Shown: positions 1-53,249 of the stretch, piece after piece
How positions within the stretch are numbered: position 1 is the stretch's first letter
Layout of the letters: the number at the start of each line of letters is the position of its first letter
Virus record (IMG/VR): IMGVR_UViG_3300031957_002446
Span: 1-53,249 of that record
Reading direction: 5' to 3' (one strand)
DNA from: a virus
Length of the DNA stretch: 53,249 nucleotides
Translations under genes and position numbers: made by a program
The notes under the pieces: generated by a model
The model's database searches: none
What the model saw: the letters and a program-made list of their open reading frames with translations, nothing else
Told to the model about the DNA's origin: nothing

Positions 1-59
1 TCACGCATTGCTGCTTGAATCTTTAGATGAATCAGTTCTTCTTTGCTTGGAACTTTCAT
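1..59 (-). CDS. Start of an unidentified gene, cut by the window edge
   Basis: An ATG at 59-57 opens a frame that stays open to the window edge and begins MKVPSKEELIHLKIQAAMR. The ATG overlaps the TAA stop of the glutaredoxin-like gene as TAATG, the junction type used repeatedly in this window, which is the main reason to call it. Only 19 codons are visible, so no family can be assigned. Confidence 0.55.
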   Translation of the reverse strand, partial: MKVPSKEELIHLKIQAAMR

Positions 60-298
60 TAAAACAATCCTCTATCCTTCATAAACTGTAAGGTTTCTTT
101 CATACTTCCAATGTGAGTATAACCCAATGCAACCTGTGGATATGTTGCTTCTTCACCAAATTCAGATTCGAATGCTCTTTGACTGAAATGTTGATTGAGT
201 TGATACTCCAAAATTTCGATATTAAGTTCTTTGAGTAGAGAGGTCATTCTCTCACACTCTTGATTACCGTTTGTATAGATTACTGCTTGTTTAGTCAT
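59..298 (-). CDS. Glutaredoxin-like protein with a degenerate active site
   Basis: A 79-residue protein with a glutaredoxin layout: an N-terminal strand (AVIYTNGNQ), a helix after the active-site position, then a TYPQVALGYTHIGS segment matching the cis-proline TVPQIFI..HIGG block of phage and bacterial glutaredoxins. The usual CPxC is replaced by a segment with a single cysteine (QEC), so normal dithiol chemistry is doubtful; it may be monothiol or serve as a binding fold. The ATG at 298 is preferred over an upstream TTG because it overlaps the previous stop as ATGACTAA. It is followed by a TAATG junction. The fold call is from sequence pattern only. Confidence 0.65.
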   Translation of the reverse strand: MTKQAVIYTNGNQECERMTSLLKELNIEILEYQLNQHFSQRAFESEFGEEATYPQVALGYTHIGSMKETLQFMKDRGLF

Positions 299-443
299 AT
301 TCAATAATAATACGTTGCTTGACTTCCCCTCTACTATTTACCACAGTCTGTCGAATGACTTCACCATTTAATAGTGAGGAGATATTATCTACAAGGTTCT
401 TGGCGATTGCCTTGTTTGTTTCTGCTTTCCAGTCAGTCTTCAT
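291..443 (-). CDS. Small hypothetical protein, 50 aa
   Basis: An unrecognised 50-residue ORF starting MKTDWKAETNKAIAKNL, mixed-charge and probably helix followed by strands. The start at 443 is chosen because ATGAAGACTGA overlaps the stop of the preceding 42-residue ORF; a longer TTG-initiated reading is possible but would overlap it much more. Its stop overlaps the glutaredoxin-like start. The evidence is the overlap pattern and absence of a better frame, not homology. Confidence 0.55.
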   Translation of the reverse strand: MKTDWKAETNKAIAKNLVDNISSLLNGEVIRQTVVNSRGEVKQRIIIEYD

Positions 444-561
444 TCTTTTGCCATCCATCAATTTGTTTTTGTGTTGGAACAATCCATCTAAAGTTCATGT
501 CCTCTTCGATAAATTCTTCATTCATTTTTTCATATGTTTCTGGTGTAATTTTTTCAGTCAC
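433..561 (-). CDS. Tiny hypothetical protein, 42 aa, GTG start
   Basis: A GTG-started ORF beginning VTEKITPETYEKMNEEF, highly acidic in its first half. GTG at 561-559 lies inside the CGTGACTGA end of the previous gene and is preceded at short spacing by a strong GGAGG. The same ribosome-binding and start cassette occurs one gene upstream. Its 3' end overlaps the next ORF by 11 bases. No family recognised; the call rests on the Shine-Dalgarno sequence and tight overlaps. Confidence 0.5.
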   Translation of the reverse strand: MTEKITPETYEKMNEEFIEEDMNFRWIVPTQKQIDGWQKNED

Positions 562-790
562 GTTGCCTCCATTCAGTTTCACGATAAGCAGAGATTAAAA
601 TATCATCATACGCATCAGGTAGTCTACCACTTTCACCACGACGAGACCTCATTCTATTCACTTTACTAACTGGTAGTTCTTTAAGTTCGGGGTCATTAAG
701 AATCTGATCAAGTTGAGACTTTTCACTATAACTGCGAAGATTCCGTAGAGGATACCTATTAACAGGTAGATTGCGATTAGTTCTAGTCAC
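554..790 (-). CDS. Small basic hypothetical protein, 78 aa, GTG start
   Basis: A 78-residue Arg/Asn-rich ORF that starts GTGACTAGAACT after GGAGG at 5-base spacing and ends in TEWRQRD. An extension of about 32 residues is open but would overlap the preceding 104-residue gene by over 100 bases and ignores the strong Shine-Dalgarno, so GTG at 790 is preferred. The preceding gene ends in DDWRQRD, so the two C-termini share their last five residues because of a duplicated DNA cassette. Function unknown. Confidence 0.6.
   Translation of the reverse strand: MTRTNRNLPVNRYPLRNLRSYSEKSQLDQILNDPELKELPVSKVNRMRSRRGESGRLPDAYDDILISAYRETEWRQRD
556..571. repeat. Copy A of a 16-base direct repeat at a gene junction
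   Basis: The plus strand reads AGTCACGTTGCCTCCA. Read on the minus strand it supplies GGAGG, the last codons WRQRD of one gene and the GTGACT start of the next. The same 16 bases recur at 785-800. Confidence 0.85.
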
Positions 791-1097
791 GTTGCCTCCA
801 ATCATCAGGTTTGTCTCTTCCGAACCATTCATTGATATCATCTGCTCCGTCAAATCCCGTTTTATAATTAGATGGGTCGGGATCACCTAGCCCCATCCTA
901 TTCATAAAATCGTCCATACTACCCTCCTCAATATTCTGAGCAGCTTGACGACGTGCTTTATTTAACCAGTCTCTAGCAGTTGTATATCTCTTGGCAAGTT
1001 TCTCTGCCCAGATCATATCATCCAATTTTACTTCTTCTCTGTTTGCAATCTTCTTACAGATGAACTCTAGTCGTAGCCTGTATTGAGTTGATAGCAT
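783..1097 (-). CDS. Conserved cyanophage hypothetical protein, 104 aa
   Basis: Starts MLSTQYRLRLEFICKKI and contains LDDMIWAEKLAKRYTTARDWLNKARRQ, a pattern I associate with a hypothetical protein found after gp46 in T4-like cyanophages. Probably a helical N-terminal half and an acidic, less ordered C-terminal half ending DDWRQRD. The ATG at 1097 lies one base after the stop of the 65-residue gene (TGATATG), implying coupled translation from the gp46 operon. No function can be assigned. Confidence 0.75.
   Translation of the reverse strand: MLSTQYRLRLEFICKKIANREEVKLDDMIWAEKLAKRYTTARDWLNKARRQAAQNIEEGSMDDFMNRMGLGDPDPSNYKTGFDGADDINEWFGRDKPDDWRQRD
785..800. repeat. Copy B of the 16-base junction repeat
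   Basis: Identical to 556-571 over 16 bases, with most of the next few bases also matching. It forms the junction between the 104- and 78-residue genes exactly as copy A does for the 78- and 42-residue genes. Confidence 0.85.
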
Positions 1098-1098
1098 A

Positions 1099-1296
1099 TC
1101 AGTCTTTCAGTTTTTTCTGTAGATCTGTGACCCTAGTGTACTCGTCTAAAGCAGTTTCAGAACGATACTGTAAAATTGTATCGATATCATTCAAAATATC
1201 TTCAGTCGAAACGTAGTCATCTAGGTATTTATCGAGTGCTTCCTTGAGATGACGTAACCTATGCCACTCAGAACTATATGGTTTGTAGTGTGTCAT
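1099..1296 (-). CDS. Conserved cyanophage hypothetical protein, 65 aa
   Basis: Begins MTHYKPYSSEWHRLRHLKEALDK and is predicted to be almost all helix, with heptad-like leucines and charged residues suggesting a small coiled coil. Similar MTHYKPYS-type proteins are familiar after gp46 in cyanomyoviruses. The start overlaps the gp46 stop as ATGA, so it is probably translated by termination-reinitiation from the gp46 message. Function unknown. Confidence 0.75.
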   Translation of the reverse strand: MTHYKPYSSEWHRLRHLKEALDKYLDDYVSTEDILNDIDTILQYRSETALDEYTRVTDLQKKLKD

Positions 1297-3005
1297 GATG
1301 TAATGCGGCTGAAGCCTTTCATTTTTTCAAATCTTAGCACACTTTCAAACTTATCGTAAAGGCCCTCTTTGTGAGAAATTACAAATATGTTAGCATCTTT
1401 GATAACAAACCTAATAATCTTTAAAAATTCATCCGTTCCAAATCCATCAAGGGAGGAATCAAATACTTCATCCATAATTAGTAGATTAGTGCTTACAGAA
1501 TTTCTAGCTTTTGCTACCTCTCTCCAAGTAAAAAGCAGAGCAAGATCTATTCGCATTTTCTCACCTTCGGAGAAAGAAGCGTAGGAAAATTTATCATGAA
1601 TAGGACTTTCTACAGTTTCATTAAATTCTTCGTCAAGCTTAAAGTTGATGTAGAAATCCATCATGGATAGATAACGGTTGACTTGTTTATTAATCAAGGG
1701 CAAGTATTTTTTAATGACTTGCCTTTTAACGCCACCGTCTTTTAGCAAATTGAATACAAAGTCGTAGTAACTTAGTAATTCTTTCTGAGTAGAAAGTTCT
1801 TCGTATGTTTTATTAAGTTGTTCTTGAAACGAAGCTAACTTGTCATGCTCAGAATTTCGGTTTTCAAGTTGTGAGGCAATTCTTTGAATTTCAGATTCAA
1901 GATCTCGGATTTGTTTTTGGCAATTAGAGATCTTAGTGTTATTCTGAGAAATGTCATGGTTGAGATTTGTAATCTCCTTACTCAACTGCTTAAATTGCCG
2001 CTCTGAATTTTCTTCTTTTTTGATTGCTTCTTCTAGTTGATTAGAACCAGATTGCAATTCACTAATTTTAGATTGAGCGGCTTCAATTCTATTTAACCGA
2101 AACTCTTCTTCTATAGTTTGAGTGCATGTTGGGCAAACCGTATTCTCTTTAAAAAAGTTAAACTCACTTGTAATGGTGGATACTTTTTGACTTAGTTTTC
2201 CTTTGATGTTTCCAAGTTGTTTTAGTTTTTCAGTAGAACCTTCATGAGAACGAACTACTGTAGATAGATCATCAATCTCTTCTGATATTTTGATGATGTC
2301 ATTGGTAGCATCATTTTCATCAGAAAGTAAAGATGAAATTTTAGATTCCTTATCTTTAATGTTTTGTTGAGCTCTATTCTCCAACTCTTCAATAAAACTC
2401 CGTTGCATTTCAATTTTTTCCAACAGAGATTCTTTTTTATTCGCTGTATTCTTTACTCTATCTCTGAAGTGTTTAATCTTTTCTTTAACTACTGCATTCA
2501 TGGCTGAAAAGATTTTGATATCTAAAAGATCTTCAATAACTTCTCTACGACTTCCACTACTCAACTGCATAAATGGGACGAATGTGGAGGATCCCAAAAT
2601 AACAATTTGAGTAAATGATTTGTAATTGAGCTTTAAAATATTATCTTCTAGGATTCTTTGGTTCGCTCTATCATCTGCTTCCTTGTGAAGTCGTTCACCA
2701 TTAACTTCAATATCAAATATGTTCGGTTTCATTCCTCTCCGAACAAAATAATCTTTGTTACCAACAGTAAAATTAATCTCAACTAAACAATCTTTTTCAT
2801 TTGAGGAATTAAGTAGTTGTGGTTTGTTAATTTTACGAAATGGTTTATTGAACAGCACAAAAGTCAGAGCATCCAAAAGAGTGGACTTTCCAGATCCATT
2901 GCTACCAATAATAATAGTATTATTACTTTTTCTAAAATCAATCTCGGTGAATTGGTTTCCAGTGCTAAGAAAATTTTTCCAACGAATATTTTTAAATGTG
3001 ATCAT
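1293..3005 (-). CDS. 46: Recombination endonuclease subunit gp46 (SbcC/Rad50-like ATPase)
   Basis: Large subunit of the gp46/gp47 complex, the phage counterpart of Rad50/Mre11, which resects DNA ends for recombination-dependent replication. The 570-residue protein has Walker A GSNGSGKST at residues 34-42, two long charged coiled-coil arms around a zinc hook CPTC at 291-294, an ABC signature FSEGEKM near 477, and Walker B LLIMDEVFD followed by a SHK switch near the C-terminus. Length is close to T4 gp46 (560). The gene lies in the order gp47, DUF3110-like, gp46 and overlaps both neighbours by ATGA. No disruption is visible and the assignment is secure. Confidence 0.97.
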   Translation of the reverse strand: MITFKNIRWKNFLSTGNQFTEIDFRKSNNTIIIGSNGSGKSTLLDALTFVLFNKPFRKINKPQLLNSSNEKDCLVEINFTVGNKDYFVRRGMKPNIFDIEVNGERLHKEADDRANQRILEDNILKLNYKSFTQIVILGSSTFVPFMQLSSGSRREVIEDLLDIKIFSAMNAVVKEKIKHFRDRVKNTANKKESLLEKIEMQRSFIEELENRAQQNIKDKESKISSLLSDENDATNDIIKISEEIDDLSTVVRSHEGSTEKLKQLGNIKGKLSQKVSTITSEFNFFKENTVCPTCTQTIEEEFRLNRIEAAQSKISELQSGSNQLEEAIKKEENSERQFKQLSKEITNLNHDISQNNTKISNCQKQIRDLESEIQRIASQLENRNSEHDKLASFQEQLNKTYEELSTQKELLSYYDFVFNLLKDGGVKRQVIKKYLPLINKQVNRYLSMMDFYINFKLDEEFNETVESPIHDKFSYASFSEGEKMRIDLALLFTWREVAKARNSVSTNLLIMDEVFDSSLDGFGTDEFLKIIRFVIKDANIFVISHKEGLYDKFESVLRFEKMKGFSRITS

Positions 3006-3256
3006 TTGGGAGGAATTACAAAGTCGTCAGGAGTAATAATTGAATAACCTAAGTTGTTTTTAATACATGTTTTAATAGCCAATTCTGGATCAACTTGAAC
3101 TATTCTGGTAACTTGATCTGGTCTATCACCTAACATCATAGCATATCTTTCAGCATCGTCAACTTCCTCAAACAAAAACAAAACTTTTTGTTTATCTTTA
3201 TTCAATACTGAATAAGCACCTTCTTTAGTTTTTGTTTTTTGGATTAGCATCCACAT
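3002..3256 (-). CDS. DUF3110-like small protein, 84 aa
   Basis: The segment KVLFLFEEVDDAERYAMML, followed by a gyS-type strand and a C-terminal PP, resembles cyanobacterial DUF3110 proteins, which share an ED-DA-RYA-LLE core and end in a GY...PP segment. The family has no established function but is characteristic of cyanobacteria and their phages, hinting at host ancestry. It is inserted between gp47 and gp46, overlapping gp47 as TAATG and gp46 as ATGA, so it is made with the nuclease complex. A role in that complex is only a possibility. Confidence 0.6.
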   Translation of the reverse strand: MWMLIQKTKTKEGAYSVLNKDKQKVLFLFEEVDDAERYAMMLGDRPDQVTRIVQVDPELAIKTCIKNNLGYSIITPDDFVIPPK

Positions 3257-4302
3257 TAATCAACCTCGCAAGCTTTTGTGTATACCTTTTCCACTATATT
3301 TTTGAGGAGAGAAATATCGAGACTGGAGCCTGATTCTTCTATATATTTGTTTAAAATAGAAAGAGTATTTTCGCAAGTTTGATCTTCATCTTCTTCTGAG
3401 TAAAATCCATTGAAATTGTAGTTTTCTACAATTTTTAAATCATAAACTCCAGCAGCATAAAGTTTATCTATATATTTTTCAAAATTTTTGGTATCTGATT
3501 TTTGCTTTACAATTATCTTTACAATTTTATCTTTGTAAATTGATGCATTCAAAGTTTGCCATGGGTTGTCTTTATACTCTATAGAGTAAAACAACCTAAA
3601 TGGATTTTTGATTGCAACATGTTCTAAAGTTTCTGTATCGAAAATATGAAATCCTCTTTCTTCCTCAAGATCATGCCAATAAATTTCATATGGATTTCCT
3701 AGATAGTAAATATTATCTTGAGAATTTCTATGATGATAATGGCCTGAAAAGACTTTTTCAAACTGAGAGAATTTTGTTTTATCTTCACCATGCTCATTGA
3801 TAAAAGTTCTATTGGCATAGAATCCTTTCATCTCAAGATGACCAATCGCAACTTTTGCAGATGTTCCTCTGATCATATCCTCAGATTCTTTCCTATTTTC
3901 TTCATTAATCCAAGGAAGCATTAATACATTTAAACCATCGAAGATAACTTCTGTTGGAGAACTATAAGTAATAATATTAGAATACTCTCGTAGAAGTAAA
4001 TCAATCGTATTAATTTTGTTAGTATCCTTGTAATAGGATGTATGATTTCCAACAATTGTATGTACGCGGACATCCATATCTTGTAGGATGTCGTAATACT
4101 TCTGTTTAGCCCAATTAAGACTCCAAAAATCAATCCCTTTACGAGTATCAAAAGTGTCTCCCATATCAATGATATACTTGATATTATTTTTTTTAAGATA
4201 TGGAAAAAAGATTTCATCGTAAAATTTAGCAAAATAGTCGTGAAGAATTTTATTTCCTTTTCTGGCACCAAAATGTTGGTCTGTAATGATAGCTATTTTC
4301 AA
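3256..4302 (-). CDS. 47: Recombination endonuclease subunit gp47 (SbcD/Mre11-like nuclease)
   Basis: Calcineurin-type metallophosphoesterase that forms the nuclease of the gp46/47 complex. Metal-binding motifs are intact: DQH (D8, H10), GDTFD (D49), GNH (N86, H87), GH (H155) and GHYHHR (187-192). Its 348 residues compare with 339 in T4. The start is TTG: the upstream strand reads GGAGGTAAACTTTGAAAATA, giving a strong Shine-Dalgarno, and the TTG shares bases with the TGA of the preceding gene (TTGA). No ATG lies near the expected N-terminus MKIAIITDQH. It probably shares the promoter before gp55. Confidence 0.97.
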   Translation of the reverse strand: MKIAIITDQHFGARKGNKILHDYFAKFYDEIFFPYLKKNNIKYIIDMGDTFDTRKGIDFWSLNWAKQKYYDILQDMDVRVHTIVGNHTSYYKDTNKINTIDLLLREYSNIITYSSPTEVIFDGLNVLMLPWINEENRKESEDMIRGTSAKVAIGHLEMKGFYANRTFINEHGEDKTKFSQFEKVFSGHYHHRNSQDNIYYLGNPYEIYWHDLEEERGFHIFDTETLEHVAIKNPFRLFYSIEYKDNPWQTLNASIYKDKIVKIIVKQKSDTKNFEKYIDKLYAAGVYDLKIVENYNFNGFYSEEDEDQTCENTLSILNKYIEESGSSLDISLLKNIVEKVYTKACEVD

Positions 4303-4535
4303 AGTTTACCTCCAACAACTCCACTATTAACAACTCTAGTATATAAATGCAAAGTCCCTTCTTGCTCACACTTCAGATGCCACCGTGTTATATCGGTCAC
4401 TGCCTCTTTAGTTAGTCCAAACAAGAAGTCTTTGCCAGTATCCTTACGAACACTTTTCCACATGAATCGAGTTTCTTCCACATAGAAAGCATCATCAATC
4501 CAATCTACTTCAGCAATTTCAGGGTGTTCGTTCAT
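4299..4535 (-). CDS. Conserved cyanophage hypothetical protein, 78 aa, before gp47
   Basis: Contains VDWIDDAFYVEETRFMW, WHLKCEQEG and a C-terminal NSGVVGGKL, a combination I recognise as a conserved hypothetical encoded directly before gp47 in cyanomyoviruses. The DNA encoding its final VGGKL doubles as the gp47 ribosome-binding site, so conservation of the C-terminus may partly reflect translation control. It overlaps gp55 by ATGA and gp47 by TTGA. Function unknown; it may be a small mixed alpha/beta domain. Confidence 0.75.
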   Translation of the reverse strand: MNEHPEIAEVDWIDDAFYVEETRFMWKSVRKDTGKDFLFGLTKEAVTDITRWHLKCEQEGTLHLYTRVVNSGVVGGKL

Positions 4536-5041
4536 CGGTTCATCTTGTACTGGATGTTTTCTTTGATGGTATTATAGTCCGAACTGCTGTTAGAAAGCAA
4601 GCTATCGTCAACCATCATGACAGCATCATAACCGGTACGCTCAATGATACGAGTTTTTATCTCCAGTTGTTTTTTCTCTTTTTGAATTTTTCTAAGAAAT
4701 GCGAAATGAATGATTTGGGTGAAATATGCAAATGGATTTTTTGATTTTTCTGGATCAAAGTTTCTAATGTACTGCACACAGTTTTCAATACCATCAGAAA
4801 TCATATCCTCTTTAAACATATAATTTACAAAATTTGGTTTATGAGAAAGATGATCACCGATTTTTTTAAAGCAAGATCCTAGATATTCATGTACCTTTCT
4901 AAATTCCCTAGATTCTTCTAGTAACTCTCTTTTTGTTTTTCCTTGTTTTTCTGCAATTTCAAGAAACTCTCTATATCTAATAATTTGAGCTAAGAACTCT
5001 TTGTTATTGATATAGTGTTCCGATTTTTTTCTGGTTGCCAT
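4532..5041 (-). CDS. 55: Late-transcription sigma factor gp55
   Basis: Recruits host RNA polymerase to TATAAATA-type late promoters. The 169-residue protein carries the sigma region 2-like block: MISDGIENCVQYIRNFDPEK, then NPFAYFTQIIHFAFLRKIQKEKK, typical of T4-type gp55 (185 residues in T4). ATG at 5041 (MATRKKSEHY) is preferred; the frame is open further upstream, but an ATG near 5067 would fall at about the predicted transcription start. No clear Shine-Dalgarno precedes either. The gene lies directly after a near-consensus host promoter, so gp55 should be made before late transcription. The C-terminus ends basic (YKMNR). Confidence 0.93.
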   Translation of the reverse strand: MATRKKSEHYINNKEFLAQIIRYREFLEIAEKQGKTKRELLEESREFRKVHEYLGSCFKKIGDHLSHKPNFVNYMFKEDMISDGIENCVQYIRNFDPEKSKNPFAYFTQIIHFAFLRKIQKEKKQLEIKTRIIERTGYDAVMMVDDSLLSNSSSDYNTIKENIQYKMNR

Positions 5042-5071
5042 AAGTTTATAAGTTATAGTTATCATCCTTTG

Positions 5072-5100
5072 ATTATAGCATAACAAAAAGGCCTTGACAA
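5072..5100 (-). promoter_or_regulatory. Sigma70-type promoter for gp55 and the gp47/46 operon
   Basis: On the minus strand, TTGTCA (5100-5095) and a perfect TATAAT (5077-5072) are separated by 17 bases, the optimal spacing. It lies in the only sizeable gap of the region and points at gp55, with a predicted 5' leader of about 25 bases. One mismatch in the -35 box. Confidence 0.8.
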
Positions 5101-5150
5101 CTCATCAAAATCTGTCTAGAATAGGCTTGTCCAGGATGATAAGAAAGCTA

Positions 5151-5585
5151 TTAATCAAAGCTTTCATTAGTATCTAACTTGTACATGTCTTCCAATGAAT
5201 TTTTCATTTGTTCGACTGAGCCAAGGTATCCCATTTTCTCACTGATTTCTTTCTCGTTATCATTTTCACCAGATAGATATTGTTCTTTTTCTTCAATGAA
5301 GTTTTTGTATAGACCAATAATTTCTAAATCATTAACCTCAGACATCCAAACAACTCTGGAAAGTCTAATAAAATAAATTCCATCATTTGACATTTTTATC
5401 CAAGGTTCTACTTTTATACTGAAGTGGCCTTGAAATGACTTACATGTAAATATAACTGGATCTTGTAAAGCAAGTATTGGATCATCTGGATTTTCATCAT
5501 CAACAAAAACTATACAAAATATTTCTTCTCCGGTTACTAGTTTAATTGATGCATAAAATTCTTGGTCTAGAGGAGATTCTGTCAT
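5151..5585 (-). CDS. Putative Sm-like small protein between UvsW and gp55
   Basis: The first 80 residues look like an Sm/LSm-type beta barrel: FYASIKLVTGEEIFCIVFVD (Sm1-like bend with GE), a DPxxALQDPVIF segment, then IYFIRLSRVVWMSEV (Sm2-like strands). The C-terminal 55 residues are acidic and helical. Proteins with this opening are common near replication genes of cyanophages, but I know of no defined role; RNA binding or translation control are guesses. The start overlaps the UvsW stop as ATGA. The gp55 promoter follows the stop, with no clear terminator between. Confidence 0.55.
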   Translation of the reverse strand: MTESPLDQEFYASIKLVTGEEIFCIVFVDDENPDDPILALQDPVIFTCKSFQGHFSIKVEPWIKMSNDGIYFIRLSRVVWMSEVNDLEIIGLYKNFIEEKEQYLSGENDNEKEISEKMGYLGSVEQMKNSLEDMYKLDTNESFD

Positions 5586-7048
5586 ATCTTTTTTAGTGCG
5601 ATGTTTATAATTTCATAGTTAAATTTTTCTTCTTTGTATATTTTAATCCTTTCAATTAAATGATTTAGAGTAAAGTTTCTTTTTCTTTCAAAAGTAATAT
5701 CATCTGCAATATCAAATAAAGTTGCTTTTAATTTAGTATCACTTTTTCTAAGAACTCTACCAATACTTTGCAAATTTCTCACTCTGGATTTGCTGGGAGA
5801 AGCAAAAATAACGTTATGTAGATTTTTGATATTGATGCCAGTAGAAAAAGTACCATAAGACGCTACTATAATTGCGTTTGATTCTTTTTCTGTGATTGCT
5901 CTGATCCTTTCTCTATCTTCGGCATCAACTCCACCGTACACAAAGAAAACTTTACGTCCCTTCTCTGCCGAATTATTTATCAATTCATATAAAGGCATAC
6001 CATGACTTTCTACTCTAGTAAAAAGAACTAAAGTATTTCCATTTTGATCAAGGGCTAAGTTTTTAATAAATGTATTCCTTTGATTATGAGAGCATAGATA
6101 TTCAATCTCTTGGTTATATGTATCAAACAATCTTCCTTGATGTTTTAAAGCAATAATTTTAACTTGAAGATCGGAAAGATGTTTCTTTTTTATTAACTCT
6201 TTTGTTTTGATAGTTGAATATGATGGGCCAAATAATCCTTCTAGAACCCACTTGTGAGTTTGACTGCCATCCAAAGTTCCGGTAAATCCAAATCTATATT
6301 TTGCATCAGCAAGTTTTGTCATGATGCTAACTAGAGATTTAGATTTAAAAAGATGAGCCTCATCTCCTACTACAACCTCAAATCTCTCGAAGTATTTTCT
6401 ATCAAGTTTGTATATAGATTGCCACGTCGTAATGATAACCTGATTATCAGTTTCTCTTTCCTTTCCACCATAAATTTTGTGGCAGTAAGATCCTACATCC
6501 CAACCATAGTCAGCAAAATCTTTATACATTTGCTCGACTAGTGAAGTCGTCGGAACCACTATCAAAATATTCTTTTTCATCTCAACAAAATATCTGACTA
6601 CAGAGTAAATCATAAGAGATTTACCTGAGCCAGTTGGAGAGACTATAAGTCTTCGATTACATCTAAGTGCATCATAGACTGCTTCTATTTGATAATCTCT
6701 GGGTTTGTGTGTAGAGATTTTTGTCATGTAGTCCTTGACCCCTTCCAGTGAGATCATTTCATTTAGTTCTATAGGACTACCATAGTATTTGTTTTCTTTG
6801 AAACTAAATTTGTAATTGTATGTTTGGCAGAATCTTATTAACTTATCTAAAAGTCCAATATAAAGTTCTCCATTCTGTGTGTTGAATAATCTTATCTTTC
6901 CGTCCCACCATCTATTTCTATATTGTGGCATGTACTTCGCACCTTCTACATCAAATGTAAAGTGATCTGATAACTCACATTTGATGTATGGCTCTGCTTC
7001 TATTTTTAGAAATACTTCATTCTTTTTTGAGATGACAACATCACTCAT
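5582..7048 (-). CDS. uvsW: DNA/RNA helicase UvsW
   Basis: Superfamily 2 helicase that, in T4, unwinds R-loops and branched DNA and moves replication from origins to recombination. An N-terminal UvsW domain (residues 1-110) carries PQYRNRWWDGKIRLF; then come motif I SPTGSGKS (137-144), DEAH box (229-232), motif III FTGTL (255-259) and motif VI QSIGRVLRKSD near 430. Length 488 versus about 503 in T4. The ATG follows the UvsY stop directly (TAAATG). Helicase motifs are intact. Confidence 0.96.
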   Translation of the reverse strand: MSDVVISKKNEVFLKIEAEPYIKCELSDHFTFDVEGAKYMPQYRNRWWDGKIRLFNTQNGELYIGLLDKLIRFCQTYNYKFSFKENKYYGSPIELNEMISLEGVKDYMTKISTHKPRDYQIEAVYDALRCNRRLIVSPTGSGKSLMIYSVVRYFVEMKKNILIVVPTTSLVEQMYKDFADYGWDVGSYCHKIYGGKERETDNQVIITTWQSIYKLDRKYFERFEVVVGDEAHLFKSKSLVSIMTKLADAKYRFGFTGTLDGSQTHKWVLEGLFGPSYSTIKTKELIKKKHLSDLQVKIIALKHQGRLFDTYNQEIEYLCSHNQRNTFIKNLALDQNGNTLVLFTRVESHGMPLYELINNSAEKGRKVFFVYGGVDAEDRERIRAITEKESNAIIVASYGTFSTGINIKNLHNVIFASPSKSRVRNLQSIGRVLRKSDTKLKATLFDIADDITFERKRNFTLNHLIERIKIYKEEKFNYEIINIALKKI

Positions 7049-7477
7049 TTACATTCCTGCCTGAAACTTTAACCAGTCAATAGCATTCTTAATTTGATAT
7101 CCCCTATTAGAAATTTGTTTTAAAATTTCATCCAGATATTTAAGAATTTGATCATAATAACGAATCTTTAAATCAATCTTTGAAAGTCTCTCGTCAGCAT
7201 TTAAATAACGATTGATAGATTCCTTTTCTCTAACTTTGAATGGAAAGGGTTCTTTTTCATATACCTCCGGGTCAGCCTTTCCTGTGTAATAGTTGTATCT
7301 TTCTAGATGAGTTCTGTCGTAGAGTTGTCTTGCAGATTCTCTAAGAAGATAGTTTGTATTATATAGTTCATAATATTTGGCATGAAGTTGTGGAGTTTTA
7401 ATCGATTCGTTTCCAAGATCATCTCTGTCAATCTCGGAATCACGAGTCCACATCTTCTGAATGTCTTCAAGATTCAT
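7049..7477 (-). CDS. uvsY: Recombination mediator UvsY
   Basis: Loads the UvsX recombinase onto gp32-covered single-stranded DNA. The 142-residue protein matches the cyanophage UvsY pattern: MNLEDIQKMW, LHAKYYELYNT, YNYYTGKADPEVY, NRYLNADERLSKI and a C-terminal QIKNAIDWLKFQAG. T4 UvsY has 137 residues. The start overlaps the tube-like gene by ATGA and the stop abuts UvsW, so both recombination proteins appear to be read from the late promoter at 8038-8045 as well as any earlier promoter. Confidence 0.92.
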   Translation of the reverse strand: MNLEDIQKMWTRDSEIDRDDLGNESIKTPQLHAKYYELYNTNYLLRESARQLYDRTHLERYNYYTGKADPEVYEKEPFPFKVREKESINRYLNADERLSKIDLKIRYYDQILKYLDEILKQISNRGYQIKNAIDWLKFQAGM

Positions 7478-8016
7478 AAAGGTTGTCCTTGCATATCTAA
7501 GAGTTCGTATATAGTATACTTGAAAGCCACTCTTGCTGTAAAGAACTGTTCAGAACTTAACTGAGAGTCAAAAGATAATCCACTTAAAGAATATGGGAAA
7601 GCATCTTTAAATTTGACTTGAAATTGTGGATTGTAATTGCTATTCAAAACAATAAGAGTACAATCTGAATATTGATTTTTATATCCTGCCAATACATTTT
7701 CTGATAATAGATCTCTAAACTCTTGGGCAGATTCTGGAAAACCAAGACCAGTCATCCAGTTGTGAATTGCTTTATAATTTTCTAAATTTTCATCAATTAA
7801 AAATTCAAAAATTAAATCTTCAAACTGCAGAATTTCTCCAGGAACAGGAACTGATTTGAGATAACTTGGTTGCTCTGCTACACCTAAAGTAATTTCTGGA
7901 AGATTAGCTGACGTTGCAAAAAAATCAATCTTTCTGTTTTTTTCAACCACAAACTGAAATCCAGCAGGAGTTAGATAATTCTTATTCTGAATTTGAGAAC
8001 GAAGATTGATCGCCAT
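7474..8016 (-). CDS. Tail-tube-like virion protein (gp19/gp48/gp54 fold family)
   Basis: A 180-residue protein with the signature of phage tube-type proteins: an N-terminal PAGFQFVVEK strand, an SANLPEITLGV turn, EDLIFEFLIDENLENYKAIHNWM and a C-terminal FTARVAFKYTIYELLD, all resembling T4 gp19 and the tube-baseplate connectors gp48/gp54. A true gp19 sits elsewhere (13886-14470), so this is a second tube-fold protein, perhaps a connector or tube initiator. A late-promoter motif lies just upstream, consistent with a virion role. No clear Shine-Dalgarno precedes its ATG. Confidence 0.7.
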   Translation of the reverse strand: MAINLRSQIQNKNYLTPAGFQFVVEKNRKIDFFATSANLPEITLGVAEQPSYLKSVPVPGEILQFEDLIFEFLIDENLENYKAIHNWMTGLGFPESAQEFRDLLSENVLAGYKNQYSDCTLIVLNSNYNPQFQVKFKDAFPYSLSGLSFDSQLSSEQFFTARVAFKYTIYELLDMQGQPL

Positions 8017-8037
8017 GATATCTCTATGTTGAATAAT

Positions 8038-8045
8038 TATTTAGA
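8038..8045 (-). promoter_or_regulatory. Late-promoter motif TCTAAATA
   Basis: Minus-strand TCTAAATA, one mismatch from T4 TATAAATA, placed just after the terminator at 8049-8070 and about 22 bases before the tube-like ATG. The same variant octamer precedes gp20. Confidence 0.6.
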
Positions 8046-8048
8046 GAC

Positions 8049-8070
8049 AAAAAAAGACCCTTTCGGGTCT
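8049..8070 (-). terminator. Rho-independent terminator after the 60-residue ORF
   Basis: Minus strand AGACCC-GAAA-GGGTCT followed by a T run. GAAA tetraloop, 6-bp stem. Confidence 0.85.
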
Positions 8071-8078
8071 GGAGTATT

Positions 8079-8261
8079 TTACATGAGAATCCTCCTACAA
8101 ATTTTCTTACACTCGGATTGATTTAGGGAGTCGCATTCAATTAAGCATTCGTAGTAATCATTTAATTTTTGATGCTCATCGTCAAGTTGTTTTATTTCAT
8201 TTATTGTTTGCTCTAAATGCCTCCATTCGTTAAATTGATTCGGGGATAAAAGATTGTGCAT
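8079..8261 (-). CDS. Small cysteine-containing hypothetical protein, 60 aa
   Basis: Begins MHNLLSPNQFNEWRHLEQTI and continues as a charged helix containing DYYECLIECDS and QSECKKICRRILM, with four cysteines in the C-terminal half. Small proteins with a DYYECL...C..C ending occur in other cyanophages, but no function is known to me. GGAG lies 8 bases upstream of the ATG. It lies between two terminators and probably has its own transcript; no clear promoter is visible. Confidence 0.6.
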   Translation of the reverse strand: MHNLLSPNQFNEWRHLEQTINEIKQLDDEHQKLNDYYECLIECDSLNQSECKKICRRILM

Positions 8262-8313
8262 AACATTCTCCGGTCAAGCCAATGAACTCATGATGTAGAA
8301 GATTAGGATTCAT
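8230..8313 (-). CDS. Possible micro-ORF, 27 aa, downstream of gp23
   Basis: ATG at 8313 is preceded by GGAG at 9-base spacing and opens a 27-codon frame beginning MNPNLLHHEFIGLTGECYA. A longer version from ATG 8358 is also open. It overlaps the start of the 60-residue gene by 32 bases, in another frame. The otherwise empty 140 bases and the Shine-Dalgarno are the only support. Confidence 0.25.
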   Translation of the reverse strand: MNPNLLHHEFIGLTGECYAQSFIPESI

Positions 8314-8405
8314 TTGTATACACTCCAATTCTACTCTTATATATGCGAATTTCCTCATTTTTGGTATAACTCCACACAAAAATTTATGCCTACGAGTTTA
8401 TACTC

Positions 8406-8432
8406 AAAAAAAAAGGAGTCCTTTCGGACTCC
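8406..8432 (-). terminator. Strong terminator after gp23
   Basis: Minus strand GGAGTCC-GAAA-GGACTCC followed by nine T. Closes the head-gene transcript about 30 bases after the gp23 stop. Confidence 0.93.
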
Positions 8433-8461
8433 CTAATAAATGACCCGCAGAGCGGCAAGAA

Positions 8462-9880
8462 TCACATGAGGTTCTTGACGGATACGCGACGATAGTAGCG
8501 GTTTGTAGCAGCCTTGATAGCACCGAATGCAGCGGTGTCACCTTCAGCGAAGGGGTTCGCGACCATGCCGTAGCGGGTCTTGAAGCCGATCTTGGGTTGG
8601 AAGGTGTTCTCGCCAACGGCACGAACCATCTGTAGAGGAACGTAGGGGCAATAGAACAGACCAGCATCATAAGGTGAGGAACCCTTATAACCAACAACGT
8701 AATACTGCAGAGCAGCGTCGTTAGCAGCGAAGGGATCAATGTAAACGCGATACTTACCGTTGATGGTTCCAGCAAAGGTGTTGCCGGTGTCGTCAACGTT
8801 AAGGTTAGCGTTGAGGGCAGGGGTGTAATCAAGTACACCAGCCATGGTTAGAGCAGAAGCAACATCAGCGGAAGTTAGGATGATGTTACCCTTTCCACGA
8901 CGAGTTCTTTGTGCGATCTGGTTGGCATCGCGCTCGATTTGGAAGAGTAGACCCTTGAACTTCTCAACAGACCAACGACCGTTGGAGTCGATGTCAAGGT
9001 CAAACTGACCTTGGGTTGCAACGTTCTGTTGAGCACCTTGCTCAGCAGACTTGTAGATGGTACGGATAACTTCGCGGTTGATCTCAGCAAGAATCTCAGT
9101 GGAGAGAATGTTTGCTAGTTCAGCCTCGGCGTTTAGACCGTGGATTGCCTTGAGGTCTTGAGCAAGCTCGAGGCTGTACTCTGCCTTGAGGGCGCGTGAC
9201 TTAGCGGTCACGGTGACTTTCTCGATGGAGAAAGCCATTTTGTTGAACTCGTTACCGGATTCGCCTAGAGTCTCAGACTCGGTAACAGGCATACCCTGAC
9301 CTACGCTGTAGGTGGAGGGTGCTGCGTTAGGATCTAGAACGCCGGGGTTGGAACCACGCTGTAGAGTAGTACCGAAACCAACGGAACCGTCGGAGTCAGA
9401 ACCACCAGTGTAGTCGCCTTGGGTTGCGTCGTAGCCTTCGCGCTGAGCGGAGAATGCAGAATCGGGCTCATTGAATAGAGCTTCGGTTCCAGACATGTTC
9501 TCGTAGCGAGAACGCATTGCAAAGATGAGTCCAGTAGGACCGTTCATGGGCTGCACACCAGCTAGGTCATAAGCGACCAAGTTGGGCATGGAGCGACGGA
9601 TGAGGCTGATTAGTACGGGGTCAAAACCACCAGTAGGAGTGCCGCTATCAGTACCTGAAGTACCGCGATAGAGACCACCGCCACCGGAAGAGAATGACTG
9701 GGTGGGTGCCTCAGTAAGGTCTACGCCTTGCTCGAAAGCACGCTGTTCGTTTAGAAAACGCTCTTGGTTTTCTAAAAGTTGGGCAGTTACCACACGACGG
9801 TGAGAATCTTTGATTGCATCTGCACCATCATAATCTAGAAGGGGAGCCCACTTCTCTAGAAGGCCTGGATTGTTATACAT
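8462..9880 (-). CDS. 23: Major capsid protein gp23
   Basis: Forms the hexamers of the head shell. The 472-residue protein has the cyanophage gp23 order: MYNNPGLLEKWAPLLDYDG start, a Gly/Ser-rich linker near 65-80, RRSMPNLVAYDLAGVQPM, GPTGLIFAMRSRY and a YGMVANPF ending. LTE57-A58 fits the gp21 consensus (I/L)xE|(A/G/S), predicting removal of the first 57 residues; T4 gp23 is cut after residue 65. Local base composition is visibly more GC-rich than the neighbours, as expected for a very highly expressed gene. No good Shine-Dalgarno is visible. It shares the late transcript of gp22 and ends at a strong terminator. Confidence 0.98.
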   Translation of the reverse strand: MYNNPGLLEKWAPLLDYDGADAIKDSHRRVVTAQLLENQERFLNEQRAFEQGVDLTEAPTQSFSSGGGGLYRGTSGTDSGTPTGGFDPVLISLIRRSMPNLVAYDLAGVQPMNGPTGLIFAMRSRYENMSGTEALFNEPDSAFSAQREGYDATQGDYTGGSDSDGSVGFGTTLQRGSNPGVLDPNAAPSTYSVGQGMPVTESETLGESGNEFNKMAFSIEKVTVTAKSRALKAEYSLELAQDLKAIHGLNAEAELANILSTEILAEINREVIRTIYKSAEQGAQQNVATQGQFDLDIDSNGRWSVEKFKGLLFQIERDANQIAQRTRRGKGNIILTSADVASALTMAGVLDYTPALNANLNVDDTGNTFAGTINGKYRVYIDPFAANDAALQYYVVGYKGSSPYDAGLFYCPYVPLQMVRAVGENTFQPKIGFKTRYGMVANPFAEGDTAAFGAIKAATNRYYRRVSVKNLM

Positions 9881-9924
9881 TTTAGGTGTGAGTGTTTAAG
9901 GTTTTACAAATTGTTTTTCAGAAG

Positions 9925-11019
9925 TCAACGAGCTTGTCCCATGAACTTTATGTAATCTGCCATTCTGCCAGTTACATCTAGTCCAGCATTAAAACCCTCG
10001 GAAAGAGTTTCGGGGGACTCAGTAGTCTTTTCACTTGGGAAATATGACTCTCTAAGAGTCGCTAACTTTTCACGGTAAGATACTTCACCCTCAAACTCAA
10101 CACCTTCCGCTAGGGAAGCGAGTTTCTCCTTCTGGGTATCAGCAAGACCTTCAGAAACCTGCTTGAGGATTACCTCAGCGGTGGATTCTCCAAGTCTGCG
10201 ATTCAGTTGGATATTTTTCTCGATTTGCTCGTTGAGCTTGGTCTCCATGTCATCAAGTTTTTCTACCATATTCTCGACCACATCATATTTATCGTCAGGG
10301 ATGGATACATAATGATCTTCAAAAAGACTTCTCATTCCTTGTAGGAATGATTCGGTCATCTCAGTCTTCAGACCGTGTTCGATCTGAAGTGCATTTTCTT
10401 CTAACCATTCTTGAGAAACGTACTCAAGATAGGCATCTACTCTTTCGGTAAGTTCAGTTCTAAGACCAGCCATCTCTTCAGCAAGAACTTCTGCTGCTTG
10501 CTCTTCGATTACCTTCTTAGCTTCTTGTACCTTGGCAGTGACTGCAGCTTCAAATACAGTCTTTGCTTTTTCTTGGAACTCTTCGGAGAGTTCTTCTCCA
10601 GCAAATAGAGCAGCAACGTCTTCATCGACGTTAACTTCTACGGTCTCTTCTTCCTGTTCTGCTACAACTTCAGTCTCATCGACTTCGGTTTCTTCAGCAT
10701 ACTTGGGAGCTTTGGGCATGGCGTCACCACCGCCACGGGAAACACTGGTTCCTCCAGTGGTTGCATATGCGGGGGCTTTAGACATACCTTCTGCGGATTT
10801 TGAACCTCTAGTTACGACATCGGATACCTTGCTTAGGCCAGGTTCCTTAAGTTTAGCGGAATCATCATCAGGACGATAGTTTTCGGGGGTAGGACCGCCA
10901 AGATCCTCGATCTGGCCGTGACCAGGAACGTAGGAATTCTTAGCAGAGCTATCCATACCCTCACCAGACTTCGCACCAGATGACACGACGTTTTCCATTT
11001 CTTGTAATTTGGCGGACAT
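9925..11019 (-). CDS. 22: Prohead core scaffold gp22
   Basis: Main scaffold around which gp23 assembles, later degraded by gp21. The 364-residue protein (269 in T4) is very acidic, helical and rich in Glu/Lys/Ala; residues 130-320 are probably coiled coil. Sites fitting the gp21 consensus include SLAE|G, TLSE|G and LRE|S, expected for a protein reduced to peptides. The N-terminal 115 residues are low in complexity and contain two versions of a VV-x-x-G-x-KS-x-EGM motif. GGAGAG precedes the ATG, and a late promoter lies about 45 bases upstream. Confidence 0.92.
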   Translation of the reverse strand: MSAKLQEMENVVSSGAKSGEGMDSSAKNSYVPGHGQIEDLGGPTPENYRPDDDSAKLKEPGLSKVSDVVTRGSKSAEGMSKAPAYATTGGTSVSRGGGDAMPKAPKYAEETEVDETEVVAEQEEETVEVNVDEDVAALFAGEELSEEFQEKAKTVFEAAVTAKVQEAKKVIEEQAAEVLAEEMAGLRTELTERVDAYLEYVSQEWLEENALQIEHGLKTEMTESFLQGMRSLFEDHYVSIPDDKYDVVENMVEKLDDMETKLNEQIEKNIQLNRRLGESTAEVILKQVSEGLADTQKEKLASLAEGVEFEGEVSYREKLATLRESYFPSEKTTESPETLSEGFNAGLDVTGRMADYIKFMGQAR

Positions 11020-11062
11020 TAGAACTCTCCGAATTTAGATTTATATAGTGAAAATCTATACT

Positions 11063-11070
11063 TATTTATT
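11063..11070 (-). promoter_or_regulatory. Late-promoter motif AATAAATA before gp22
   Basis: Minus-strand TTAATAAATAAG in the 54-base gap between gp21 and gp22. It would drive the most abundant virion genes, gp22 and gp23. Confidence 0.72.
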
Positions 11071-11073
11071 AAG

Positions 11074-11724
11074 TTATAGATTTGATAAGAAGTTTTGGAA
11101 GATGTTTAGTTTATTTTCTTCCAATTTACGTTGATCAACCATCGTGTTGATCTCTTTGTATGTTTTTGCTGCGAGTCTTTCGCGGAGAATTCCTCCTTCC
11201 CACACCCACTCTTTACCCTCCATGATGCCATCAACGAAAGCATCGGGCGCAGAAGGATCTGCTACGATATCAGCTGCAGTTGCTAAAGCAAAGTCATCAT
11301 TGACCATGCTATAACCTTCTTTGGTTGGAGTTAGCGTTCCAACTCCGCGAGAAGAAACACCAAGTTTCACACCATCATTAATTAGAGCTTCAGCGATCTT
11401 GCCCATTGGGGTGGAAAGAATCTTTGCCTTACCAATGAAGTTATTACCTTCTCTTACAAGAGATGTAATTTTGTGTGAGGCTCTATCAAGGTTGATGGAT
11501 GGTCCCTCGGGGTGGCCAAGTTCTCCTAGAGCACGACCTTTAGAAATGAAGTTTTCGTGATAACGCTTAACTTCTCTCTCAAGAATGTTACAGTCGTACA
11601 TTCTCTTATTTCTATTGGCGATATTTCCTTGGAGAAATACACCTTCGATATACAGACTTTTTTTACCGTTGCGTTGCTCAACGATAACTTCAACCTGTTC
11701 GATTTCTTCTCTGATTAGTTTCAT
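11074..11724 (-). CDS. 21: Prohead maturation protease gp21
   Basis: Serine protease that cleaves head proteins during maturation. The 216-residue protein (212 in T4) contains GRALGELGHPEG with the catalytic histidine at 71 and GVSSRGVG with the nucleophilic serine at 124 or 125, as in the herpes-type phage protease family. It lies between the 88-residue core-region protein and scaffold gp22, the standard T4 order. Its targets should include gp22, gp23 and probably the 106-residue protein at 19948-20268. Confidence 0.96.
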   Translation of the reverse strand: MKLIREEIEQVEVIVEQRNGKKSLYIEGVFLQGNIANRNKRMYDCNILEREVKRYHENFISKGRALGELGHPEGPSINLDRASHKITSLVREGNNFIGKAKILSTPMGKIAEALINDGVKLGVSSRGVGTLTPTKEGYSMVNDDFALATAADIVADPSAPDAFVDGIMEGKEWVWEGGILRERLAAKTYKEINTMVDQRKLEENKLNIFQNFLSNL

Positions 11725-11727
11725 TTT

Positions 11728-11994
11728 TTAAACGGTAAATCCTACTTTAGTTCCCTTAACATCAGCAGAGCCGGCAAGAATTAAATCACTATGTTTTTTC
11801 TCAATATATTCAACAGTCCCTGTTGCCATAGTCATAGAACCAATTCCTTGGAAATTTGAATCAAGGACAGTAACAAGTTGAGCACCTGAGTTGCTGTTGT
11901 AGAGACGAACAACTGTTGCTTGAGAAAAACTAGAAGCAGTTCCTACAGTAGTAGGACAATCTTCCTGAGGACCAAGTACAAGTGATCTGGCCAT
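11728..11994 (-). CDS. Conserved small protein at the gp68 position, 88 aa
   Basis: Begins MARSLVLGPQEDCPTTVGTA and is rich in beta-forming residues (ATVVRLYNSN, AQLVTVLDS, VEYIEKKHSDLIL). Similar proteins sit between gp67 and gp21 in cyanomyoviruses. In T4 this slot holds core protein gp68 (141 residues, helical), which this does not resemble, so only positional equivalence is claimed. Its ATG overlaps the gp67 stop as TAATG. A virion or prohead role is likely from context. Confidence 0.7.
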   Translation of the reverse strand: MARSLVLGPQEDCPTTVGTASSFSQATVVRLYNSNSGAQLVTVLDSNFQGIGSMTMATGTVEYIEKKHSDLILAGSADVKGTKVGFTV

Positions 11995-12167
11995 TACTCT
12001 TCTCCTTCATGTTCTGATTGAGATGGATCACCAAACAAACCAGCAGCTGCCAGTGGTCTATACTGATCAATCTTTTCTGCGGACTTTGAATATAGGGCAT
12101 CTTTGATGCCATCAGTAATTTTTGATGCCGACGCATCACTAAAAATCATATCAATAATTTCTTCCAT
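11994..12167 (-). CDS. 67: Prohead core protein gp67
   Basis: A 57-residue acidic protein beginning MEEIIDMIFSDASASKITD and ending SQSEHEGEE. Its place between portal gp20 and the gp21 region, its small size, helical amphipathic body (IKDALYSKSAEKIDQYRP) and acidic tail fit gp67, which sets head length and core structure in T4 (80 residues). The start at 12167 lies about 30 bases after a late-promoter motif, with no Shine-Dalgarno visible. The stop overlaps the next gene as TAATG. Confidence 0.8.
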   Translation of the reverse strand: MEEIIDMIFSDASASKITDGIKDALYSKSAEKIDQYRPLAAAGLFGDPSQSEHEGEE

Positions 12168-12196
12168 GAGAAATTCTGCCGAAAATAACTATGAAC

Positions 12197-12204
12197 TATT
12201 TATT
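12197..12204 (-). promoter_or_regulatory. Late-promoter motif AATAAATA before gp67
   Basis: Minus-strand CAATAAATAG in the 50-base gap after gp20, about 30 bases before the gp67 start. Expected to drive gp67, the 88-residue gene and gp21. Confidence 0.7.
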
Positions 12205-12217
12205 GTATTAATAACTC

Positions 12218-13855
12218 TTACTTCTCAGGTGCCTTTGTTGATGTCTCGTCGGGTTTTGGATCTTTGGGAGTATTTCCAAGAGCTGGTTGTTCAATTGGAT
12301 TTCCAAATTCATCTGTAGGAACTGTGGGATCTGGTAATAATCCCATCTCAATTTCCTTCTCAATTTGCTTATCGATCTCGATAATTTCTTCATCAGTCTG
12401 CTGTAGGACTTTTCTACGCATATACTCTACAGAGTAATATCTGCCAAGATAAGGTTCTGCCTGAGCAGCTAATTGAAGTCTTCCTTCCAAGAGTTCTTTC
12501 TCTTTTAGTTCTGCAAAATGATTATCATAAAGATAATCAAACTGAATATGTTCTTCTAATTTACTCCAATCTTCGGGAGTGCAGATATTCTTAAGAAGAC
12601 ACTGAGTTTTCAAAAAGTCTAAGAACATATTGCTGAATCTTTTTCTTAGACGACCAACAAATTTTGAGAACTTAAGTTCATCTCTTAGGATTTCTGAAGA
12701 TCTTCCAAGATTGAATCCTCCTTCAGAAGCAATTCTAGATTCTGGTACACCCAAAGATCTATAGAGTTTTTTCTGGAAATATTGAACATCACTCAGCTCT
12801 CCTAAGTTTTGTCCACCAGGAAGTGTAGAAATTTCAGTTCCTCTACCACCTTCACGTCTAGGAAGCCAAAAATCTTCCAGCATGGACATATATCTCTTAT
12901 CGTCGCGAACCTCACCAGTCTCTGCATTATAGACTAGTTTATTGCGATAACGATTCATAACATCGCGGAGATATTGTTCCGCTTTAATTTTTGGTAGGTT
13001 GCCAACATCAATGTAGAAGATTCTACGTTCTGGCGCTCTTGATAGTCTGTAAATAACGAGAGAATCCTCAATCATTCTAAGTTGATTGAGTGATTTAATT
13101 GCTTTATGAAGATATGAAAGTACGACGCCTTTGTTTCTATCTACAAGTCCAGAAGTACAGTATGTAATAGAGTCTTTTGTAAATTTAACTCCTTTAGTTC
13201 CTGTGTATCTATCGTTAATAGCTCCTGTGTAGGTTGGTTTTGGTGTGTAGAGGAAATATTCGTCAATTTCTGGGAATGGGACTGTTTGTCCCTTTGACAT
13301 TGCATTTGGTTGTTGGAATACTCCATTACTTGCATCCTTTTTCTTTTTTTCTTCACGAATATAACGCATCTTAAGAGCGTCAATATATCTTAGCTCTTTA
13401 ATTCCTTCTTGAGGTTTACTGATGTCAATAACCTTATGATAATAAAGTCTTCCATCAACGTACCAATTTCGGAAAATCTCATGAGACTTTGCATCAAAAT
13501 TTAAAAGGTCTTTAATACTTTTAAATTCACTTCTAATTTTATTTTTAATCCCATCACTAGCGGGAAGATTTTCCAAATTGATTGTGACTGGACTATCGTT
13601 TAAGTCACTTACGATAGCTTCGTTTACTAAATCTTCAATTGCACTATCGCACTCTGGGTGCAGAGCCATTTCTCGATAACGCTTGATAAGTTCAAACTCA
13701 GACTTATATACTCCTTCTAGGTCAAGATATTGACCATAAAAATTACTTGCTATATAATGGTCAACCCCGTCCTCATTATTTTGAGGAACGGGGGAAACCG
13801 TAGTCTTGGATTTTTTCTCTGTATCCTCAATAGAGAAACCAAATAGTCTCGCCAT
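12218..13855 (-). CDS. 20: Portal protein gp20
   Basis: Dodecameric portal that nucleates head assembly and is the channel for DNA. The 545-residue protein (524 in T4) contains classic gp20 segments: HPECDSAIEDLVNEAIV near 68-84, YHKVIDISKPQEGIKELRYID near 155-175, RAPERRIFYIDVGNLPKIKA and MSMLEDFWLPRREGGRGTEI, followed by LGVPESRI. The C-terminal 45 residues are Pro/Glu-rich and probably flexible. A TCTAAATA late motif lies 30 bases upstream; no Shine-Dalgarno is evident. Confidence 0.97.
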   Translation of the reverse strand: MARLFGFSIEDTEKKSKTTVSPVPQNNEDGVDHYIASNFYGQYLDLEGVYKSEFELIKRYREMALHPECDSAIEDLVNEAIVSDLNDSPVTINLENLPASDGIKNKIRSEFKSIKDLLNFDAKSHEIFRNWYVDGRLYYHKVIDISKPQEGIKELRYIDALKMRYIREEKKKKDASNGVFQQPNAMSKGQTVPFPEIDEYFLYTPKPTYTGAINDRYTGTKGVKFTKDSITYCTSGLVDRNKGVVLSYLHKAIKSLNQLRMIEDSLVIYRLSRAPERRIFYIDVGNLPKIKAEQYLRDVMNRYRNKLVYNAETGEVRDDKRYMSMLEDFWLPRREGGRGTEISTLPGGQNLGELSDVQYFQKKLYRSLGVPESRIASEGGFNLGRSSEILRDELKFSKFVGRLRKRFSNMFLDFLKTQCLLKNICTPEDWSKLEEHIQFDYLYDNHFAELKEKELLEGRLQLAAQAEPYLGRYYSVEYMRRKVLQQTDEEIIEIDKQIEKEIEMGLLPDPTVPTDEFGNPIEQPALGNTPKDPKPDETSTKAPEK

Positions 13856-13882
13856 GTTATAAAAAACTTATGGTGCTACGTC

Positions 13883-13890
13883 TATTTAGA
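13883..13890 (-). promoter_or_regulatory. Late-promoter motif TCTAAATA before gp20
   Basis: Lies in the palindrome GTCTAAATAGAC, which also contains the gp19 TAA stop codon. Predicted leader of about 20 bases to the gp20 ATG. Confidence 0.6.
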
Positions 13891-14470
13891 CAATATCACC
13901 ACCTGCTCCTCTGGCCTCCCAATACTGAACTTGGAGTTCCACTGTAAATTCCTCTAACTGATCAGAAGAATCATATGATAGTGGGATCTCAGAGATGTTG
14001 GTTGGGAAGACATCATAGAAGCGATACTTTCTCAGAACTTCACCTTGTCTATTGAGTTGATAGACATATGCTTCTGCTTGATAGTCAGCTGGATTGGTGG
14101 CACCAGTTGCATCTTTAACATTGTTCATGCTATTCATCCAACCCTCAAATGCACCTCTGATTAGGAAATCAGTGTCATTGAGAACCGTGATGGTCCATGT
14201 ATCAAATGTTCTGTCGCCAGCAATTTTAAGAACACGACCTCTAAAGGCCACATCAATTGGGGCGATGTTGGATGATGGTAAAGCAGCTGCCTTAACAAGG
14301 AATCTTGCCTTTTCAAGAACTCCGTCTGCGGGAGAGAAAGAACCAGGGAACGCCAACACAACTTCAAATAGATTAGGCCTTGCGCCACCGCCGGCTAATT
14401 TATTTTTGAAGTCCGAAATCGTTCTTAAGGTTGGTTGATCTACTTGATTTCTAGGAGTGGATGTTGCCAT
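13886..14470 (-). CDS. 19: Tail tube protein gp19
   Basis: Polymerises into the inner tail tube. The 194-residue protein starts MATSTPRNQVDQPTLRTISD and shows the gp19 layout: LFEVVLAFPG strand, FLVKAAALPSSNIAPIDVAF, RTFDTWTITVLNDTDFLIR and a C-terminal QLEEFTVELQVQYWEA. T4 gp19 has 163 residues. AGAGG precedes the ATG in the 17-base gap after gp18, so both are probably on one late message. The stop codon is embedded in the next late promoter. Confidence 0.93.
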   Translation of the reverse strand: MATSTPRNQVDQPTLRTISDFKNKLAGGGARPNLFEVVLAFPGSFSPADGVLEKARFLVKAAALPSSNIAPIDVAFRGRVLKIAGDRTFDTWTITVLNDTDFLIRGAFEGWMNSMNNVKDATGATNPADYQAEAYVYQLNRQGEVLRKYRFYDVFPTNISEIPLSYDSSDQLEEFTVELQVQYWEARGAGGDIV

Positions 14471-14487
14471 TGAATTAGACCTCTAAA

Positions 14488-16683
14488 TTAAACGTTTCCG
14501 ACGATTTCTTCAAAAGAAACACCAGTGCGAGTAGCAACAAAGGTGAGTCCAATAAAGTTGATAGAACGTGCTGGTTTGATGAAGATGTCAGCAACGAATT
14601 CGTTACGATCAATAACAGCAGCTGTGTTGTTTGTTTGGTCGCAAACAACGATGAATTCATCGATGCCGCGATTAGATTGGACTTCTCTTAAGAAGGGCTC
14701 AACGGCATTAACAAAGTTGGTTCTAGTAACCTCGTCATTAAATTCAAAGAGTTGATCTCTAGCAACCGTTGCAATTGCTTTTTCAACATATAGGAACAAT
14801 CTACGAACATTGATTCTATCAAATGCAGATTGTTTTACTTGTCCAGTCTTGTCTCCGTAAAGTACAATACCAGATCCAGGCAAGAATGTTACTGGATTGA
14901 CTCTGTTACTGTAGAGTCTGTCTCTTTGAGCTTTGGTTGGGTTGTAAGGAACTTTTACTGCGTTTAGAATTGCACCTCTTGTTGTTCCTGCAGGTGAGAA
15001 CCAGGGGAAAGCAACAATATCAGTTCTTACGCAAGTGCCAGCAATGTCTCCATTTAGAGGAACATAACGGAACTTATCAGCGAAGCGGTCATACATGTAC
15101 TTATAACCACTATCAAATACTGCAAACGAAGATGAGGCAATCGGTGAGAAGTGTGCAATTATGTTATCGGTAATAGTCTCAGAATCTCTGACTGAGGATG
15201 ATGATCCAGACTCATTAAAGATTGCTGTTCTTGCGGGAGAAAGGAATGCAAGTGCATCGGTTCTTGTTTCGGCAATATTGATTGCCTTTAGACCAATTGC
15301 TTGAGCTTCTTCTTTCGTCCAGTTTCCAGAACCTTGCAGAACGAAATCTACATCATATTCATCAGCATTCAGAAGTTTATCATAACCAGCATTTAGATTG
15401 CCAATGCTTGCTTTGAGTGAACCTGTTGTATCTAGTCCAACACTTCCGCCATAATTTAGACCACCTGCTAGAGTATATTTTCTGTTTCCTGCACCTGCGA
15501 AAGAAATGCCTTGTGCATTTTGATCCCACGCAGTATCAGTTACAGTTGTAAATCCAGATCCAACATTTAGTTGGAAGTCCATATCAACTGTATTGGAAGG
15601 AGCTCCACCTAAGAAGATGTATCCAGATCCATTAGCAGCAAATTGTCTGTAATAATTTGCAGAACCATTAACAAACTGTGCATCTTTTGCCTTAGAAAGA
15701 CCGATGTGCTTCTCTAAGATGGTTCCAGGATTTCCCGTAATTGTTCCTTTATCATCAATTACGACAACGTGAACCTCATCAAATCTTGATCCTCTTGCAG
15801 CTGCATATGAAGAAGTGGCAGGACGATCAGCGATTTGATTCCAACTAATATTGTCACCAGTTAGTGTAATTTCTTGCTGATTGAACCAATCAGTAACGGT
15901 ATTAGAAGTATCTGTTGAAACCGCAACACCAACATTATCGGAGATTACGATAGCAGTTTCAGCACTATCAGAATTATAGAATTTGTAAACTCCACCTTCT
16001 TGATATTCCCTGGCACTTTGTACGCCAGCTGCGGTAACATGTTGAACTAGTTTAACGTGAATCGTGTCCGAGGACAGTCCAGATTCAGTTCCAACTGCAG
16101 TAACAACTCCTTTAAAGAAACCATCTAGGAGAGAAGTAGTTCCAACACCAGCAACAACAGTACCTGCAGGAACTGCCTGAGTAACTCCCATTCCGATAGT
16201 TATACCGCTAGTTACTACACCAGAAACAATTTGATCTGCCCGACCATCGATAATGGCAACTACCATATCGTTGCCCCAGCTTCCAGGGTTTCTGGCAGCA
16301 ACAGTTACACCGCTGATGGTGTTTTCATCATATCCTAGTTCTACATAGTGATCTAGACTTCTAATTTTTGGTGCAGTCACGGTGGAACCACCATAAGCAT
16401 TCTTCATGTCGGCATCGTCCGCACGAACGATACGCATGTTTCCACCATAGGATAGATATGAGGATGCAACCATCCAATGTTCGTAGTGTCTATCCGCCTC
16501 ATAAGCTTCGCCAAAATTAGCTAGCAAATCAGACTCATTTTCAACTAAAGTGGGGACTTCGACTGGCCCTTGAGCAAAAGGTGCGACAATAGCAGCAACT
16601 TTATCGGAAGTAGGATCAACTCTACCAACGGTAAGATCAACTTCCCTTACTCTAACGCCAGGAGATGCTAGATTTAATGGCAT
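14488..16683 (-). CDS. 18: Tail sheath protein gp18
   Basis: Contractile sheath subunit. The 731-residue protein (659 in T4) starts MPLNLASPGVRVREVDLTVG and ends INFIGLTFVATRTGVSFEEI, both typical of sheath proteins; the C-terminal third has PWFSPAGTTRGAILNAVKV, NPVTFLPGSGIVLYGDKT and NVRRLFLYVEKAI, the conserved core that locks subunits together. The middle (about 120-430) is the variable surface domain. AGGAGAG lies upstream of the ATG and a late promoter about 40 bases upstream. The region is complete. Confidence 0.97.
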   Translation of the reverse strand: MPLNLASPGVRVREVDLTVGRVDPTSDKVAAIVAPFAQGPVEVPTLVENESDLLANFGEAYEADRHYEHWMVASSYLSYGGNMRIVRADDADMKNAYGGSTVTAPKIRSLDHYVELGYDENTISGVTVAARNPGSWGNDMVVAIIDGRADQIVSGVVTSGITIGMGVTQAVPAGTVVAGVGTTSLLDGFFKGVVTAVGTESGLSSDTIHVKLVQHVTAAGVQSAREYQEGGVYKFYNSDSAETAIVISDNVGVAVSTDTSNTVTDWFNQQEITLTGDNISWNQIADRPATSSYAAARGSRFDEVHVVVIDDKGTITGNPGTILEKHIGLSKAKDAQFVNGSANYYRQFAANGSGYIFLGGAPSNTVDMDFQLNVGSGFTTVTDTAWDQNAQGISFAGAGNRKYTLAGGLNYGGSVGLDTTGSLKASIGNLNAGYDKLLNADEYDVDFVLQGSGNWTKEEAQAIGLKAINIAETRTDALAFLSPARTAIFNESGSSSSVRDSETITDNIIAHFSPIASSSFAVFDSGYKYMYDRFADKFRYVPLNGDIAGTCVRTDIVAFPWFSPAGTTRGAILNAVKVPYNPTKAQRDRLYSNRVNPVTFLPGSGIVLYGDKTGQVKQSAFDRINVRRLFLYVEKAIATVARDQLFEFNDEVTRTNFVNAVEPFLREVQSNRGIDEFIVVCDQTNNTAAVIDRNEFVADIFIKPARSINFIGLTFVATRTGVSFEEIVGNV

Positions 16684-16722
16684 CTTTTTACTCTCCTATG
16701 GGGTCCAAAATTAATCTAATCT

Positions 16723-16730
16723 TATTTATT
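16723..16730 (-). promoter_or_regulatory. Late-promoter motif AATAAATA before gp18
   Basis: Minus-strand TAATAAATAAG in the 85-base gap before gp18. It lies in the loop of a 7-bp inverted repeat (CCAAAAT at 16705-16711, ATTTTGG at 16731-16737). Confidence 0.7.
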
Positions 16731-16768
16731 ATTTTGGGGTGTTCAGATGGGGAAACAATGCATGAACC

Positions 16769-17014
16769 CTACCAATCAGGATAAACATCTTTAATTCTAG
16801 GGACTGGATTATATCGTATGTCTAATTTTCTATATTCAGTCACTCTTTTTATGGTACATTCTTTACACTCATATGAGTATGATGACGGGAAACCTCTCCT
16901 ATCCTTTCTTGTCAAATAAAATCCATCAATAAGATCTTTAGATTTTTCACAAACTCTACATTTCCTTTCTTGAAATAATAAATGCTCTAAAGATACTTGA
17001 TCATCGAAATCCAT
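16769..17014 (-). CDS. Zinc-binding protein, possible HNH-type relic, 81 aa
   Basis: Two cysteine pairs, CRVCEKSKDL and ECKECTIKR, flank a FYLTRKDRRGFPSSYSYE segment, a layout like the zinc-ribbon N-terminus of phage HNH endonucleases. The His-Asn-His catalytic part is missing, so it is either a stand-alone zinc protein or the remnant of a homing endonuclease. The ATG overlaps the gp17 stop as TAATG and the stop lies just before the gp18 promoter, so it would be co-transcribed with terminase. Function not established. Confidence 0.6.
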   Translation of the reverse strand: MDFDDQVSLEHLLFQERKCRVCEKSKDLIDGFYLTRKDRRGFPSSYSYECKECTIKRVTEYRKLDIRYNPVPRIKDVYPDW

Positions 17015-18660
17015 TACTTATAGTCCCACATGTAAGACATGTCGCCATATTCATCACTATACCATCTATCCCCATCTTTATCCACTTCTCCTATGTCATC
17101 CAATCCATCCAAAACAAAACCAAATGGAGCCATGTCCTGTTCAATCTGATTTTTTTGTTCTTCATAGATTCTCTTACGAACATCGTTGTCCGTCATTTCT
17201 TTAAAATAGTCCTGTGCCACGAGCCATGAGAAAATGACTAAACACATAGCGAGGTCATCATTACACCCCTCTTCTGCCTCAAATGACTGTCTCTTCTGCA
17301 CAAATGTGGTTAACTCTGATATAATGTCATAGTCATTAGTGACAAGTTTATCATCTTCCATCAAAGTCTTTAGGTTTGAGCATCCAAGTTTCTTGACGGC
17401 AGATGTCATCCTTACACCTAATTGAGACTTTTTGCCAGAGAATCCAGAACCAACGACTTGTCCAGCCCTACCTCTCATAGCACACATGAGTAAGTTTTCA
17501 TATTCAAGATCAAAGTATAAGATAGAGGACACCTGATCTCCAATATCATTCACTTCTACTAGAACCCATGCTTCATTATATCCATTTGCTACTTCCTGAA
17601 TTATACTAGGAAATAGCATAGGTTTAATTTCATTATTTCTATATTTTGCTACAGCTCTATATGGAAATGTTGTAATATCAAAGACGATAAATGCTGAGTA
17701 GTCGTGTTCTATTCCTCTCGCAACGTCAACCGTTATCAGGTAGTTGTGATCTGGTATCGGATTCTCATAAACATCCAATCCTTTATTTCTCTTGATTGGA
17801 TCTTCATATACTAATGTCTTTAGCTTACTGACACTAATAAGAGTATCAACAGATCCTAGGAATTCGCATTCAAACTCAACCTTGAACTGCTGTTCTGAAG
17901 TGTTCTTGATTGTTTGTTCTTTCCACTTTTTATTTCTTCCCGGTACTTCCGACCAATGAACTTCTGTAGGAACGTAGTCGTTTCTTCCTCTCTGTGCATC
18001 ATGCCAATATCGATAGAAATGGTTCATGCCATGAGGCGTTGAAACCATAATTACCTTTGTGTTTTTACCAGACGAGATAGTAGGATAAACAGAGGCAAAG
18101 AACGCATCAGCAATGTGATTCGGAATGAATGCGAACTCGTCGAGAAAGACGATATTATAGGAGCCGCCACGGACAGCAGATGCAGACGTAGATGCGGCGA
18201 TAATCTTAGATCCATTCTCTAGTTCTAACGATTGTTTGTTCCATACTATAATACCCTGCTGCATCCACTTGGGAAGGTTTTCATAAGCAAGTTGTAATCT
18301 TCCGAGAAGATCCTTTGCGGTAGAAGCCTTGTTGGCAAGGATGGCTATATTTACGTTGTCATTGAAAATCGCATAGTGTAAAAGATAAGACACCACGGTT
18401 GTAGACTTTCCAGTCTGTCGTGGCATCTTACAGATGTTGAATCTATGTTTATGGAAGTTTCTTACAAGTTTTTCTTGGAACTTGTACATTTTAAATGGTA
18501 CAAGACCCTCATCCACGTTTACGATTTGGATGTGATTCTTTGCAAAGTAAACAGGATCTTTTTTACATTTAACAAACTCTTCAATCTGTTCCCGTGTAAA
18601 TTCAATTGGTGTGTAAGCCTTTTTTAAATTAGGATTACCCAAATAGATATTGTCAGACAT
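17014..18660 (-). CDS. 17: Terminase large subunit gp17
   Basis: Packaging ATPase and nuclease. The 548-residue protein (610 in T4) shows Walker A PRQTGKST at 80-87, Walker B VFLDEFAF at 171-178, a coupling VSTPHG near 207-211, and a RuvC-like nuclease with TVDVARG (D312), VEVNDIG near 368 and NDDLA at 466-470. AAAGGTAA precedes the ATG. It follows a 425-residue virion protein by 6 bases. All catalytic residues I can place are present. Confidence 0.97.
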   Translation of the reverse strand: MSDNIYLGNPNLKKAYTPIEFTREQIEEFVKCKKDPVYFAKNHIQIVNVDEGLVPFKMYKFQEKLVRNFHKHRFNICKMPRQTGKSTTVVSYLLHYAIFNDNVNIAILANKASTAKDLLGRLQLAYENLPKWMQQGIIVWNKQSLELENGSKIIAASTSASAVRGGSYNIVFLDEFAFIPNHIADAFFASVYPTISSGKNTKVIMVSTPHGMNHFYRYWHDAQRGRNDYVPTEVHWSEVPGRNKKWKEQTIKNTSEQQFKVEFECEFLGSVDTLISVSKLKTLVYEDPIKRNKGLDVYENPIPDHNYLITVDVARGIEHDYSAFIVFDITTFPYRAVAKYRNNEIKPMLFPSIIQEVANGYNEAWVLVEVNDIGDQVSSILYFDLEYENLLMCAMRGRAGQVVGSGFSGKKSQLGVRMTSAVKKLGCSNLKTLMEDDKLVTNDYDIISELTTFVQKRQSFEAEEGCNDDLAMCLVIFSWLVAQDYFKEMTDNDVRKRIYEEQKNQIEQDMAPFGFVLDGLDDIGEVDKDGDRWYSDEYGDMSYMWDYK

Positions 18661-18666
18661 AAAAAA

Positions 18667-19944
18667 TTACCTTTGTTCAATCCAGTTTAATACTGCGAGT
18701 GCTGCTTTGTTAGTGTTGGGAGAAGCACAAGCAAGAGTGTAGATATCACTCACAGTTCCCAATGAACTTCTACCAATCTGTAGTGCTGCCTTATCATCAA
18801 CTTCTACAAGAGAAGAACCACCAGAAATCGTAAATCCACTCAGGACAATATTTCCACCAGTTGTAGCGGTAGCACTTGTGTCGTATTGGATAAAGGAGTT
18901 TGGATCTGGATGATCTGTCCAACTTGCACCAGTTAATGTTGGGTTCTCAATCAATCTCCAATAGACATTAGTATTATCATTCGTTGCTGTTTGTAGAGAT
19001 CTTAACAAAGCAACAGCAGCCAATGAACCAGATTTTAATCTGAGACTTACGACTGGATAAAATGTATTTGCATCTGTCAGTGTAGTTCCAGTAATCGGAT
19101 TAGCAACACTTTCAAGAATACCAAGTTTCTCTGGTTCACCTTCCTGAATCAGAGAATTGGAACCCTGATACATGTAATGATTTCCTGCAACACCAGTTAG
19201 ATTTTCAATCTCAAGACGAATGGGTAAGAATGGAGTAGAACACCAAACAAAGTCATTAGTATTTGAGTTCTCAAATGTATGAGACGGAATTGTCTCATTT
19301 TGCATTAACCAGGCAAACTCTACAATACCAGCACCATACCATTCATAGTTGATGGAAATCATCTGCTGTTTTGTTGCATCAGCAGTTACACCAGTATATC
19401 CATTACCATCAAACTTTTCACCATTCCAATTGTCTCTAGTGACTCTGGTTTCTGTAACAATACCTGTTGTATTACTACGAATTACATAAGAATAAGTTCC
19501 ACCATCATCCTCAAAGTAAGCACCATTATTTTCATCAAACAATCCAAATCTTCTACGAATACCGACCTGTGGAGTATCAAGACGAATTGCAAACGCAAGA
19601 GTAGCAGATCTGCCAGGAATGTATCTCATTACATTCCTGGTTTGTCGAATTACTTTACTTCCAGCTGCAGAACCAACCTCCATTACTACATTACTGGAAT
19701 TTAGATTAAAAGTAGCAGTTGCACCGACTCCGACTACTTGCTCATCCCAGACATCAGTTTCCTTACCATATTGGAAAGTGTCGAAGAATACTGTCTGATA
19801 TGGAGCAACCTTTAATCTGTTATTGTTAGAAAATTGAGGTCTCCAATCCGTCTGGTTTCCCCAGTGATCAGCAATATTATATACCTCAAATAGAGATCTT
19901 TCCTGGTTTAGAAAGTCCTGTGTGTTCTTATTCCACTGAGCCAT
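18667..19944 (-). CDS. Putative virion structural protein, 425 aa
   Basis: Begins MAQWNKNTQDFLNQERSLFE. Residues 45-260 form a beta-rich domain (FFDTFQYGKETDVWDEQVVG, VIRQTRNVMRYIPGRSATLA, RRFGLFDENNGAYFE) that looks like a jelly-roll or concanavalin-like fold seen in cyanophage virion proteins; the C-terminal third is another beta domain with SLRLKSGSLAAVALLRSL. Homologues occupy the gp16-gp17 interval in other cyanophages. The role is unknown; head decoration or a neck part fits the context. Confidence 0.7.
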   Translation of the reverse strand: MAQWNKNTQDFLNQERSLFEVYNIADHWGNQTDWRPQFSNNNRLKVAPYQTVFFDTFQYGKETDVWDEQVVGVGATATFNLNSSNVVMEVGSAAGSKVIRQTRNVMRYIPGRSATLAFAIRLDTPQVGIRRRFGLFDENNGAYFEDDGGTYSYVIRSNTTGIVTETRVTRDNWNGEKFDGNGYTGVTADATKQQMISINYEWYGAGIVEFAWLMQNETIPSHTFENSNTNDFVWCSTPFLPIRLEIENLTGVAGNHYMYQGSNSLIQEGEPEKLGILESVANPITGTTLTDANTFYPVVSLRLKSGSLAAVALLRSLQTATNDNTNVYWRLIENPTLTGASWTDHPDPNSFIQYDTSATATTGGNIVLSGFTISGGSSLVEVDDKAALQIGRSSLGTVSDIYTLACASPNTNKAALAVLNWIEQR

Positions 19945-19947
19945 GAT

Positions 19948-20268
19948 TTAAATCCACTCTAGTTTTGAAGGATGATATCTCCTTGTATTTTTAATGTTGA
20001 AATTCTTTTCTTCTACTGGATAAATGTTTTGAACCATTGCTCCAGGATAATCTTTTTGTAGTTGTTCTCCAAGTTCTTGTTTGGTTGGAATACCATTCTT
20101 GGATACCATCTCAAGACGATAGATGCTACCGTTCCAGGTAACATCTGCAACATAATTCTCACCAACCTGAGTAGGTTCTGGCTCAGATTGACCAATGTAC
20201 ATGTTTCCATTGAAGTCACCTTGAATGGTGACTCCTTCTGATAGAAATTGTTTGAATGATTTAGACAT
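19948..20268 (-). CDS. Small protein with capsid-targeting-like N-terminus, 106 aa
   Basis: The N-terminus MSKSFKQFLSEG resembles the capsid-targeting sequence of T4 internal head proteins (M-K-x-Y-x-E-F-I-x-E-A), and FLSE|G fits the gp21 cleavage rule (I/L)xE|(A/G/S) at residue 11. The rest is a compact alpha/beta domain with PTKQELGEQLQKDYPGA, also found in the neighbouring 408-residue protein. It overlaps that gene as TAATG. I infer a protein packaged inside the head and trimmed on maturation; a DNA-ejected role is speculative. Confidence 0.65.
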   Translation of the reverse strand: MSKSFKQFLSEGVTIQGDFNGNMYIGQSEPEPTQVGENYVADVTWNGSIYRLEMVSKNGIPTKQELGEQLQKDYPGAMVQNIYPVEEKNFNIKNTRRYHPSKLEWI

Positions 20269-21494
20269 TAGTTACAGTTCCAACGACGGAGGGCTTTGTT
20301 GATATTTGAATCTGGGTCTCTTGCAGTTTTAGCAGATGTAAGTCGTTTCTTCATACCGCCCATTCTTGCACAGAATGATGCACGACGAGACTTTCTCTTT
20401 CCTTTTGGATTCTTCTCAGTTACAGCAGTCTTTAACTTTGAGCCGGGATTCTCACGGCGATATGCATTGACTGCTTTTTGACTTAGGCCATCGGTCTTGT
20501 CTTTGCGGTTAACTTTCTGCCAGTCTTCTCTAATCTTGGTCTCGAAAGATCCATCTCCATCTGGAATTTTTTCTCCATAATCACCGCTTGCTTTTTCTTT
20601 TTTATCACTAGGATCGATGTCTCCATCCACATCTGCATCAAGTCTATTGACAGCATCTCTAGACTTTTTCTTTAGATTTGATCCATCAATTCTGTGCTCT
20701 GTATTTTTGGGAGTTCCACGTCCTTCAAATTCTGCACCAACAAATTCAGTTGCTTCCTTCTTGATCGCGTCTGCAATCTCATGAGCCTTTTTAATAGTTC
20801 TCTTCTCTAGAGGTGGTTCGTCACCATACTTCTTTTTTGCAGATGCCATTCCAATGGCATATGGATTATTTGCCTCGGCAAATTCTTTCCAAGTTTGAGA
20901 ACCCTCAACTTGAATAAGTGGAGCTCCAGGTTCTCTATCTTTTTCTAGGAAATTTACTAAAACAGCACTTGGATAAACTTTTTGGAGTTGAGCATTTAAT
21001 TGCTCCCTTGTAGGTCTCTTGGCACTTGGGAAGAAAAATTGAAGAGATTTATACTGACCTCTGAATTGGAAAAACACCATGTAAGTTTTTCCATAGTTTT
21101 TTATCAATTCAAATTTTTCTTCTAATTCAAACTCTTCCTTTTTTGCTGGTTTAGTTTCAGATGCTTTTTTGTTGGTAAAAGATCTCTTTTTATTTTTCTT
21201 CGTCTCCTTCTCAACTTCTCTCATCTTGAGAGCTTGACTCACTCTACGTCTGAAAGAATCTCTGCCTAAAGGTGGTTTAGTTGCATCTAAAGCATGAGCC
21301 GTTGCTAGACCAACCCCTTCATCAACATCACCCATTGGTTTTACATAGTTATCGTCTTTCCCAGGCTTTGCTGCACTGCCACCCATGGGAATACGTTTAA
21401 TGGTAAACTTTTCCCAATTTTCAGGGCCATAACTGCATTCTTCTTTATATTCTTTCTTGCCACAGAGCTGACAGAAACGTCTTTCCATTTGCAT
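20268..21494 (-). CDS. DUF6321-containing multidomain protein, 408 aa
   Basis: Starts with a cysteine cluster (CQLC at 8-11, C20). A basic linker (95-120) leads to a domain at about 128-185 with PTREQLNAQLQKVYPSA, paralogous to the next protein. Residues 285-296 (DADVDGDIDPSD) look like a calcium-binding loop. Residues 337-407 carry the DUF6321 pattern: GLSQKAVNAYRRENPGSKL, then SFCARMGGMKKRLTS and LRRWNC. DUF6321 is found in many phages and large viruses without a known role. The strongly basic C-terminus suggests nucleic-acid binding. A GATAAATA late motif and a small hairpin lie just upstream. Confidence 0.75.
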   Translation of the reverse strand: MQMERRFCQLCGKKEYKEECSYGPENWEKFTIKRIPMGGSAAKPGKDDNYVKPMGDVDEGVGLATAHALDATKPPLGRDSFRRRVSQALKMREVEKETKKNKKRSFTNKKASETKPAKKEEFELEEKFELIKNYGKTYMVFFQFRGQYKSLQFFFPSAKRPTREQLNAQLQKVYPSAVLVNFLEKDREPGAPLIQVEGSQTWKEFAEANNPYAIGMASAKKKYGDEPPLEKRTIKKAHEIADAIKKEATEFVGAEFEGRGTPKNTEHRIDGSNLKKKSRDAVNRLDADVDGDIDPSDKKEKASGDYGEKIPDGDGSFETKIREDWQKVNRKDKTDGLSQKAVNAYRRENPGSKLKTAVTEKNPKGKRKSRRASFCARMGGMKKRLTSAKTARDPDSNINKALRRWNCN

Positions 21495-21496
21495 TA

Positions 21497-21513
21497 ATAC
21501 TGATACCCAGTAT
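21497..21513 (-). promoter_or_regulatory. Hairpin in the 5' leader of the DUF6321 gene
   Basis: ATACTG and CAGTAT pair around a 5-base loop, ending two bases before the ATG. With transcription predicted from about 21511, the hairpin would occupy almost the whole leader. Confidence 0.45.
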
Positions 21514-21515
21514 TT

Positions 21516-21923
21516 TTATTTATCTAAATTTTTTATGAACTTAGTTAAATCTGCAGTAGATCCTTTGAAAAAAACAGCATTGTTGGTAACTGATGTTGGT
21601 CCCTTCGCAGATTCTTCGTCTAAATCTTTGACCTTCTTCTGTAACTCCATCAGTTTATCCGCAGTGTCAGCAACACTTTTTAAAATCTGACCAGCGACTT
21701 CATACGCTCTAGGTGACGAGGATTCTTGAGCCAATTCCATGATTCCATCAAGACTCTCTTGACCCTTTTCAATAAGACTATAAAGTTGACCTCTTGTGTA
21801 CTCGTAGTCTTTTTTGATGTCATTTATATCAGACTTGACTATTTTCTTCTCATCCAAAACTTCTGGATCAATGATGGATTCAGTTTCCCCGTCAAATGAT
21901 GCATCTATACTATCAAACTTCAT
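21516..21923 (-). CDS. 16: Terminase small subunit gp16
   Basis: Regulates gp17 and recognises DNA for packaging. The 135-residue protein (164 in T4) contains KKDYEYTRGQLYSLIEKGQE, SSSPRAYEVAGQILKSVADT and ADKLMELQKKVKDL, the conserved helical core and coiled coil of gp16. N-terminal 30 residues are acidic. The ATG overlaps the gp15 stop as ATGA. It is separated from gp17 by three virion-type genes, an arrangement found in cyanophages but not T4. Confidence 0.93.
   Translation of the reverse strand: MKFDSIDASFDGETESIIDPEVLDEKKIVKSDINDIKKDYEYTRGQLYSLIEKGQESLDGIMELAQESSSPRAYEVAGQILKSVADTADKLMELQKKVKDLDEESAKGPTSVTNNAVFFKGSTADLTKFIKNLDK
21517..21524 (-). promoter_or_regulatory. Late-promoter motif GATAAATA before the DUF6321 gene
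   Basis: Minus-strand AGATAAATAAAAATAC within the last codons of gp16, about 23 bases upstream of the DUF6321 ATG. One mismatch from TATAAATA. Confidence 0.6.
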
Positions 21924-22756
21924 GAATCAGTACCCGTAAATGGATTGAATGATTTTGAATCCTCAAAATAATCAAATGTTTCGGTAAATCCAAAATCATC
22001 TCCAGGTTGTGCTGATATTGGATCTGGCACAACTGTATATCTAGAATCTCTCTTAGAAGTTGCTCTATTTGTATTGCTGTGATAATCAACCTGAACCTTA
22101 CGAATAATATCAGCGTTAGAGTCAGGAATGGGTCCGAAGAGATATGTGTTTGCAGTAAACTGCAATGTATAAATCAAAGCTCTTCTTTCTGTGAAGTTGC
22201 CCTCATATTCATCTTGAATATTGATACTATCTAAAGTGATTGGAATATCTCTTTTTTCTCCGATAGAACTTAGAAGATCTACAGTGACTCTAAAAGATGG
22301 TTGAAATACTGGAAGAATCTGCTCAATAATTTGAAGAGCGTCTTCATTCAATTTAGTATAAATTGACAGTTCAAATTGAAGATTGTATGGTACTGGAAGA
22401 AAAACTTTTTTTACATCATCACCACTAACTGCTTTGAATGATTTTGTTGTATTTGTTTTTCTAGGTGCGTCATATGATATTCCCACCATCTCAAATGACA
22501 TTCTTGGCAAAGTAATGGCTACCGGTTTGTCAAGTCTGGCTTGCTGCTCCATTCTTGCCAAAAACTTTGCTTGAGGTGCATATGCTAAAGGAACTTTTAA
22601 ATCACTAATAACAATCTCACTGCCAACATCAACTCCAGGAGAAACAGTAGATGGAGAATCTGTTCCTTGCTTACGAACGTGAATATCATTAAACAATGTG
22701 CCAAAAGCAACAATTGTTTTTCTAATTATTTCGTGATAATAGTATGTTCCTAACAT
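21920..22756 (-). CDS. 15: Tail terminator gp15
   Basis: Caps and stabilises the sheath and tube at the head-proximal end. The 278-residue protein (272 in T4) starts MLGTYYYHEIIRKTIVAFGT and carries ITLPRMSFEMVGISYD, PVPYNLQFELSIYTKLNEDA and LIYTLQFTANTYLFGP, all hallmarks of gp15. Start overlaps the gp14 stop as TGATG. Complete and in the normal gp13-gp14-gp15 order. Confidence 0.94.
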   Translation of the reverse strand: MLGTYYYHEIIRKTIVAFGTLFNDIHVRKQGTDSPSTVSPGVDVGSEIVISDLKVPLAYAPQAKFLARMEQQARLDKPVAITLPRMSFEMVGISYDAPRKTNTTKSFKAVSGDDVKKVFLPVPYNLQFELSIYTKLNEDALQIIEQILPVFQPSFRVTVDLLSSIGEKRDIPITLDSINIQDEYEGNFTERRALIYTLQFTANTYLFGPIPDSNADIIRKVQVDYHSNTNRATSKRDSRYTVVPDPISAQPGDDFGFTETFDYFEDSKSFNPFTGTDS

Positions 22757-24126
22757 CAGAATGTACCAAATGGATTAGTTTCAGTGAAATCTAGAATATC
22801 ATCAGCAAATTCTTCAATATCAAGATTTTGCGAAAATTCAATTTCTTGCTCTGGTTCGTTATTGTAAGATGATACAGTTCTAGTTGCACTAGAAGCAGAA
22901 CCGGTTATAACCTCACCAGAGGTAAAGTTACCACTATTTATGTAAACCTCAATATAATTATCATTCTCATCGTATTTCTTGATTCTAGCAGTGGCTCCAG
23001 AAAGACTTCCTGTAATGGTCTCATTTTTTTGGAACGTCCCTACTCCAGCAGCTGCTGGAACATTAAATGCAATTTCAGGATCTGCAGTGTAACCAAATCC
23101 AGTGTTTGTAAATCTGACTTCTGTTATGGATCCGCCAGATCCAACAACGCCTTCAGCAATTGCTGTAGATGTGGCAGCACCAGTTATGGTAATTGTTGGT
23201 GATAATGTATAAGAAGATCCAAAAGTAGAGAGAGTGATTACTCTCAAGACACCATCTGAAATTGTTGCTGTTGCAGCAGCTCCTGCTCCCCCACCACCAC
23301 TAAATGTAACATTTGGTGGTTGAGTATATCCAGAACCAGCATTAGTTACGAATATCGTAGAAATGCCTCCATTAGAAACTGTAGCTGAAGCGGTGGCATC
23401 TATTCCTCCAGAAGGTGCTGTAGATATAGAAACCGTTGGTGCGGATGTGTAACCATATCCATCATTATTGATAGTGAAGAATTGAATTCCTCCAACTGCA
23501 GTTGAAGCGACTCCTACAGCACTTACACCGATTCCTGAAACTAAATTAATTCTTGTAATATATCCATAATCTTCCATGTTATCATCAATTTCCTCAACGG
23601 AAGATTCAATAATCTCACTATCGCTGAGTTGTAGGAGTTCACACTTGAGTTCATAAACGTAATTTCTTCCTAATTGAAAATATGGTTTTTCCTGCTCTAC
23701 ATATTTAATCTCAAACATTCTCTGACCAAGAGGAAAATATATTACATCTCCTTCCCTAGGTCTGGAAGTTAGGATAGTTTCGTCTGGATCATTAGCTTGC
23801 AAATCTTCTAAAAATGGTTCAATAAATGTGTCCCATCTTTCTCTTGATATTGTAAGAGATATCTCATCTTTTAATTCAATACCAAATTTTGTCATAATAT
23901 TGGTACTATCTCCATATCCCTCAAAATTGTTGAGATATGCCTCAATAATAAAGTTATCGTCAAATTTTGACATAATAACTTCATTAGAAAATTTTTCTCT
24001 ACCTAGAATTTTTCTAGGCATATAATAAACATCAATCCCATAGATCTTCAACTGTTCGTTGATAAGATCCTGCATCAAATATTGTTCGCCAGCTGATCCT
24101 TGTAAAAAGAAGGGATTGAGTGCCAT
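22756..24126 (-). CDS. 14: Neck protein gp14 with an inserted beta-repeat region
   Basis: Joins head and tail with gp13. Residues 1-200 match gp14: MALNPFFLQGSAGEQYLMQD, IYGIDVYYMPRKI, GVELKDEISL-type FGIELKDEISL and PREGDVIYFPLGQRMFEIKY; the C-terminus EFADDILDFTETNPFG is also typical. T4 gp14 has 256 residues, this one 456: the extra length is mostly residues 205-400, made of Gly-x-Gly-Tyr-Thr repeats (NDGYGYTSAPTVSI, NAGSGYTQPPNVTF, NTGFGYTADPEIAF). The repeats probably form a beta domain displayed on the neck. GGTGA precedes the ATG. Confidence 0.92.
   Translation of the reverse strand: MALNPFFLQGSAGEQYLMQDLINEQLKIYGIDVYYMPRKILGREKFSNEVIMSKFDDNFIIEAYLNNFEGYGDSTNIMTKFGIELKDEISLTISRERWDTFIEPFLEDLQANDPDETILTSRPREGDVIYFPLGQRMFEIKYVEQEKPYFQLGRNYVYELKCELLQLSDSEIIESSVEEIDDNMEDYGYITRINLVSGIGVSAVGVASTAVGGIQFFTINNDGYGYTSAPTVSISTAPSGGIDATASATVSNGGISTIFVTNAGSGYTQPPNVTFSGGGGAGAAATATISDGVLRVITLSTFGSSYTLSPTITITGAATSTAIAEGVVGSGGSITEVRFTNTGFGYTADPEIAFNVPAAAGVGTFQKNETITGSLSGATARIKKYDENDNYIEVYINSGNFTSGEVITGSASSATRTVSSYNNEPEQEIEFSQNLDIEEFADDILDFTETNPFGTF
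23016..23514 (-). repeat. Gly-x-Gly-Tyr-Thr repeat block in gp14
   Basis: At least four imperfect units of about 40-50 residues with a GxGYT(x)xP core followed by alternating strands and Ala/Thr/Gly-rich turns. The same unit recurs in gp8 and both giant proteins. Confidence 0.75.
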
Positions 24127-24132
24127 TGTTTA

Positions 24133-24969
24133 TCACCCGATCATGTCTAGAGGTGGAAGTTCATATGTGGACTGCATTTTCTCCTCAATATCTCTCAATT
24201 CTGCAACTGCATCATCATAATACTGTCTACCATTAAGTTCTACTCCACCAGGTAGTTTAGTTCCACTAAATTTAATGAGATTTGCTCCCCATTGCTTCTT
24301 AATCATTGATGTTAGATATCTCTTCAACCAACTGTCATTATAGATTTTGGGAAAGTCTGTTGGATTCAAAGCCCTTTCACAATCGATGACGATGTAGTCT
24401 CCTGCAGTTTGTGCTTCCCAGTCAATATCCAAGTAAAGTCTATTTTGTCTCTTGGTATATCTTACTTGCTTATCTGTAGTTAGTAGAAAATCAATATCTG
24501 ACAAATATGATTTTGTCATGCTGTAGTGTAACAGATCTACACTACTGAAATAATATAGATCATTTAAAAATAATTGATACTTAATACTAAACATACCACC
24601 AGAAATGGTGCTAGTGTCAAATTTGAATATTTTGTTGATCCCCAATACTTGATCAGGAACTTGGATATAATTAGAGTTCTCATAATAACTGAACGTAGTA
24701 GCTGTACCTACAATTGTAGAAGTTCCGGTTGTCGTTACAATACCAACTCCACCAGCCTTTGCTCGGCCTCTATTGATATCATCTTGAGTGATCTGATATT
24801 TAAGATACATTCTCTCAGAACCATCATAATGACGTTCCTGAAAAAATTGAATTGCATCATCTACTAGATCGTCGATTTGATCATCATCAACGTTAATTTC
24901 TAGTACAGGAGCTCCAAGTCTCCTAAGACAATAATCAATCAGTTCTTGTCTAGTTGTTGGTGATGCCAT
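24133..24969 (-). CDS. 13: Neck protein gp13
   Basis: Head-completion protein that binds the portal side. The 278-residue protein (309 in T4) has RQELIDYCLRRLGAPVLEIN, DDQIDDLVDDAIQFFQERHY, then RTQNRLYLDIDW-type KRQNRLYLDIDWEAQTAGDY and KRYLTSMIKKQWGANLIKFS, all signatures of gp13. The ATG overlaps the previous stop as TGATG. Complete. Confidence 0.95.
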   Translation of the reverse strand: MASPTTRQELIDYCLRRLGAPVLEINVDDDQIDDLVDDAIQFFQERHYDGSERMYLKYQITQDDINRGRAKAGGVGIVTTTGTSTIVGTATTFSYYENSNYIQVPDQVLGINKIFKFDTSTISGGMFSIKYQLFLNDLYYFSSVDLLHYSMTKSYLSDIDFLLTTDKQVRYTKRQNRLYLDIDWEAQTAGDYIVIDCERALNPTDFPKIYNDSWLKRYLTSMIKKQWGANLIKFSGTKLPGGVELNGRQYYDDAVAELRDIEEKMQSTYELPPLDMIG

Positions 24970-25166
24970 CAGAATTCGCCGCCATCTATGATTTGACTAG
25001 AAGTCCACAATTTTGTGGTTGCATCATATTTAAGGATTGATCCTTCATATTGACCATTGGTTAGGACATCAACGTCAATTAAATCCCTTAAAGCTCTTTC
25101 CCGATCGGCGCGTAATACTTTAGTTCCATTACTTGCGCCAACTCTTACAGTTAATCTATCAGACAT
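24969..25166 (-). CDS. Small virion-type protein, 65 aa
   Basis: Starts MSDRLTVRVGASNGTKVLRA and ends in DGGEF, with a central LIDVDVLTNGQYEGSILKYD motif. The DVD...GSxLxYD..T..W pattern is common in cyanophage fibre and structural proteins, where it probably makes a short trimeric beta segment. It overlaps both neighbours (TAATG, TGATG) and precedes gp13, so a collar or fibre-attachment role is plausible but unproven. Confidence 0.65.
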   Translation of the reverse strand: MSDRLTVRVGASNGTKVLRADRERALRDLIDVDVLTNGQYEGSILKYDATTKLWTSSQIIDGGEF

Positions 25167-25501
25167 TAGCGAGTAACTCCTGCTCTGACTAGAGCGGTTC
25201 CTTCTACGATTCTTACATTTTCACCCAAGCCATTGATGTAAACATCATAAAGATATCTGCCAGGTTTGATAGCAGAAGTTACAGAAGATCCTAGAGAGAT
25301 TCTTACTGTTCCACCTGCCGGATTTGTAACAGTAGCAGCAAAAGCAACTTTAGTTGAACTTGAATAAGTTTTTCTAAGTTGGGCAGACGCAGCATATCCA
25401 ACCAAAGATTTGGGAGCATTTGTTTCTGTGCCCTCAACATCGAAGAAAAAATCAAAGTCGGAACCTTGATCAATAGTCAGATTGTGGACGTATACTGCCA
25501 T
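25166..25501 (-). CDS. Ig-like virion protein, 111 aa
   Basis: The opening MAVYVHNLTIDQGSDFDFFF, followed by LVGYAASAQLRKTYSSS and a PGRYLYDVYI strand, matches the BppU-type Ig-like fold found at phage baseplates and fibres. Single domain, full-length for such a unit. It follows a CATAAATA late motif with a very short leader and no Shine-Dalgarno, and overlaps the next gene as TAATG. Probably a structural accessory; exact location in the virion unknown. Confidence 0.65.
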   Translation of the reverse strand: MAVYVHNLTIDQGSDFDFFFDVEGTETNAPKSLVGYAASAQLRKTYSSSTKVAFAATVTNPAGGTVRISLGSSVTSAIKPGRYLYDVYINGLGENVRIVEGTALVRAGVTR

Positions 25502-25521
25502 TGCTATTAGTCGGCCTAGGA

Positions 25522-25725
25522 CTATTTATGTTTGTCCAATAGTTGTCTAACCAATGATTTTAACTCACTGACTTCATTTTTTAGATTTTTCAATTCCTCC
25601 CTTTCCCTTCTTTTCTTTTCCCTTGCCTGCATATATCGTTCATATTCATTACTATTCAAATTAATTACAGCTTCAGTAATTGGATCCCGATAAAAATCAG
25701 GATCCCCATCAACCTTTTTCATCAT
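25522..25725 (-). CDS. Small coiled-coil protein, 67 aa
   Basis: Begins MMKKVDGDPDFYRDPITEAV, then a run of Arg/Glu/Lys (REKKRREREELKNLKNEV) and a leucine heptad to the C-terminus, predicting a coiled coil from about residue 30. A cyanophage family with the same DPxTxAxIN start is familiar to me but uncharacterised. ATGA overlap with the 2509-residue gene suggests coupled expression; it could act in assembly of that protein. Confidence 0.7.
   Translation of the reverse strand: MMKKVDGDPDFYRDPITEAVINLNSNEYERYMQAREKKRREREELKNLKNEVSELKSLVRQLLDKHK
25523..25530 (-). promoter_or_regulatory. Late-promoter motif CATAAATA before the Ig-like gene
   Basis: Overlaps the last codons and TAG stop of the coiled-coil gene; about 22 bases from the octamer to the next ATG. 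Expected to drive the small virion genes and gp13-gp16. Confidence 0.6.
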
Positions 25726-28700
25726 GCTAGAGCAATAGTTCTAATATCATTTAGGCGAGGAGCAAGAGCCTCATTCGTTCCGTTAAACACGATCTTGATC
25801 TGATATGAATCAAATGGTTGTAGATTGTCTACACTAAATTGATACTCTCTAAACTCATCTTGGAGACTAGAGGGGACAATTCTATCTGGCAATCCACTAG
25901 ATTTGGTGGAATCAATTACTTGATCTCCAAACCCATCTGCATCGGTATCTCTCAAGTTATTATATCCTGGGAATGGTACAAACTGAGGTTCGACGAATTG
26001 TGCATCTGAAGAGAATACTCTATAGAAACATCTAATTTCAGCAGTTTGATCAACATATGCACTTGTCAAAACTCTTATGGAAGAGGCAGGATTTTTAAGA
26101 TCAATCTTCTGGCTCACATAGAATGATGTATGAGGATCTCCCTCAATTTCTCCAGTTCTGGGATCATTAATATAATCATTTATTGGGCGATTTAATCTGG
26201 TTCTATCAAGATCGACAGAAATTTGATCGGAGAATACCACTGGAGAGAATCTTCCACCACTATCATCACCAATCATATCAACCTCAATAGTCAATGATTT
26301 GCTTCTAGGAAGAGCTGTAATAGTGGGTTGATTACTTTCATTGACCTTAGATGCAACCATTCTGGGGGAAGGATAGATGATCGTAGTGTTCAATGAAGTT
26401 GGTTGGAATGCGGTATCTTGGAATGATGGCTCAACTCCTCCAGCACTTGTTCCTGTAATTGTTCTAATTCTTCCACCTACAGAAGTCTCTCCAGGAGTAA
26501 TAATATCGAGATTTGTTGTAATTTGATCAAACTGTATGTTTCTGGAAATCCAAACACTATTTCCTCCTGCAATAATTTCATCATTAAAGTTCAGTTGATT
26601 GGGACCTGTGGGTCTATCGCCTCTAGAAATTTCTAGATAATAACTATCCATCTTCTTGGCACTTTGCAACACGTTGCTGGATGGCATGTTATGTTGCTTA
26701 TTAATCTTTGCCAAAGATACATTTGCAAACTCATATGGATAAACAAGATCTCCATTGGAGTGTCTTGCCGCCGTAGTGTTTTCAGCACCTCTGGTAGAAA
26801 TTCCCAATTGTCCAGCACCAATGCTGTCATAATACATGACTTCATTGTTAACGATTACATATCCTTGAGATGTGGAAATTCCTTGGAAAGTTGCAAAAGT
26901 TGTTGTGTCTGCAACGGAGATAGTATTATCCGTGTTCAAGACAGCTGCTGTCAAAGAAGTTGGGGATGTATTTGGTTTTACATCCTTAATTTCCAAAACA
27001 TTATTAATTGAATGCATTGCATGTCTAGGATGCAGAACTTCAATTACATTTCCAGAATATAATTGATCATATACAGAAGAACTAGTAATCAGTGTAGATC
27101 CAAGAGAAATTGGATTATTAGAGTCATTATAATAAATTAATTCCTCATCAGTCACAAATTCTTGACCATTGACATTTGTAGTGTAAAGGGTATCGTAACC
27201 AGTTATAGCTCCAACAGAAATAACTGCATCAGTGCCCTTGAATACATCTGAAGTGGTGATTCCTAAGGATTCGCCAACAATAAATCCAGTTCCAGAACTT
27301 GCAATAGATACCTGACTGATTTCTCCAGCGGAAGAAACAGTTACAACTCCAGTAGCACCGCTTCCATTTCCACCTACAGTGTAGAAGTTAACTCCACTGT
27401 AGGTTCCGGTAGAATATCCAGTACCAGTAATACTAATGTTTAGTGCTGCAATTGGACCTCCAACATTTTCAATAAATCCTGTCACTGTATTTCCTTGGCC
27501 AACTTTTCTACCAAAAGATAGAATGTTTTGCATATCTGCAGTTTCTGCAGTTGTAATACCTACAGATAGTTTTCTTGGCAGAGACTTGATTGGATTTGTT
27601 GGTAATAAAGGCAGAATACCACTATCAAAAGACAAGTCTGGATTCTGTAATGTCAATACACCACTTTCAGCAACAAATTGTGCTCTGTTAATAATAAATT
27701 TCATATCTTCAAAAGAAGATGCTTCCCAAATAGATCCGTTTTGAGATTTGAACAGGGCACCTGCACCATATTGTCTTGTGTATAGTGCATTATCAGAACC
27801 ACTTCCACCAGCAACAGCTCTTTCGCCAAGTCTTGCAACCCAAGCAGTGTACTTGTCGCTAGTTGGTGCTAGTAGTACAAGTGCATATTCAGTTCTTGGT
27901 TCTACAAAAATTGGAGCAGGGAAAGTTACTCTAGTTGCAACAGACGCATCGGTAGAAGTATTAACATCAATAGGAGAAAGTATGACTTGGGCTTCTTCGG
28001 CAACAAGTGTTGTTGTTGGAACACCCAATTCCATTGTTCTAAGTTCTACAGTAAGAGGTGCTCGTAGATCCTTAGTTGCCATATAAATGTCAACTGAGGT
28101 AATAAATCCTCCCTGTGAATCTGTCAGGAATGATTGTGCTAGAGGATCTCTTCTTCTTCTTCTCCTTCTCCTACGTCTTACGATTACTCTTTCTCTCCTA
28201 ACTTCTCTTACTACTGGTCTTACTACCGTCGTCCTATTGATGTTAGTAATGTTTTGTGTTACGTTACGAGTAACTCTTGTGATGTTTTGAGTAATGTTGT
28301 TGATCGTTCTATTGTCAACGTTAACAATAGGTTGAAGTTGAGTGATTCTCCTCTCAATAAAGTTATTATTAATAATTCTAGGTGCAGGTATTCTAGCTGC
28401 CCTAAATTCAACGTTGTTCGTAATGGTCGTAGTTGTATCGTTTCTAGTAGTTGTTAGTGCAGTTGCGGTTAGATTTAAAGTTACTCTTCTAGTTGTTCCT
28501 CTAGCAGTATAGTTCACTTCAGCATCACTAATGTCTAAAGATCCTGGTAGAGCTTCAGCGTTAGATGAACTACTTGTGAGTTTAAATGTTCTTGTTCCTG
28601 TTCTAAACAAGAATCCCTGATTTACAGTATTTGGTGATCTAAACCAAAGACATCCTGCCAAACTTCCAAAACTATCAGTCACTAAACGGACATCTTTTAC

Positions 28701-31700
28701 CGTAGCCTGAGCATTACTGGTTCTTCCAGTAAGTTTCATTCCAACGAAAACTCTACCATTGAAAGATCCTTGTGCAGATACTGCAAGAGCTTCAGTGTCA
28801 ATGTTCAATAATGTGGAGGAAGCATTGTAACTATCAGTATCGCCAAAATCAATGTTTCTATCATATGGATTTGCATCCAAGAATGTATCTGGGAACAAGA
28901 AGTTTCCAGATTTATGATTGGGAACACAAATTCTAAAATTGATATATCTAGTCCCTCTTGTTCTTGGATCTCTAACAGAAGCTTCACCATCTACAATCTC
29001 ACCTGGTCTAAAAGATCCAGAAACATTTTCAATTTCCAAATATTTTGGAATAACATCAATTCTGTTAGAATCATCCATGAAAGGATAATATCTAGTGAAA
29101 GGTTTTAATCCCTCTGCTTTAAATTCAACATTTCTGGATCTAATAAATCTATCCTGAGTTTCATCAATATCAATACTACCACTTATATTAGTGATAGCTC
29201 TATCTGTGGTTGTTACCGTGCTAGTAGATCTTGTTGGTTGATTAGTGACTAATCTACTAGCCTCTCCACCACCAACTCCTTGGAAAGATCGACCCTGAGT
29301 GACATTTGTATTTGTGAGAGTTCTTCCGGTATTAATAGTGCGGAATCTTTCAATTACTCTATTATTCGCATCAGTTAAGTTTGTTGTCCATTGATCAGAT
29401 GGTGGATTGAGTCTAATTGATCCAATCCATTCAATAATGTTAAATGGGTTAACATTTTCCGTTCTAGTTGCAAATGGTTGCTGTAAATATTCAACCTCAT
29501 CATAATTGAGGGTAATAGCTGTTCCCGTCTTTCTTAGATTTGCATCTAATAGAGCATAGTCTTCTCCAAAATCAAAGTCCGCAGCAATTTTTTGCTCAAA
29601 TGGAACTATTTGTGGACTGAGAGTATTTCTATCTTGATTACAAATAACTGTGTTTTCTCCAGGATCAACTATACAAGTGCTTGCGGAGTTGAGAAGATTT
29701 GAATTTTTAAAATCATCTGCAAAAAATCCACTCTTAAATCTTGTCAAACCGTCAGCATCTTGAACTTGAAGATTCCTTGTTTCACTTTCAAGTAGTGATA
29801 ATGATGTCGTTTCCTCTAGATTTTGAATCCTATCTTCAAGAGAACCAATGTCTCTCATAGTATATCTCTTATTATCTACTTGAATGATTCTGATATCATT
29901 CACGTCGTAGACATAAGCTGGATATTCAATGACTGCCAAAGTCATTGAATCTTTAACAATTTGAGGTACTTGGACATTTGTATTGGAGGGAGTGCCTTCA
30001 ACCAGTTGGAACTGTCCCTCAGAAGTTAGAATTAATCTATCTGTTCTTGGTAAGAAATAATCATATGAGACAATTGCAGATTCATTTGGTTTAGGAATCA
30101 GTGTAGTTGAACCTCCTGCAGCAGAAAAGTCTCTACTATCATAGTCAAATGGTGATGAAGTAGTTCCACTAAAAGGAGCAACTCTAGGCCTAAAATCTAG
30201 ACAATCACTAGCCCTGACAAATTTGCCCAAAATTTGGATTTCTGGTATATCTAACTTAAATCTTTCCGCATCATAAGAATCTACAGTAAATACATCTCCA
30301 TCATCAGATGATTCGACTGTATAGTGGTTGAAAATTACCAATAGTTGTTTTGTCGGTATTCCAACTCCAGGAGATCTAACGATTCTAGAATAATCATATA
30401 TGTCTGGTTTTTGTCCTTTATCTAATCTGTAATCATCTGTTCTATCAACAAAGACACCAGATCTAATTGATTGAAGAATGCCAAATATTCCAGACTCTTG
30501 GAATTGCAATTCTTCACCAATATCAAAACGATCATCATTTAGGTAAACAACTTCTATTTCTGTAGCAGAAAGTCTAGTGACAACTTGAGCCAAAGCTTTA
30601 TTATTTGGTCCAGAAATATATTCTCCCAGAATAGATGCAGTATTTAATTCAAGACCAGCTTCAAATGTTAACTTATCAAGAATTGGTGGATTTGAATCAA
30701 TAGATTCATATACTGCTATTACTCTAGAAACGTCTGCGTAGTTAAGAGAAATTTGATCATCTTGGACTCTTAGTCCATAAAAATCATTATAGTCAAGTCC
30801 ATTATTTACATTTGTACTAACACCAGCAGACCTCTGTGTGGATTTATTTACTGTTACTTTGGTGCTTCTAGTATGTACCTTTAATTTTGATCTCAGATCT
30901 TTTTTGTTTACAGTTACTGTAACATTAATATTAGTTTCATTTGGCTTTGCTCCAGTAATTGTGACAACTGTGCCATCAGAATTGATAGAGACTTGATCTG
31001 CAGTTAGATCCTCAATGGTGCCATCTGAATATGCTATTGTGTATCTTTGTTGATTAAATTCTTCAAAGAAAGAACTTGTAATTCCCGTAGCAGAGGAATT
31101 GAATGCAATCTGACCAAATGCATCAGAAGTTCTTCCAGTAACCTGATTCAGAATTGGAAGATTTGAAGAATTTAAAGCAATATTTGCTACATTTTGATTA
31201 ACTAAAGGAGCAATTAAAGATCCACCATCTTCTCCAAATTGGAACTCAGAAACTCCAATCCTAAAGTTAACAGCAACACTTCCAGATGCACTAACAGGAA
31301 GAAGTCCGGTAGCAACACCAATTACATTAGGAACAGCTTCAACTTCAATACTATTTCCATCATCTGCTACACTAACAACTCTGTTGTAAACTCTATCCGC
31401 GTATTGATCAATAACATTATTATATGCGACAATAGAATTTGTAGCAATACCAGTAAATTTTTCTCCTCCAGAAGTTATGGTAGAAATTCCACCAGAACCC
31501 GTACTCACATTGACTTGGTGGATAGCATTAAATTCAGGAGCTAGTCTTTCCCTTAATACCGAATCCGCAACAAAATCAGATTGAAGACCTAGAGATGATG
31601 CGTCTTGATATACTGAGTGAACATCATCTAAGGTATATACTGTAATTTGTTTGATCGATCTTGGAACTTCATAGTTTCCGTTGATTGAGAATCTCTCGCC

Positions 31701-33251
31701 AGTTATAAAAGTTCCAGAAGTTTGATGAACTTCTACAATATTCAATCCCGAAATAGCCTCAGTTATGTATCCGCTAGCACCACTGCTTAGACCTTTAATA
31801 TAACTTCCTTTTGGAATGGTGGTAGATTCACTAATTGTAAGTTTGGTATATGTTTGAATATCAAATAACCTCAAATCCCAAGAAGTTGTTTGGTCCGAAT
31901 ATGGAGCATCAGTAAGAGTGAATGAAAATACTCTGGCTTCTCCGATCTTATCTCCGGTTCCAGATGTTGTACTGTTACTTCTTTGATTGAATAATTCAAC
32001 CACATAAGTTGAATCACGATTCAATCCAATTGCTGGAACGCCAAAAACATTATTAACTCTTAATAACGAGCCAAAAGATAGAGGAACTCTTACAGCTTCT
32101 ACACTTGCAGTTGTTCTTGCCTTGTTGGCATCAATAATAGTATATTTTGATATGTCAATGTCATATCCTTTCACATATGCTTTACCAGGACCGATTGTAA
32201 GGGCAGCCAGATCGTCTGTAGGAGTGTTTCCACTTGAGGTAGTCTGATCTGATCCATAAAGTCCCTGATTTCCTTGTTCGTCGTTTAGAGACTCGCTGAA
32301 CGTAAGTGAGAATGGAGTTACAGTATAGTCTCCAGACTCTTCAAAAGTTCTTTTTGCTAGATAATCTTTGAAAATATTATATTGTGGTTTTGGTTCTGCG
32401 ATATCAGGAATTCCTTCCTCAGATCGCATGATCTCTACGAAATTTACATCGTCCAGATCATCTAAAGATTTTTTGTCAAGAATTAAATCAAACTTGAATC
32501 TATCTGCACCAGGAGCTGAAAAGTTTGTAAATCCCTTTGCGTTATCAAAGAGATCATTGTCTTCATTAGCATTAACAGTGCTTTCAGAAATTGTTAAACC
32601 AATTCTATAAGATGGTTCATTTGAATATTGATCTAGAATGATAGTTTGCTTTAAAACCCTCGCAAAAAATCCTCTAACAAAATAGACACCATCATCAACA
32701 GAGACTGCTGAACCAATTGCAGTTGCCTCAAAGTTAATGCATTGAGCAAAAGATGATCCAGGAACAATTGTAGTGTTTCCATAAACTACAGTATCTTCAG
32801 CTAGAAGAAGTTCTCCATCAACAAAAGAATCAAAAGTTCCATCAGAACCAGAATTTAAGTATTTTACATATAACGTTAAGTTTCCAGTATCAGATTCCTC
32901 AGAAGTAATTACATTAACTACGTTTGCGGTAATTTGACTAGTTTGACCTCTAATTGAAGTTCCAATAAAATTATCGATATATGTCTCTACATCAATGCCA
33001 AGAAAAGTAGTATTAATTTTTACGGCATAATATTGAGTATCAATTGAAACCCCGCCAGGTATGACTATAGATCCATCTTTAAAAAAGTGATCGCCAAAAG
33101 ATTCAATCTGATTTTGGAAAACAGATTGTAGATTGTTTAGTTCCCTCGCCTGGACTGGAAATCCGGGCTTAAACAGAACCCTGTAAAAATTATCATCCTC
33201 GCTATAATCGTCGTAATAGGGAGTAATGTTTAGGTTTGTTCTTTGTGCCAT
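25722..33251 (-). CDS. DUF4815 giant baseplate/fibre protein, 2509 aa
   Basis: The N-terminus (TPYYDDYSEDDNFYRVLFKP, then GFPVQARELNNLQSVFQNQI and FFKDGSIVIPGG) is the DUF4815 domain of T4-like cyanophage structural proteins. The long middle is beta-rich. Residues about 1630-1690 are Asn/Ile/Thr/Val repeats (NRTINNITQNITRV) resembling a trimeric shaft, ending in ten consecutive arginines (1692-1701), then DPLAQSFLTDSQGGFITSVD, a conserved block. A GxGY repeat pair lies near 1935-2000. It occupies the slot of T4 gp9-gp12, suggesting a wedge-linked fibre or adhesin. No Shine-Dalgarno is visible 4 bases after gp8. Confidence 0.88.
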   Translation of the reverse strand: MAQRTNLNITPYYDDYSEDDNFYRVLFKPGFPVQARELNNLQSVFQNQIESFGDHFFKDGSIVIPGGVSIDTQYYAVKINTTFLGIDVETYIDNFIGTSIRGQTSQITANVVNVITSEESDTGNLTLYVKYLNSGSDGTFDSFVDGELLLAEDTVVYGNTTIVPGSSFAQCINFEATAIGSAVSVDDGVYFVRGFFARVLKQTIILDQYSNEPSYRIGLTISESTVNANEDNDLFDNAKGFTNFSAPGADRFKFDLILDKKSLDDLDDVNFVEIMRSEEGIPDIAEPKPQYNIFKDYLAKRTFEESGDYTVTPFSLTFSESLNDEQGNQGLYGSDQTTSSGNTPTDDLAALTIGPGKAYVKGYDIDISKYTIIDANKARTTASVEAVRVPLSFGSLLRVNNVFGVPAIGLNRDSTYVVELFNQRSNSTTSGTGDKIGEARVFSFTLTDAPYSDQTTSWDLRLFDIQTYTKLTISESTTIPKGSYIKGLSSGASGYITEAISGLNIVEVHQTSGTFITGERFSINGNYEVPRSIKQITVYTLDDVHSVYQDASSLGLQSDFVADSVLRERLAPEFNAIHQVNVSTGSGGISTITSGGEKFTGIATNSIVAYNNVIDQYADRVYNRVVSVADDGNSIEVEAVPNVIGVATGLLPVSASGSVAVNFRIGVSEFQFGEDGGSLIAPLVNQNVANIALNSSNLPILNQVTGRTSDAFGQIAFNSSATGITSSFFEEFNQQRYTIAYSDGTIEDLTADQVSINSDGTVVTITGAKPNETNINVTVTVNKKDLRSKLKVHTRSTKVTVNKSTQRSAGVSTNVNNGLDYNDFYGLRVQDDQISLNYADVSRVIAVYESIDSNPPILDKLTFEAGLELNTASILGEYISGPNNKALAQVVTRLSATEIEVVYLNDDRFDIGEELQFQESGIFGILQSIRSGVFVDRTDDYRLDKGQKPDIYDYSRIVRSPGVGIPTKQLLVIFNHYTVESSDDGDVFTVDSYDAERFKLDIPEIQILGKFVRASDCLDFRPRVAPFSGTTSSPFDYDSRDFSAAGGSTTLIPKPNESAIVSYDYFLPRTDRLILTSEGQFQLVEGTPSNTNVQVPQIVKDSMTLAVIEYPAYVYDVNDIRIIQVDNKRYTMRDIGSLEDRIQNLEETTSLSLLESETRNLQVQDADGLTRFKSGFFADDFKNSNLLNSASTCIVDPGENTVICNQDRNTLSPQIVPFEQKIAADFDFGEDYALLDANLRKTGTAITLNYDEVEYLQQPFATRTENVNPFNIIEWIGSIRLNPPSDQWTTNLTDANNRVIERFRTINTGRTLTNTNVTQGRSFQGVGGGEASRLVTNQPTRSTSTVTTTDRAITNISGSIDIDETQDRFIRSRNVEFKAEGLKPFTRYYPFMDDSNRIDVIPKYLEIENVSGSFRPGEIVDGEASVRDPRTRGTRYINFRICVPNHKSGNFLFPDTFLDANPYDRNIDFGDTDSYNASSTLLNIDTEALAVSAQGSFNGRVFVGMKLTGRTSNAQATVKDVRLVTDSFGSLAGCLWFRSPNTVNQGFLFRTGTRTFKLTSSSSNAEALPGSLDISDAEVNYTARGTTRRVTLNLTATALTTTRNDTTTTITNNVEFRAARIPAPRIINNNFIERRITQLQPIVNVDNRTINNITQNITRVTRNVTQNITNINRTTVVRPVVREVRRERVIVRRRRRRRRRRDPLAQSFLTDSQGGFITSVDIYMATKDLRAPLTVELRTMELGVPTTTLVAEEAQVILSPIDVNTSTDASVATRVTFPAPIFVEPRTEYALVLLAPTSDKYTAWVARLGERAVAGGSGSDNALYTRQYGAGALFKSQNGSIWEASSFEDMKFIINRAQFVAESGVLTLQNPDLSFDSGILPLLPTNPIKSLPRKLSVGITTAETADMQNILSFGRKVGQGNTVTGFIENVGGPIAALNISITGTGYSTGTYSGVNFYTVGGNGSGATGVVTVSSAGEISQVSIASSGTGFIVGESLGITTSDVFKGTDAVISVGAITGYDTLYTTNVNGQEFVTDEELIYYNDSNNPISLGSTLITSSSVYDQLYSGNVIEVLHPRHAMHSINNVLEIKDVKPNTSPTSLTAAVLNTDNTISVADTTTFATFQGISTSQGYVIVNNEVMYYDSIGAGQLGISTRGAENTTAARHSNGDLVYPYEFANVSLAKINKQHNMPSSNVLQSAKKMDSYYLEISRGDRPTGPNQLNFNDEIIAGGNSVWISRNIQFDQITTNLDIITPGETSVGGRIRTITGTSAGGVEPSFQDTAFQPTSLNTTIIYPSPRMVASKVNESNQPTITALPRSKSLTIEVDMIGDDSGGRFSPVVFSDQISVDLDRTRLNRPINDYINDPRTGEIEGDPHTSFYVSQKIDLKNPASSIRVLTSAYVDQTAEIRCFYRVFSSDAQFVEPQFVPFPGYNNLRDTDADGFGDQVIDSTKSSGLPDRIVPSSLQDEFREYQFSVDNLQPFDSYQIKIVFNGTNEALAPRLNDIRTIALA
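28149..28178 (-). repeat. Ten-arginine tract (AGA/AGG-rich) in the DUF4815 protein
   Basis: Ten Arg codons in a row (nine AGA/AGG, one CGT), giving a purine run with two AGGAGA-like Shine-Dalgarno matches inside the coding sequence. It precedes the conserved DPLAQSF block. Confidence 0.95.
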
Positions 33252-33255
33252 TGAT

Positions 33256-34818
33256 TCAGAATTCCAATACTACTTTGATGTCTTCTTTTTGGCGGGAGTT
33301 GCGATTAACGCTTGGGCGATTATCTAGATAAATTATTTCGCCTGACCTCTTATTTATTTGAGATTCAGCAATTCCATTTGTAAAATTAACCCCCAAGTTA
33401 ATAGTGGCTGTATCTGTTGATGTGGTTATTCCTGTAAAATTCACGTCAACTGAAGCAGAAAATCCTCCAGCAGAAGTGATGAGTTCTGCAGAAGATTCAA
33501 ATTTAACAACCGTAGCTTCTGATGTGATCCCAATGTAATCTTTTTGATCTGCAGTTGATTTGTTGAAGTAAAGAGATCTATCTTGAATGTACTTAATAAC
33601 GTTTGTTTCTTCATCAAATGAAGCAACATATGCTACAGCAGTTGTTGTTCCTACAACTTGCTTGATTTGATCTCCAACTATCAGAGATCCAGTAACACCA
33701 GTAACTTTAATCGCATCCATAGCGTTAAAGTCATTTGATGAGAAAAGATCTGTTGATCCAATAGATGTTGGATTCTTCAAAATTCCAACTTGTGCAAAAA
33801 CAGTATCTGTTGGGAAATTTCTAGTAGAATCATCAAATCTTGCATAAAGTAAAACTTTTTCCGCTCCAAGTTCTTTATAAAGATCATAACCATGACCCTT
33901 CGATGGTGGAATAATCGGAACTAATTTTGCAAACTCTGTTAAAGATCCACTTTGAATTGGGCCTAAATCCACAATTCCATAACTATATCCTTTTCCACCC
34001 TCAGATACCTGAGCTTTTGTAATTCTTCCGCTACTATCTGTAGAAATTACTGCCTTTCCACCAGTACCATCCCCAAGAATATCGACCTCAGAGTCAAGTC
34101 CAAGACCATATCCGAATCCTTGTCTTTCAACACTAATGTGCTTTAATTGATTTTCATTAATCTCAGAATTGCCATTTTCTCTTACTGCAACAATCTGGGG
34201 ATCGTTAGAAGTTGACCAGTTTGTTGGAAGAGTAATGTACTCCGTAGAGTCAAATTTAATAATATCTGATGGATTGACAGTAAATAAGTATTTCCAAATG
34301 TAACCATCTCCAGATTCACCAGCTCTAGCTGGTTCCAAGTCAGTAAATTTTGGTTCATCCTGGGATGCATTTCCAGTAGAATTGGTTGCACTAGAACCAT
34401 TCTCAATACAAATATAAACCCTAAAATCAGAATTTAAAACATAATATCTAGAATCATACAATCTAGCTGAACTTGTTACCGGAGACAAATTCAATACACT
34501 ATAGTCATGACGATATTTTTCATATGTTGTTCCCTGCTTCCATTCAACTTTGCGAATAACTCTACGAACGTTTGCCGTAGTAATTTTTCTACCAAATAAC
34601 ATCGTGTCATAGACATGATTTTGGTAGTTAAAATTGTCAATTGGTGATGGTTGACCAATCGTGTTGGTATTCCAATCTGCAGTTCTACCATATCCAATCG
34701 CAAGAGTTGGATTAGGTAATGATGTAAAGATATAATATGAATTATCAGTATTTTCTACGGACCTTACAAAGTTATCAACATTCAATAACCTAAACTGGTC
34801 CGTTAACAGTGCAGCCAT
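33256..34818 (-). CDS. 8: Baseplate wedge protein gp8, enlarged
   Basis: Wedge component that binds gp7, gp6 and gp10 in T4. The ends match gp8: TSLPNPTLAIGYGRTADWNT, VRRVIRKVEWKQGT, ESGDGYIWKYLFTVNPSD near 165-185, and a C-terminal SGEIIYLDNRPSVNR followed by DIKVVLEF. T4 gp8 has 334 residues, this one 520; the extra part includes GFGYGLGLDSEVDILGDGTG and GGKGYSYGIVDLG, the same GxGY module as gp14. A CATAAATA late motif lies 27 bases upstream. Confidence 0.92.
   Translation of the reverse strand: MAALLTDQFRLLNVDNFVRSVENTDNSYYIFTSLPNPTLAIGYGRTADWNTNTIGQPSPIDNFNYQNHVYDTMLFGRKITTANVRRVIRKVEWKQGTTYEKYRHDYSVLNLSPVTSSARLYDSRYYVLNSDFRVYICIENGSSATNSTGNASQDEPKFTDLEPARAGESGDGYIWKYLFTVNPSDIIKFDSTEYITLPTNWSTSNDPQIVAVRENGNSEINENQLKHISVERQGFGYGLGLDSEVDILGDGTGGKAVISTDSSGRITKAQVSEGGKGYSYGIVDLGPIQSGSLTEFAKLVPIIPPSKGHGYDLYKELGAEKVLLYARFDDSTRNFPTDTVFAQVGILKNPTSIGSTDLFSSNDFNAMDAIKVTGVTGSLIVGDQIKQVVGTTTAVAYVASFDEETNVIKYIQDRSLYFNKSTADQKDYIGITSEATVVKFESSAELITSAGGFSASVDVNFTGITTSTDTATINLGVNFTNGIAESQINKRSGEIIYLDNRPSVNRNSRQKEDIKVVLEF
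33351..33358 (-). promoter_or_regulatory. Possible late-promoter motif AATAAATA inside gp8
   Basis: Minus-strand CAAATAAATAAG about 100 bases before the DUF4815 start, inside gp8. Could give that giant gene its own late message, but such octamers also occur by chance in AT-rich coding DNA. Confidence 0.35.
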
Positions 34819-34844
34819 TACTACTCTTTTGCAGGAATTTTTTT

Positions 34845-34852
34845 TATTTATG
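34845..34852 (-). promoter_or_regulatory. Late-promoter motif CATAAATA before gp8
   Basis: Minus-strand GCATAAATAAAA in the 35-base gap between the giant gene and gp8. Predicted leader about 20 bases. Confidence 0.65.
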
Positions 34853-34853
34853 C

Positions 34854-37800
34854 TTACAGGAAGACCTTTTTAGCGAGATTGCCACTTCTTCTTAAACCAA
34901 CACCACCAGATCTCACAATTGTTGGGAATGTTGTGAGACCAACGTCCACAGTATTTCCAGCAACAGATAGTGAAATTGGATTCAAAACTTGTCTCTTAAA
35001 TCCACCAATCAGACCCCAAGAGAACTTACCAACTCCAGTAGAAGAAGTTGCAGCCAATCCAACAATATCAGTATCGGATTTAATGTTGCAAGTAATTTCT
35101 CCAGTTCCGGTTAATTCAAAACTAAAGTCATTTACATGATAAACGTTGTTAAGGAACTGTGTTCCAATTCCAATCACATCAGTATCATTAGCGTTTACTG
35201 ATGTAACTCCTGTTCCAATAGTGGTATCCTTAACAAAGATCTTATAATCTGGTTTTAAAGTTCCAAATAAAGTTGTCTCAGTAGATCCAATCAAATCAAC
35301 GTACAATTTCAATGCTAGTGGATGTCCACCAGTTCCTGTAGTTGTTCCAATTCCAGTAATAATTCCACTATAACCAATAATAACATCACAACTTTCTAAT
35401 TTTTCACTATCAACAGTTGGAATTTCTACCATAACGTTAGGAACCCTTGTGCTGGTATATCCAAATCCAGGATCCACAATTCCAATTGCAGTTAGAGAAC
35501 CACCAGCCGCAGTTCCTGTTAAAATAGCAGTTGTACCGACTCCTACAAGTCCATAAGTCACATCATCCACTTTTGGTGGATTGGCAATTGAAAGACTTAC
35601 AGTTCCATCAGTATATCCAGATCCACCACTTACAATTGTTGCAGTTGAAATTGTTCCAGTGGCAGAAACCGTAACCGTAACAGCAGCTGATACTGGATCA
35701 TTGTATTTAACTACCAAACAATCAGGAACTACTTCCTCAACGTTGGACCCATCAGCATCCTCTTCATATTGGAAGAATTCTGCATCATCAACAAATATAA
35801 AATCTTCACTAGTTGAGAAATCTCCAATAACTTTTGCATTAGGTTTGATTTGAGACTGTAAAGAATCTCTAATTTTATATTGGAAGTCTTCTTGTAAGAT
35901 AAGATCTCTCTTTTGAGGTAATAGTGTAATTGGACGGAAAAGCGCATCATCAATACCAAGACCTCTGTAAATGTTTGTCTCTACTTGCTCAGAATCTTCA
36001 ATTCCAAATATAATTCTTTCTGATTGTGTAGCAACATTATTCGGATCTAGTTTTTCCAGAATTAGTTTATCTCCTGGTTTGACAACTTCATCAACTTGAA
36101 CCAAAACGCTGTCAACACCTCTTTGTCCTCTAAAGAAATAGATTTTGATGTCATCATTGGGTTGTGGAGCAGAAGTAAAGTTAAAATTGAAACTAGTACC
36201 ACCCTCAAAGAAATAATCTTTCTTGGGTTGTTGAATTACTCCATTTACAAAGATGAGAAGAACTGAGTCCAAATCAACAAGAATAGATTGTTCATCATCA
36301 GTATTTTTTTGGAAACTTAGTAGAGATCCATTTAGAGCCAATGGGAATCTTGTTCTTACACCATTTTGTAGACTTCTGATACTATCAATGTAGTCTACTT
36401 GACCAAAATTCCAAGATGAGAAGGAATCATCAAATACCTGTAGAACTTCAAAAATAACATCCTCATATGCAGTTCCGGCATATCCAGGATTATTTGAGGG
36501 AACTCTGTAAGGATTACTTGGGAATGCTCCGGTCACAATTCCAACTGGTTTGAATTGGTCTCCAACTTTAAATCCAAATCCTCTGCTTTGTAAGGAGAAG
36601 TTTTCAGCGATAAAGAATTCTGTTCCTATTCCAGTTGTCTTAGCAGCTCCTGCTTTGATATCTACTAATAGACCTTGACCAGTTTGAGTAGTAGAACCAA
36701 TTCCAGTTCTAAACACTCCTTCAATAGGTAGATTTCCATATGAAGGGGTACTTACGTTGACTGTTGGTGAAGTGTAACCTGTTCCAGGATTAGTGATATC
36801 AAATTTCAAACGACCTCCAGTAAACTTACCTCCTTGAGCTTCACCAACATTGATAGTAATAGTATCTGTTGTAGTAGCAGAAATATCCAAATCAGTATTG
36901 TAAGCAGGATCAGGAAGTCCTCTACCACCAACTTCGCGTGGATAGCAATCAATTTTAGTGTTATTGTCCTGTAAGCAAGAGAAGCAAATAGATTCGGTGG
37001 CAAGTCCTACTTGATCTACACCTGCAGTTAGAGAATGTCCTGCAATGGTAAGAGTAAGATCACCTGTTACGGGGTCATATGTGCCGTCTGTGGGCGTATA
37101 GGGACCACCAGTTCCAGTAACTGCGTCAGTAGCAGCACTTTCAAATCTATGCTCATTAAATGGAATAGTTGCATCAACAACAGCGACAGTTCCCTCATGG
37201 CCATCTTCTTCTAAGGATACACTAGCAGTGTTGAAATATCCTTGTCCAAAGTTTAATCCATCATAATATCTGGCAACTGTGCCATCACTTACATAAGTGT
37301 GGGCAAACCCAACTATTCCAACATTAACACTAAATTGTGTATTAGAAATTACGGTATCTACTGAATATGGGCCGGTGTTCTTAACGCCATAAACTTCACC
37401 GCCAGTGTCGTATGTATGGTCAATAGTTGAGATGCCAACATTTACAGTAAGTTGATTGGCGGCAGGAACATCAATGACAAAATACTTGGTTCCTTGAGTT
37501 CCATCTGGGAAGATAGTTGTTGTCACACCTGCATGTGGAGCAGCGCATGTAAATTCAATGTTACTCAGGTTGACCTGATCAAATTTCGCAATGTTATGAT
37601 CTACACTTGTGGTAATCGTAGATAGACCCGTGGTCTTATCATATTCAAAGTTGCTAATGTTGTAGATAATACCACGTTCATCTGGGAATACTGTTGTTGT
37701 GATTGATCCACCAGCTGGACATTCAAAGACAATATTTTCAAATTGTGCAAACCATCCAGATTGTAAATTGTGGTTAGTGGATGTAGTTACAGTAGCAACA

Positions 37801-40800
37801 CCAGTTTGATGTGTATAATCAAATCCTGTAATATTAACTAATGGGCCAGTTGTATCGACTCCAATAATATCAACGATGGTTCCTCCGGCACCAACTTCCG
37901 CAATTACTTTTGCGGGAACTAGAGGTGCAATTCCTCTACCACCAGAGAATCCGATGGATATAATTCTTCCCCCAGTTGGCAATTCATTTGCAACTGGATC
38001 AGTTTCGGAAACAAAAAGTTCTCCACTAATTAGTTTGTTTCCAGAGAACTTATACTGAACTTCATCAGTCACTGGATCAACTTCAATAGAATATACATTT
38101 AAAGGATTGTTTTGCGTTGTTTGTCCTTGATATAACCCATTAATGAATACAATACCAGAACCACTAGCCGCTGTCTCAAGTCCAACGGGTTGCTGTCCAC
38201 CAACAGTTACATTAAAAGTCTGTCCTAAACCAGTAAATGATGGAGAAACATCATCATAAATTTCATTCAATGCATAATCTTGTCTCAAATATGTTCTTCC
38301 AGAGAAAGAAGATCTAGTAACAGGAAGATTTCTATCATCTAAAACAAATCCAGCACCAGCACCCGTTGGTGCTTCGGTAAAGAATATTGAATTTTCTTCA
38401 ATATTATAAGCACCTTTGTGGACAATTGCGAGTTCACCATCACTATAACTTGATGCAGAAGTTCCAACATAAGCTCTTTGGACTTGTGCTACATTAAAAG
38501 ATCCAATTCCAGTTATAGGTCCAAAAGTGCTAGTTGCAATACCAACCGCAACTACTTGCATAAATTCTTCACCAATTTTCAAAATATCTTGAGAATTAAT
38601 GGTTGCAATACCAGAGAGAGCAAAATATGTTCTTGATGCTCCAATATTTTCCTGAAGATTATATTCAATTGATGTTCTACTAATTGGATTTTGTACTACT
38701 CCATCAATTGTGATGATAGTCTTAGTCAATTTCTTAGTAGTATCCAACAAGTGGAAATTTCCAAGACCACGACTAGTGACTTCTAGTCCAATTCCAGAAA
38801 TAGCAAAATCTTTTTTAGTCGCTAACCTAATATTATCATTATCAACCCTAATAGCATATACACTATCTGGAATAATGTCGGTGGTAACGCCAGTTCTATA
38901 CACTTGTTGAGCTGTAGTCGCTGTAGAGACCAAAGACATTGAAACTGCTAGTCCAACTCTATCAACAAAATAGGTTGACCCTACTCCAACGGGAACGTTG
39001 TTATCAACAACAATAGAATTAATTCCAATTGCAGTGATAGTTCCAAATCCTGTATTAGTATCTAAATCAGTTACAGTATCTCCAAGTTGTAAGAGTGTGT
39101 GGTTTCCAATTCCATTAATTAGAGTAGTTCCAAAAGAATTTCCATTAAAGAAAATATATGTGGTTCCGATGCTAACCACTGTAGCCGCAGCTTGAACTCC
39201 TTGACCTTCTATTTCCTGACCAATTACAATATCTACAGTTGTACTAACTCCAGAAATTACTTTATCACCAGCTCTTACGTCACCTTCAAATGATCCACCT
39301 CCAGCAAGAGTGGTTCCAATTCCAATCTTAGAAGAGGATAGGCCGGAAATATTTGTCCCTTCAGAATATCTCAATTCTTGACCACTTTGTAAGAAATGGC
39401 TAGGAATTGTTATTCTTCCATCTGATAGTCTAAAGACAGATGGATTTCCAGGATCAAATCTATGTGCGTAAATTGGGAATCCTTCATGAAGAAGTTCAAA
39501 TTCGAGTTGGTCTGCTGGTTGATAAATTCCTTGAACAACTCTTTCCAATACCGTACCAAAAGCAAAATCATCTATTAGAGTAGAATTAGTGTCTTGATCG
39601 CTATAAAGAATTTCAGAATACTGCTCAATTCTTGCAGTAGCTCCAACATATGCAGCATCTGGAATAAATTCTAGATATGCATACTTATCCTGATATCTTC
39701 CAGTGAATGTACCAATGCCAGTAGAGGTATTAACACCAATTTGAGGATATTCGAGGGTGAAACTTTCAACTAATCCTGGATCTTGTGCAAAAACCACAGA
39801 AGTCATAACTTGAGTTTCGCCAACTCCAATTCTAACAACAGATTTGGCAACTCTGTCTGCTAAGGTAGTGAGACCAACAATACTAACGCCAGCCCCAGTT
39901 AACACTTCATCAAAAGTGTTTGATTCGAGTCTGGCAGTCCTCTCAGTCATGTCATCCTGAGTGCTTAATCTGAATGAAACAGATCCAATACCTGCTCCTC
40001 CTGTACCAAATCCTACAGTTCTAGATTTAATGGTAACAGTTCCGGTTCCTCCATTAGTGAAGTCTAGTGAGAATTTATCTTTCCCATCAGTATCTGTAAA
40101 AACAGAAGATCCAAAAGTACCAATTGGTTGATATGATAGTGCCTGCTCAGAACTATCAAAACCATATTGTCCTAGGTATGTTTCTGAGATTCCGTCATGA
40201 AGTAATGATATTTCTGCAAATTGCTTTTGGCCTGTAGTTTCATTCAACATTTCAACAGTTGAATACGAACCATTATATTCTGTGATGCCGAAAGAAACTA
40301 AAGAAGTAACTACACCTGCGGAAATCTGATCAGAATTTCCAACAAGTAAGTTGTCTTGAAGTATTCTTGAACCAGTACCATCTGTTCTAGAATCGAATAG
40401 TGATCTAAACGCCTTAATATCGTAAGCTTTTAACGGATTTGTTGGTGTAAATCGCATTGAAATTGCACCACTTATCTCATCATAGACGGCTTCAATTTCA
40501 CCAAGAGATTCTAATTCATCATCTTCTACAGCAACAGATCCATTACTCTTAACTCTTATACGCTCAACGTTGAAGGTATTTCCTGAATTGTCATTACTAA
40601 CAACTAACTCAACAATCTCAAAATGAGTTCTATCTTCCCTAGAAGTAATAACAATGAAAAATCTATTGAAACCAACTGATGATGGATATATCAAGAAATC
40701 TGTAAATTTATTCTCTAAATTGTCACTATCTGCAAAGTCTTTGCTGATATCATCATGAATCAAAACCCTATTAGTTACACACTCGATAAATGTCGTTAAT

Positions 40801-43800
40801 TTTTTATTTCCAAATTTGATTGAATTTGTAACTTTAGGGGAATTTGTCACAACGTCAGTATCAACTGCGAAGTCAAAAAATCTTTGAGCATAGACTGGTA
40901 ATTCTTCAATAATATCAACAACAATAGAAGATTCTGCAGCTGCTGTTGTCCCGATACCAACATCAACGTTATTAAGTATACTTGTATCAACAAAGTTTTT
41001 GGTTCCACTGATATGAACCATACGATTCATAGGATCTACAAGATCTTCCCATTCAACTTCTGTTTTAACAGCATAAGCTAATTTTTGATAATAGTCATTG
41101 TCGGGAATTACTTGAGTATCATCATTTAAAAATCCTTTAAAGTTAGACCAACCAAAGTTTTGTTGAACTCCAGAATCAACCTCATAAAAACCATCGAAAC
41201 TAATAATTTTTTTAATAGTTGCTTTAGTTCCAGAAACTTTACCTAAGACTACATCACCAACTTGCAGTTCATAATCTCCCAGAGTCTTAAGAATTCCATT
41301 TTCTGTCGTTTTAGTTACAAATAGATCTGTTTCTACATTGCCAACACTAGTGACTAGTAGAAGTCTTTCATTATTAGTGAATATGTCAGATTTTAAGTTG
41401 ACTTTGAATAATGGATATTTGTCTCTTTTTACAACACTTCCAAAATTAACTACTGTTTTTGCAATGCCTGGATTAGTAGTAAATCCAGTCAGATCAAAAG
41501 TAATTTGAGCTGGATTGACTCCACCGTTAAAGTTTTGTACTTTGAAAAATTCAAATCTATAATTTGCAGAGTTGAATCCATCACCATCGCTATTTCCCTC
41601 TGGATCGGTGTATTTTTCGATGCCATCAACGTACACTTCATCACCAGCGTTTAGTGGATTTGTTGCAAATCCAATCAAAGGAGTTACAATTTTAACAGTA
41701 AGAACGCCAGTATTTACACTATCTGCCTCAATAATTGTTAATCCATTACTATTGTCTGAGCTGTAAATACTATGTGCAACACCTGCTAATCCAGATGGAG
41801 CTTTAATAATCTCCACATCATCAATAGATCCTCCACCCTCATTAAGAACAGCCAATAACTCTGCATCATTAATAACCTCTGCAGTTACAGAGTTTACTAG
41901 TTGTAATTTTGGCGTACCAACAAAACTAGTTCCACCAAATACAATATCTACGCTTTCAACAGTATTGAAATTCTCCAAATCATAATAAGTTGGAATATCT
42001 GCAACTGGTTGTAGCGTTTTATCCTGAGAGAATTCAAATCCTGGTTTTTCAATTCTAAAAGAATTTAATTTTCCAATTTCATCGGATGTTACAGACAATT
42101 CGGCATTAACTCCTTGCGAAGTAGTAATTGTGGAAATGCCAGGAGTCTTTTCGTAATTAAATCCTTTGTTTAAAATTTTAATCTTATTAATACCACCAAG
42201 ACCTGTTTTGGATCTGGTAGTGTAGCTCAACTTATCGCAAGATGAAGGAGTATACTCATCTTGCTCGGGAGTTTCAAAAAGTGCTACCAAGAAAGAAGTT
42301 GTAGCTACTCCAACCACAACCGTATTAATATGATACTTACTATCAACGTATAAAATTCTTGAATGATTGGTAATATATTGATCTGGTTCAATTAAAATAT
42401 TATTGGCAGTATCAAGCAAATTGTAATAAATTTGCTCGGGAATATTTTCATTAAACTCTATAGTAATACTTTCAGTTCCACCTGCACCTACTGTCCCAAC
42501 TCCAGAAACTTCAAATGATGTTGATTTTCCTGTTCCCACAAGTTCATTTCTGAAATTTTGATCAAAGAAGAATTTTAATTCATATCCAGAAAGAGAGGTA
42601 TCAGAAACATCAAAAACAAGATTGTTGTTTCTAACTACTTGAATTTCTGGGTTAATAATTGACAAACTTTGACCAGAACCACCTGTAGTTCCTAATCCAA
42701 TTGTTCTTGGATTATTTCCTATAACATCAATGTAGGTTTCTCCTAATTGAATTTTATCCTTATCAACTACAAAGACAAAATATTCTGTCTTGTCTACTGG
42801 ATTTTCTAGAGGATCTGGATTATTGGGCCCTTTATAGTAAAGTTTATCGCCAGTTTCAAGTCCATGATCGACTAAAGTGATTTCACTAGTCTGTGCATTA
42901 ACTGCATCGGATCCAAATCCAATTGGATCGAATAAAATTTTACGGATATCTTCATCAAAGATAACACTGATAGAAGAAGCAGATCCAACGCCACGAGAAA
43001 GATTTGTTTCAATATCTATTTTTAAAGAGTCATTTAAAGTTAACTGATGAGTTTGTGCAGTAGAAACTCTAGCTGATAATCTATCAACTTTACCAATTAT
43101 TTGCTCTTTATTTGGAATACTCTCAATAAAATATTCAAAACTTTCACTATCAACCGTCTTATATAAAGTTGGATTGGCATTGAATATCAAAATATCACTA
43201 TTAAGAGTAGTTTTGATACCAATCGTATTCTTTCCTCTGTTTGAAATGAATACTTCTTGACTTATTCCATCCTCTGGGAAAGCGAATGTTGAAGCAGAAG
43301 ATACTGTTGATACACCAAGAACATTTGCTCCGCTAGGAACACCAAATTTTACTCTTTGATTGTTTTTAAATGGATGGTCTTCAATATAAATTGATTGAAT
43401 AGGAATACTTCTGTTTGAAGTAATACCTAAAACTTCATATTGAATAGATACATGCCCACCAGAAGTTGTTCCAAAACCAACAGATTCATTCGGATTGAAA
43501 TACACCTTATCATTTGGTGATGAATTGAAATTTTCTCCATCAACATCTATGTAAAAATCTGATGGTTTTGCAGTTACTGCAGCCCCAGCCAAATGTCCAT
43601 CGGTACTAATTCCTCTAACAGCTCTTAATACCGAATTATAAGGACTATAGTTATTTGATGGTCCATAGACGTTCAATACCTTTAAAGTTTCACCTTCAAT
43701 AGTAATTTCAGTATCTGGTCTTACATATTTTGGAATAGGCGATATTTTAATATCGGTTTTCATTCCACCAACTGATTCAGCTGGCATAGATTCTTGAATT

Positions 43801-46800
43801 CCAAATCTCTCATCAAATACAGAGATTTTTTTGAATCCAGTAATTTGTGGGAAATATGTAGATAAACCACTGATTTTTACTACTGTTCCATCTTCTAATG
43901 AGTGGAATGTGCCAATTGTGGCTCTAACTTGATTTGGATTTGCTCTAGAGAATACAAAAGTGGAGAATCCAATAGTTTCGTTTGAAATTCTATCAATTTT
44001 TTGTCCAAAAATTTCACTTACCTCTGCAGCCGCACTAGAACCAGTAGTTTCTTCATTATTGAATATAATAGTATCACCAACTTGATAGTTAGTACCTGAG
44101 TTCAAAATTTCAATTTCATCAATTCCACCAACTTTGGTATTATTGACAATTGTTCTTTGTGAAGTGAGTTTATATGGTTCAACATAGAAATCATATCCAC
44201 CACCCTCTTCAGATACAACGTATGGAAATGTATTTCTGAGCAAATCGCTCGAATTAAAGTCAAAATCCTGGCTTAAAGTCTCACTACTTCCAATCAAATT
44301 TTCTCTGATTACGGAAGACTTATACGAATCTCCAATTACATACGGGAAAACAGATTCTAATTCTCCCGTTCCTGCATTAAAATTATTGACTGTAAAGTAT
44401 GCATAAACTCCATTTGGATAATCTGGAGTTTTGCAGAATCTTCCATTATGAATATCTAAATTTCCAGCATCGGTAAATTTGTAATCCTCTATAAAAAATC
44501 CATCTGGGAATCCCGTTGGTCTTTGAATTACCGAATCAGAATCAACTTCATATCCAGAAACAAGTCTGATAACATCGGAACCACCATCGTTGGGATCTTC
44601 ATATCCTTTTGAGCCATAAATGGGATTTCCGTCATATGCCCACCCAATCAAAGGAGAATGTGCAGTATCTTCAATGTCATTAAATTCTACGATTAGGCTA
44701 CTATTAATACCAACAACTCCATATTGGAAACCAACATCATCTCCACGATTTAGCAATACTTCACTATCATCATCATCAAATTTTGCTCTTTGATTGATTG
44801 TTAAATCTCTAATACTACTTTTTAATATAGCACCAGATCCTTGAGAAGTTACTTTAATTGTGGTGCTGTCAAAATTGTAATTTTGACCTCTACGAATAAC
44901 AATAATATCAATTACCTTTCCAGCTCCATTAATAACTGGACGTAGAATTGCTCCTGTCCCGGTTGGACTAACAGCCTCTACAATTGGTAAAGAATAATAT
45001 TCTTCACCTTCATTTGTCACATTAACATCTCTAATTTCTCCATCGACAATTACGGGAACAAATTCTGCACCCTTTCCATTTAATACCGTTACGGATGGAT
45101 TCTTTTCAAAATTCAAAACAGTGGTTCCATAAGGACCACCTTTTTCATATAGGAGAACATCTTGAATTGGGCCAGTTATTACTGGAGTTGCTGTAATTAC
45201 TCCAACAGTATTTGCAATGGTTACATTCACCTCAACTTGAACTTCTGGATAGTTGAAAATGTGGAAACCTGTACCAACTCCTGTAAAGTTTTCAATAGAT
45301 CCTCGTTCAAATAAGGTTAGAGTAGTTCCACCAACTCCAGCATTAGTAATTCTGAAATTATTATTATCAATTTTAGTAACTACAAATTGTGCTGTTGTTT
45401 GAATTCCAACAATAGGATCACCATCATACTCATATGTAATTAACTCTCCAGTCGAATATCCATGATTAGTAAATGAAAGTGTATTTGTAAATGTAGATAC
45501 ACCTAAGGTGCTAATAGCAATTTTTCTAGTAGAATATCCTGATCCAGGATTGAGTACATTGACTCCTGTAATTTTTTTAGTTGGATTGAGTAACCTAAAC
45601 GTTTGTTGACCAGCACTTTCACTGCCTGTGCTAAATCCAACAGTATTGATACCCGCATTGTAATCTTGAAGATTTTCATATAATCTAATAGAATTGCTTG
45701 TTACAATTTCAGTATAATAAACTGTTCCCGTTTCTAAAAATCTACCAGTAAGAGTAGTAAGACCAAATCCAGTAATTGATGGGGATTTGTTTCCATTTGG
45801 AACATATACTACAGCTGTACCATCTCCCAAATTGTGATTCTTTATGGTTGTAATGGTATCGGTAAGCCAGTTGATTCCTCCACCAATGTCAAATAAAGAT
45901 GCGTTAAAATCAATCTCTCTAAACTCATCTTCTACAATTGGTTCTACAAGTGCTCCTACACCATTTCCACCTTTAACATCAATTCCTGAAACAGAATTTA
46001 ATCCAAACTCTTGTGGATCAATGTAAATATTTTTTAAAGATCCTGTTATCGCTGGATAAGCAAGAGCTGTTGTTCCAGAATCAGGAGAAACAACTTTAAG
46101 TAAAGGTGGATTTGTTACACTATACTCTTTGCCACCGTTCAATACGGAAATTTGATTTAACGGGCCGTAATAGACTTTATCGTCAGTTTTATAGTTTACA
46201 ACTTCAACTCCATTGATCAAAATTCCGATTGTTCCTGGAACTGTTGAAACATTATCTTCTACATCTAAAGATTTTGAAACTGGAATTCTTCTAAAAACTT
46301 TTTGTGGAGCAATTTTTTTGTTATATTGCTCCGCAAGAGTGAAATCATGACTGCCTGTATTTCCATCTTCAGGCTCATCAAATTGTAAATTTTCCCCTGT
46401 GACAATAAAAGATCTTGCAGCATATAGTTTTACTTTGTTTGCAGGACTTAAGACTTCAACATAATAAGTTGTTCCGTATACCAAACCACTAATAGGATCT
46501 GCAGAAGTTCCAGCAGAATATACTACAGCATCTCCAGTTATAAATTGAACTACATCTGGAAATGACAGAACATTGTACTTTTGAGTTGTTGCATCAAAAT
46601 CCTGTAAAGCAGCCGAAACTACAGTTGCCTCATCAATTGTTGATTTGATAATATCGACTTCTATATTGTATGAAGGCAAAGAATTTGATGCAACATAAAG
46701 ATTCTCATCTTTCTTGTCAACGTAAGTATTGAGAATATCTGAGATTACTACATTATTACCATTTTCAATACTATTTCCAATACTAACTGCTTTCTTAACT

Positions 46801-48377
46801 TTCCGTCTAATATCATAACCAATTCCAGCAACTAAACTGGAAACTCCGCTTCCAGATAAAATTACTTGATTGACACCAGAAACAGTTACACTTGCAGATT
46901 CTACTAAAATTTCTCCATCAGCTCTGTTCAGAACTTCAACTGTATCTCCATCTCTAAGATATGCTTTATCTACATCGATTTCTAAAGTAAATGTGGATCC
47001 AAAAAAGGTCTTAACTTTAATTCTTGATGCTGTGTTATACTGCCAAGAATTAGCTAAGATTTGTAAATCTGTTTTATTTGAAGATGGGTCTTTAACCTTA
47101 CGACCAAGGCTCTTGACTTGATATACCTCGTTTAAATCTGAGTAAAAAATATCAGAATTTGGTAAAAAGTCTGATATTACTCCAGTAATGCGAAGTTCTA
47201 CTCTCTCTCCGGTATTTGGATTAGTCGAGTATGCAATATCGTTGGTTCTAACAGCAGTATTAGCTAAAATTGTACTGTCAATACCGGAGCACCCTAAAAA
47301 CTGATTAATCGTTTTATCAGTATACGTTACTGTCTGGTTTCCTACGACAAGAGTTCCAGATTTTGCAAAACCAATAGTAGTGTCTACGGAGAGAACCTTA
47401 GAACCAGCACTAATTTCTTCAATAGTTTTTGTATATGGGGTGATTGAAAACTTTCCGTCAAATCCTGGTGCTGGATCTGAAAATCTACTGAATAAGAATA
47501 AATTATAGAGTTGTCCATCTGCAGAAATAGACGAAAACTCAACTTCAGAAATTGGAGCAGAGGCACCTACGATCTCAAGATTTTGTGTATTTTGATCTTG
47601 AATTAATGTTTGTCCAGATAATGTTAAAGGATCTCCAGAAATTGCCTCTGCCGTAAGAAAAAGTCTATTTCTATAATTTGCAATTGATGGCTCAACTAGA
47701 GCATCAGTTTGATTCTTTATAGTAGATCTTTTTCCGAAAAGTACGGAAGTTAAGATGTTGAAAGAATCTTGTGTTCCTTTTGAATTATAAAAACTTCTTA
47801 ACCCTTTAATAAAATTATTGATGTCTACGTCACTTTCAAAAGATTCATCCTCAAATCCAGGAGCATATGAAATTTTTAGTTTCCTGAAAAATTCTTTGAG
47901 GAATAGGTTACTTAAATTAGTTACACTAACCCCGGTGGAATGAGAGGCAGCTAATGTGGAACTAAAAACTACCTCTCCTTCGATATAATTTTCAATTCCA
48001 CTAAAACCTCTAACACAACCAATGATACTATTATCAGTTGCCTCAGTGTAATAGATTATTTCACTATCAATCTTTACAATACCATTATTTCTTGGATATC
48101 CTCTTGTATTTGAAAGGGATATCGTCGTATCCGTGGCAGACACATCTGCCGACAGTGTTACAGATCCTGATACAATATCATTTGTATAGGAATCTAATTT
48201 TAAATATTCTACTAGTCCGTCAACAAGATCTACAGAAGATCCACGATTTTCTTGACCAAGATAATACTGCTTGAGAAAATCAATACTTTTTGGGTTTTCT
48301 ATCCTGAGATACTCAGGTAACTGATTAGCTAAGATATTTTGAATCTTAACTCTCTGGTTCAGTCCGGTTTCAATCAT
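34854..48377 (-). CDS. Giant virion protein at the gp7 position, 4507 aa
   Basis: A single intact frame of 13.5 kb, one quarter of the window, between gp6 and gp8, exactly where T4 has gp7 (1032 residues). Residues 1-250 are mixed alpha/beta (RVKIQNILANQLPEYLRIEN, FLKEFFRKLKISYAPGFEDE, FIKGLRSFYNSKGTQDSF) and may bind the wedge; the rest is beta-rich with many repeats of two kinds: GxGY units (e.g. near 35430-35640 and 44060-46150) and units with an NHxLxxG core (37000-45900), often followed by a YYV strand and TxxxFRL. Late in the protein are YFFEGGTSFNFNF and DDIKIYFFRGQRGVDSVLV blocks. Probably a wedge-anchored fibre-like structure. ATGA overlap with gp6. Confidence 0.88.
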   Translation of the reverse strand: MIETGLNQRVKIQNILANQLPEYLRIENPKSIDFLKQYYLGQENRGSSVDLVDGLVEYLKLDSYTNDIVSGSVTLSADVSATDTTISLSNTRGYPRNNGIVKIDSEIIYYTEATDNSIIGCVRGFSGIENYIEGEVVFSSTLAASHSTGVSVTNLSNLFLKEFFRKLKISYAPGFEDESFESDVDINNFIKGLRSFYNSKGTQDSFNILTSVLFGKRSTIKNQTDALVEPSIANYRNRLFLTAEAISGDPLTLSGQTLIQDQNTQNLEIVGASAPISEVEFSSISADGQLYNLFLFSRFSDPAPGFDGKFSITPYTKTIEEISAGSKVLSVDTTIGFAKSGTLVVGNQTVTYTDKTINQFLGCSGIDSTILANTAVRTNDIAYSTNPNTGERVELRITGVISDFLPNSDIFYSDLNEVYQVKSLGRKVKDPSSNKTDLQILANSWQYNTASRIKVKTFFGSTFTLEIDVDKAYLRDGDTVEVLNRADGEILVESASVTVSGVNQVILSGSGVSSLVAGIGYDIRRKVKKAVSIGNSIENGNNVVISDILNTYVDKKDENLYVASNSLPSYNIEVDIIKSTIDEATVVSAALQDFDATTQKYNVLSFPDVVQFITGDAVVYSAGTSADPISGLVYGTTYYVEVLSPANKVKLYAARSFIVTGENLQFDEPEDGNTGSHDFTLAEQYNKKIAPQKVFRRIPVSKSLDVEDNVSTVPGTIGILINGVEVVNYKTDDKVYYGPLNQISVLNGGKEYSVTNPPLLKVVSPDSGTTALAYPAITGSLKNIYIDPQEFGLNSVSGIDVKGGNGVGALVEPIVEDEFREIDFNASLFDIGGGINWLTDTITTIKNHNLGDGTAVVYVPNGNKSPSITGFGLTTLTGRFLETGTVYYTEIVTSNSIRLYENLQDYNAGINTVGFSTGSESAGQQTFRLLNPTKKITGVNVLNPGSGYSTRKIAISTLGVSTFTNTLSFTNHGYSTGELITYEYDGDPIVGIQTTAQFVVTKIDNNNFRITNAGVGGTTLTLFERGSIENFTGVGTGFHIFNYPEVQVEVNVTIANTVGVITATPVITGPIQDVLLYEKGGPYGTTVLNFEKNPSVTVLNGKGAEFVPVIVDGEIRDVNVTNEGEEYYSLPIVEAVSPTGTGAILRPVINGAGKVIDIIVIRRGQNYNFDSTTIKVTSQGSGAILKSSIRDLTINQRAKFDDDDSEVLLNRGDDVGFQYGVVGINSSLIVEFNDIEDTAHSPLIGWAYDGNPIYGSKGYEDPNDGGSDVIRLVSGYEVDSDSVIQRPTGFPDGFFIEDYKFTDAGNLDIHNGRFCKTPDYPNGVYAYFTVNNFNAGTGELESVFPYVIGDSYKSSVIRENLIGSSETLSQDFDFNSSDLLRNTFPYVVSEEGGGYDFYVEPYKLTSQRTIVNNTKVGGIDEIEILNSGTNYQVGDTIIFNNEETTGSSAAAEVSEIFGQKIDRISNETIGFSTFVFSRANPNQVRATIGTFHSLEDGTVVKISGLSTYFPQITGFKKISVFDERFGIQESMPAESVGGMKTDIKISPIPKYVRPDTEITIEGETLKVLNVYGPSNNYSPYNSVLRAVRGISTDGHLAGAAVTAKPSDFYIDVDGENFNSSPNDKVYFNPNESVGFGTTSGGHVSIQYEVLGITSNRSIPIQSIYIEDHPFKNNQRVKFGVPSGANVLGVSTVSSASTFAFPEDGISQEVFISNRGKNTIGIKTTLNSDILIFNANPTLYKTVDSESFEYFIESIPNKEQIIGKVDRLSARVSTAQTHQLTLNDSLKIDIETNLSRGVGSASSISVIFDEDIRKILFDPIGFGSDAVNAQTSEITLVDHGLETGDKLYYKGPNNPDPLENPVDKTEYFVFVVDKDKIQLGETYIDVIGNNPRTIGLGTTGGSGQSLSIINPEIQVVRNNNLVFDVSDTSLSGYELKFFFDQNFRNELVGTGKSTSFEVSGVGTVGAGGTESITIEFNENIPEQIYYNLLDTANNILIEPDQYITNHSRILYVDSKYHINTVVVGVATTSFLVALFETPEQDEYTPSSCDKLSYTTRSKTGLGGINKIKILNKGFNYEKTPGISTITTSQGVNAELSVTSDEIGKLNSFRIEKPGFEFSQDKTLQPVADIPTYYDLENFNTVESVDIVFGGTSFVGTPKLQLVNSVTAEVINDAELLAVLNEGGGSIDDVEIIKAPSGLAGVAHSIYSSDNSNGLTIIEADSVNTGVLTVKIVTPLIGFATNPLNAGDEVYVDGIEKYTDPEGNSDGDGFNSANYRFEFFKVQNFNGGVNPAQITFDLTGFTTNPGIAKTVVNFGSVVKRDKYPLFKVNLKSDIFTNNERLLLVTSVGNVETDLFVTKTTENGILKTLGDYELQVGDVVLGKVSGTKATIKKIISFDGFYEVDSGVQQNFGWSNFKGFLNDDTQVIPDNDYYQKLAYAVKTEVEWEDLVDPMNRMVHISGTKNFVDTSILNNVDVGIGTTAAAESSIVVDIIEELPVYAQRFFDFAVDTDVVTNSPKVTNSIKFGNKKLTTFIECVTNRVLIHDDISKDFADSDNLENKFTDFLIYPSSVGFNRFFIVITSREDRTHFEIVELVVSNDNSGNTFNVERIRVKSNGSVAVEDDELESLGEIEAVYDEISGAISMRFTPTNPLKAYDIKAFRSLFDSRTDGTGSRILQDNLLVGNSDQISAGVVTSLVSFGITEYNGSYSTVEMLNETTGQKQFAEISLLHDGISETYLGQYGFDSSEQALSYQPIGTFGSSVFTDTDGKDKFSLDFTNGGTGTVTIKSRTVGFGTGGAGIGSVSFRLSTQDDMTERTARLESNTFDEVLTGAGVSIVGLTTLADRVAKSVVRIGVGETQVMTSVVFAQDPGLVESFTLEYPQIGVNTSTGIGTFTGRYQDKYAYLEFIPDAAYVGATARIEQYSEILYSDQDTNSTLIDDFAFGTVLERVVQGIYQPADQLEFELLHEGFPIYAHRFDPGNPSVFRLSDGRITIPSHFLQSGQELRYSEGTNISGLSSSKIGIGTTLAGGGSFEGDVRAGDKVISGVSTTVDIVIGQEIEGQGVQAAATVVSIGTTYIFFNGNSFGTTLINGIGNHTLLQLGDTVTDLDTNTGFGTITAIGINSIVVDNNVPVGVGSTYFVDRVGLAVSMSLVSTATTAQQVYRTGVTTDIIPDSVYAIRVDNDNIRLATKKDFAISGIGLEVTSRGLGNFHLLDTTKKLTKTIITIDGVVQNPISRTSIEYNLQENIGASRTYFALSGIATINSQDILKIGEEFMQVVAVGIATSTFGPITGIGSFNVAQVQRAYVGTSASSYSDGELAIVHKGAYNIEENSIFFTEAPTGAGAGFVLDDRNLPVTRSSFSGRTYLRQDYALNEIYDDVSPSFTGLGQTFNVTVGGQQPVGLETAASGSGIVFINGLYQGQTTQNNPLNVYSIEVDPVTDEVQYKFSGNKLISGELFVSETDPVANELPTGGRIISIGFSGGRGIAPLVPAKVIAEVGAGGTIVDIIGVDTTGPLVNITGFDYTHQTGVATVTTSTNHNLQSGWFAQFENIVFECPAGGSITTTVFPDERGIIYNISNFEYDKTTGLSTITTSVDHNIAKFDQVNLSNIEFTCAAPHAGVTTTIFPDGTQGTKYFVIDVPAANQLTVNVGISTIDHTYDTGGEVYGVKNTGPYSVDTVISNTQFSVNVGIVGFAHTYVSDGTVARYYDGLNFGQGYFNTASVSLEEDGHEGTVAVVDATIPFNEHRFESAATDAVTGTGGPYTPTDGTYDPVTGDLTLTIAGHSLTAGVDQVGLATESICFSCLQDNNTKIDCYPREVGGRGLPDPAYNTDLDISATTTDTITINVGEAQGGKFTGGRLKFDITNPGTGYTSPTVNVSTPSYGNLPIEGVFRTGIGSTTQTGQGLLVDIKAGAAKTTGIGTEFFIAENFSLQSRGFGFKVGDQFKPVGIVTGAFPSNPYRVPSNNPGYAGTAYEDVIFEVLQVFDDSFSSWNFGQVDYIDSIRSLQNGVRTRFPLALNGSLLSFQKNTDDEQSILVDLDSVLLIFVNGVIQQPKKDYFFEGGTSFNFNFTSAPQPNDDIKIYFFRGQRGVDSVLVQVDEVVKPGDKLILEKLDPNNVATQSERIIFGIEDSEQVETNIYRGLGIDDALFRPITLLPQKRDLILQEDFQYKIRDSLQSQIKPNAKVIGDFSTSEDFIFVDDAEFFQYEEDADGSNVEEVVPDCLVVKYNDPVSAAVTVTVSATGTISTATIVSGGSGYTDGTVSLSIANPPKVDDVTYGLVGVGTTAILTGTAAGGSLTAIGIVDPGFGYTSTRVPNVMVEIPTVDSEKLESCDVIIGYSGIITGIGTTTGTGGHPLALKLYVDLIGSTETTLFGTLKPDYKIFVKDTTIGTGVTSVNANDTDVIGIGTQFLNNVYHVNDFSFELTGTGEITCNIKSDTDIVGLAATSSTGVGKFSWGLIGGFKRQVLNPISLSVAGNTVDVGLTTFPTIVRSGGVGLRRSGNLAKKVFL

Positions 48378-50290
48378 TGTATTCTAATATAACTCCCGTT
48401 GGAATAACTTGAAGTGACTGGGAAACCAACTCCCGATATTTCTTCACCAGAACTAATAGTGTCCTTAAGCATATTTATTGTGCTTCTGTCAGATGCTAAT
48501 GCGATGTAGATATTCTTTAACCCAATTACATCATTACTTTCTGGATACATTTGAACTTCAACCAATCCTCCAACGACATCTGTGGAAATAATTTTTGTAG
48601 TGTACAAAATTACTTCGCCTTTAATGTAATCAACGCTTCCAGCTTCTTTAACAACAGTAATCGCTTTGTTATTTGAATCTAATTTGATAAAGGAAATTAT
48701 TCCCTTTTTCTTATCTGCATTTGGAGTATCTGTCAAATATAAGGTATCTGGATTTCCAAAAATTTTAAATCCAGTAGATTTTATATTTCTATCATTTTCT
48801 ACATGAATTTCATTTCCATAACAAATCTCATATTGTGCGGATTTGTTTAAACTAATCTTCAAATCCCTTCTTGCTGTAACTCTAGTGATGTTTGAAGTAA
48901 TTGCTGTACTTGTATTATCAATTTTTTGTAGAAGTTTGCTATATTTAAATCTTCCACCAAAATTATTCAGTTCTGAGCTATCTCCAAATGCTTTGATGTT
49001 GTCAGATACCTGAGTTTTGAGAGCTTCAATATCATTCACTTTGCTGGAATTATAATAAACATATGAATCTAGTTCTAGGTACAGAATTTCTAAATCTACA
49101 ATTTTCTGCTTAATTCCTGCAAGAGAATATCTCTTTAGGCGATTAGTTATAAATTCTTTGTTAAAATCGGAAACAAAGAAGTCATTTTTGGGTTTAATAC
49201 TAATAATAACTTCTCCAAATTTTGGAGGATTCAACTCTTCTCCCCCAGTGACAGAAACTGAGTCTGCTGCAGGGTAGATTGTTTTTACTAATGCCTCATA
49301 ATCACTAGCCGTAACCGCTCTGTACTGTGATGAATATAGTTTTGGAGCAAAGTATTTGATAGACTGCAAATCTTCGATCTCAGTGCCTCCTGACGCCTTC
49401 TCTGCAGTTGATACAGTGATAGTTGCAGTTGGAGTGATATCTGCATTCAAAGAATCTTTTAGAATTCCAGAAAATGAGAATAATGAAACGCCATTTGATT
49501 CTGGGCCATCAGTAACAATGTATGTTGCATCAATTTCCGAGTTTGTCTCTAATTTTTTGCCTAGAATTCCATCTCCAAACAATAATTCGTATTTTTCATC
49601 TTTTACTTCTTGTAAAAAGTAAACTTCTGAGTTTTTATCGATGTTTAATATGTTATCAATCAGTGTATATTCAATTCCAGCGGTAGGATCATTTGGAGAT
49701 TTGATTTTTGTGATTAATGTTTCTGTGTCAATAAACGCATTTGGTAAAATAAATCTTTGATCTAGGGATTGATCGACAATAAATGACTTTTTAACGAAAG
49801 AACCCTGATAAATTGAGATATTTTCAAAGGTAGCTGTTCTATCACCAACCAATAATCCGATTCCTGGGTTGTCGAGTGGAGAAACAGTGGTAATATCTTC
49901 GGGAATTGAGAAAATATATGCGGAATTTGCCTCTCTACCAACGCAAACTAGTCCGGCTTTCAGCGTTACGGTCGAACTACTGCCGTAAAACTTAACTGAG
50001 AAGGAAATTTTTGCTCTGGCCGACCTTCTAGAGCGCGGAACATACCCAATATTACGCGCAAGAGAGACAACATTCTCTCTTAACGTCGCAGATTCGATAA
50101 AACTCTCATTTACTGCTAAATTTGAATTAAATGCCGTAATATATGTGTTATATGCAAGCGTATCAATCAAGACTGAGAAGTTAGATCCTTCAAAATCAAA
50201 GTCTGTGAACGTAGAATTCGCCCTCAGATAGTCTTTAATTTGTGTTTTGATCTGGTTAAAGTCCAGATTAGCGTAATTTGTGAACGGCAT
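48374..50290 (-). CDS. 6: Baseplate wedge protein gp6
   Basis: Forms the inner iris of the baseplate. The 638-residue protein (660 in T4) has NQIKTQIKDYLRANSTFTDF, SNFSVLIDTLAYNTYITAFN and NVVSLARNIGYVPRSRRSAR at the N-terminus, LFGDGILGKKLE near 235 and YRAVTASDYEALVKTIYPAA near 330, typical of gp6/J-type baseplate proteins. Start overlaps the gp25 stop as TAATG; stop overlaps the giant gene as ATGA. Complete. Confidence 0.96.
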   Translation of the reverse strand: MPFTNYANLDFNQIKTQIKDYLRANSTFTDFDFEGSNFSVLIDTLAYNTYITAFNSNLAVNESFIESATLRENVVSLARNIGYVPRSRRSARAKISFSVKFYGSSSTVTLKAGLVCVGREANSAYIFSIPEDITTVSPLDNPGIGLLVGDRTATFENISIYQGSFVKKSFIVDQSLDQRFILPNAFIDTETLITKIKSPNDPTAGIEYTLIDNILNIDKNSEVYFLQEVKDEKYELLFGDGILGKKLETNSEIDATYIVTDGPESNGVSLFSFSGILKDSLNADITPTATITVSTAEKASGGTEIEDLQSIKYFAPKLYSSQYRAVTASDYEALVKTIYPAADSVSVTGGEELNPPKFGEVIISIKPKNDFFVSDFNKEFITNRLKRYSLAGIKQKIVDLEILYLELDSYVYYNSSKVNDIEALKTQVSDNIKAFGDSSELNNFGGRFKYSKLLQKIDNTSTAITSNITRVTARRDLKISLNKSAQYEICYGNEIHVENDRNIKSTGFKIFGNPDTLYLTDTPNADKKKGIISFIKLDSNNKAITVVKEAGSVDYIKGEVILYTTKIISTDVVGGLVEVQMYPESNDVIGLKNIYIALASDRSTINMLKDTISSGEEISGVGFPVTSSYSNGSYIRIQ

Positions 50291-50691
50291 TATCGTGTTG
50301 CCTCTAGAATGAAGTTAAATTCTTGTTCTGGAATGGCTGATCCAACAATATTATAGTAAATTATACATTCAAACTCATTTCTATCGGGTCTTGGTCTAAC
50401 CGCAACCCTTACATTATCAACTCTAGGTTCATTTTCTTCGATCAATAATCGAATTTGTAGTTGAATTTCAACTGCAGAACCATAATCTACGAACTCAAAT
50501 AGAGAATCATTAACTTTTGAACCAATATTTGGGTTAAAAAATCGTTCTGTAAACCTAGTTTCTACTAAATTTCGTACAGCTCTTGAAATTGCACGTTCAT
50601 TTTTCAAAATAGGGAGATCTTTAGTGACAGGATGAGGCTCAAAAGACAAAGAAATGTCTTTGAATTCTTTTGAAACCCTGCGAATTGCCAT
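50290..50691 (-). CDS. 25: Baseplate wedge protein gp25 (lysozyme-like fold)
   Basis: Sheath-proximal wedge component that initiates sheath assembly. The 133-residue protein (132 in T4) contains FKDISLSFEPHPVTKDL, ISRAVRNLVETRFTERFFNP and IGSKVNDSLFEFVD, with an E-P-R core EENEPRVDNVRVAVRP, typical of the family. First gene of the baseplate block, 22 bases after a perfect TATAAATA, with a short leader and no Shine-Dalgarno. Confidence 0.96.
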   Translation of the reverse strand: MAIRRVSKEFKDISLSFEPHPVTKDLPILKNERAISRAVRNLVETRFTERFFNPNIGSKVNDSLFEFVDYGSAVEIQLQIRLLIEENEPRVDNVRVAVRPRPDRNEFECIIYYNIVGSAIPEQEFNFILEATR

Positions 50692-50712
50692 TTAAAGACT
50701 CAAATCTCTATG

Positions 50713-50720
50713 TATTTATA
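50713..50720 (-). promoter_or_regulatory. Perfect late promoter TATAAATA before gp25
   Basis: Exact T4 late consensus on the minus strand (CCCTATAAATACATAG), between a terminator and gp25. The only exact match found at a gene start here. Confidence 0.88.
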
Positions 50721-50740
50721 GGGCATTGGGCACAGACACT

Positions 50741-50775
50741 AAAAAAGGCACCTTGTAGGTTCACAGAGGTGCCTT
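50741..50775 (-). terminator. Terminator between the accessory block and gp25
   Basis: Minus strand AAGGCACCT and AGGTGCCTT form a 9-bp stem with a 13-base loop, followed by T residues. Separates the accessory transcript from the late baseplate transcript. Confidence 0.87.
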
Positions 50776-50792
50776 AGAGGGGGGTTTTAGAA

Positions 50793-50990
50793 TCACTCAA
50801 TCTCTTCAGTTGGTGCTCTTCCAACGTCCAAATCTGCAATTTTGACAAGAACATCTGCAGAAACGTTTACTTCTGCTTCAGGATCACCTTGATCTCGCTT
50901 TTCTCCCATCTGCTTTAGAGCAGAATGAATTGTAGCCCATTCATCTGGAGTGAAAAATTCCTGAACAACTTGTCTATGTGTCTTAGCCAT
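50793..50990 (-). CDS. Small hypothetical protein, 65 aa
   Basis: Begins MAKTHRQVVQEFFTPDEWAT, a helical N-terminal half, then an acidic tail (VGRAPTEEIE). ATG at 50990 is preferred over an ATG 42 bases upstream because it overlaps the preceding stop as ATGGCTAA and avoids a hydrophobic extension that lies inside the previous gene. The terminator follows about 20 bases after the stop. Not recognised. Confidence 0.65.
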   Translation of the reverse strand: MAKTHRQVVQEFFTPDEWATIHSALKQMGEKRDQGDPEAEVNVSADVLVKIADLDVGRAPTEEIE

Positions 50991-51144
50991 TGGTTTTGTT
51001 GTAAGTTGGTGGATGAAAAACACAATACTCATTGAATGTGATTTTCATTTCTTTATTAGTTAGGTTGCAATGTTGTGCTGCTTTTGGAAGATTCCATTTA
51101 GCAACAAATAAGTTTTCCATCGCTTCACGGGTTTCAGGTCTCAA
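50983..51144 (-). CDS. Small conserved hypothetical protein, 53 aa, TTG start
   Basis: TTG at 51144 overlaps the previous stop as TTGA, preceded by a purine-rich CGAGGTCAAGG. The product begins (M)RPETREAMENLFVAKWN, continues KAAQHCNLTNKEMKITFNEY and ends near HPPTYNKTNG. The KWNLPKAA...NLTNKEMK pattern resembles a small conserved cyanophage protein I have seen near gp25. An internal ATG at 51120 would give 45 residues. Amphipathic helices and a helix-turn-helix-like spacing are visible, but DNA binding is only a guess. Confidence 0.6.
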   Translation of the reverse strand: MRPETREAMENLFVAKWNLPKAAQHCNLTNKEMKITFNEYCVFHPPTYNKTNG

Positions 51145-51290
51145 CGGCCTTGACCTCGATAAGGTTTCTTAGCCGAGTTACGGGCGGTCGGCGCAAATTT
51201 TGTGTTCTTTGAACTGCCCTGACGAGTCTTTTTGGGTTTTGACTCAATAAGTGTTTTTCCGCTGATACCAATTTTAGACCTTACAGCCAT
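51141..51290 (-). CDS. Small basic conserved protein, 49 aa
   Basis: Begins MAVRSKIGISGKTLIESKPK and continues KKTRQGSSKNTKFAPTARNS, ending KKPYRGQGR. Very Lys/Arg-rich, without hydrophobic core, so likely a nucleic-acid-binding or ribosome-type peptide. Proteins with the MAVRSK...PKKTRQG...YRGQG pattern are common in T4-like cyanophages; function unknown. ATG lies one base after the previous stop (TGAAATG), with GAGGA as ribosome-binding site. Confidence 0.75.
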   Translation of the reverse strand: MAVRSKIGISGKTLIESKPKKTRQGSSKNTKFAPTARNSAKKPYRGQGR

Positions 51291-51291
51291 T

Positions 51292-51474
51292 TCATTCCTC
51301 TAGTAGTTGTTTCATTTCGTGACGGAAGTTTTTCGGATTGAGATCCGGGTCTTGCGTCATGTAAAATTCATGAGCATACCATTCCATCTGATCAAAGAAC
51401 TCTTGTTCTGTGAGTTCTTCATGTACCAGGTGTGATCCCTGGTAGACATTGTAAATGTACTTCTTTTTCGCCAT
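51292..51474 (-). CDS. Small hypothetical protein, 60 aa
   Basis: Begins MAKKKYIYNVYQGSHLVHEE, then an acidic/aromatic helix (EQEFFDQMEWYAHEFYM) and a DPDLNPKNFRHEMKQLLEE end. ATG at 51474 has GAGG at 9-base spacing; a TTG at 51489 overlapping the previous stop as TTGA would add five residues. Strands followed by helices suggest a compact domain. Not recognised beyond frequent occurrence in cyanophages. Confidence 0.65.
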   Translation of the reverse strand: MAKKKYIYNVYQGSHLVHEELTEQEFFDQMEWYAHEFYMTQDPDLNPKNFRHEMKQLLEE

Positions 51475-51485
51475 TTTGTCAAGCC

Positions 51486-52247
51486 TCAAATAATCCGAGT
51501 TTTTTCGTGACCGACCCGAATGCGAGGGTCACACCAAATCTTATAGCCTGCGGCAATCGCATCTAGACAGAACGATACGTCCTCGCCACACATGTCCTGA
51601 ACCTCTCCAGACTCAAAGACTTGCATCTTCGGTGCAAACCATGGATACTTCATCTCCTTATTCTCAAAGACTCCGTGCTTAATCAGAATCCAACCAAATC
51701 CTGCATAGTCAACAGTGAACGGTTTGTTCCGATTCTTCATCGTGTCCAGAGTTTCATGATTCATGACTCCACCATTCTTGGCAAAGTCATCCTCTTCAAG
51801 CCAGTGAGCAACTGATGTGGTCTTTCCATCCTCAGTACAATACCAACCAGATGCAATATCCTTATCCATGAGTACCAGTTGGTAGAACTTCTCAATGGTA
51901 AAGACAATATCGCTGTCGATCCACAGTTGATAGTCATACTTCAGTTTACCGTCCCAGGGAATTTGATCGGGACCCCGTAGTACATTTGCTCCGAGACACT
52001 TACAGCGAGCAAAGTTTACCATGCTGCTATAGTCTTGTGAAATCTGAATACTCGCTCCACGTTGTACAAGTTCAAAACAAAGTTGTACAAAGTTCTTTAG
52101 AAAGGTATATGATACGCCTCGTCCAGGTAAACAAAATACAATTGTCTTCCCTTTGATCATCTCATGGGCTTTCTCATAGTCCCACTCAACACCACTCTTT
52201 GCAGGTCCTTTGGGTGGTGTTGCCTTTACAGTAAATCCTTTTGCCAT
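51486..52247 (-). CDS. Glycosyltransferase-like protein (GT-A type), 253 aa
   Basis: A Rossmann-like N-terminal half (KTIVFCLPGRGVSYTFLKNF, QRGASIQISQDYSSMVNFAR) leads to DYQLWIDSDIVFT with a DSD metal/nucleotide motif at 111-113. The C-terminal half has YAGFGWILIKHGVFE and CGEDVSFCLDAIAAGYKIW, the acidic GED acceptor-side motif, then RVGHEK. This is the pattern of phage GT-A glycosyltransferases, likely modifying DNA, virion proteins or host surface sugars. No signal peptide. A sigma70-type promoter ends just upstream; no Shine-Dalgarno. Confidence 0.78.
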   Translation of the reverse strand: MAKGFTVKATPPKGPAKSGVEWDYEKAHEMIKGKTIVFCLPGRGVSYTFLKNFVQLCFELVQRGASIQISQDYSSMVNFARCKCLGANVLRGPDQIPWDGKLKYDYQLWIDSDIVFTIEKFYQLVLMDKDIASGWYCTEDGKTTSVAHWLEEDDFAKNGGVMNHETLDTMKNRNKPFTVDYAGFGWILIKHGVFENKEMKYPWFAPKMQVFESGEVQDMCGEDVSFCLDAIAAGYKIWCDPRIRVGHEKTRII

Positions 52248-52270
52248 AACGTTAATAAATGGACTTCAAT

Positions 52271-52300
52271 ATGATAACATCATATATAGCAACTTGTCAA
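52271..52300 (-). promoter_or_regulatory. Sigma70-type promoter for the glycosyltransferase operon
   Basis: Perfect -35 TTGACA (52300-52295), 18-base spacer, -10 TATCAT (52276-52271). The -35 box shares bases with the stop codon of the AbrB-like gene. Predicted leader of about 17 bases. Confidence 0.65.
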
Positions 52301-52473
52301 TCCTCTGAAGCTTTCTCGATCACAATATCATTCCCGTCTACTCTGAGTTCCAATACTGTTCCCTCGTACCAGCCCATATCGTTGATCAGAAACTCTGGGA
52401 AGTCAATCATATAATCTCCCGTAACCTCATCGACCCCTACAGTTACTAAAATGGGCCCGGAATTTTTTCTCAT
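52297..52473 (-). CDS. AbrB/MazE-like small protein, 58 aa
   Basis: Begins MRKNSGPILVTVGVDEVTGD; the core IDFPEFLINDMGWYEGTVLE followed by LRVDGNDIVIEK matches the swapped-hairpin AbrB layout (strand, PxxLL..LGW..G, strand). Such proteins bind DNA as dimers and act as repressors or antitoxins. The start at 52473 is supported by AAGGG 8 bases upstream. No toxin partner is next to it, and its stop overlaps the next promoter, so autoregulation or control of the glycosyltransferase gene is conceivable. Confidence 0.7.
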   Translation of the reverse strand: MRKNSGPILVTVGVDEVTGDYMIDFPEFLINDMGWYEGTVLELRVDGNDIVIEKASED

Positions 52474-52497
52474 TTATGGATCCCTTTACATACTTCG

Positions 52498-52503
52498 ATT
52501 ATA
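52498..52503 (-). promoter_or_regulatory. Possible -10 element for the AbrB-like gene
   Basis: Perfect TATAAT on the minus strand 25 bases before the AbrB-like ATG, inside a small hairpin (ACTTC...GAAGT). The -35 region at 17-base spacing (TTTTGT) is poor. Confidence 0.4.
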
Positions 52504-52518
52504 TATGAAGTCTTAGTT

Positions 52519-52605
52519 TTACAAAAGGTTAACAGCGAACATTATGGCTGCCATCCGTAACACTTTGTAGACTAAGGGATCCATCCGTTTTATATACGGG
52601 GGCAT
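52519..52605 (-). CDS. Possible micro-ORF, 28 aa, hydrophobic C-terminus
   Basis: ATG at 52605 opens MPPYIKRMDPLVYKVLRMAA and ends in a hydrophobic IMFAVNLL, like a tiny membrane-associated peptide. It lies in the 205-base gap between the ArdA-like and AbrB-like genes, just after a promoter candidate, and the local DNA is more GC-rich than around it. No Shine-Dalgarno is present, as for several neighbours. Could be chance. Confidence 0.35.
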   Translation of the reverse strand: MPPYIKRMDPLVYKVLRMAAIMFAVNLL

Positions 52606-52619
52606 CGCCGGGCGACGAT

Positions 52620-52648
52620 ATAAAATAACGACGCACGGTAACTGTCAA
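52620..52648 (-). promoter_or_regulatory. Sigma70-type promoter after the ArdA-like gene
   Basis: Perfect -35 TTGACA (52648-52643), 17-base spacer, -10 TTTTAT (52625-52620, 4/6). It starts within the T run of the terminator upstream, so one transcript ends where the next can begin. Confidence 0.5.
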
Positions 52649-52670
52649 AAAGGGGAGCTAATCGCCCCCC
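52647..52670 (-). terminator. Terminator after the ArdA-like gene
   Basis: Minus strand GGGGGGC-GATTA-GCTCCCC followed by TTTTT, 7-bp stem with one G-T pair. Begins 8 bases after the ArdA-like stop. Confidence 0.85.
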
Positions 52671-52678
52671 TGTTGTTA

Positions 52679-53113
52679 TCAGTTATCCCGGAAGATGTGA
52701 ACGGGGCAGTAAGTGCTACCGTCATTAACTGCAGTGAAATCATAATACAAAGAGGAATCCCAAGTTGCCTCCCAATCTACAACAATTCCAGAGGGAATGT
52801 TGTAACCCATTTGATCATAGAACTCCTCTGCAAAATCAGCGGTTGATTGATAGTGACCCTGATAACGTTCTTCCATAGTGTCACACTCAGAGAAACCATA
52901 TTCGGCACAGTAAGCATCAACAGCTTCATAACCGATTGCTTCACCTGCGCTCACATAATCTTCGTAGAAGTGATAAAAATCATCCTCATTGTTCTCATCA
53001 ATGAACTCAATCATTGCCTGCAGATCAAAATCTTGATCGAGCAATTCTTCGATCTGATCAACAGTCTGCTGAGAGAAGATTTCTTTGTAGTTTGCAGTCA
53101 GAGTAACGGACAT
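52679..53113 (-). CDS. ArdA-like antirestriction protein, 144 aa
   Basis: ArdA proteins mimic B-form DNA and block type I restriction enzymes. This protein is very acidic (many Asp/Glu, few Lys/Arg) and its second half follows the ArdA pattern: a YGFSECDTMEERYQGHYQS segment, then ADFAEEFYDQMGYNIPSG, VDWEATWDSSLYYDF and a C-terminal PVHIFRDN. Its 144 residues are close to the usual ArdA length of about 165. N-terminal residues 20-60 are an acidic helical stretch. No Shine-Dalgarno is seen. It is followed by its own terminator. Function inferred from sequence pattern only. Confidence 0.72.
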   Translation of the reverse strand: MSVTLTANYKEIFSQQTVDQIEELLDQDFDLQAMIEFIDENNEDDFYHFYEDYVSAGEAIGYEAVDAYCAEYGFSECDTMEERYQGHYQSTADFAEEFYDQMGYNIPSGIVVDWEATWDSSLYYDFTAVNDGSTYCPVHIFRDN

Positions 53114-53161
53114 TTGAGAAAGAAAAGTGTTGTGAATTGAACTTGTGGCCAGTGTAGACGA

Positions 53162-53248
53162 TCAGCGGCAGGATTGCTCGGCAGTGTATGACACTTTGCA
53201 GATCGTCTCTGCCATCCGGTCGCTGTAGCCCTTCGTCACCCGCACGCC
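53162..53248 (-). CDS. Possible 3' end of an ORF at the window edge
   Basis: A frame open from the edge ends at TGA 53164-53162 and reads GVRVTKGYSDRMAETICKVS and on to a Cys-Arg end. The DNA is clearly more GC-rich than the rest of the window. Only 28 codons are seen, so this may be non-coding regulatory DNA before the ArdA-like gene. Confidence 0.2.
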   Translation of the reverse strand, partial: GVRVTKGYSDRMAETICKVSYTAEQSCR

Positions 53249-53249
53249 G

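Follow-up and report, generated by a model that had tools for sequence, protein, structure and literature searches.

A probable T4-type capsid-targeting sequence on a 106-residue cyanophage protein and on unrelated proteins of environmental phages

The 106-residue protein and its gene neighbourhood

The window analyzed here is the whole 53,249-nucleotide stretch of the viral record IMGVR_UViG_3300031957_002446. On its minus strand lies an ORF for a protein of 106 residues, whose ATG start uses the last base of the stop codon of the upstream gene (a TAATG overlap). We confirmed that this ORF is a real gene. The protein matches the phrog_1742 profile over residues 3-101 with an E-value of 5.1e-40, and a tblastn search with it matched 140 phage records, every one of them a cyanophage, whether of Synechococcus, of Prochlorococcus, or unspecified. 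In codon-aligned comparisons, the pN/pS values of the window gene were 0.14/0.37 against Sf-FS3, 0.12/0.28 against S-SCSM1, 0.25/0.47 against DSL-LC02, and 0.17/0.64 against locus L077. Because pN is lower than pS for all four relatives, the frame is under purifying selection. The phrog_1742 family is annotated with unknown function; a Pfam search of the protein gave no match, and a profile search of PDB sequences gave chance-level matches only (RPA, R.MvaI).

In the window and in most relatives examined, the phrog_1742 gene is located between the genes for the small (gp16) and large (gp17) terminase subunits. The typical order in the relatives is a DUF6321-type or structural gene, then the phrog_1742 gene, and then a gene for the phrog_1645 structural protein. 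A phrog_1645 match is present downstream at 54 loci, and at 41 of these it follows after an implied gap of 2-3 bp. The window also encodes the gp21 protease, the gp22 scaffold, and a gp23 major capsid protein that, by sequence comparison, has a conserved predicted processing site, VDLTE/APT (here and below, a slash marks a predicted cut), resembling SFLAE/APT in S-SCSM1. The initial annotation placed the gene in the packaging and head region, on a late unit; the late unit agrees with the gene order. The T4-type late promoter core TATAAATA has a single match in the window, at 50713-50720 (-), a short distance upstream of gp25, the first gene of the long late run on the minus strand; this is weak evidence, since 4.4 matches are expected by chance. 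Two giant late ORFs are observed in the baseplate region, at 34854-48377 (-) with 4507 aa and at 25722-33251 (-) with 2509 aa; the position of the latter corresponds to that of a VrlC-annotated virion protein in S-SCSM1.

Table 1. Features of the window considered in this study.
Feature	Position	Strand	Basis or remark
CDS of the 106-aa protein, phrog_1742	19948..20268	-	ATG start; N-terminus MSKSFKQFLSEG
CTS-type tag MSKSFKQFLSE, residues 1-11	20236..20268	-	Predicted gp21 cut after E11
Predicted mature protein, 95 aa	19951..20235	-	Predicted from the tag; modelled
Folded beta-beta-alpha-beta core, approximately residues 36-90	19999..20163	-	AlphaFold2
Downstream gene, phrog_1645 virion structural protein	18667..19944	-	E 3e-183; 3-bp gap to the 106-aa CDS
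gp17, terminase large subunit	17014..18660	-	Gene order; similar to proteins annotated as terminase large subunit
Upstream 408-aa DUF6321 protein	20268..21494	-	Pfam DUF6321, E 3.9e-14, residues 331-405
TWKEFAEA, a tag-like peptide inside the 408-aa protein	20871..20894	-	Sequence
gp16, terminase small subunit	21516..21923	-	Gene order; so annotated in S-T4 (under the match) and DSL-LC02
gp21, prohead protease, presumed processing enzyme	11074..11724	-	Resembles SSCSM1_40, annotated as prohead protease
gp22, scaffold	9925-11019		Within the window
gp23, major capsid protein	8462..9880	-	Conserved N-terminal site VDLTE/APT, residue 57

The N-terminal tag in the family and in complete phage genomes

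In phage T4, ten residues of the capsid-targeting sequence (CTS) are enough for targeting; residues 4 and 7 are most important for targeting and residues 8 and 10 for processing, and gp21 cleaves after L/I-x-E (PMC9026906). The reading of MSKSFKQFLSEG as a near-perfect T4-type CTS is well supported. Among 50 distinct homologous genes, T4-CTS position 4 is Phe in 49 and Tyr in one, while Phe at position 7 and Glu at position 10 are found in all 50; correspondingly, F8 and E11 in the window numbering are invariant in alignment A1. The window aromatics stand at F5 and F8 rather than F4 and F7 because of one extra residue, S2. The codons for the tag Phe and Glu are mixed among the homologous genes (TTT and TTC; GAA and GAG). 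Invariance of the residues despite mixed codons means that the tag is constrained at the residue level, and not as DNA alone. No other ORF in the window starts with a comparable motif in a genuine gene context. An N-terminal enrichment calculated on loci that had been picked for belonging to this family is biased by that selection and was left out of account.

At the predicted processing site, position 8 is Leu, Ile, or Met in all 50 homologous genes (the window has LSE), and Met at P3, observed in 14 of them, falls outside the strict L/I rule of T4. Following the tag glutamate, Ser is found in 49 of the 50 genes and Thr in one; Gly, as in the window, is rare. A family member in locus L232 (3134-3490, minus strand) has two successive sites, MKNFKEFINE/SKAETLSE/SVNIAGDF, where the LSE/SVNI boundary is kept behind a new tag.

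The motif is specific in complete genomes. Twelve complete phage genomes were scanned for MKx[FY]xxF[LIVMF]xE, with the reversed pattern as a control, and this control had no match in any of them. T4 has exactly three matches, ipII, ipIII, and 61.1 (54 aa). In S-SM1, Syn9, P-SSM2, and S-SCSM1, the pattern finds the cytidylyltransferase/NMNAT (T4-GC190 where numbered), encoded at 148256, 149735, 158143, and 88819-90048, respectively. The strict pattern has no match in T7, P-SSP7, S-PM2, and HTVC008M. The third T4 match, gene 61.1 (NC_000866, 18966-19130, minus strand; L559), encodes a hypothetical protein that begins with MKTFKEFIKEDM, a near-perfect CTS; this gene adjoins the primase gene and has no known head role here.

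S-SM1 (PMC3037559) and S-SCSM1 (PMC9602691) virions both yielded the cytidylyltransferase in mass spectrometry. No other observation ties the tag to the virion in cyanophages as strongly as this one, and a CTS-type tag offers an explanation for the repeated detection of NMNAT there. The NMNAT proteins (SSCSM1_91, SSM1_190, Syn9 gp184, PSSM2_194) start with the same tag as the 106-residue protein (MKSFLQFLKEA, MKKFSAFLSEA, and similar), although they are unrelated enzymes. The initial annotation had proposed a T4 CTS form of the N-terminus, and this stands, given the conserved Phe, Phe, and Glu and the recovery of ipII and ipIII by the motif. The search of cyanophage N-termini that it recommended indeed yields a tagged protein, the NMNAT. 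The gp21-type site LSE/G that it had described can be retained as a predicted site for the L/I/M-x-E part, with Gly after the Glu being a minority form in the family. Of its overall reading, an internal head protein packaged or injected with the DNA, the CTS component is well supported by the recovery of the T4 internal proteins and the virion cytidylyltransferase, and the packaging, cleavage, and injection of this particular protein are inferred, so that the reading is supported in part.

These observations bear on two other explanations of the peptide. An ordinary cytoplasmic phage protein could have a CTS-like N-terminus by chance, which would agree with Ser at P1' in most relatives and with the absence of the protein from one virion proteome, that of S-SCSM1. 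Conservation of the tag throughout the family despite silent variation, the specificity of the motif, its controls, and its modular spread disfavor this explanation, which we consider very improbable. Alternatively, the peptide could dock the uncleaved protein to the neck, tail, or terminase, making it a packaging accessory acting with gp16, gp17, and the phrog_1645 protein. The location between gp16 and gp17 directly upstream of the phrog_1645 gene, with the short gap in most loci, fits such a role. However, the same peptide starts unrelated proteins whose genes lie in other parts of the genome, the virion NMNAT among them, and Glu at position 10 is retained, though in T4 it matters for processing and not for targeting. 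Docking is thus an improbable function of the tag.

Virion data for an ortholog come from S-SCSM1, whose virion labels derive from mass spectrometry (PMC9602691). The ortholog SSCSM1_30 is labelled "hypothetical protein" and is not among the virion proteins detected there, while both its neighbors, SSCSM1_29 and SSCSM1_31, are labelled "virion protein". As SSCSM1_30 has several usable tryptic peptides, it would be expected to be visible if it were as abundant as the T4 internal proteins. Its absence may reflect low copy number, expulsion, or no packaging. The phrog_1742 gene is also present in S-CREM1, for which 14 virion proteins were detected but are not marked in the record. One explanation for the S-SCSM1 data would be that the tag does bring the protein to the prohead core, where it helps to assemble the head as a minor constituent of the core or scaffold (comparable to gp67 and partly to IPIII), and that the protein is degraded or expelled during maturation and never delivered. 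Retention of the gene beside structural and terminase genes in cyanophages is consistent with this role. On the other hand, the domain in the mature part is conserved and modelled with confidence, SSCSM1_30 has no candidate cleavage motif besides the one after the tag, and many other tagged proteins are enzymes or lysozymes rather than scaffold components. On balance, a purely assembly role seems unlikely, and we prefer delivery of the protein as head cargo.

The mature domain and its copies in DUF6321 proteins

The mature part is predicted to consist of a flexible linker and a beta-beta-alpha-beta domain. AlphaFold2 models built from two alignments agree, with pLDDT of approximately 85-95 for most blocks of the core and 46-51 for the tag and linker. 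The T7 Gp2 protein bound to Escherichia coli RNA polymerase (RNAP) and the RNAP epsilon subunit YkzG are the top PDB fold matches of both models, Gp2 being matched with probability 0.94-0.98, VIA Z 5.0 and 4.5, and rmsd 2.3 over 50 residues. The E-values of these fold matches are 0.1-0.2, no more than one Z unit separates them from ribosomal eL20-type and other beta-beta-alpha-beta domains, and hhalign against the single T7 Gp2 sequence gave a probability of 0.1 percent, that is, no profile signal. The Gp2-like fold of the model is therefore a weak lead only, and for the defence or transcription target suggested in the initial annotation this match to Gp2 and RNAP epsilon is the sole hint. One could propose that the mature domain is an RNAP-binding inhibitor with a Gp2/epsilon-like fold, injected against host transcription at the start of infection. 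The top positions of Gp2-RNAP and YkzG in the lists of both models speak for this proposal, and the high E-values, the close scores of eL20-type domains, and the lack of a profile signal against Gp2 speak against it; we regard it as rather doubtful.

A paralogue of the core domain is embedded in the adjacent 408-aa protein from approximately residue 126 (profile search, E 9.1e-6). The positional equivalent of this protein in S-SCSM1, SSCSM1_29, is a virion protein and also contains a copy (E 2.2e-11). The window 408-aa protein has LEE/K at the boundary of the embedded domain and the peptide TWKEFAEA further on. The front boundary of 55 distinct embedded copies has Glu in all 55 and a hydrophobic P3 residue in 53; the full form [LIVM]xE/[AGS] is observed in 44, compared with 1.4 expected, where, the copies being related, 44 of 55 counts conservation and not independent events. 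The boundary site could instead reflect the domain fold. Whole tag-like peptides immediately precede the DUF6321 domain in some proteins, as VKSFGNFMTE/GAAW (L063, L069) and SFGDFMSE/GEAW (L427). Such internal tags suggest fusion of tagged single-domain proteins. No mention of DUF6321 was found in the open-access papers searched.

Breadth and proposed function of the tag

The IMG/VR collection was scanned with MKxFx[QE]F[LIVMF]xE followed by Ala, Ser, or Gly. Each of the E/A, E/S, and E/G forms has at least 120 matches, whereas a residue-permuted control pattern with the same letters has none. Among the matches listed, all closed ORFs have at least 50 aa, and the tag marks the gene start: the preceding in-frame stop lies a median of 6-8 codons away, and more than 40 codons away in only 3 of 365 matches. 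After removal of the tag, 353 proteins form at least 98 unrelated clusters. Only M1, K2, F4, F7, and E10 are invariant in 88 representatives, these positions being fixed by the search pattern. The residue following the tag glutamate varies, being Ala or Ser among NMNAT relatives and Ala, Gly, or Ser in another cluster. A looser scan with only MKTFK[QE]F[LIVMF] fixed added 97 proteins, of which 65 have Glu at position 10. Thus, without being imposed by the search, the processing half of the T4 tag accompanies the targeting half. A T4-like marker similar to that of the window is found in 144 of the 360 fetched stretches, most of which are shorter than 15 kb. On the basis of these sequences, the tag behaves as a modular N-terminal label on many unrelated proteins.

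In Pfam, single tagged members were assigned to cytidylyltransferase, glucosaminidase (L116), phage lysozyme (L370), RlpA-like transglycosylase (L099), zeta-toxin-like kinase (L442), GNAT acetyltransferase (L103, L348), methyltransferase (L236), and SAM lyase, and ART-PolyVal, ADPrib_exo_Tox, and DUF3990 have one member each in the 88-protein set. Many other proteins of this set of cargo candidates, which spans loci L091-L546, have no Pfam match. ADP-ribosyltransferases were also suspected by eye in L125, L412, L438, and L103, for which Pfam gave no confirmation. In the open-access papers searched, we found none that prints the tag sequences; "capsid targeting sequence" and "cyanophage" occur together in one of them, a T4 review.

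Similar peptides are also observed at C-termini, where 20 were seen compared with 12 expected and there is no general enrichment. Cyanophage gp21 proteases (L041, L058, L175, L192, L226, L245, L325) end with a tag-like peptide such as LFNEFLNSL, and that of the window with IFQNFLSNL; T4 gp21 has no such peptide. From its sequence, it may be a core-binding C-terminal version of the tag signal. Another example is SSCSM1_93 (L085, 42626-42835), a small S-SCSM1 virion protein that starts with MPAVSKAQQRFMGMV and has the C-terminus RTFKEFLEYIE. Its longer relatives (the group of L140, L191, and L528) end with TFKEFMGDI or TFKQFMGDI, and L528 carries the tag at the N-terminus instead.

IPI, IPII, and IPIII of T4 are directed by the CTS, processed by gp21, and injected as inhibitors of GmrSD restriction enzymes. 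The 106-residue protein resembles them in its small size, in the short tag with aromatics at the two targeting positions and a hydrophobic residue and Glu at the processing positions, and in its origin from a T4-like phage with gp21, gp22, and gp23. It differs in several respects: no shared family match was found in the mature part, P1' is mostly Ser in phrog_1742, the gene is located between gp16 and gp17, the cargo role is predicted from sequence, and nothing points to GmrSD targets in its cyanobacterial host. The best reading is that the gene encodes T4-type CTS-tagged head cargo.

We consider it probable, with about two chances in three, that the protein is such cargo, addressed by the CTS, cleaved by gp21, and injected. 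During late infection, approximately the first ten residues (F-x-x-F-[L/I/M]-x-E) would bind the prohead scaffold core in the manner of the T4 internal-protein CTS, so that the protein is taken into the head as it assembles. Cleavage by the prohead protease gp21 would then follow after LSE to yield the 95-residue protein with its flexible linker and compact beta-beta-alpha-beta domain. This protein would remain with the packaged DNA and enter the next host cell alongside it. The neighboring DUF6321 virion protein would bring the core domain along as well, as one of its modules, which gp21 could free at the front-edge [LIVM]-x-E. In the host, by analogy with T4 Ip1-3, the most likely action would be binding and inhibition of a host protein, RNA polymerase being weakly indicated. 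Besides the S-SCSM1 data, three observations count against head cargo: Ser at P1' falls outside the Glu-Ala/Gly form cited in the initial annotation, though this position also varies among NMNAT relatives and in another cluster; 61.1 is tagged; and S-PM2 and HTVC008M have no strict match.

A broader and more tentative proposal, to which we give slightly less than even chances, is that the tag is a general head-address code of environmental T4-like phages, readable from sequence and marking a large unrecognized injected arsenal. This arsenal may include nucleotidyltransferases, ADP-ribosyltransferases, acetyltransferases, SAM lyase, peptidoglycan enzymes, kinase-like proteins, and unknown domains. 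The multi-domain DUF6321 relatives would then be polyproteins of the same modules, cut by gp21 in the head, and the 106-residue protein a tagged single-domain module. The DUF6321 virion proteins (phrog_727 and others, including SSCSM1_29 and the window 408-aa protein) share the core domain with it, but they are long, have several domains, and usually lack an N-terminal tag, with gp21-like boundary sites instead. Polyvalent or head-packaged effectors, described by Iyer and colleagues, are multi-domain virion-embedded proteins delivered with DNA (PMC9503650). The difference here is that a T4-type CTS serves as the address of single domains, and that the multi-domain relatives have [LIVM]xE between domains.

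The proteins carried into cells with ocean-phage DNA are a largely unknown set. The tag gives a hypothesis for the conserved phrog_1742 family and for the DUF6321 virion proteins. Larger than the single gene is the breadth of the tag, with at least 98 unrelated clusters in environmental viral contigs. Should the tag function in cyanophages the way it does in T4, injected proteins could be predicted from genomes alone by a simple sequence rule, one backed by the controls run on T4 itself and on a large viral collection.

Follow-up and report, generated by a model that had tools for sequence, protein, structure and literature searches.

In T4, the gene for the baseplate wedge protein gp7 (1032 aa) lies between those for gp6 and gp8, and its product carries the helical core in the C-terminal third of the chain (~645-765, with core helices at ~724-758, followed by domain V), behind an N-terminal extension of ~640 residues. 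A minimal form is provided by XM1 gp17, a gp7 homologue of 242 aa in which residues 1-48 form the core-bundle helices and in which the spikes are held by a loop at 80-106 together with the C-terminal residues 201-242 (PMC10457771). For the cyano- and pelagimyophages, it has been stated that T4 gp7 is absent and is apparently substituted by VrlC; in other members of these groups, a host recognition cluster has been described between VrlC and gp14 (PMC7029224). A literature search found no structure of any of the giant proteins that occupy the gp7 slot, proteins that are among the largest of abundant marine phages.

The window analyzed here (53,249 bases, the entire virus contig record of an incomplete genome) derives from a marine cyanophage whose closest isolates are Synechococcus phages S-T4 and Sf-CH8. 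A wedge operon on its minus strand has the order gp25 - gp6 - giant - gp8 - VrlC, and the remaining genes are mostly T4-type genes for tail, neck, packaging, head, and replication. The operon encodes the gp25 wedge/sheath initiator (50290-50691, 133 aa; phrog_261, PF04965), the wedge protein gp6 (48374-50290, 638 aa; phrog_219, 637 bits, PF21379), and, downstream of the giant gene, the wedge protein gp8 (33256-34818, 520 aa versus 334 in T4; phrog_438, PF09215). The first-pass annotation had placed an intact gene of 4507 codons between gp6 and gp8 and given it a quarter of the window, and these points hold: the open reading frame (34854-48377, minus strand) runs from an ATG without a single internal stop and uses 13,524 of the 53,249 bases (25.4%), and its two neighbors are identified by their profiles. 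The giant gene begins within the final four bases of gp6, giving a 4-base overlap, and a gap of 35 bases separates its end from gp8. The product has a predicted mass of 485.5 kDa and a predicted pI of 4.5. Collinearity with the S-T4 and Sf-CH8 genes along almost the entire length shows that the gene is real and under constraint rather than a chance open frame. An assembly artefact was rejected, since isolates carry full-length homologues, as was a frameshift fusion, since gp6 and gp8 are intact on either side. No DNA tandem repeat was found inside the gene.

Sequence comparison indicates that the giant is very probably the cyanophage version of T4 gp7, with the core in its first ~230 residues. 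When the N-termini of 46 cyanophage proteins were compared by hhalign with seven T4-type gp7 sequences, an E of 8.3e-7 was obtained, with cyanophage residues 193-293 aligned to gp7 columns 736-822; in the same comparison, eight other T4 tail proteins, eight column-shuffled alignments, and a reversed alignment gave E values of 0.21-0.80. When T4 gp7 was divided into pieces, only 640-765 was significant (E 4.9e-8), the match lying in the helix with the motif SKGTxxSFxxL, and T4 gp7 730-758 matches phrog_2885 at 196-224 (E 1.3e-4). A bridge is furnished by phiN3 gp7, whose core is likewise N-terminal and which matches both the cyanophage profile (E 3.3e-11) and T4-type gp7 (E 1.5e-6, columns 647-847). 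Within the giant, residues 155-230 (47688-47915) contain the helices with the SKGTxxSFxxL motif that are homologous to T4 gp7 ~724-758. Residues 1-70 (48168-48377), with predicted helices at 12-19, 22-27, 29-44, and 49-62, are proposed to be the core-bundle helices; they are linked to the core and trifurcation segment of T4 gp7 (~645-765) via the phiN3 bridge only, through an alignment with the N-terminus of phiN3 gp7, itself corresponding to T4 gp7 ~638-720, and their model pLDDT is ~28-40. Between these two helical parts, a small beta domain (residues 71-150, 47928-48167; pLDDT mostly 70-87) is inserted, of the same module type as residues 314-370 (tile profile E 4.7e-8). The proposal that the giant is the gp7 equivalent, with an N-terminal wedge-binding part and the rest an extension, is thus upheld: a lack of any similarity to gp7 had been named beforehand as an outcome that would refute it, and the comparison instead gave a profile match with clean controls. 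By profile, nothing in the giant corresponds to T4 gp7 residues 1-640 or to domain VI (920-1012), the best E values of 0.01-0.05 being short of significance. However, XM1 gp17 is an accepted gp7 homologue even though it is too short to contain these regions, which are consequently probably not defining. When the first 300 residues and the A1 profile were searched against PDB chains, nothing related was retrieved.

The beta region that follows the core (residues 233-400, 47178-47681) probably corresponds to gp7 domain V, although the homology appears weaker than that of the core. This reading relies on an AlphaFold model of residues 1-480 (mean pLDDT 63.5, with the first 70 residues below 50). 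When model residues 233-411 were compared with domain V (766-861) in 5hx2, 5iv5, and 9f4a, the structures superimposed in the register predicted by the sequence alignment; by sequence alone, the domain V match is weak (E 0.018). The VIA-align Z scores to gp7 ~760-853 were 8.7, 8.1, and 7.8, values near the background reported for the tool, which unrelated folds also reach; for this reason, the agreement in register was counted and not the score. A Foldseek search with the N-terminal model gave no match at E<=0.001, and T4 gp7 was not named among the matches listed.

The giant therefore resembles T4 gp7 in its slot, in its core helices, and probably in domain V, but it is without the ~640-residue N-terminal extension, has instead a C-terminal extension of ~4,100 residues, and shows no match to domain VI. 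A small core is thus common to both proteins, and the extension has been added at one end of it in T4 and at the other end in the cyanophages. The position of this core at the N-terminus explains how the giants fit into a conserved wedge. In addition, the beta insert at 71-150 and the start of the extension occupy places comparable to the spike-holding sites of XM1 gp17, a correspondence read from the published description and unaligned.

Most of the giant (residues 401-3899, 36681-47177) consists of an extension with recurring, diverged modules. Whole-protein self-comparisons by BLAST and hhalign detected no repeats, probably owing to the settings used, and profile tiles of 150 residues were employed instead. 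Among 435 tile pairs, 28 were alike at E<0.01, versus none of 150 shuffled pairs; examples are 71-122/314-364, 957-1012/1823-1880, 3514-3595/3760-3847, and 1411-1501/2055-2141. Thus, the earlier description of the remainder as repeated beta modules applies in part: several module types are interspersed, with no single tandem array, and most of the protein is without a detectable repeat. Modules in the neck protein Hc2/gp14 (22756-24126, minus strand, 456 aa) likewise match phrog_2885 as well as further virion proteins, indicating that the same beta modules recur in several proteins of the tail and neck. One portion of the extension (residues 1235-1335, 44373-44675) is a YHYH domain (PF14240, E 4.5e-25, 89.2 bits against a cut-off of 25), although only profile positions 87-186 of 193 are matched; in a three-sequence alignment, the residues just before the match, which starts at profile position 87, read FQYGVVG, with no tetrad there. 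The chain ends in a conserved region that is predicted to be mostly beta (residues 3900-4507, 34857-36680; model pLDDT 71). A single-sequence scan of viral contigs with this C-terminus found nothing, while an alignment-based scan retrieved 591 related stretches. Neither Foldseek nor VIA-align found a clear relative or a recognisable fold for the C-terminal model (best Z 7.4), and profiles of the C-terminus and of the YHYH region found nothing in the PDB.

The giant belongs to a known family and is ordinary within it; giant versions of gp7 in cyanophages have been recognized before. Its best stretch against phrog_2885, a family annotated as 'baseplate wedge subunit', aligns residues 2-3026 with profile positions 2-2998 of 4179 (3130 bits), and its first 250 residues, used as a query, retrieve 462 phage records at E<=1e-5. 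The initial suggestion that a wedge protein of this size sets this phage apart does not survive this comparison, as other cyanophages hold proteins of 1,915-6,619 aa in the slot: 4,749 in S-T4, 4,878 in Sf-CH8, 5,195 in P-SSM2, 3,048 in S-PM2, 1,915 in S-B68, 4,067 in Bellamy, 4,225 in ACG-2014f, 6,619 in S-SZBM1, and 3,274 in Syn1. The S-SZBM1 protein (at 3147-10423 of the compared locus) is the longest among the phages compared. Six metagenomic viral contigs containing both gene ends encode 3,949-5,132 aa (from coordinates); outside the cyanophages, the slot protein of Sinorhizobium phage phiN3 has 1,006 aa, a size near that of T4 gp7. The proteins of S-T4 (HOU04_gp197) and Sf-CH8 (SfCH8_62), both annotated as baseplate wedge subunits, share the slot and both termini with the giant and are about 51% identical to it over nearly the full length (S-T4: 51.6% for residues 1-3662 and 57% for 3854-4507); they differ by extra modules near 3600-3900, which account for most of the difference in length. 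P-SSM2 gp7 (PSSM2_111, annotated gp7), which is collinear with the giant and in the same slot, is longer and shows ~35% identity over residues 2-3028 and 41% at the C-terminus, with greater divergence at ~2550-3150 and 3600-3750. The extension is much longer in S-SZBM1_208 and much shorter in ORF122 of S-CREM2 (1937 aa), again in the same slot. In S-T4, gp8 is annotated with 410 aa versus 520 in its relatives, and the 110-residue difference (at 28324-28696 of the compared locus) probably reflects a miscalled start codon.

In relatives, proteins of this slot are part of the virion. Mass spectrometry of CsCl-purified S-SZBM1 particles detected S-SZBM1_208 (724 kDa) with 71 peptides and 13.5% coverage (PMC9146016), and S-CREM2 ORF122, encoded between gp6-like and gp8-like genes, was represented by 91 unique peptides in virions (PMC10665884). 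The homology of ORF122 is deduced from its slot and from its cluster mate S-B68, whose slot protein matches the N-terminus of the giant, rather than from a direct alignment. Absence from virions, which had been named as an outcome that would overturn the gp7 assignment, is thus contradicted within the scope of these two relatives.

Taken together, these results lead to a model in which the giant would be the third chain of a (gp6)2-gp7 wedge. Its N-terminal ~230 residues would form the helical core, bundling with two copies of gp6 and reaching the trifurcation region, and would be followed by the domain V-like beta domain. The ~4,100 residues of beta modules, including the YHYH domain, would then leave the wedge core and form much of the outer baseplate, probably acting with the neighboring large gp8 and VrlC and replacing the N-terminal part of T4 gp7 together with gp9-gp12. 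With six copies per virion, as in T4, the protein would add ~2.9 MDa. The interval from gp8 to the gp13-like gene (24133-24969) contains no more than VrlC and a frame of 111 aa; consequently, there is no gp9-gp12 in the T4 order, but genes for gp9-gp12-like proteins could lie elsewhere in the incomplete genome. The extension probably serves to build the baseplate periphery. The broader idea that one chain per wedge serves as the main outer-baseplate scaffold in place of gp9-gp12 and the T4 gp7 N-terminal part, so that the length of a single gene (~1,900-6,600 residues) sets the size of the cyanomyophage baseplate, is offered only tentatively.

The conservation of the extension bears on whether it might instead be a host-binding fibre, with a receptor-binding arm fused to the wedge anchor. 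The YHYH domain has been counted with those associated with host recognition (PMC7029224), spikes are held by XM1 gp17 at places comparable to the insert and extension of the giant (PMC10457771), and S-SZBM1, in which no long tail fibre was seen by TEM, has the largest gp7-slot protein (PMC9146016). Furthermore, residues ~2550-2850 are less conserved between relatives, and the length varies near 3600-3900. However, apart from the dip at ~2550-2850, S-T4 and Sf-CH8 mostly share 45-61% identity with the giant along its length, up to the C-terminus, and the last 608 residues equal the N-terminus in conservation (median identity 47%, in 50 sequences, versus 46%). There is consequently no variable tip, and no receptor-binding fold appears in the two models (residues 1-480 and the C-terminal region), which cover a small part of the protein. 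The fibre-sized shape originally envisaged is not supported, and the distal part is conserved like the core and unlike a typical variable fibre tip. Conservation of this kind would suit a structural component of the baseplate better than it would a variable tip for receptor binding, and we consider a fibre unlikely, if still worth weighing. The YHYH domain also raises the idea that the extension is an enzyme, a metal-dependent hydrolase acting on the cell envelope, given that a published prediction makes such domains tail-associated zinc hydrolases (PMC7824862) and that the domain is well conserved in the giant. Yet the match is partial and the YHYH tetrad is not found just before it, and the literature searched reports no activity for any YHYH member; a hydrolase thus seems improbable.

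Finally, the published view would have the giant unrelated to gp7 and VrlC in its place (PMC7029224). The window contains both genes, and it is the giant that matches gp7, by profile against clean controls and by fold, while VrlC, over its first 1,490 residues, does not. VrlC itself (25722-33251, minus strand) is a structural protein of 2509 aa with DUF4815 (phrog_358, 1890 bits; PF16075). As a candidate for gp7 it was rejected, since its first 1,490 residues give an E of 0.31 against gp7. In addition, phiN3 carries both a gp7-like protein and VrlC. The absence of gp7 and its replacement by VrlC are therefore not supported, and we regard an unrelated giant as highly improbable. The N-terminal placement of the gp7 core in the giants counters the statement that gp7 is missing, although GenBank and PHROGs already name many such proteins gp7 or wedge subunits, making the correction to the literature a modest one.

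Several other features of the window may be mentioned. The VrlC-type protein has an arginine-rich run, VRRRRRRRRRRD. The window lacks the cluster for host recognition that other cyano- and pelagimyophages are described as carrying between VrlC and gp14 (PMC7029224); the sole frame between VrlC and the gp13-like gene (24970-25721) encodes the 111-aa protein (phrog_3304, tail fibre assembly). At 52679-53113 (minus strand), an anti-restriction (ArdA-like) protein is encoded (phrog_36653, E 5.5e-46), with the Pfam ArdA match below the cut-off. The region of the major capsid gene (8001-10000) has a GC content of 47%, compared with ~36% around it.
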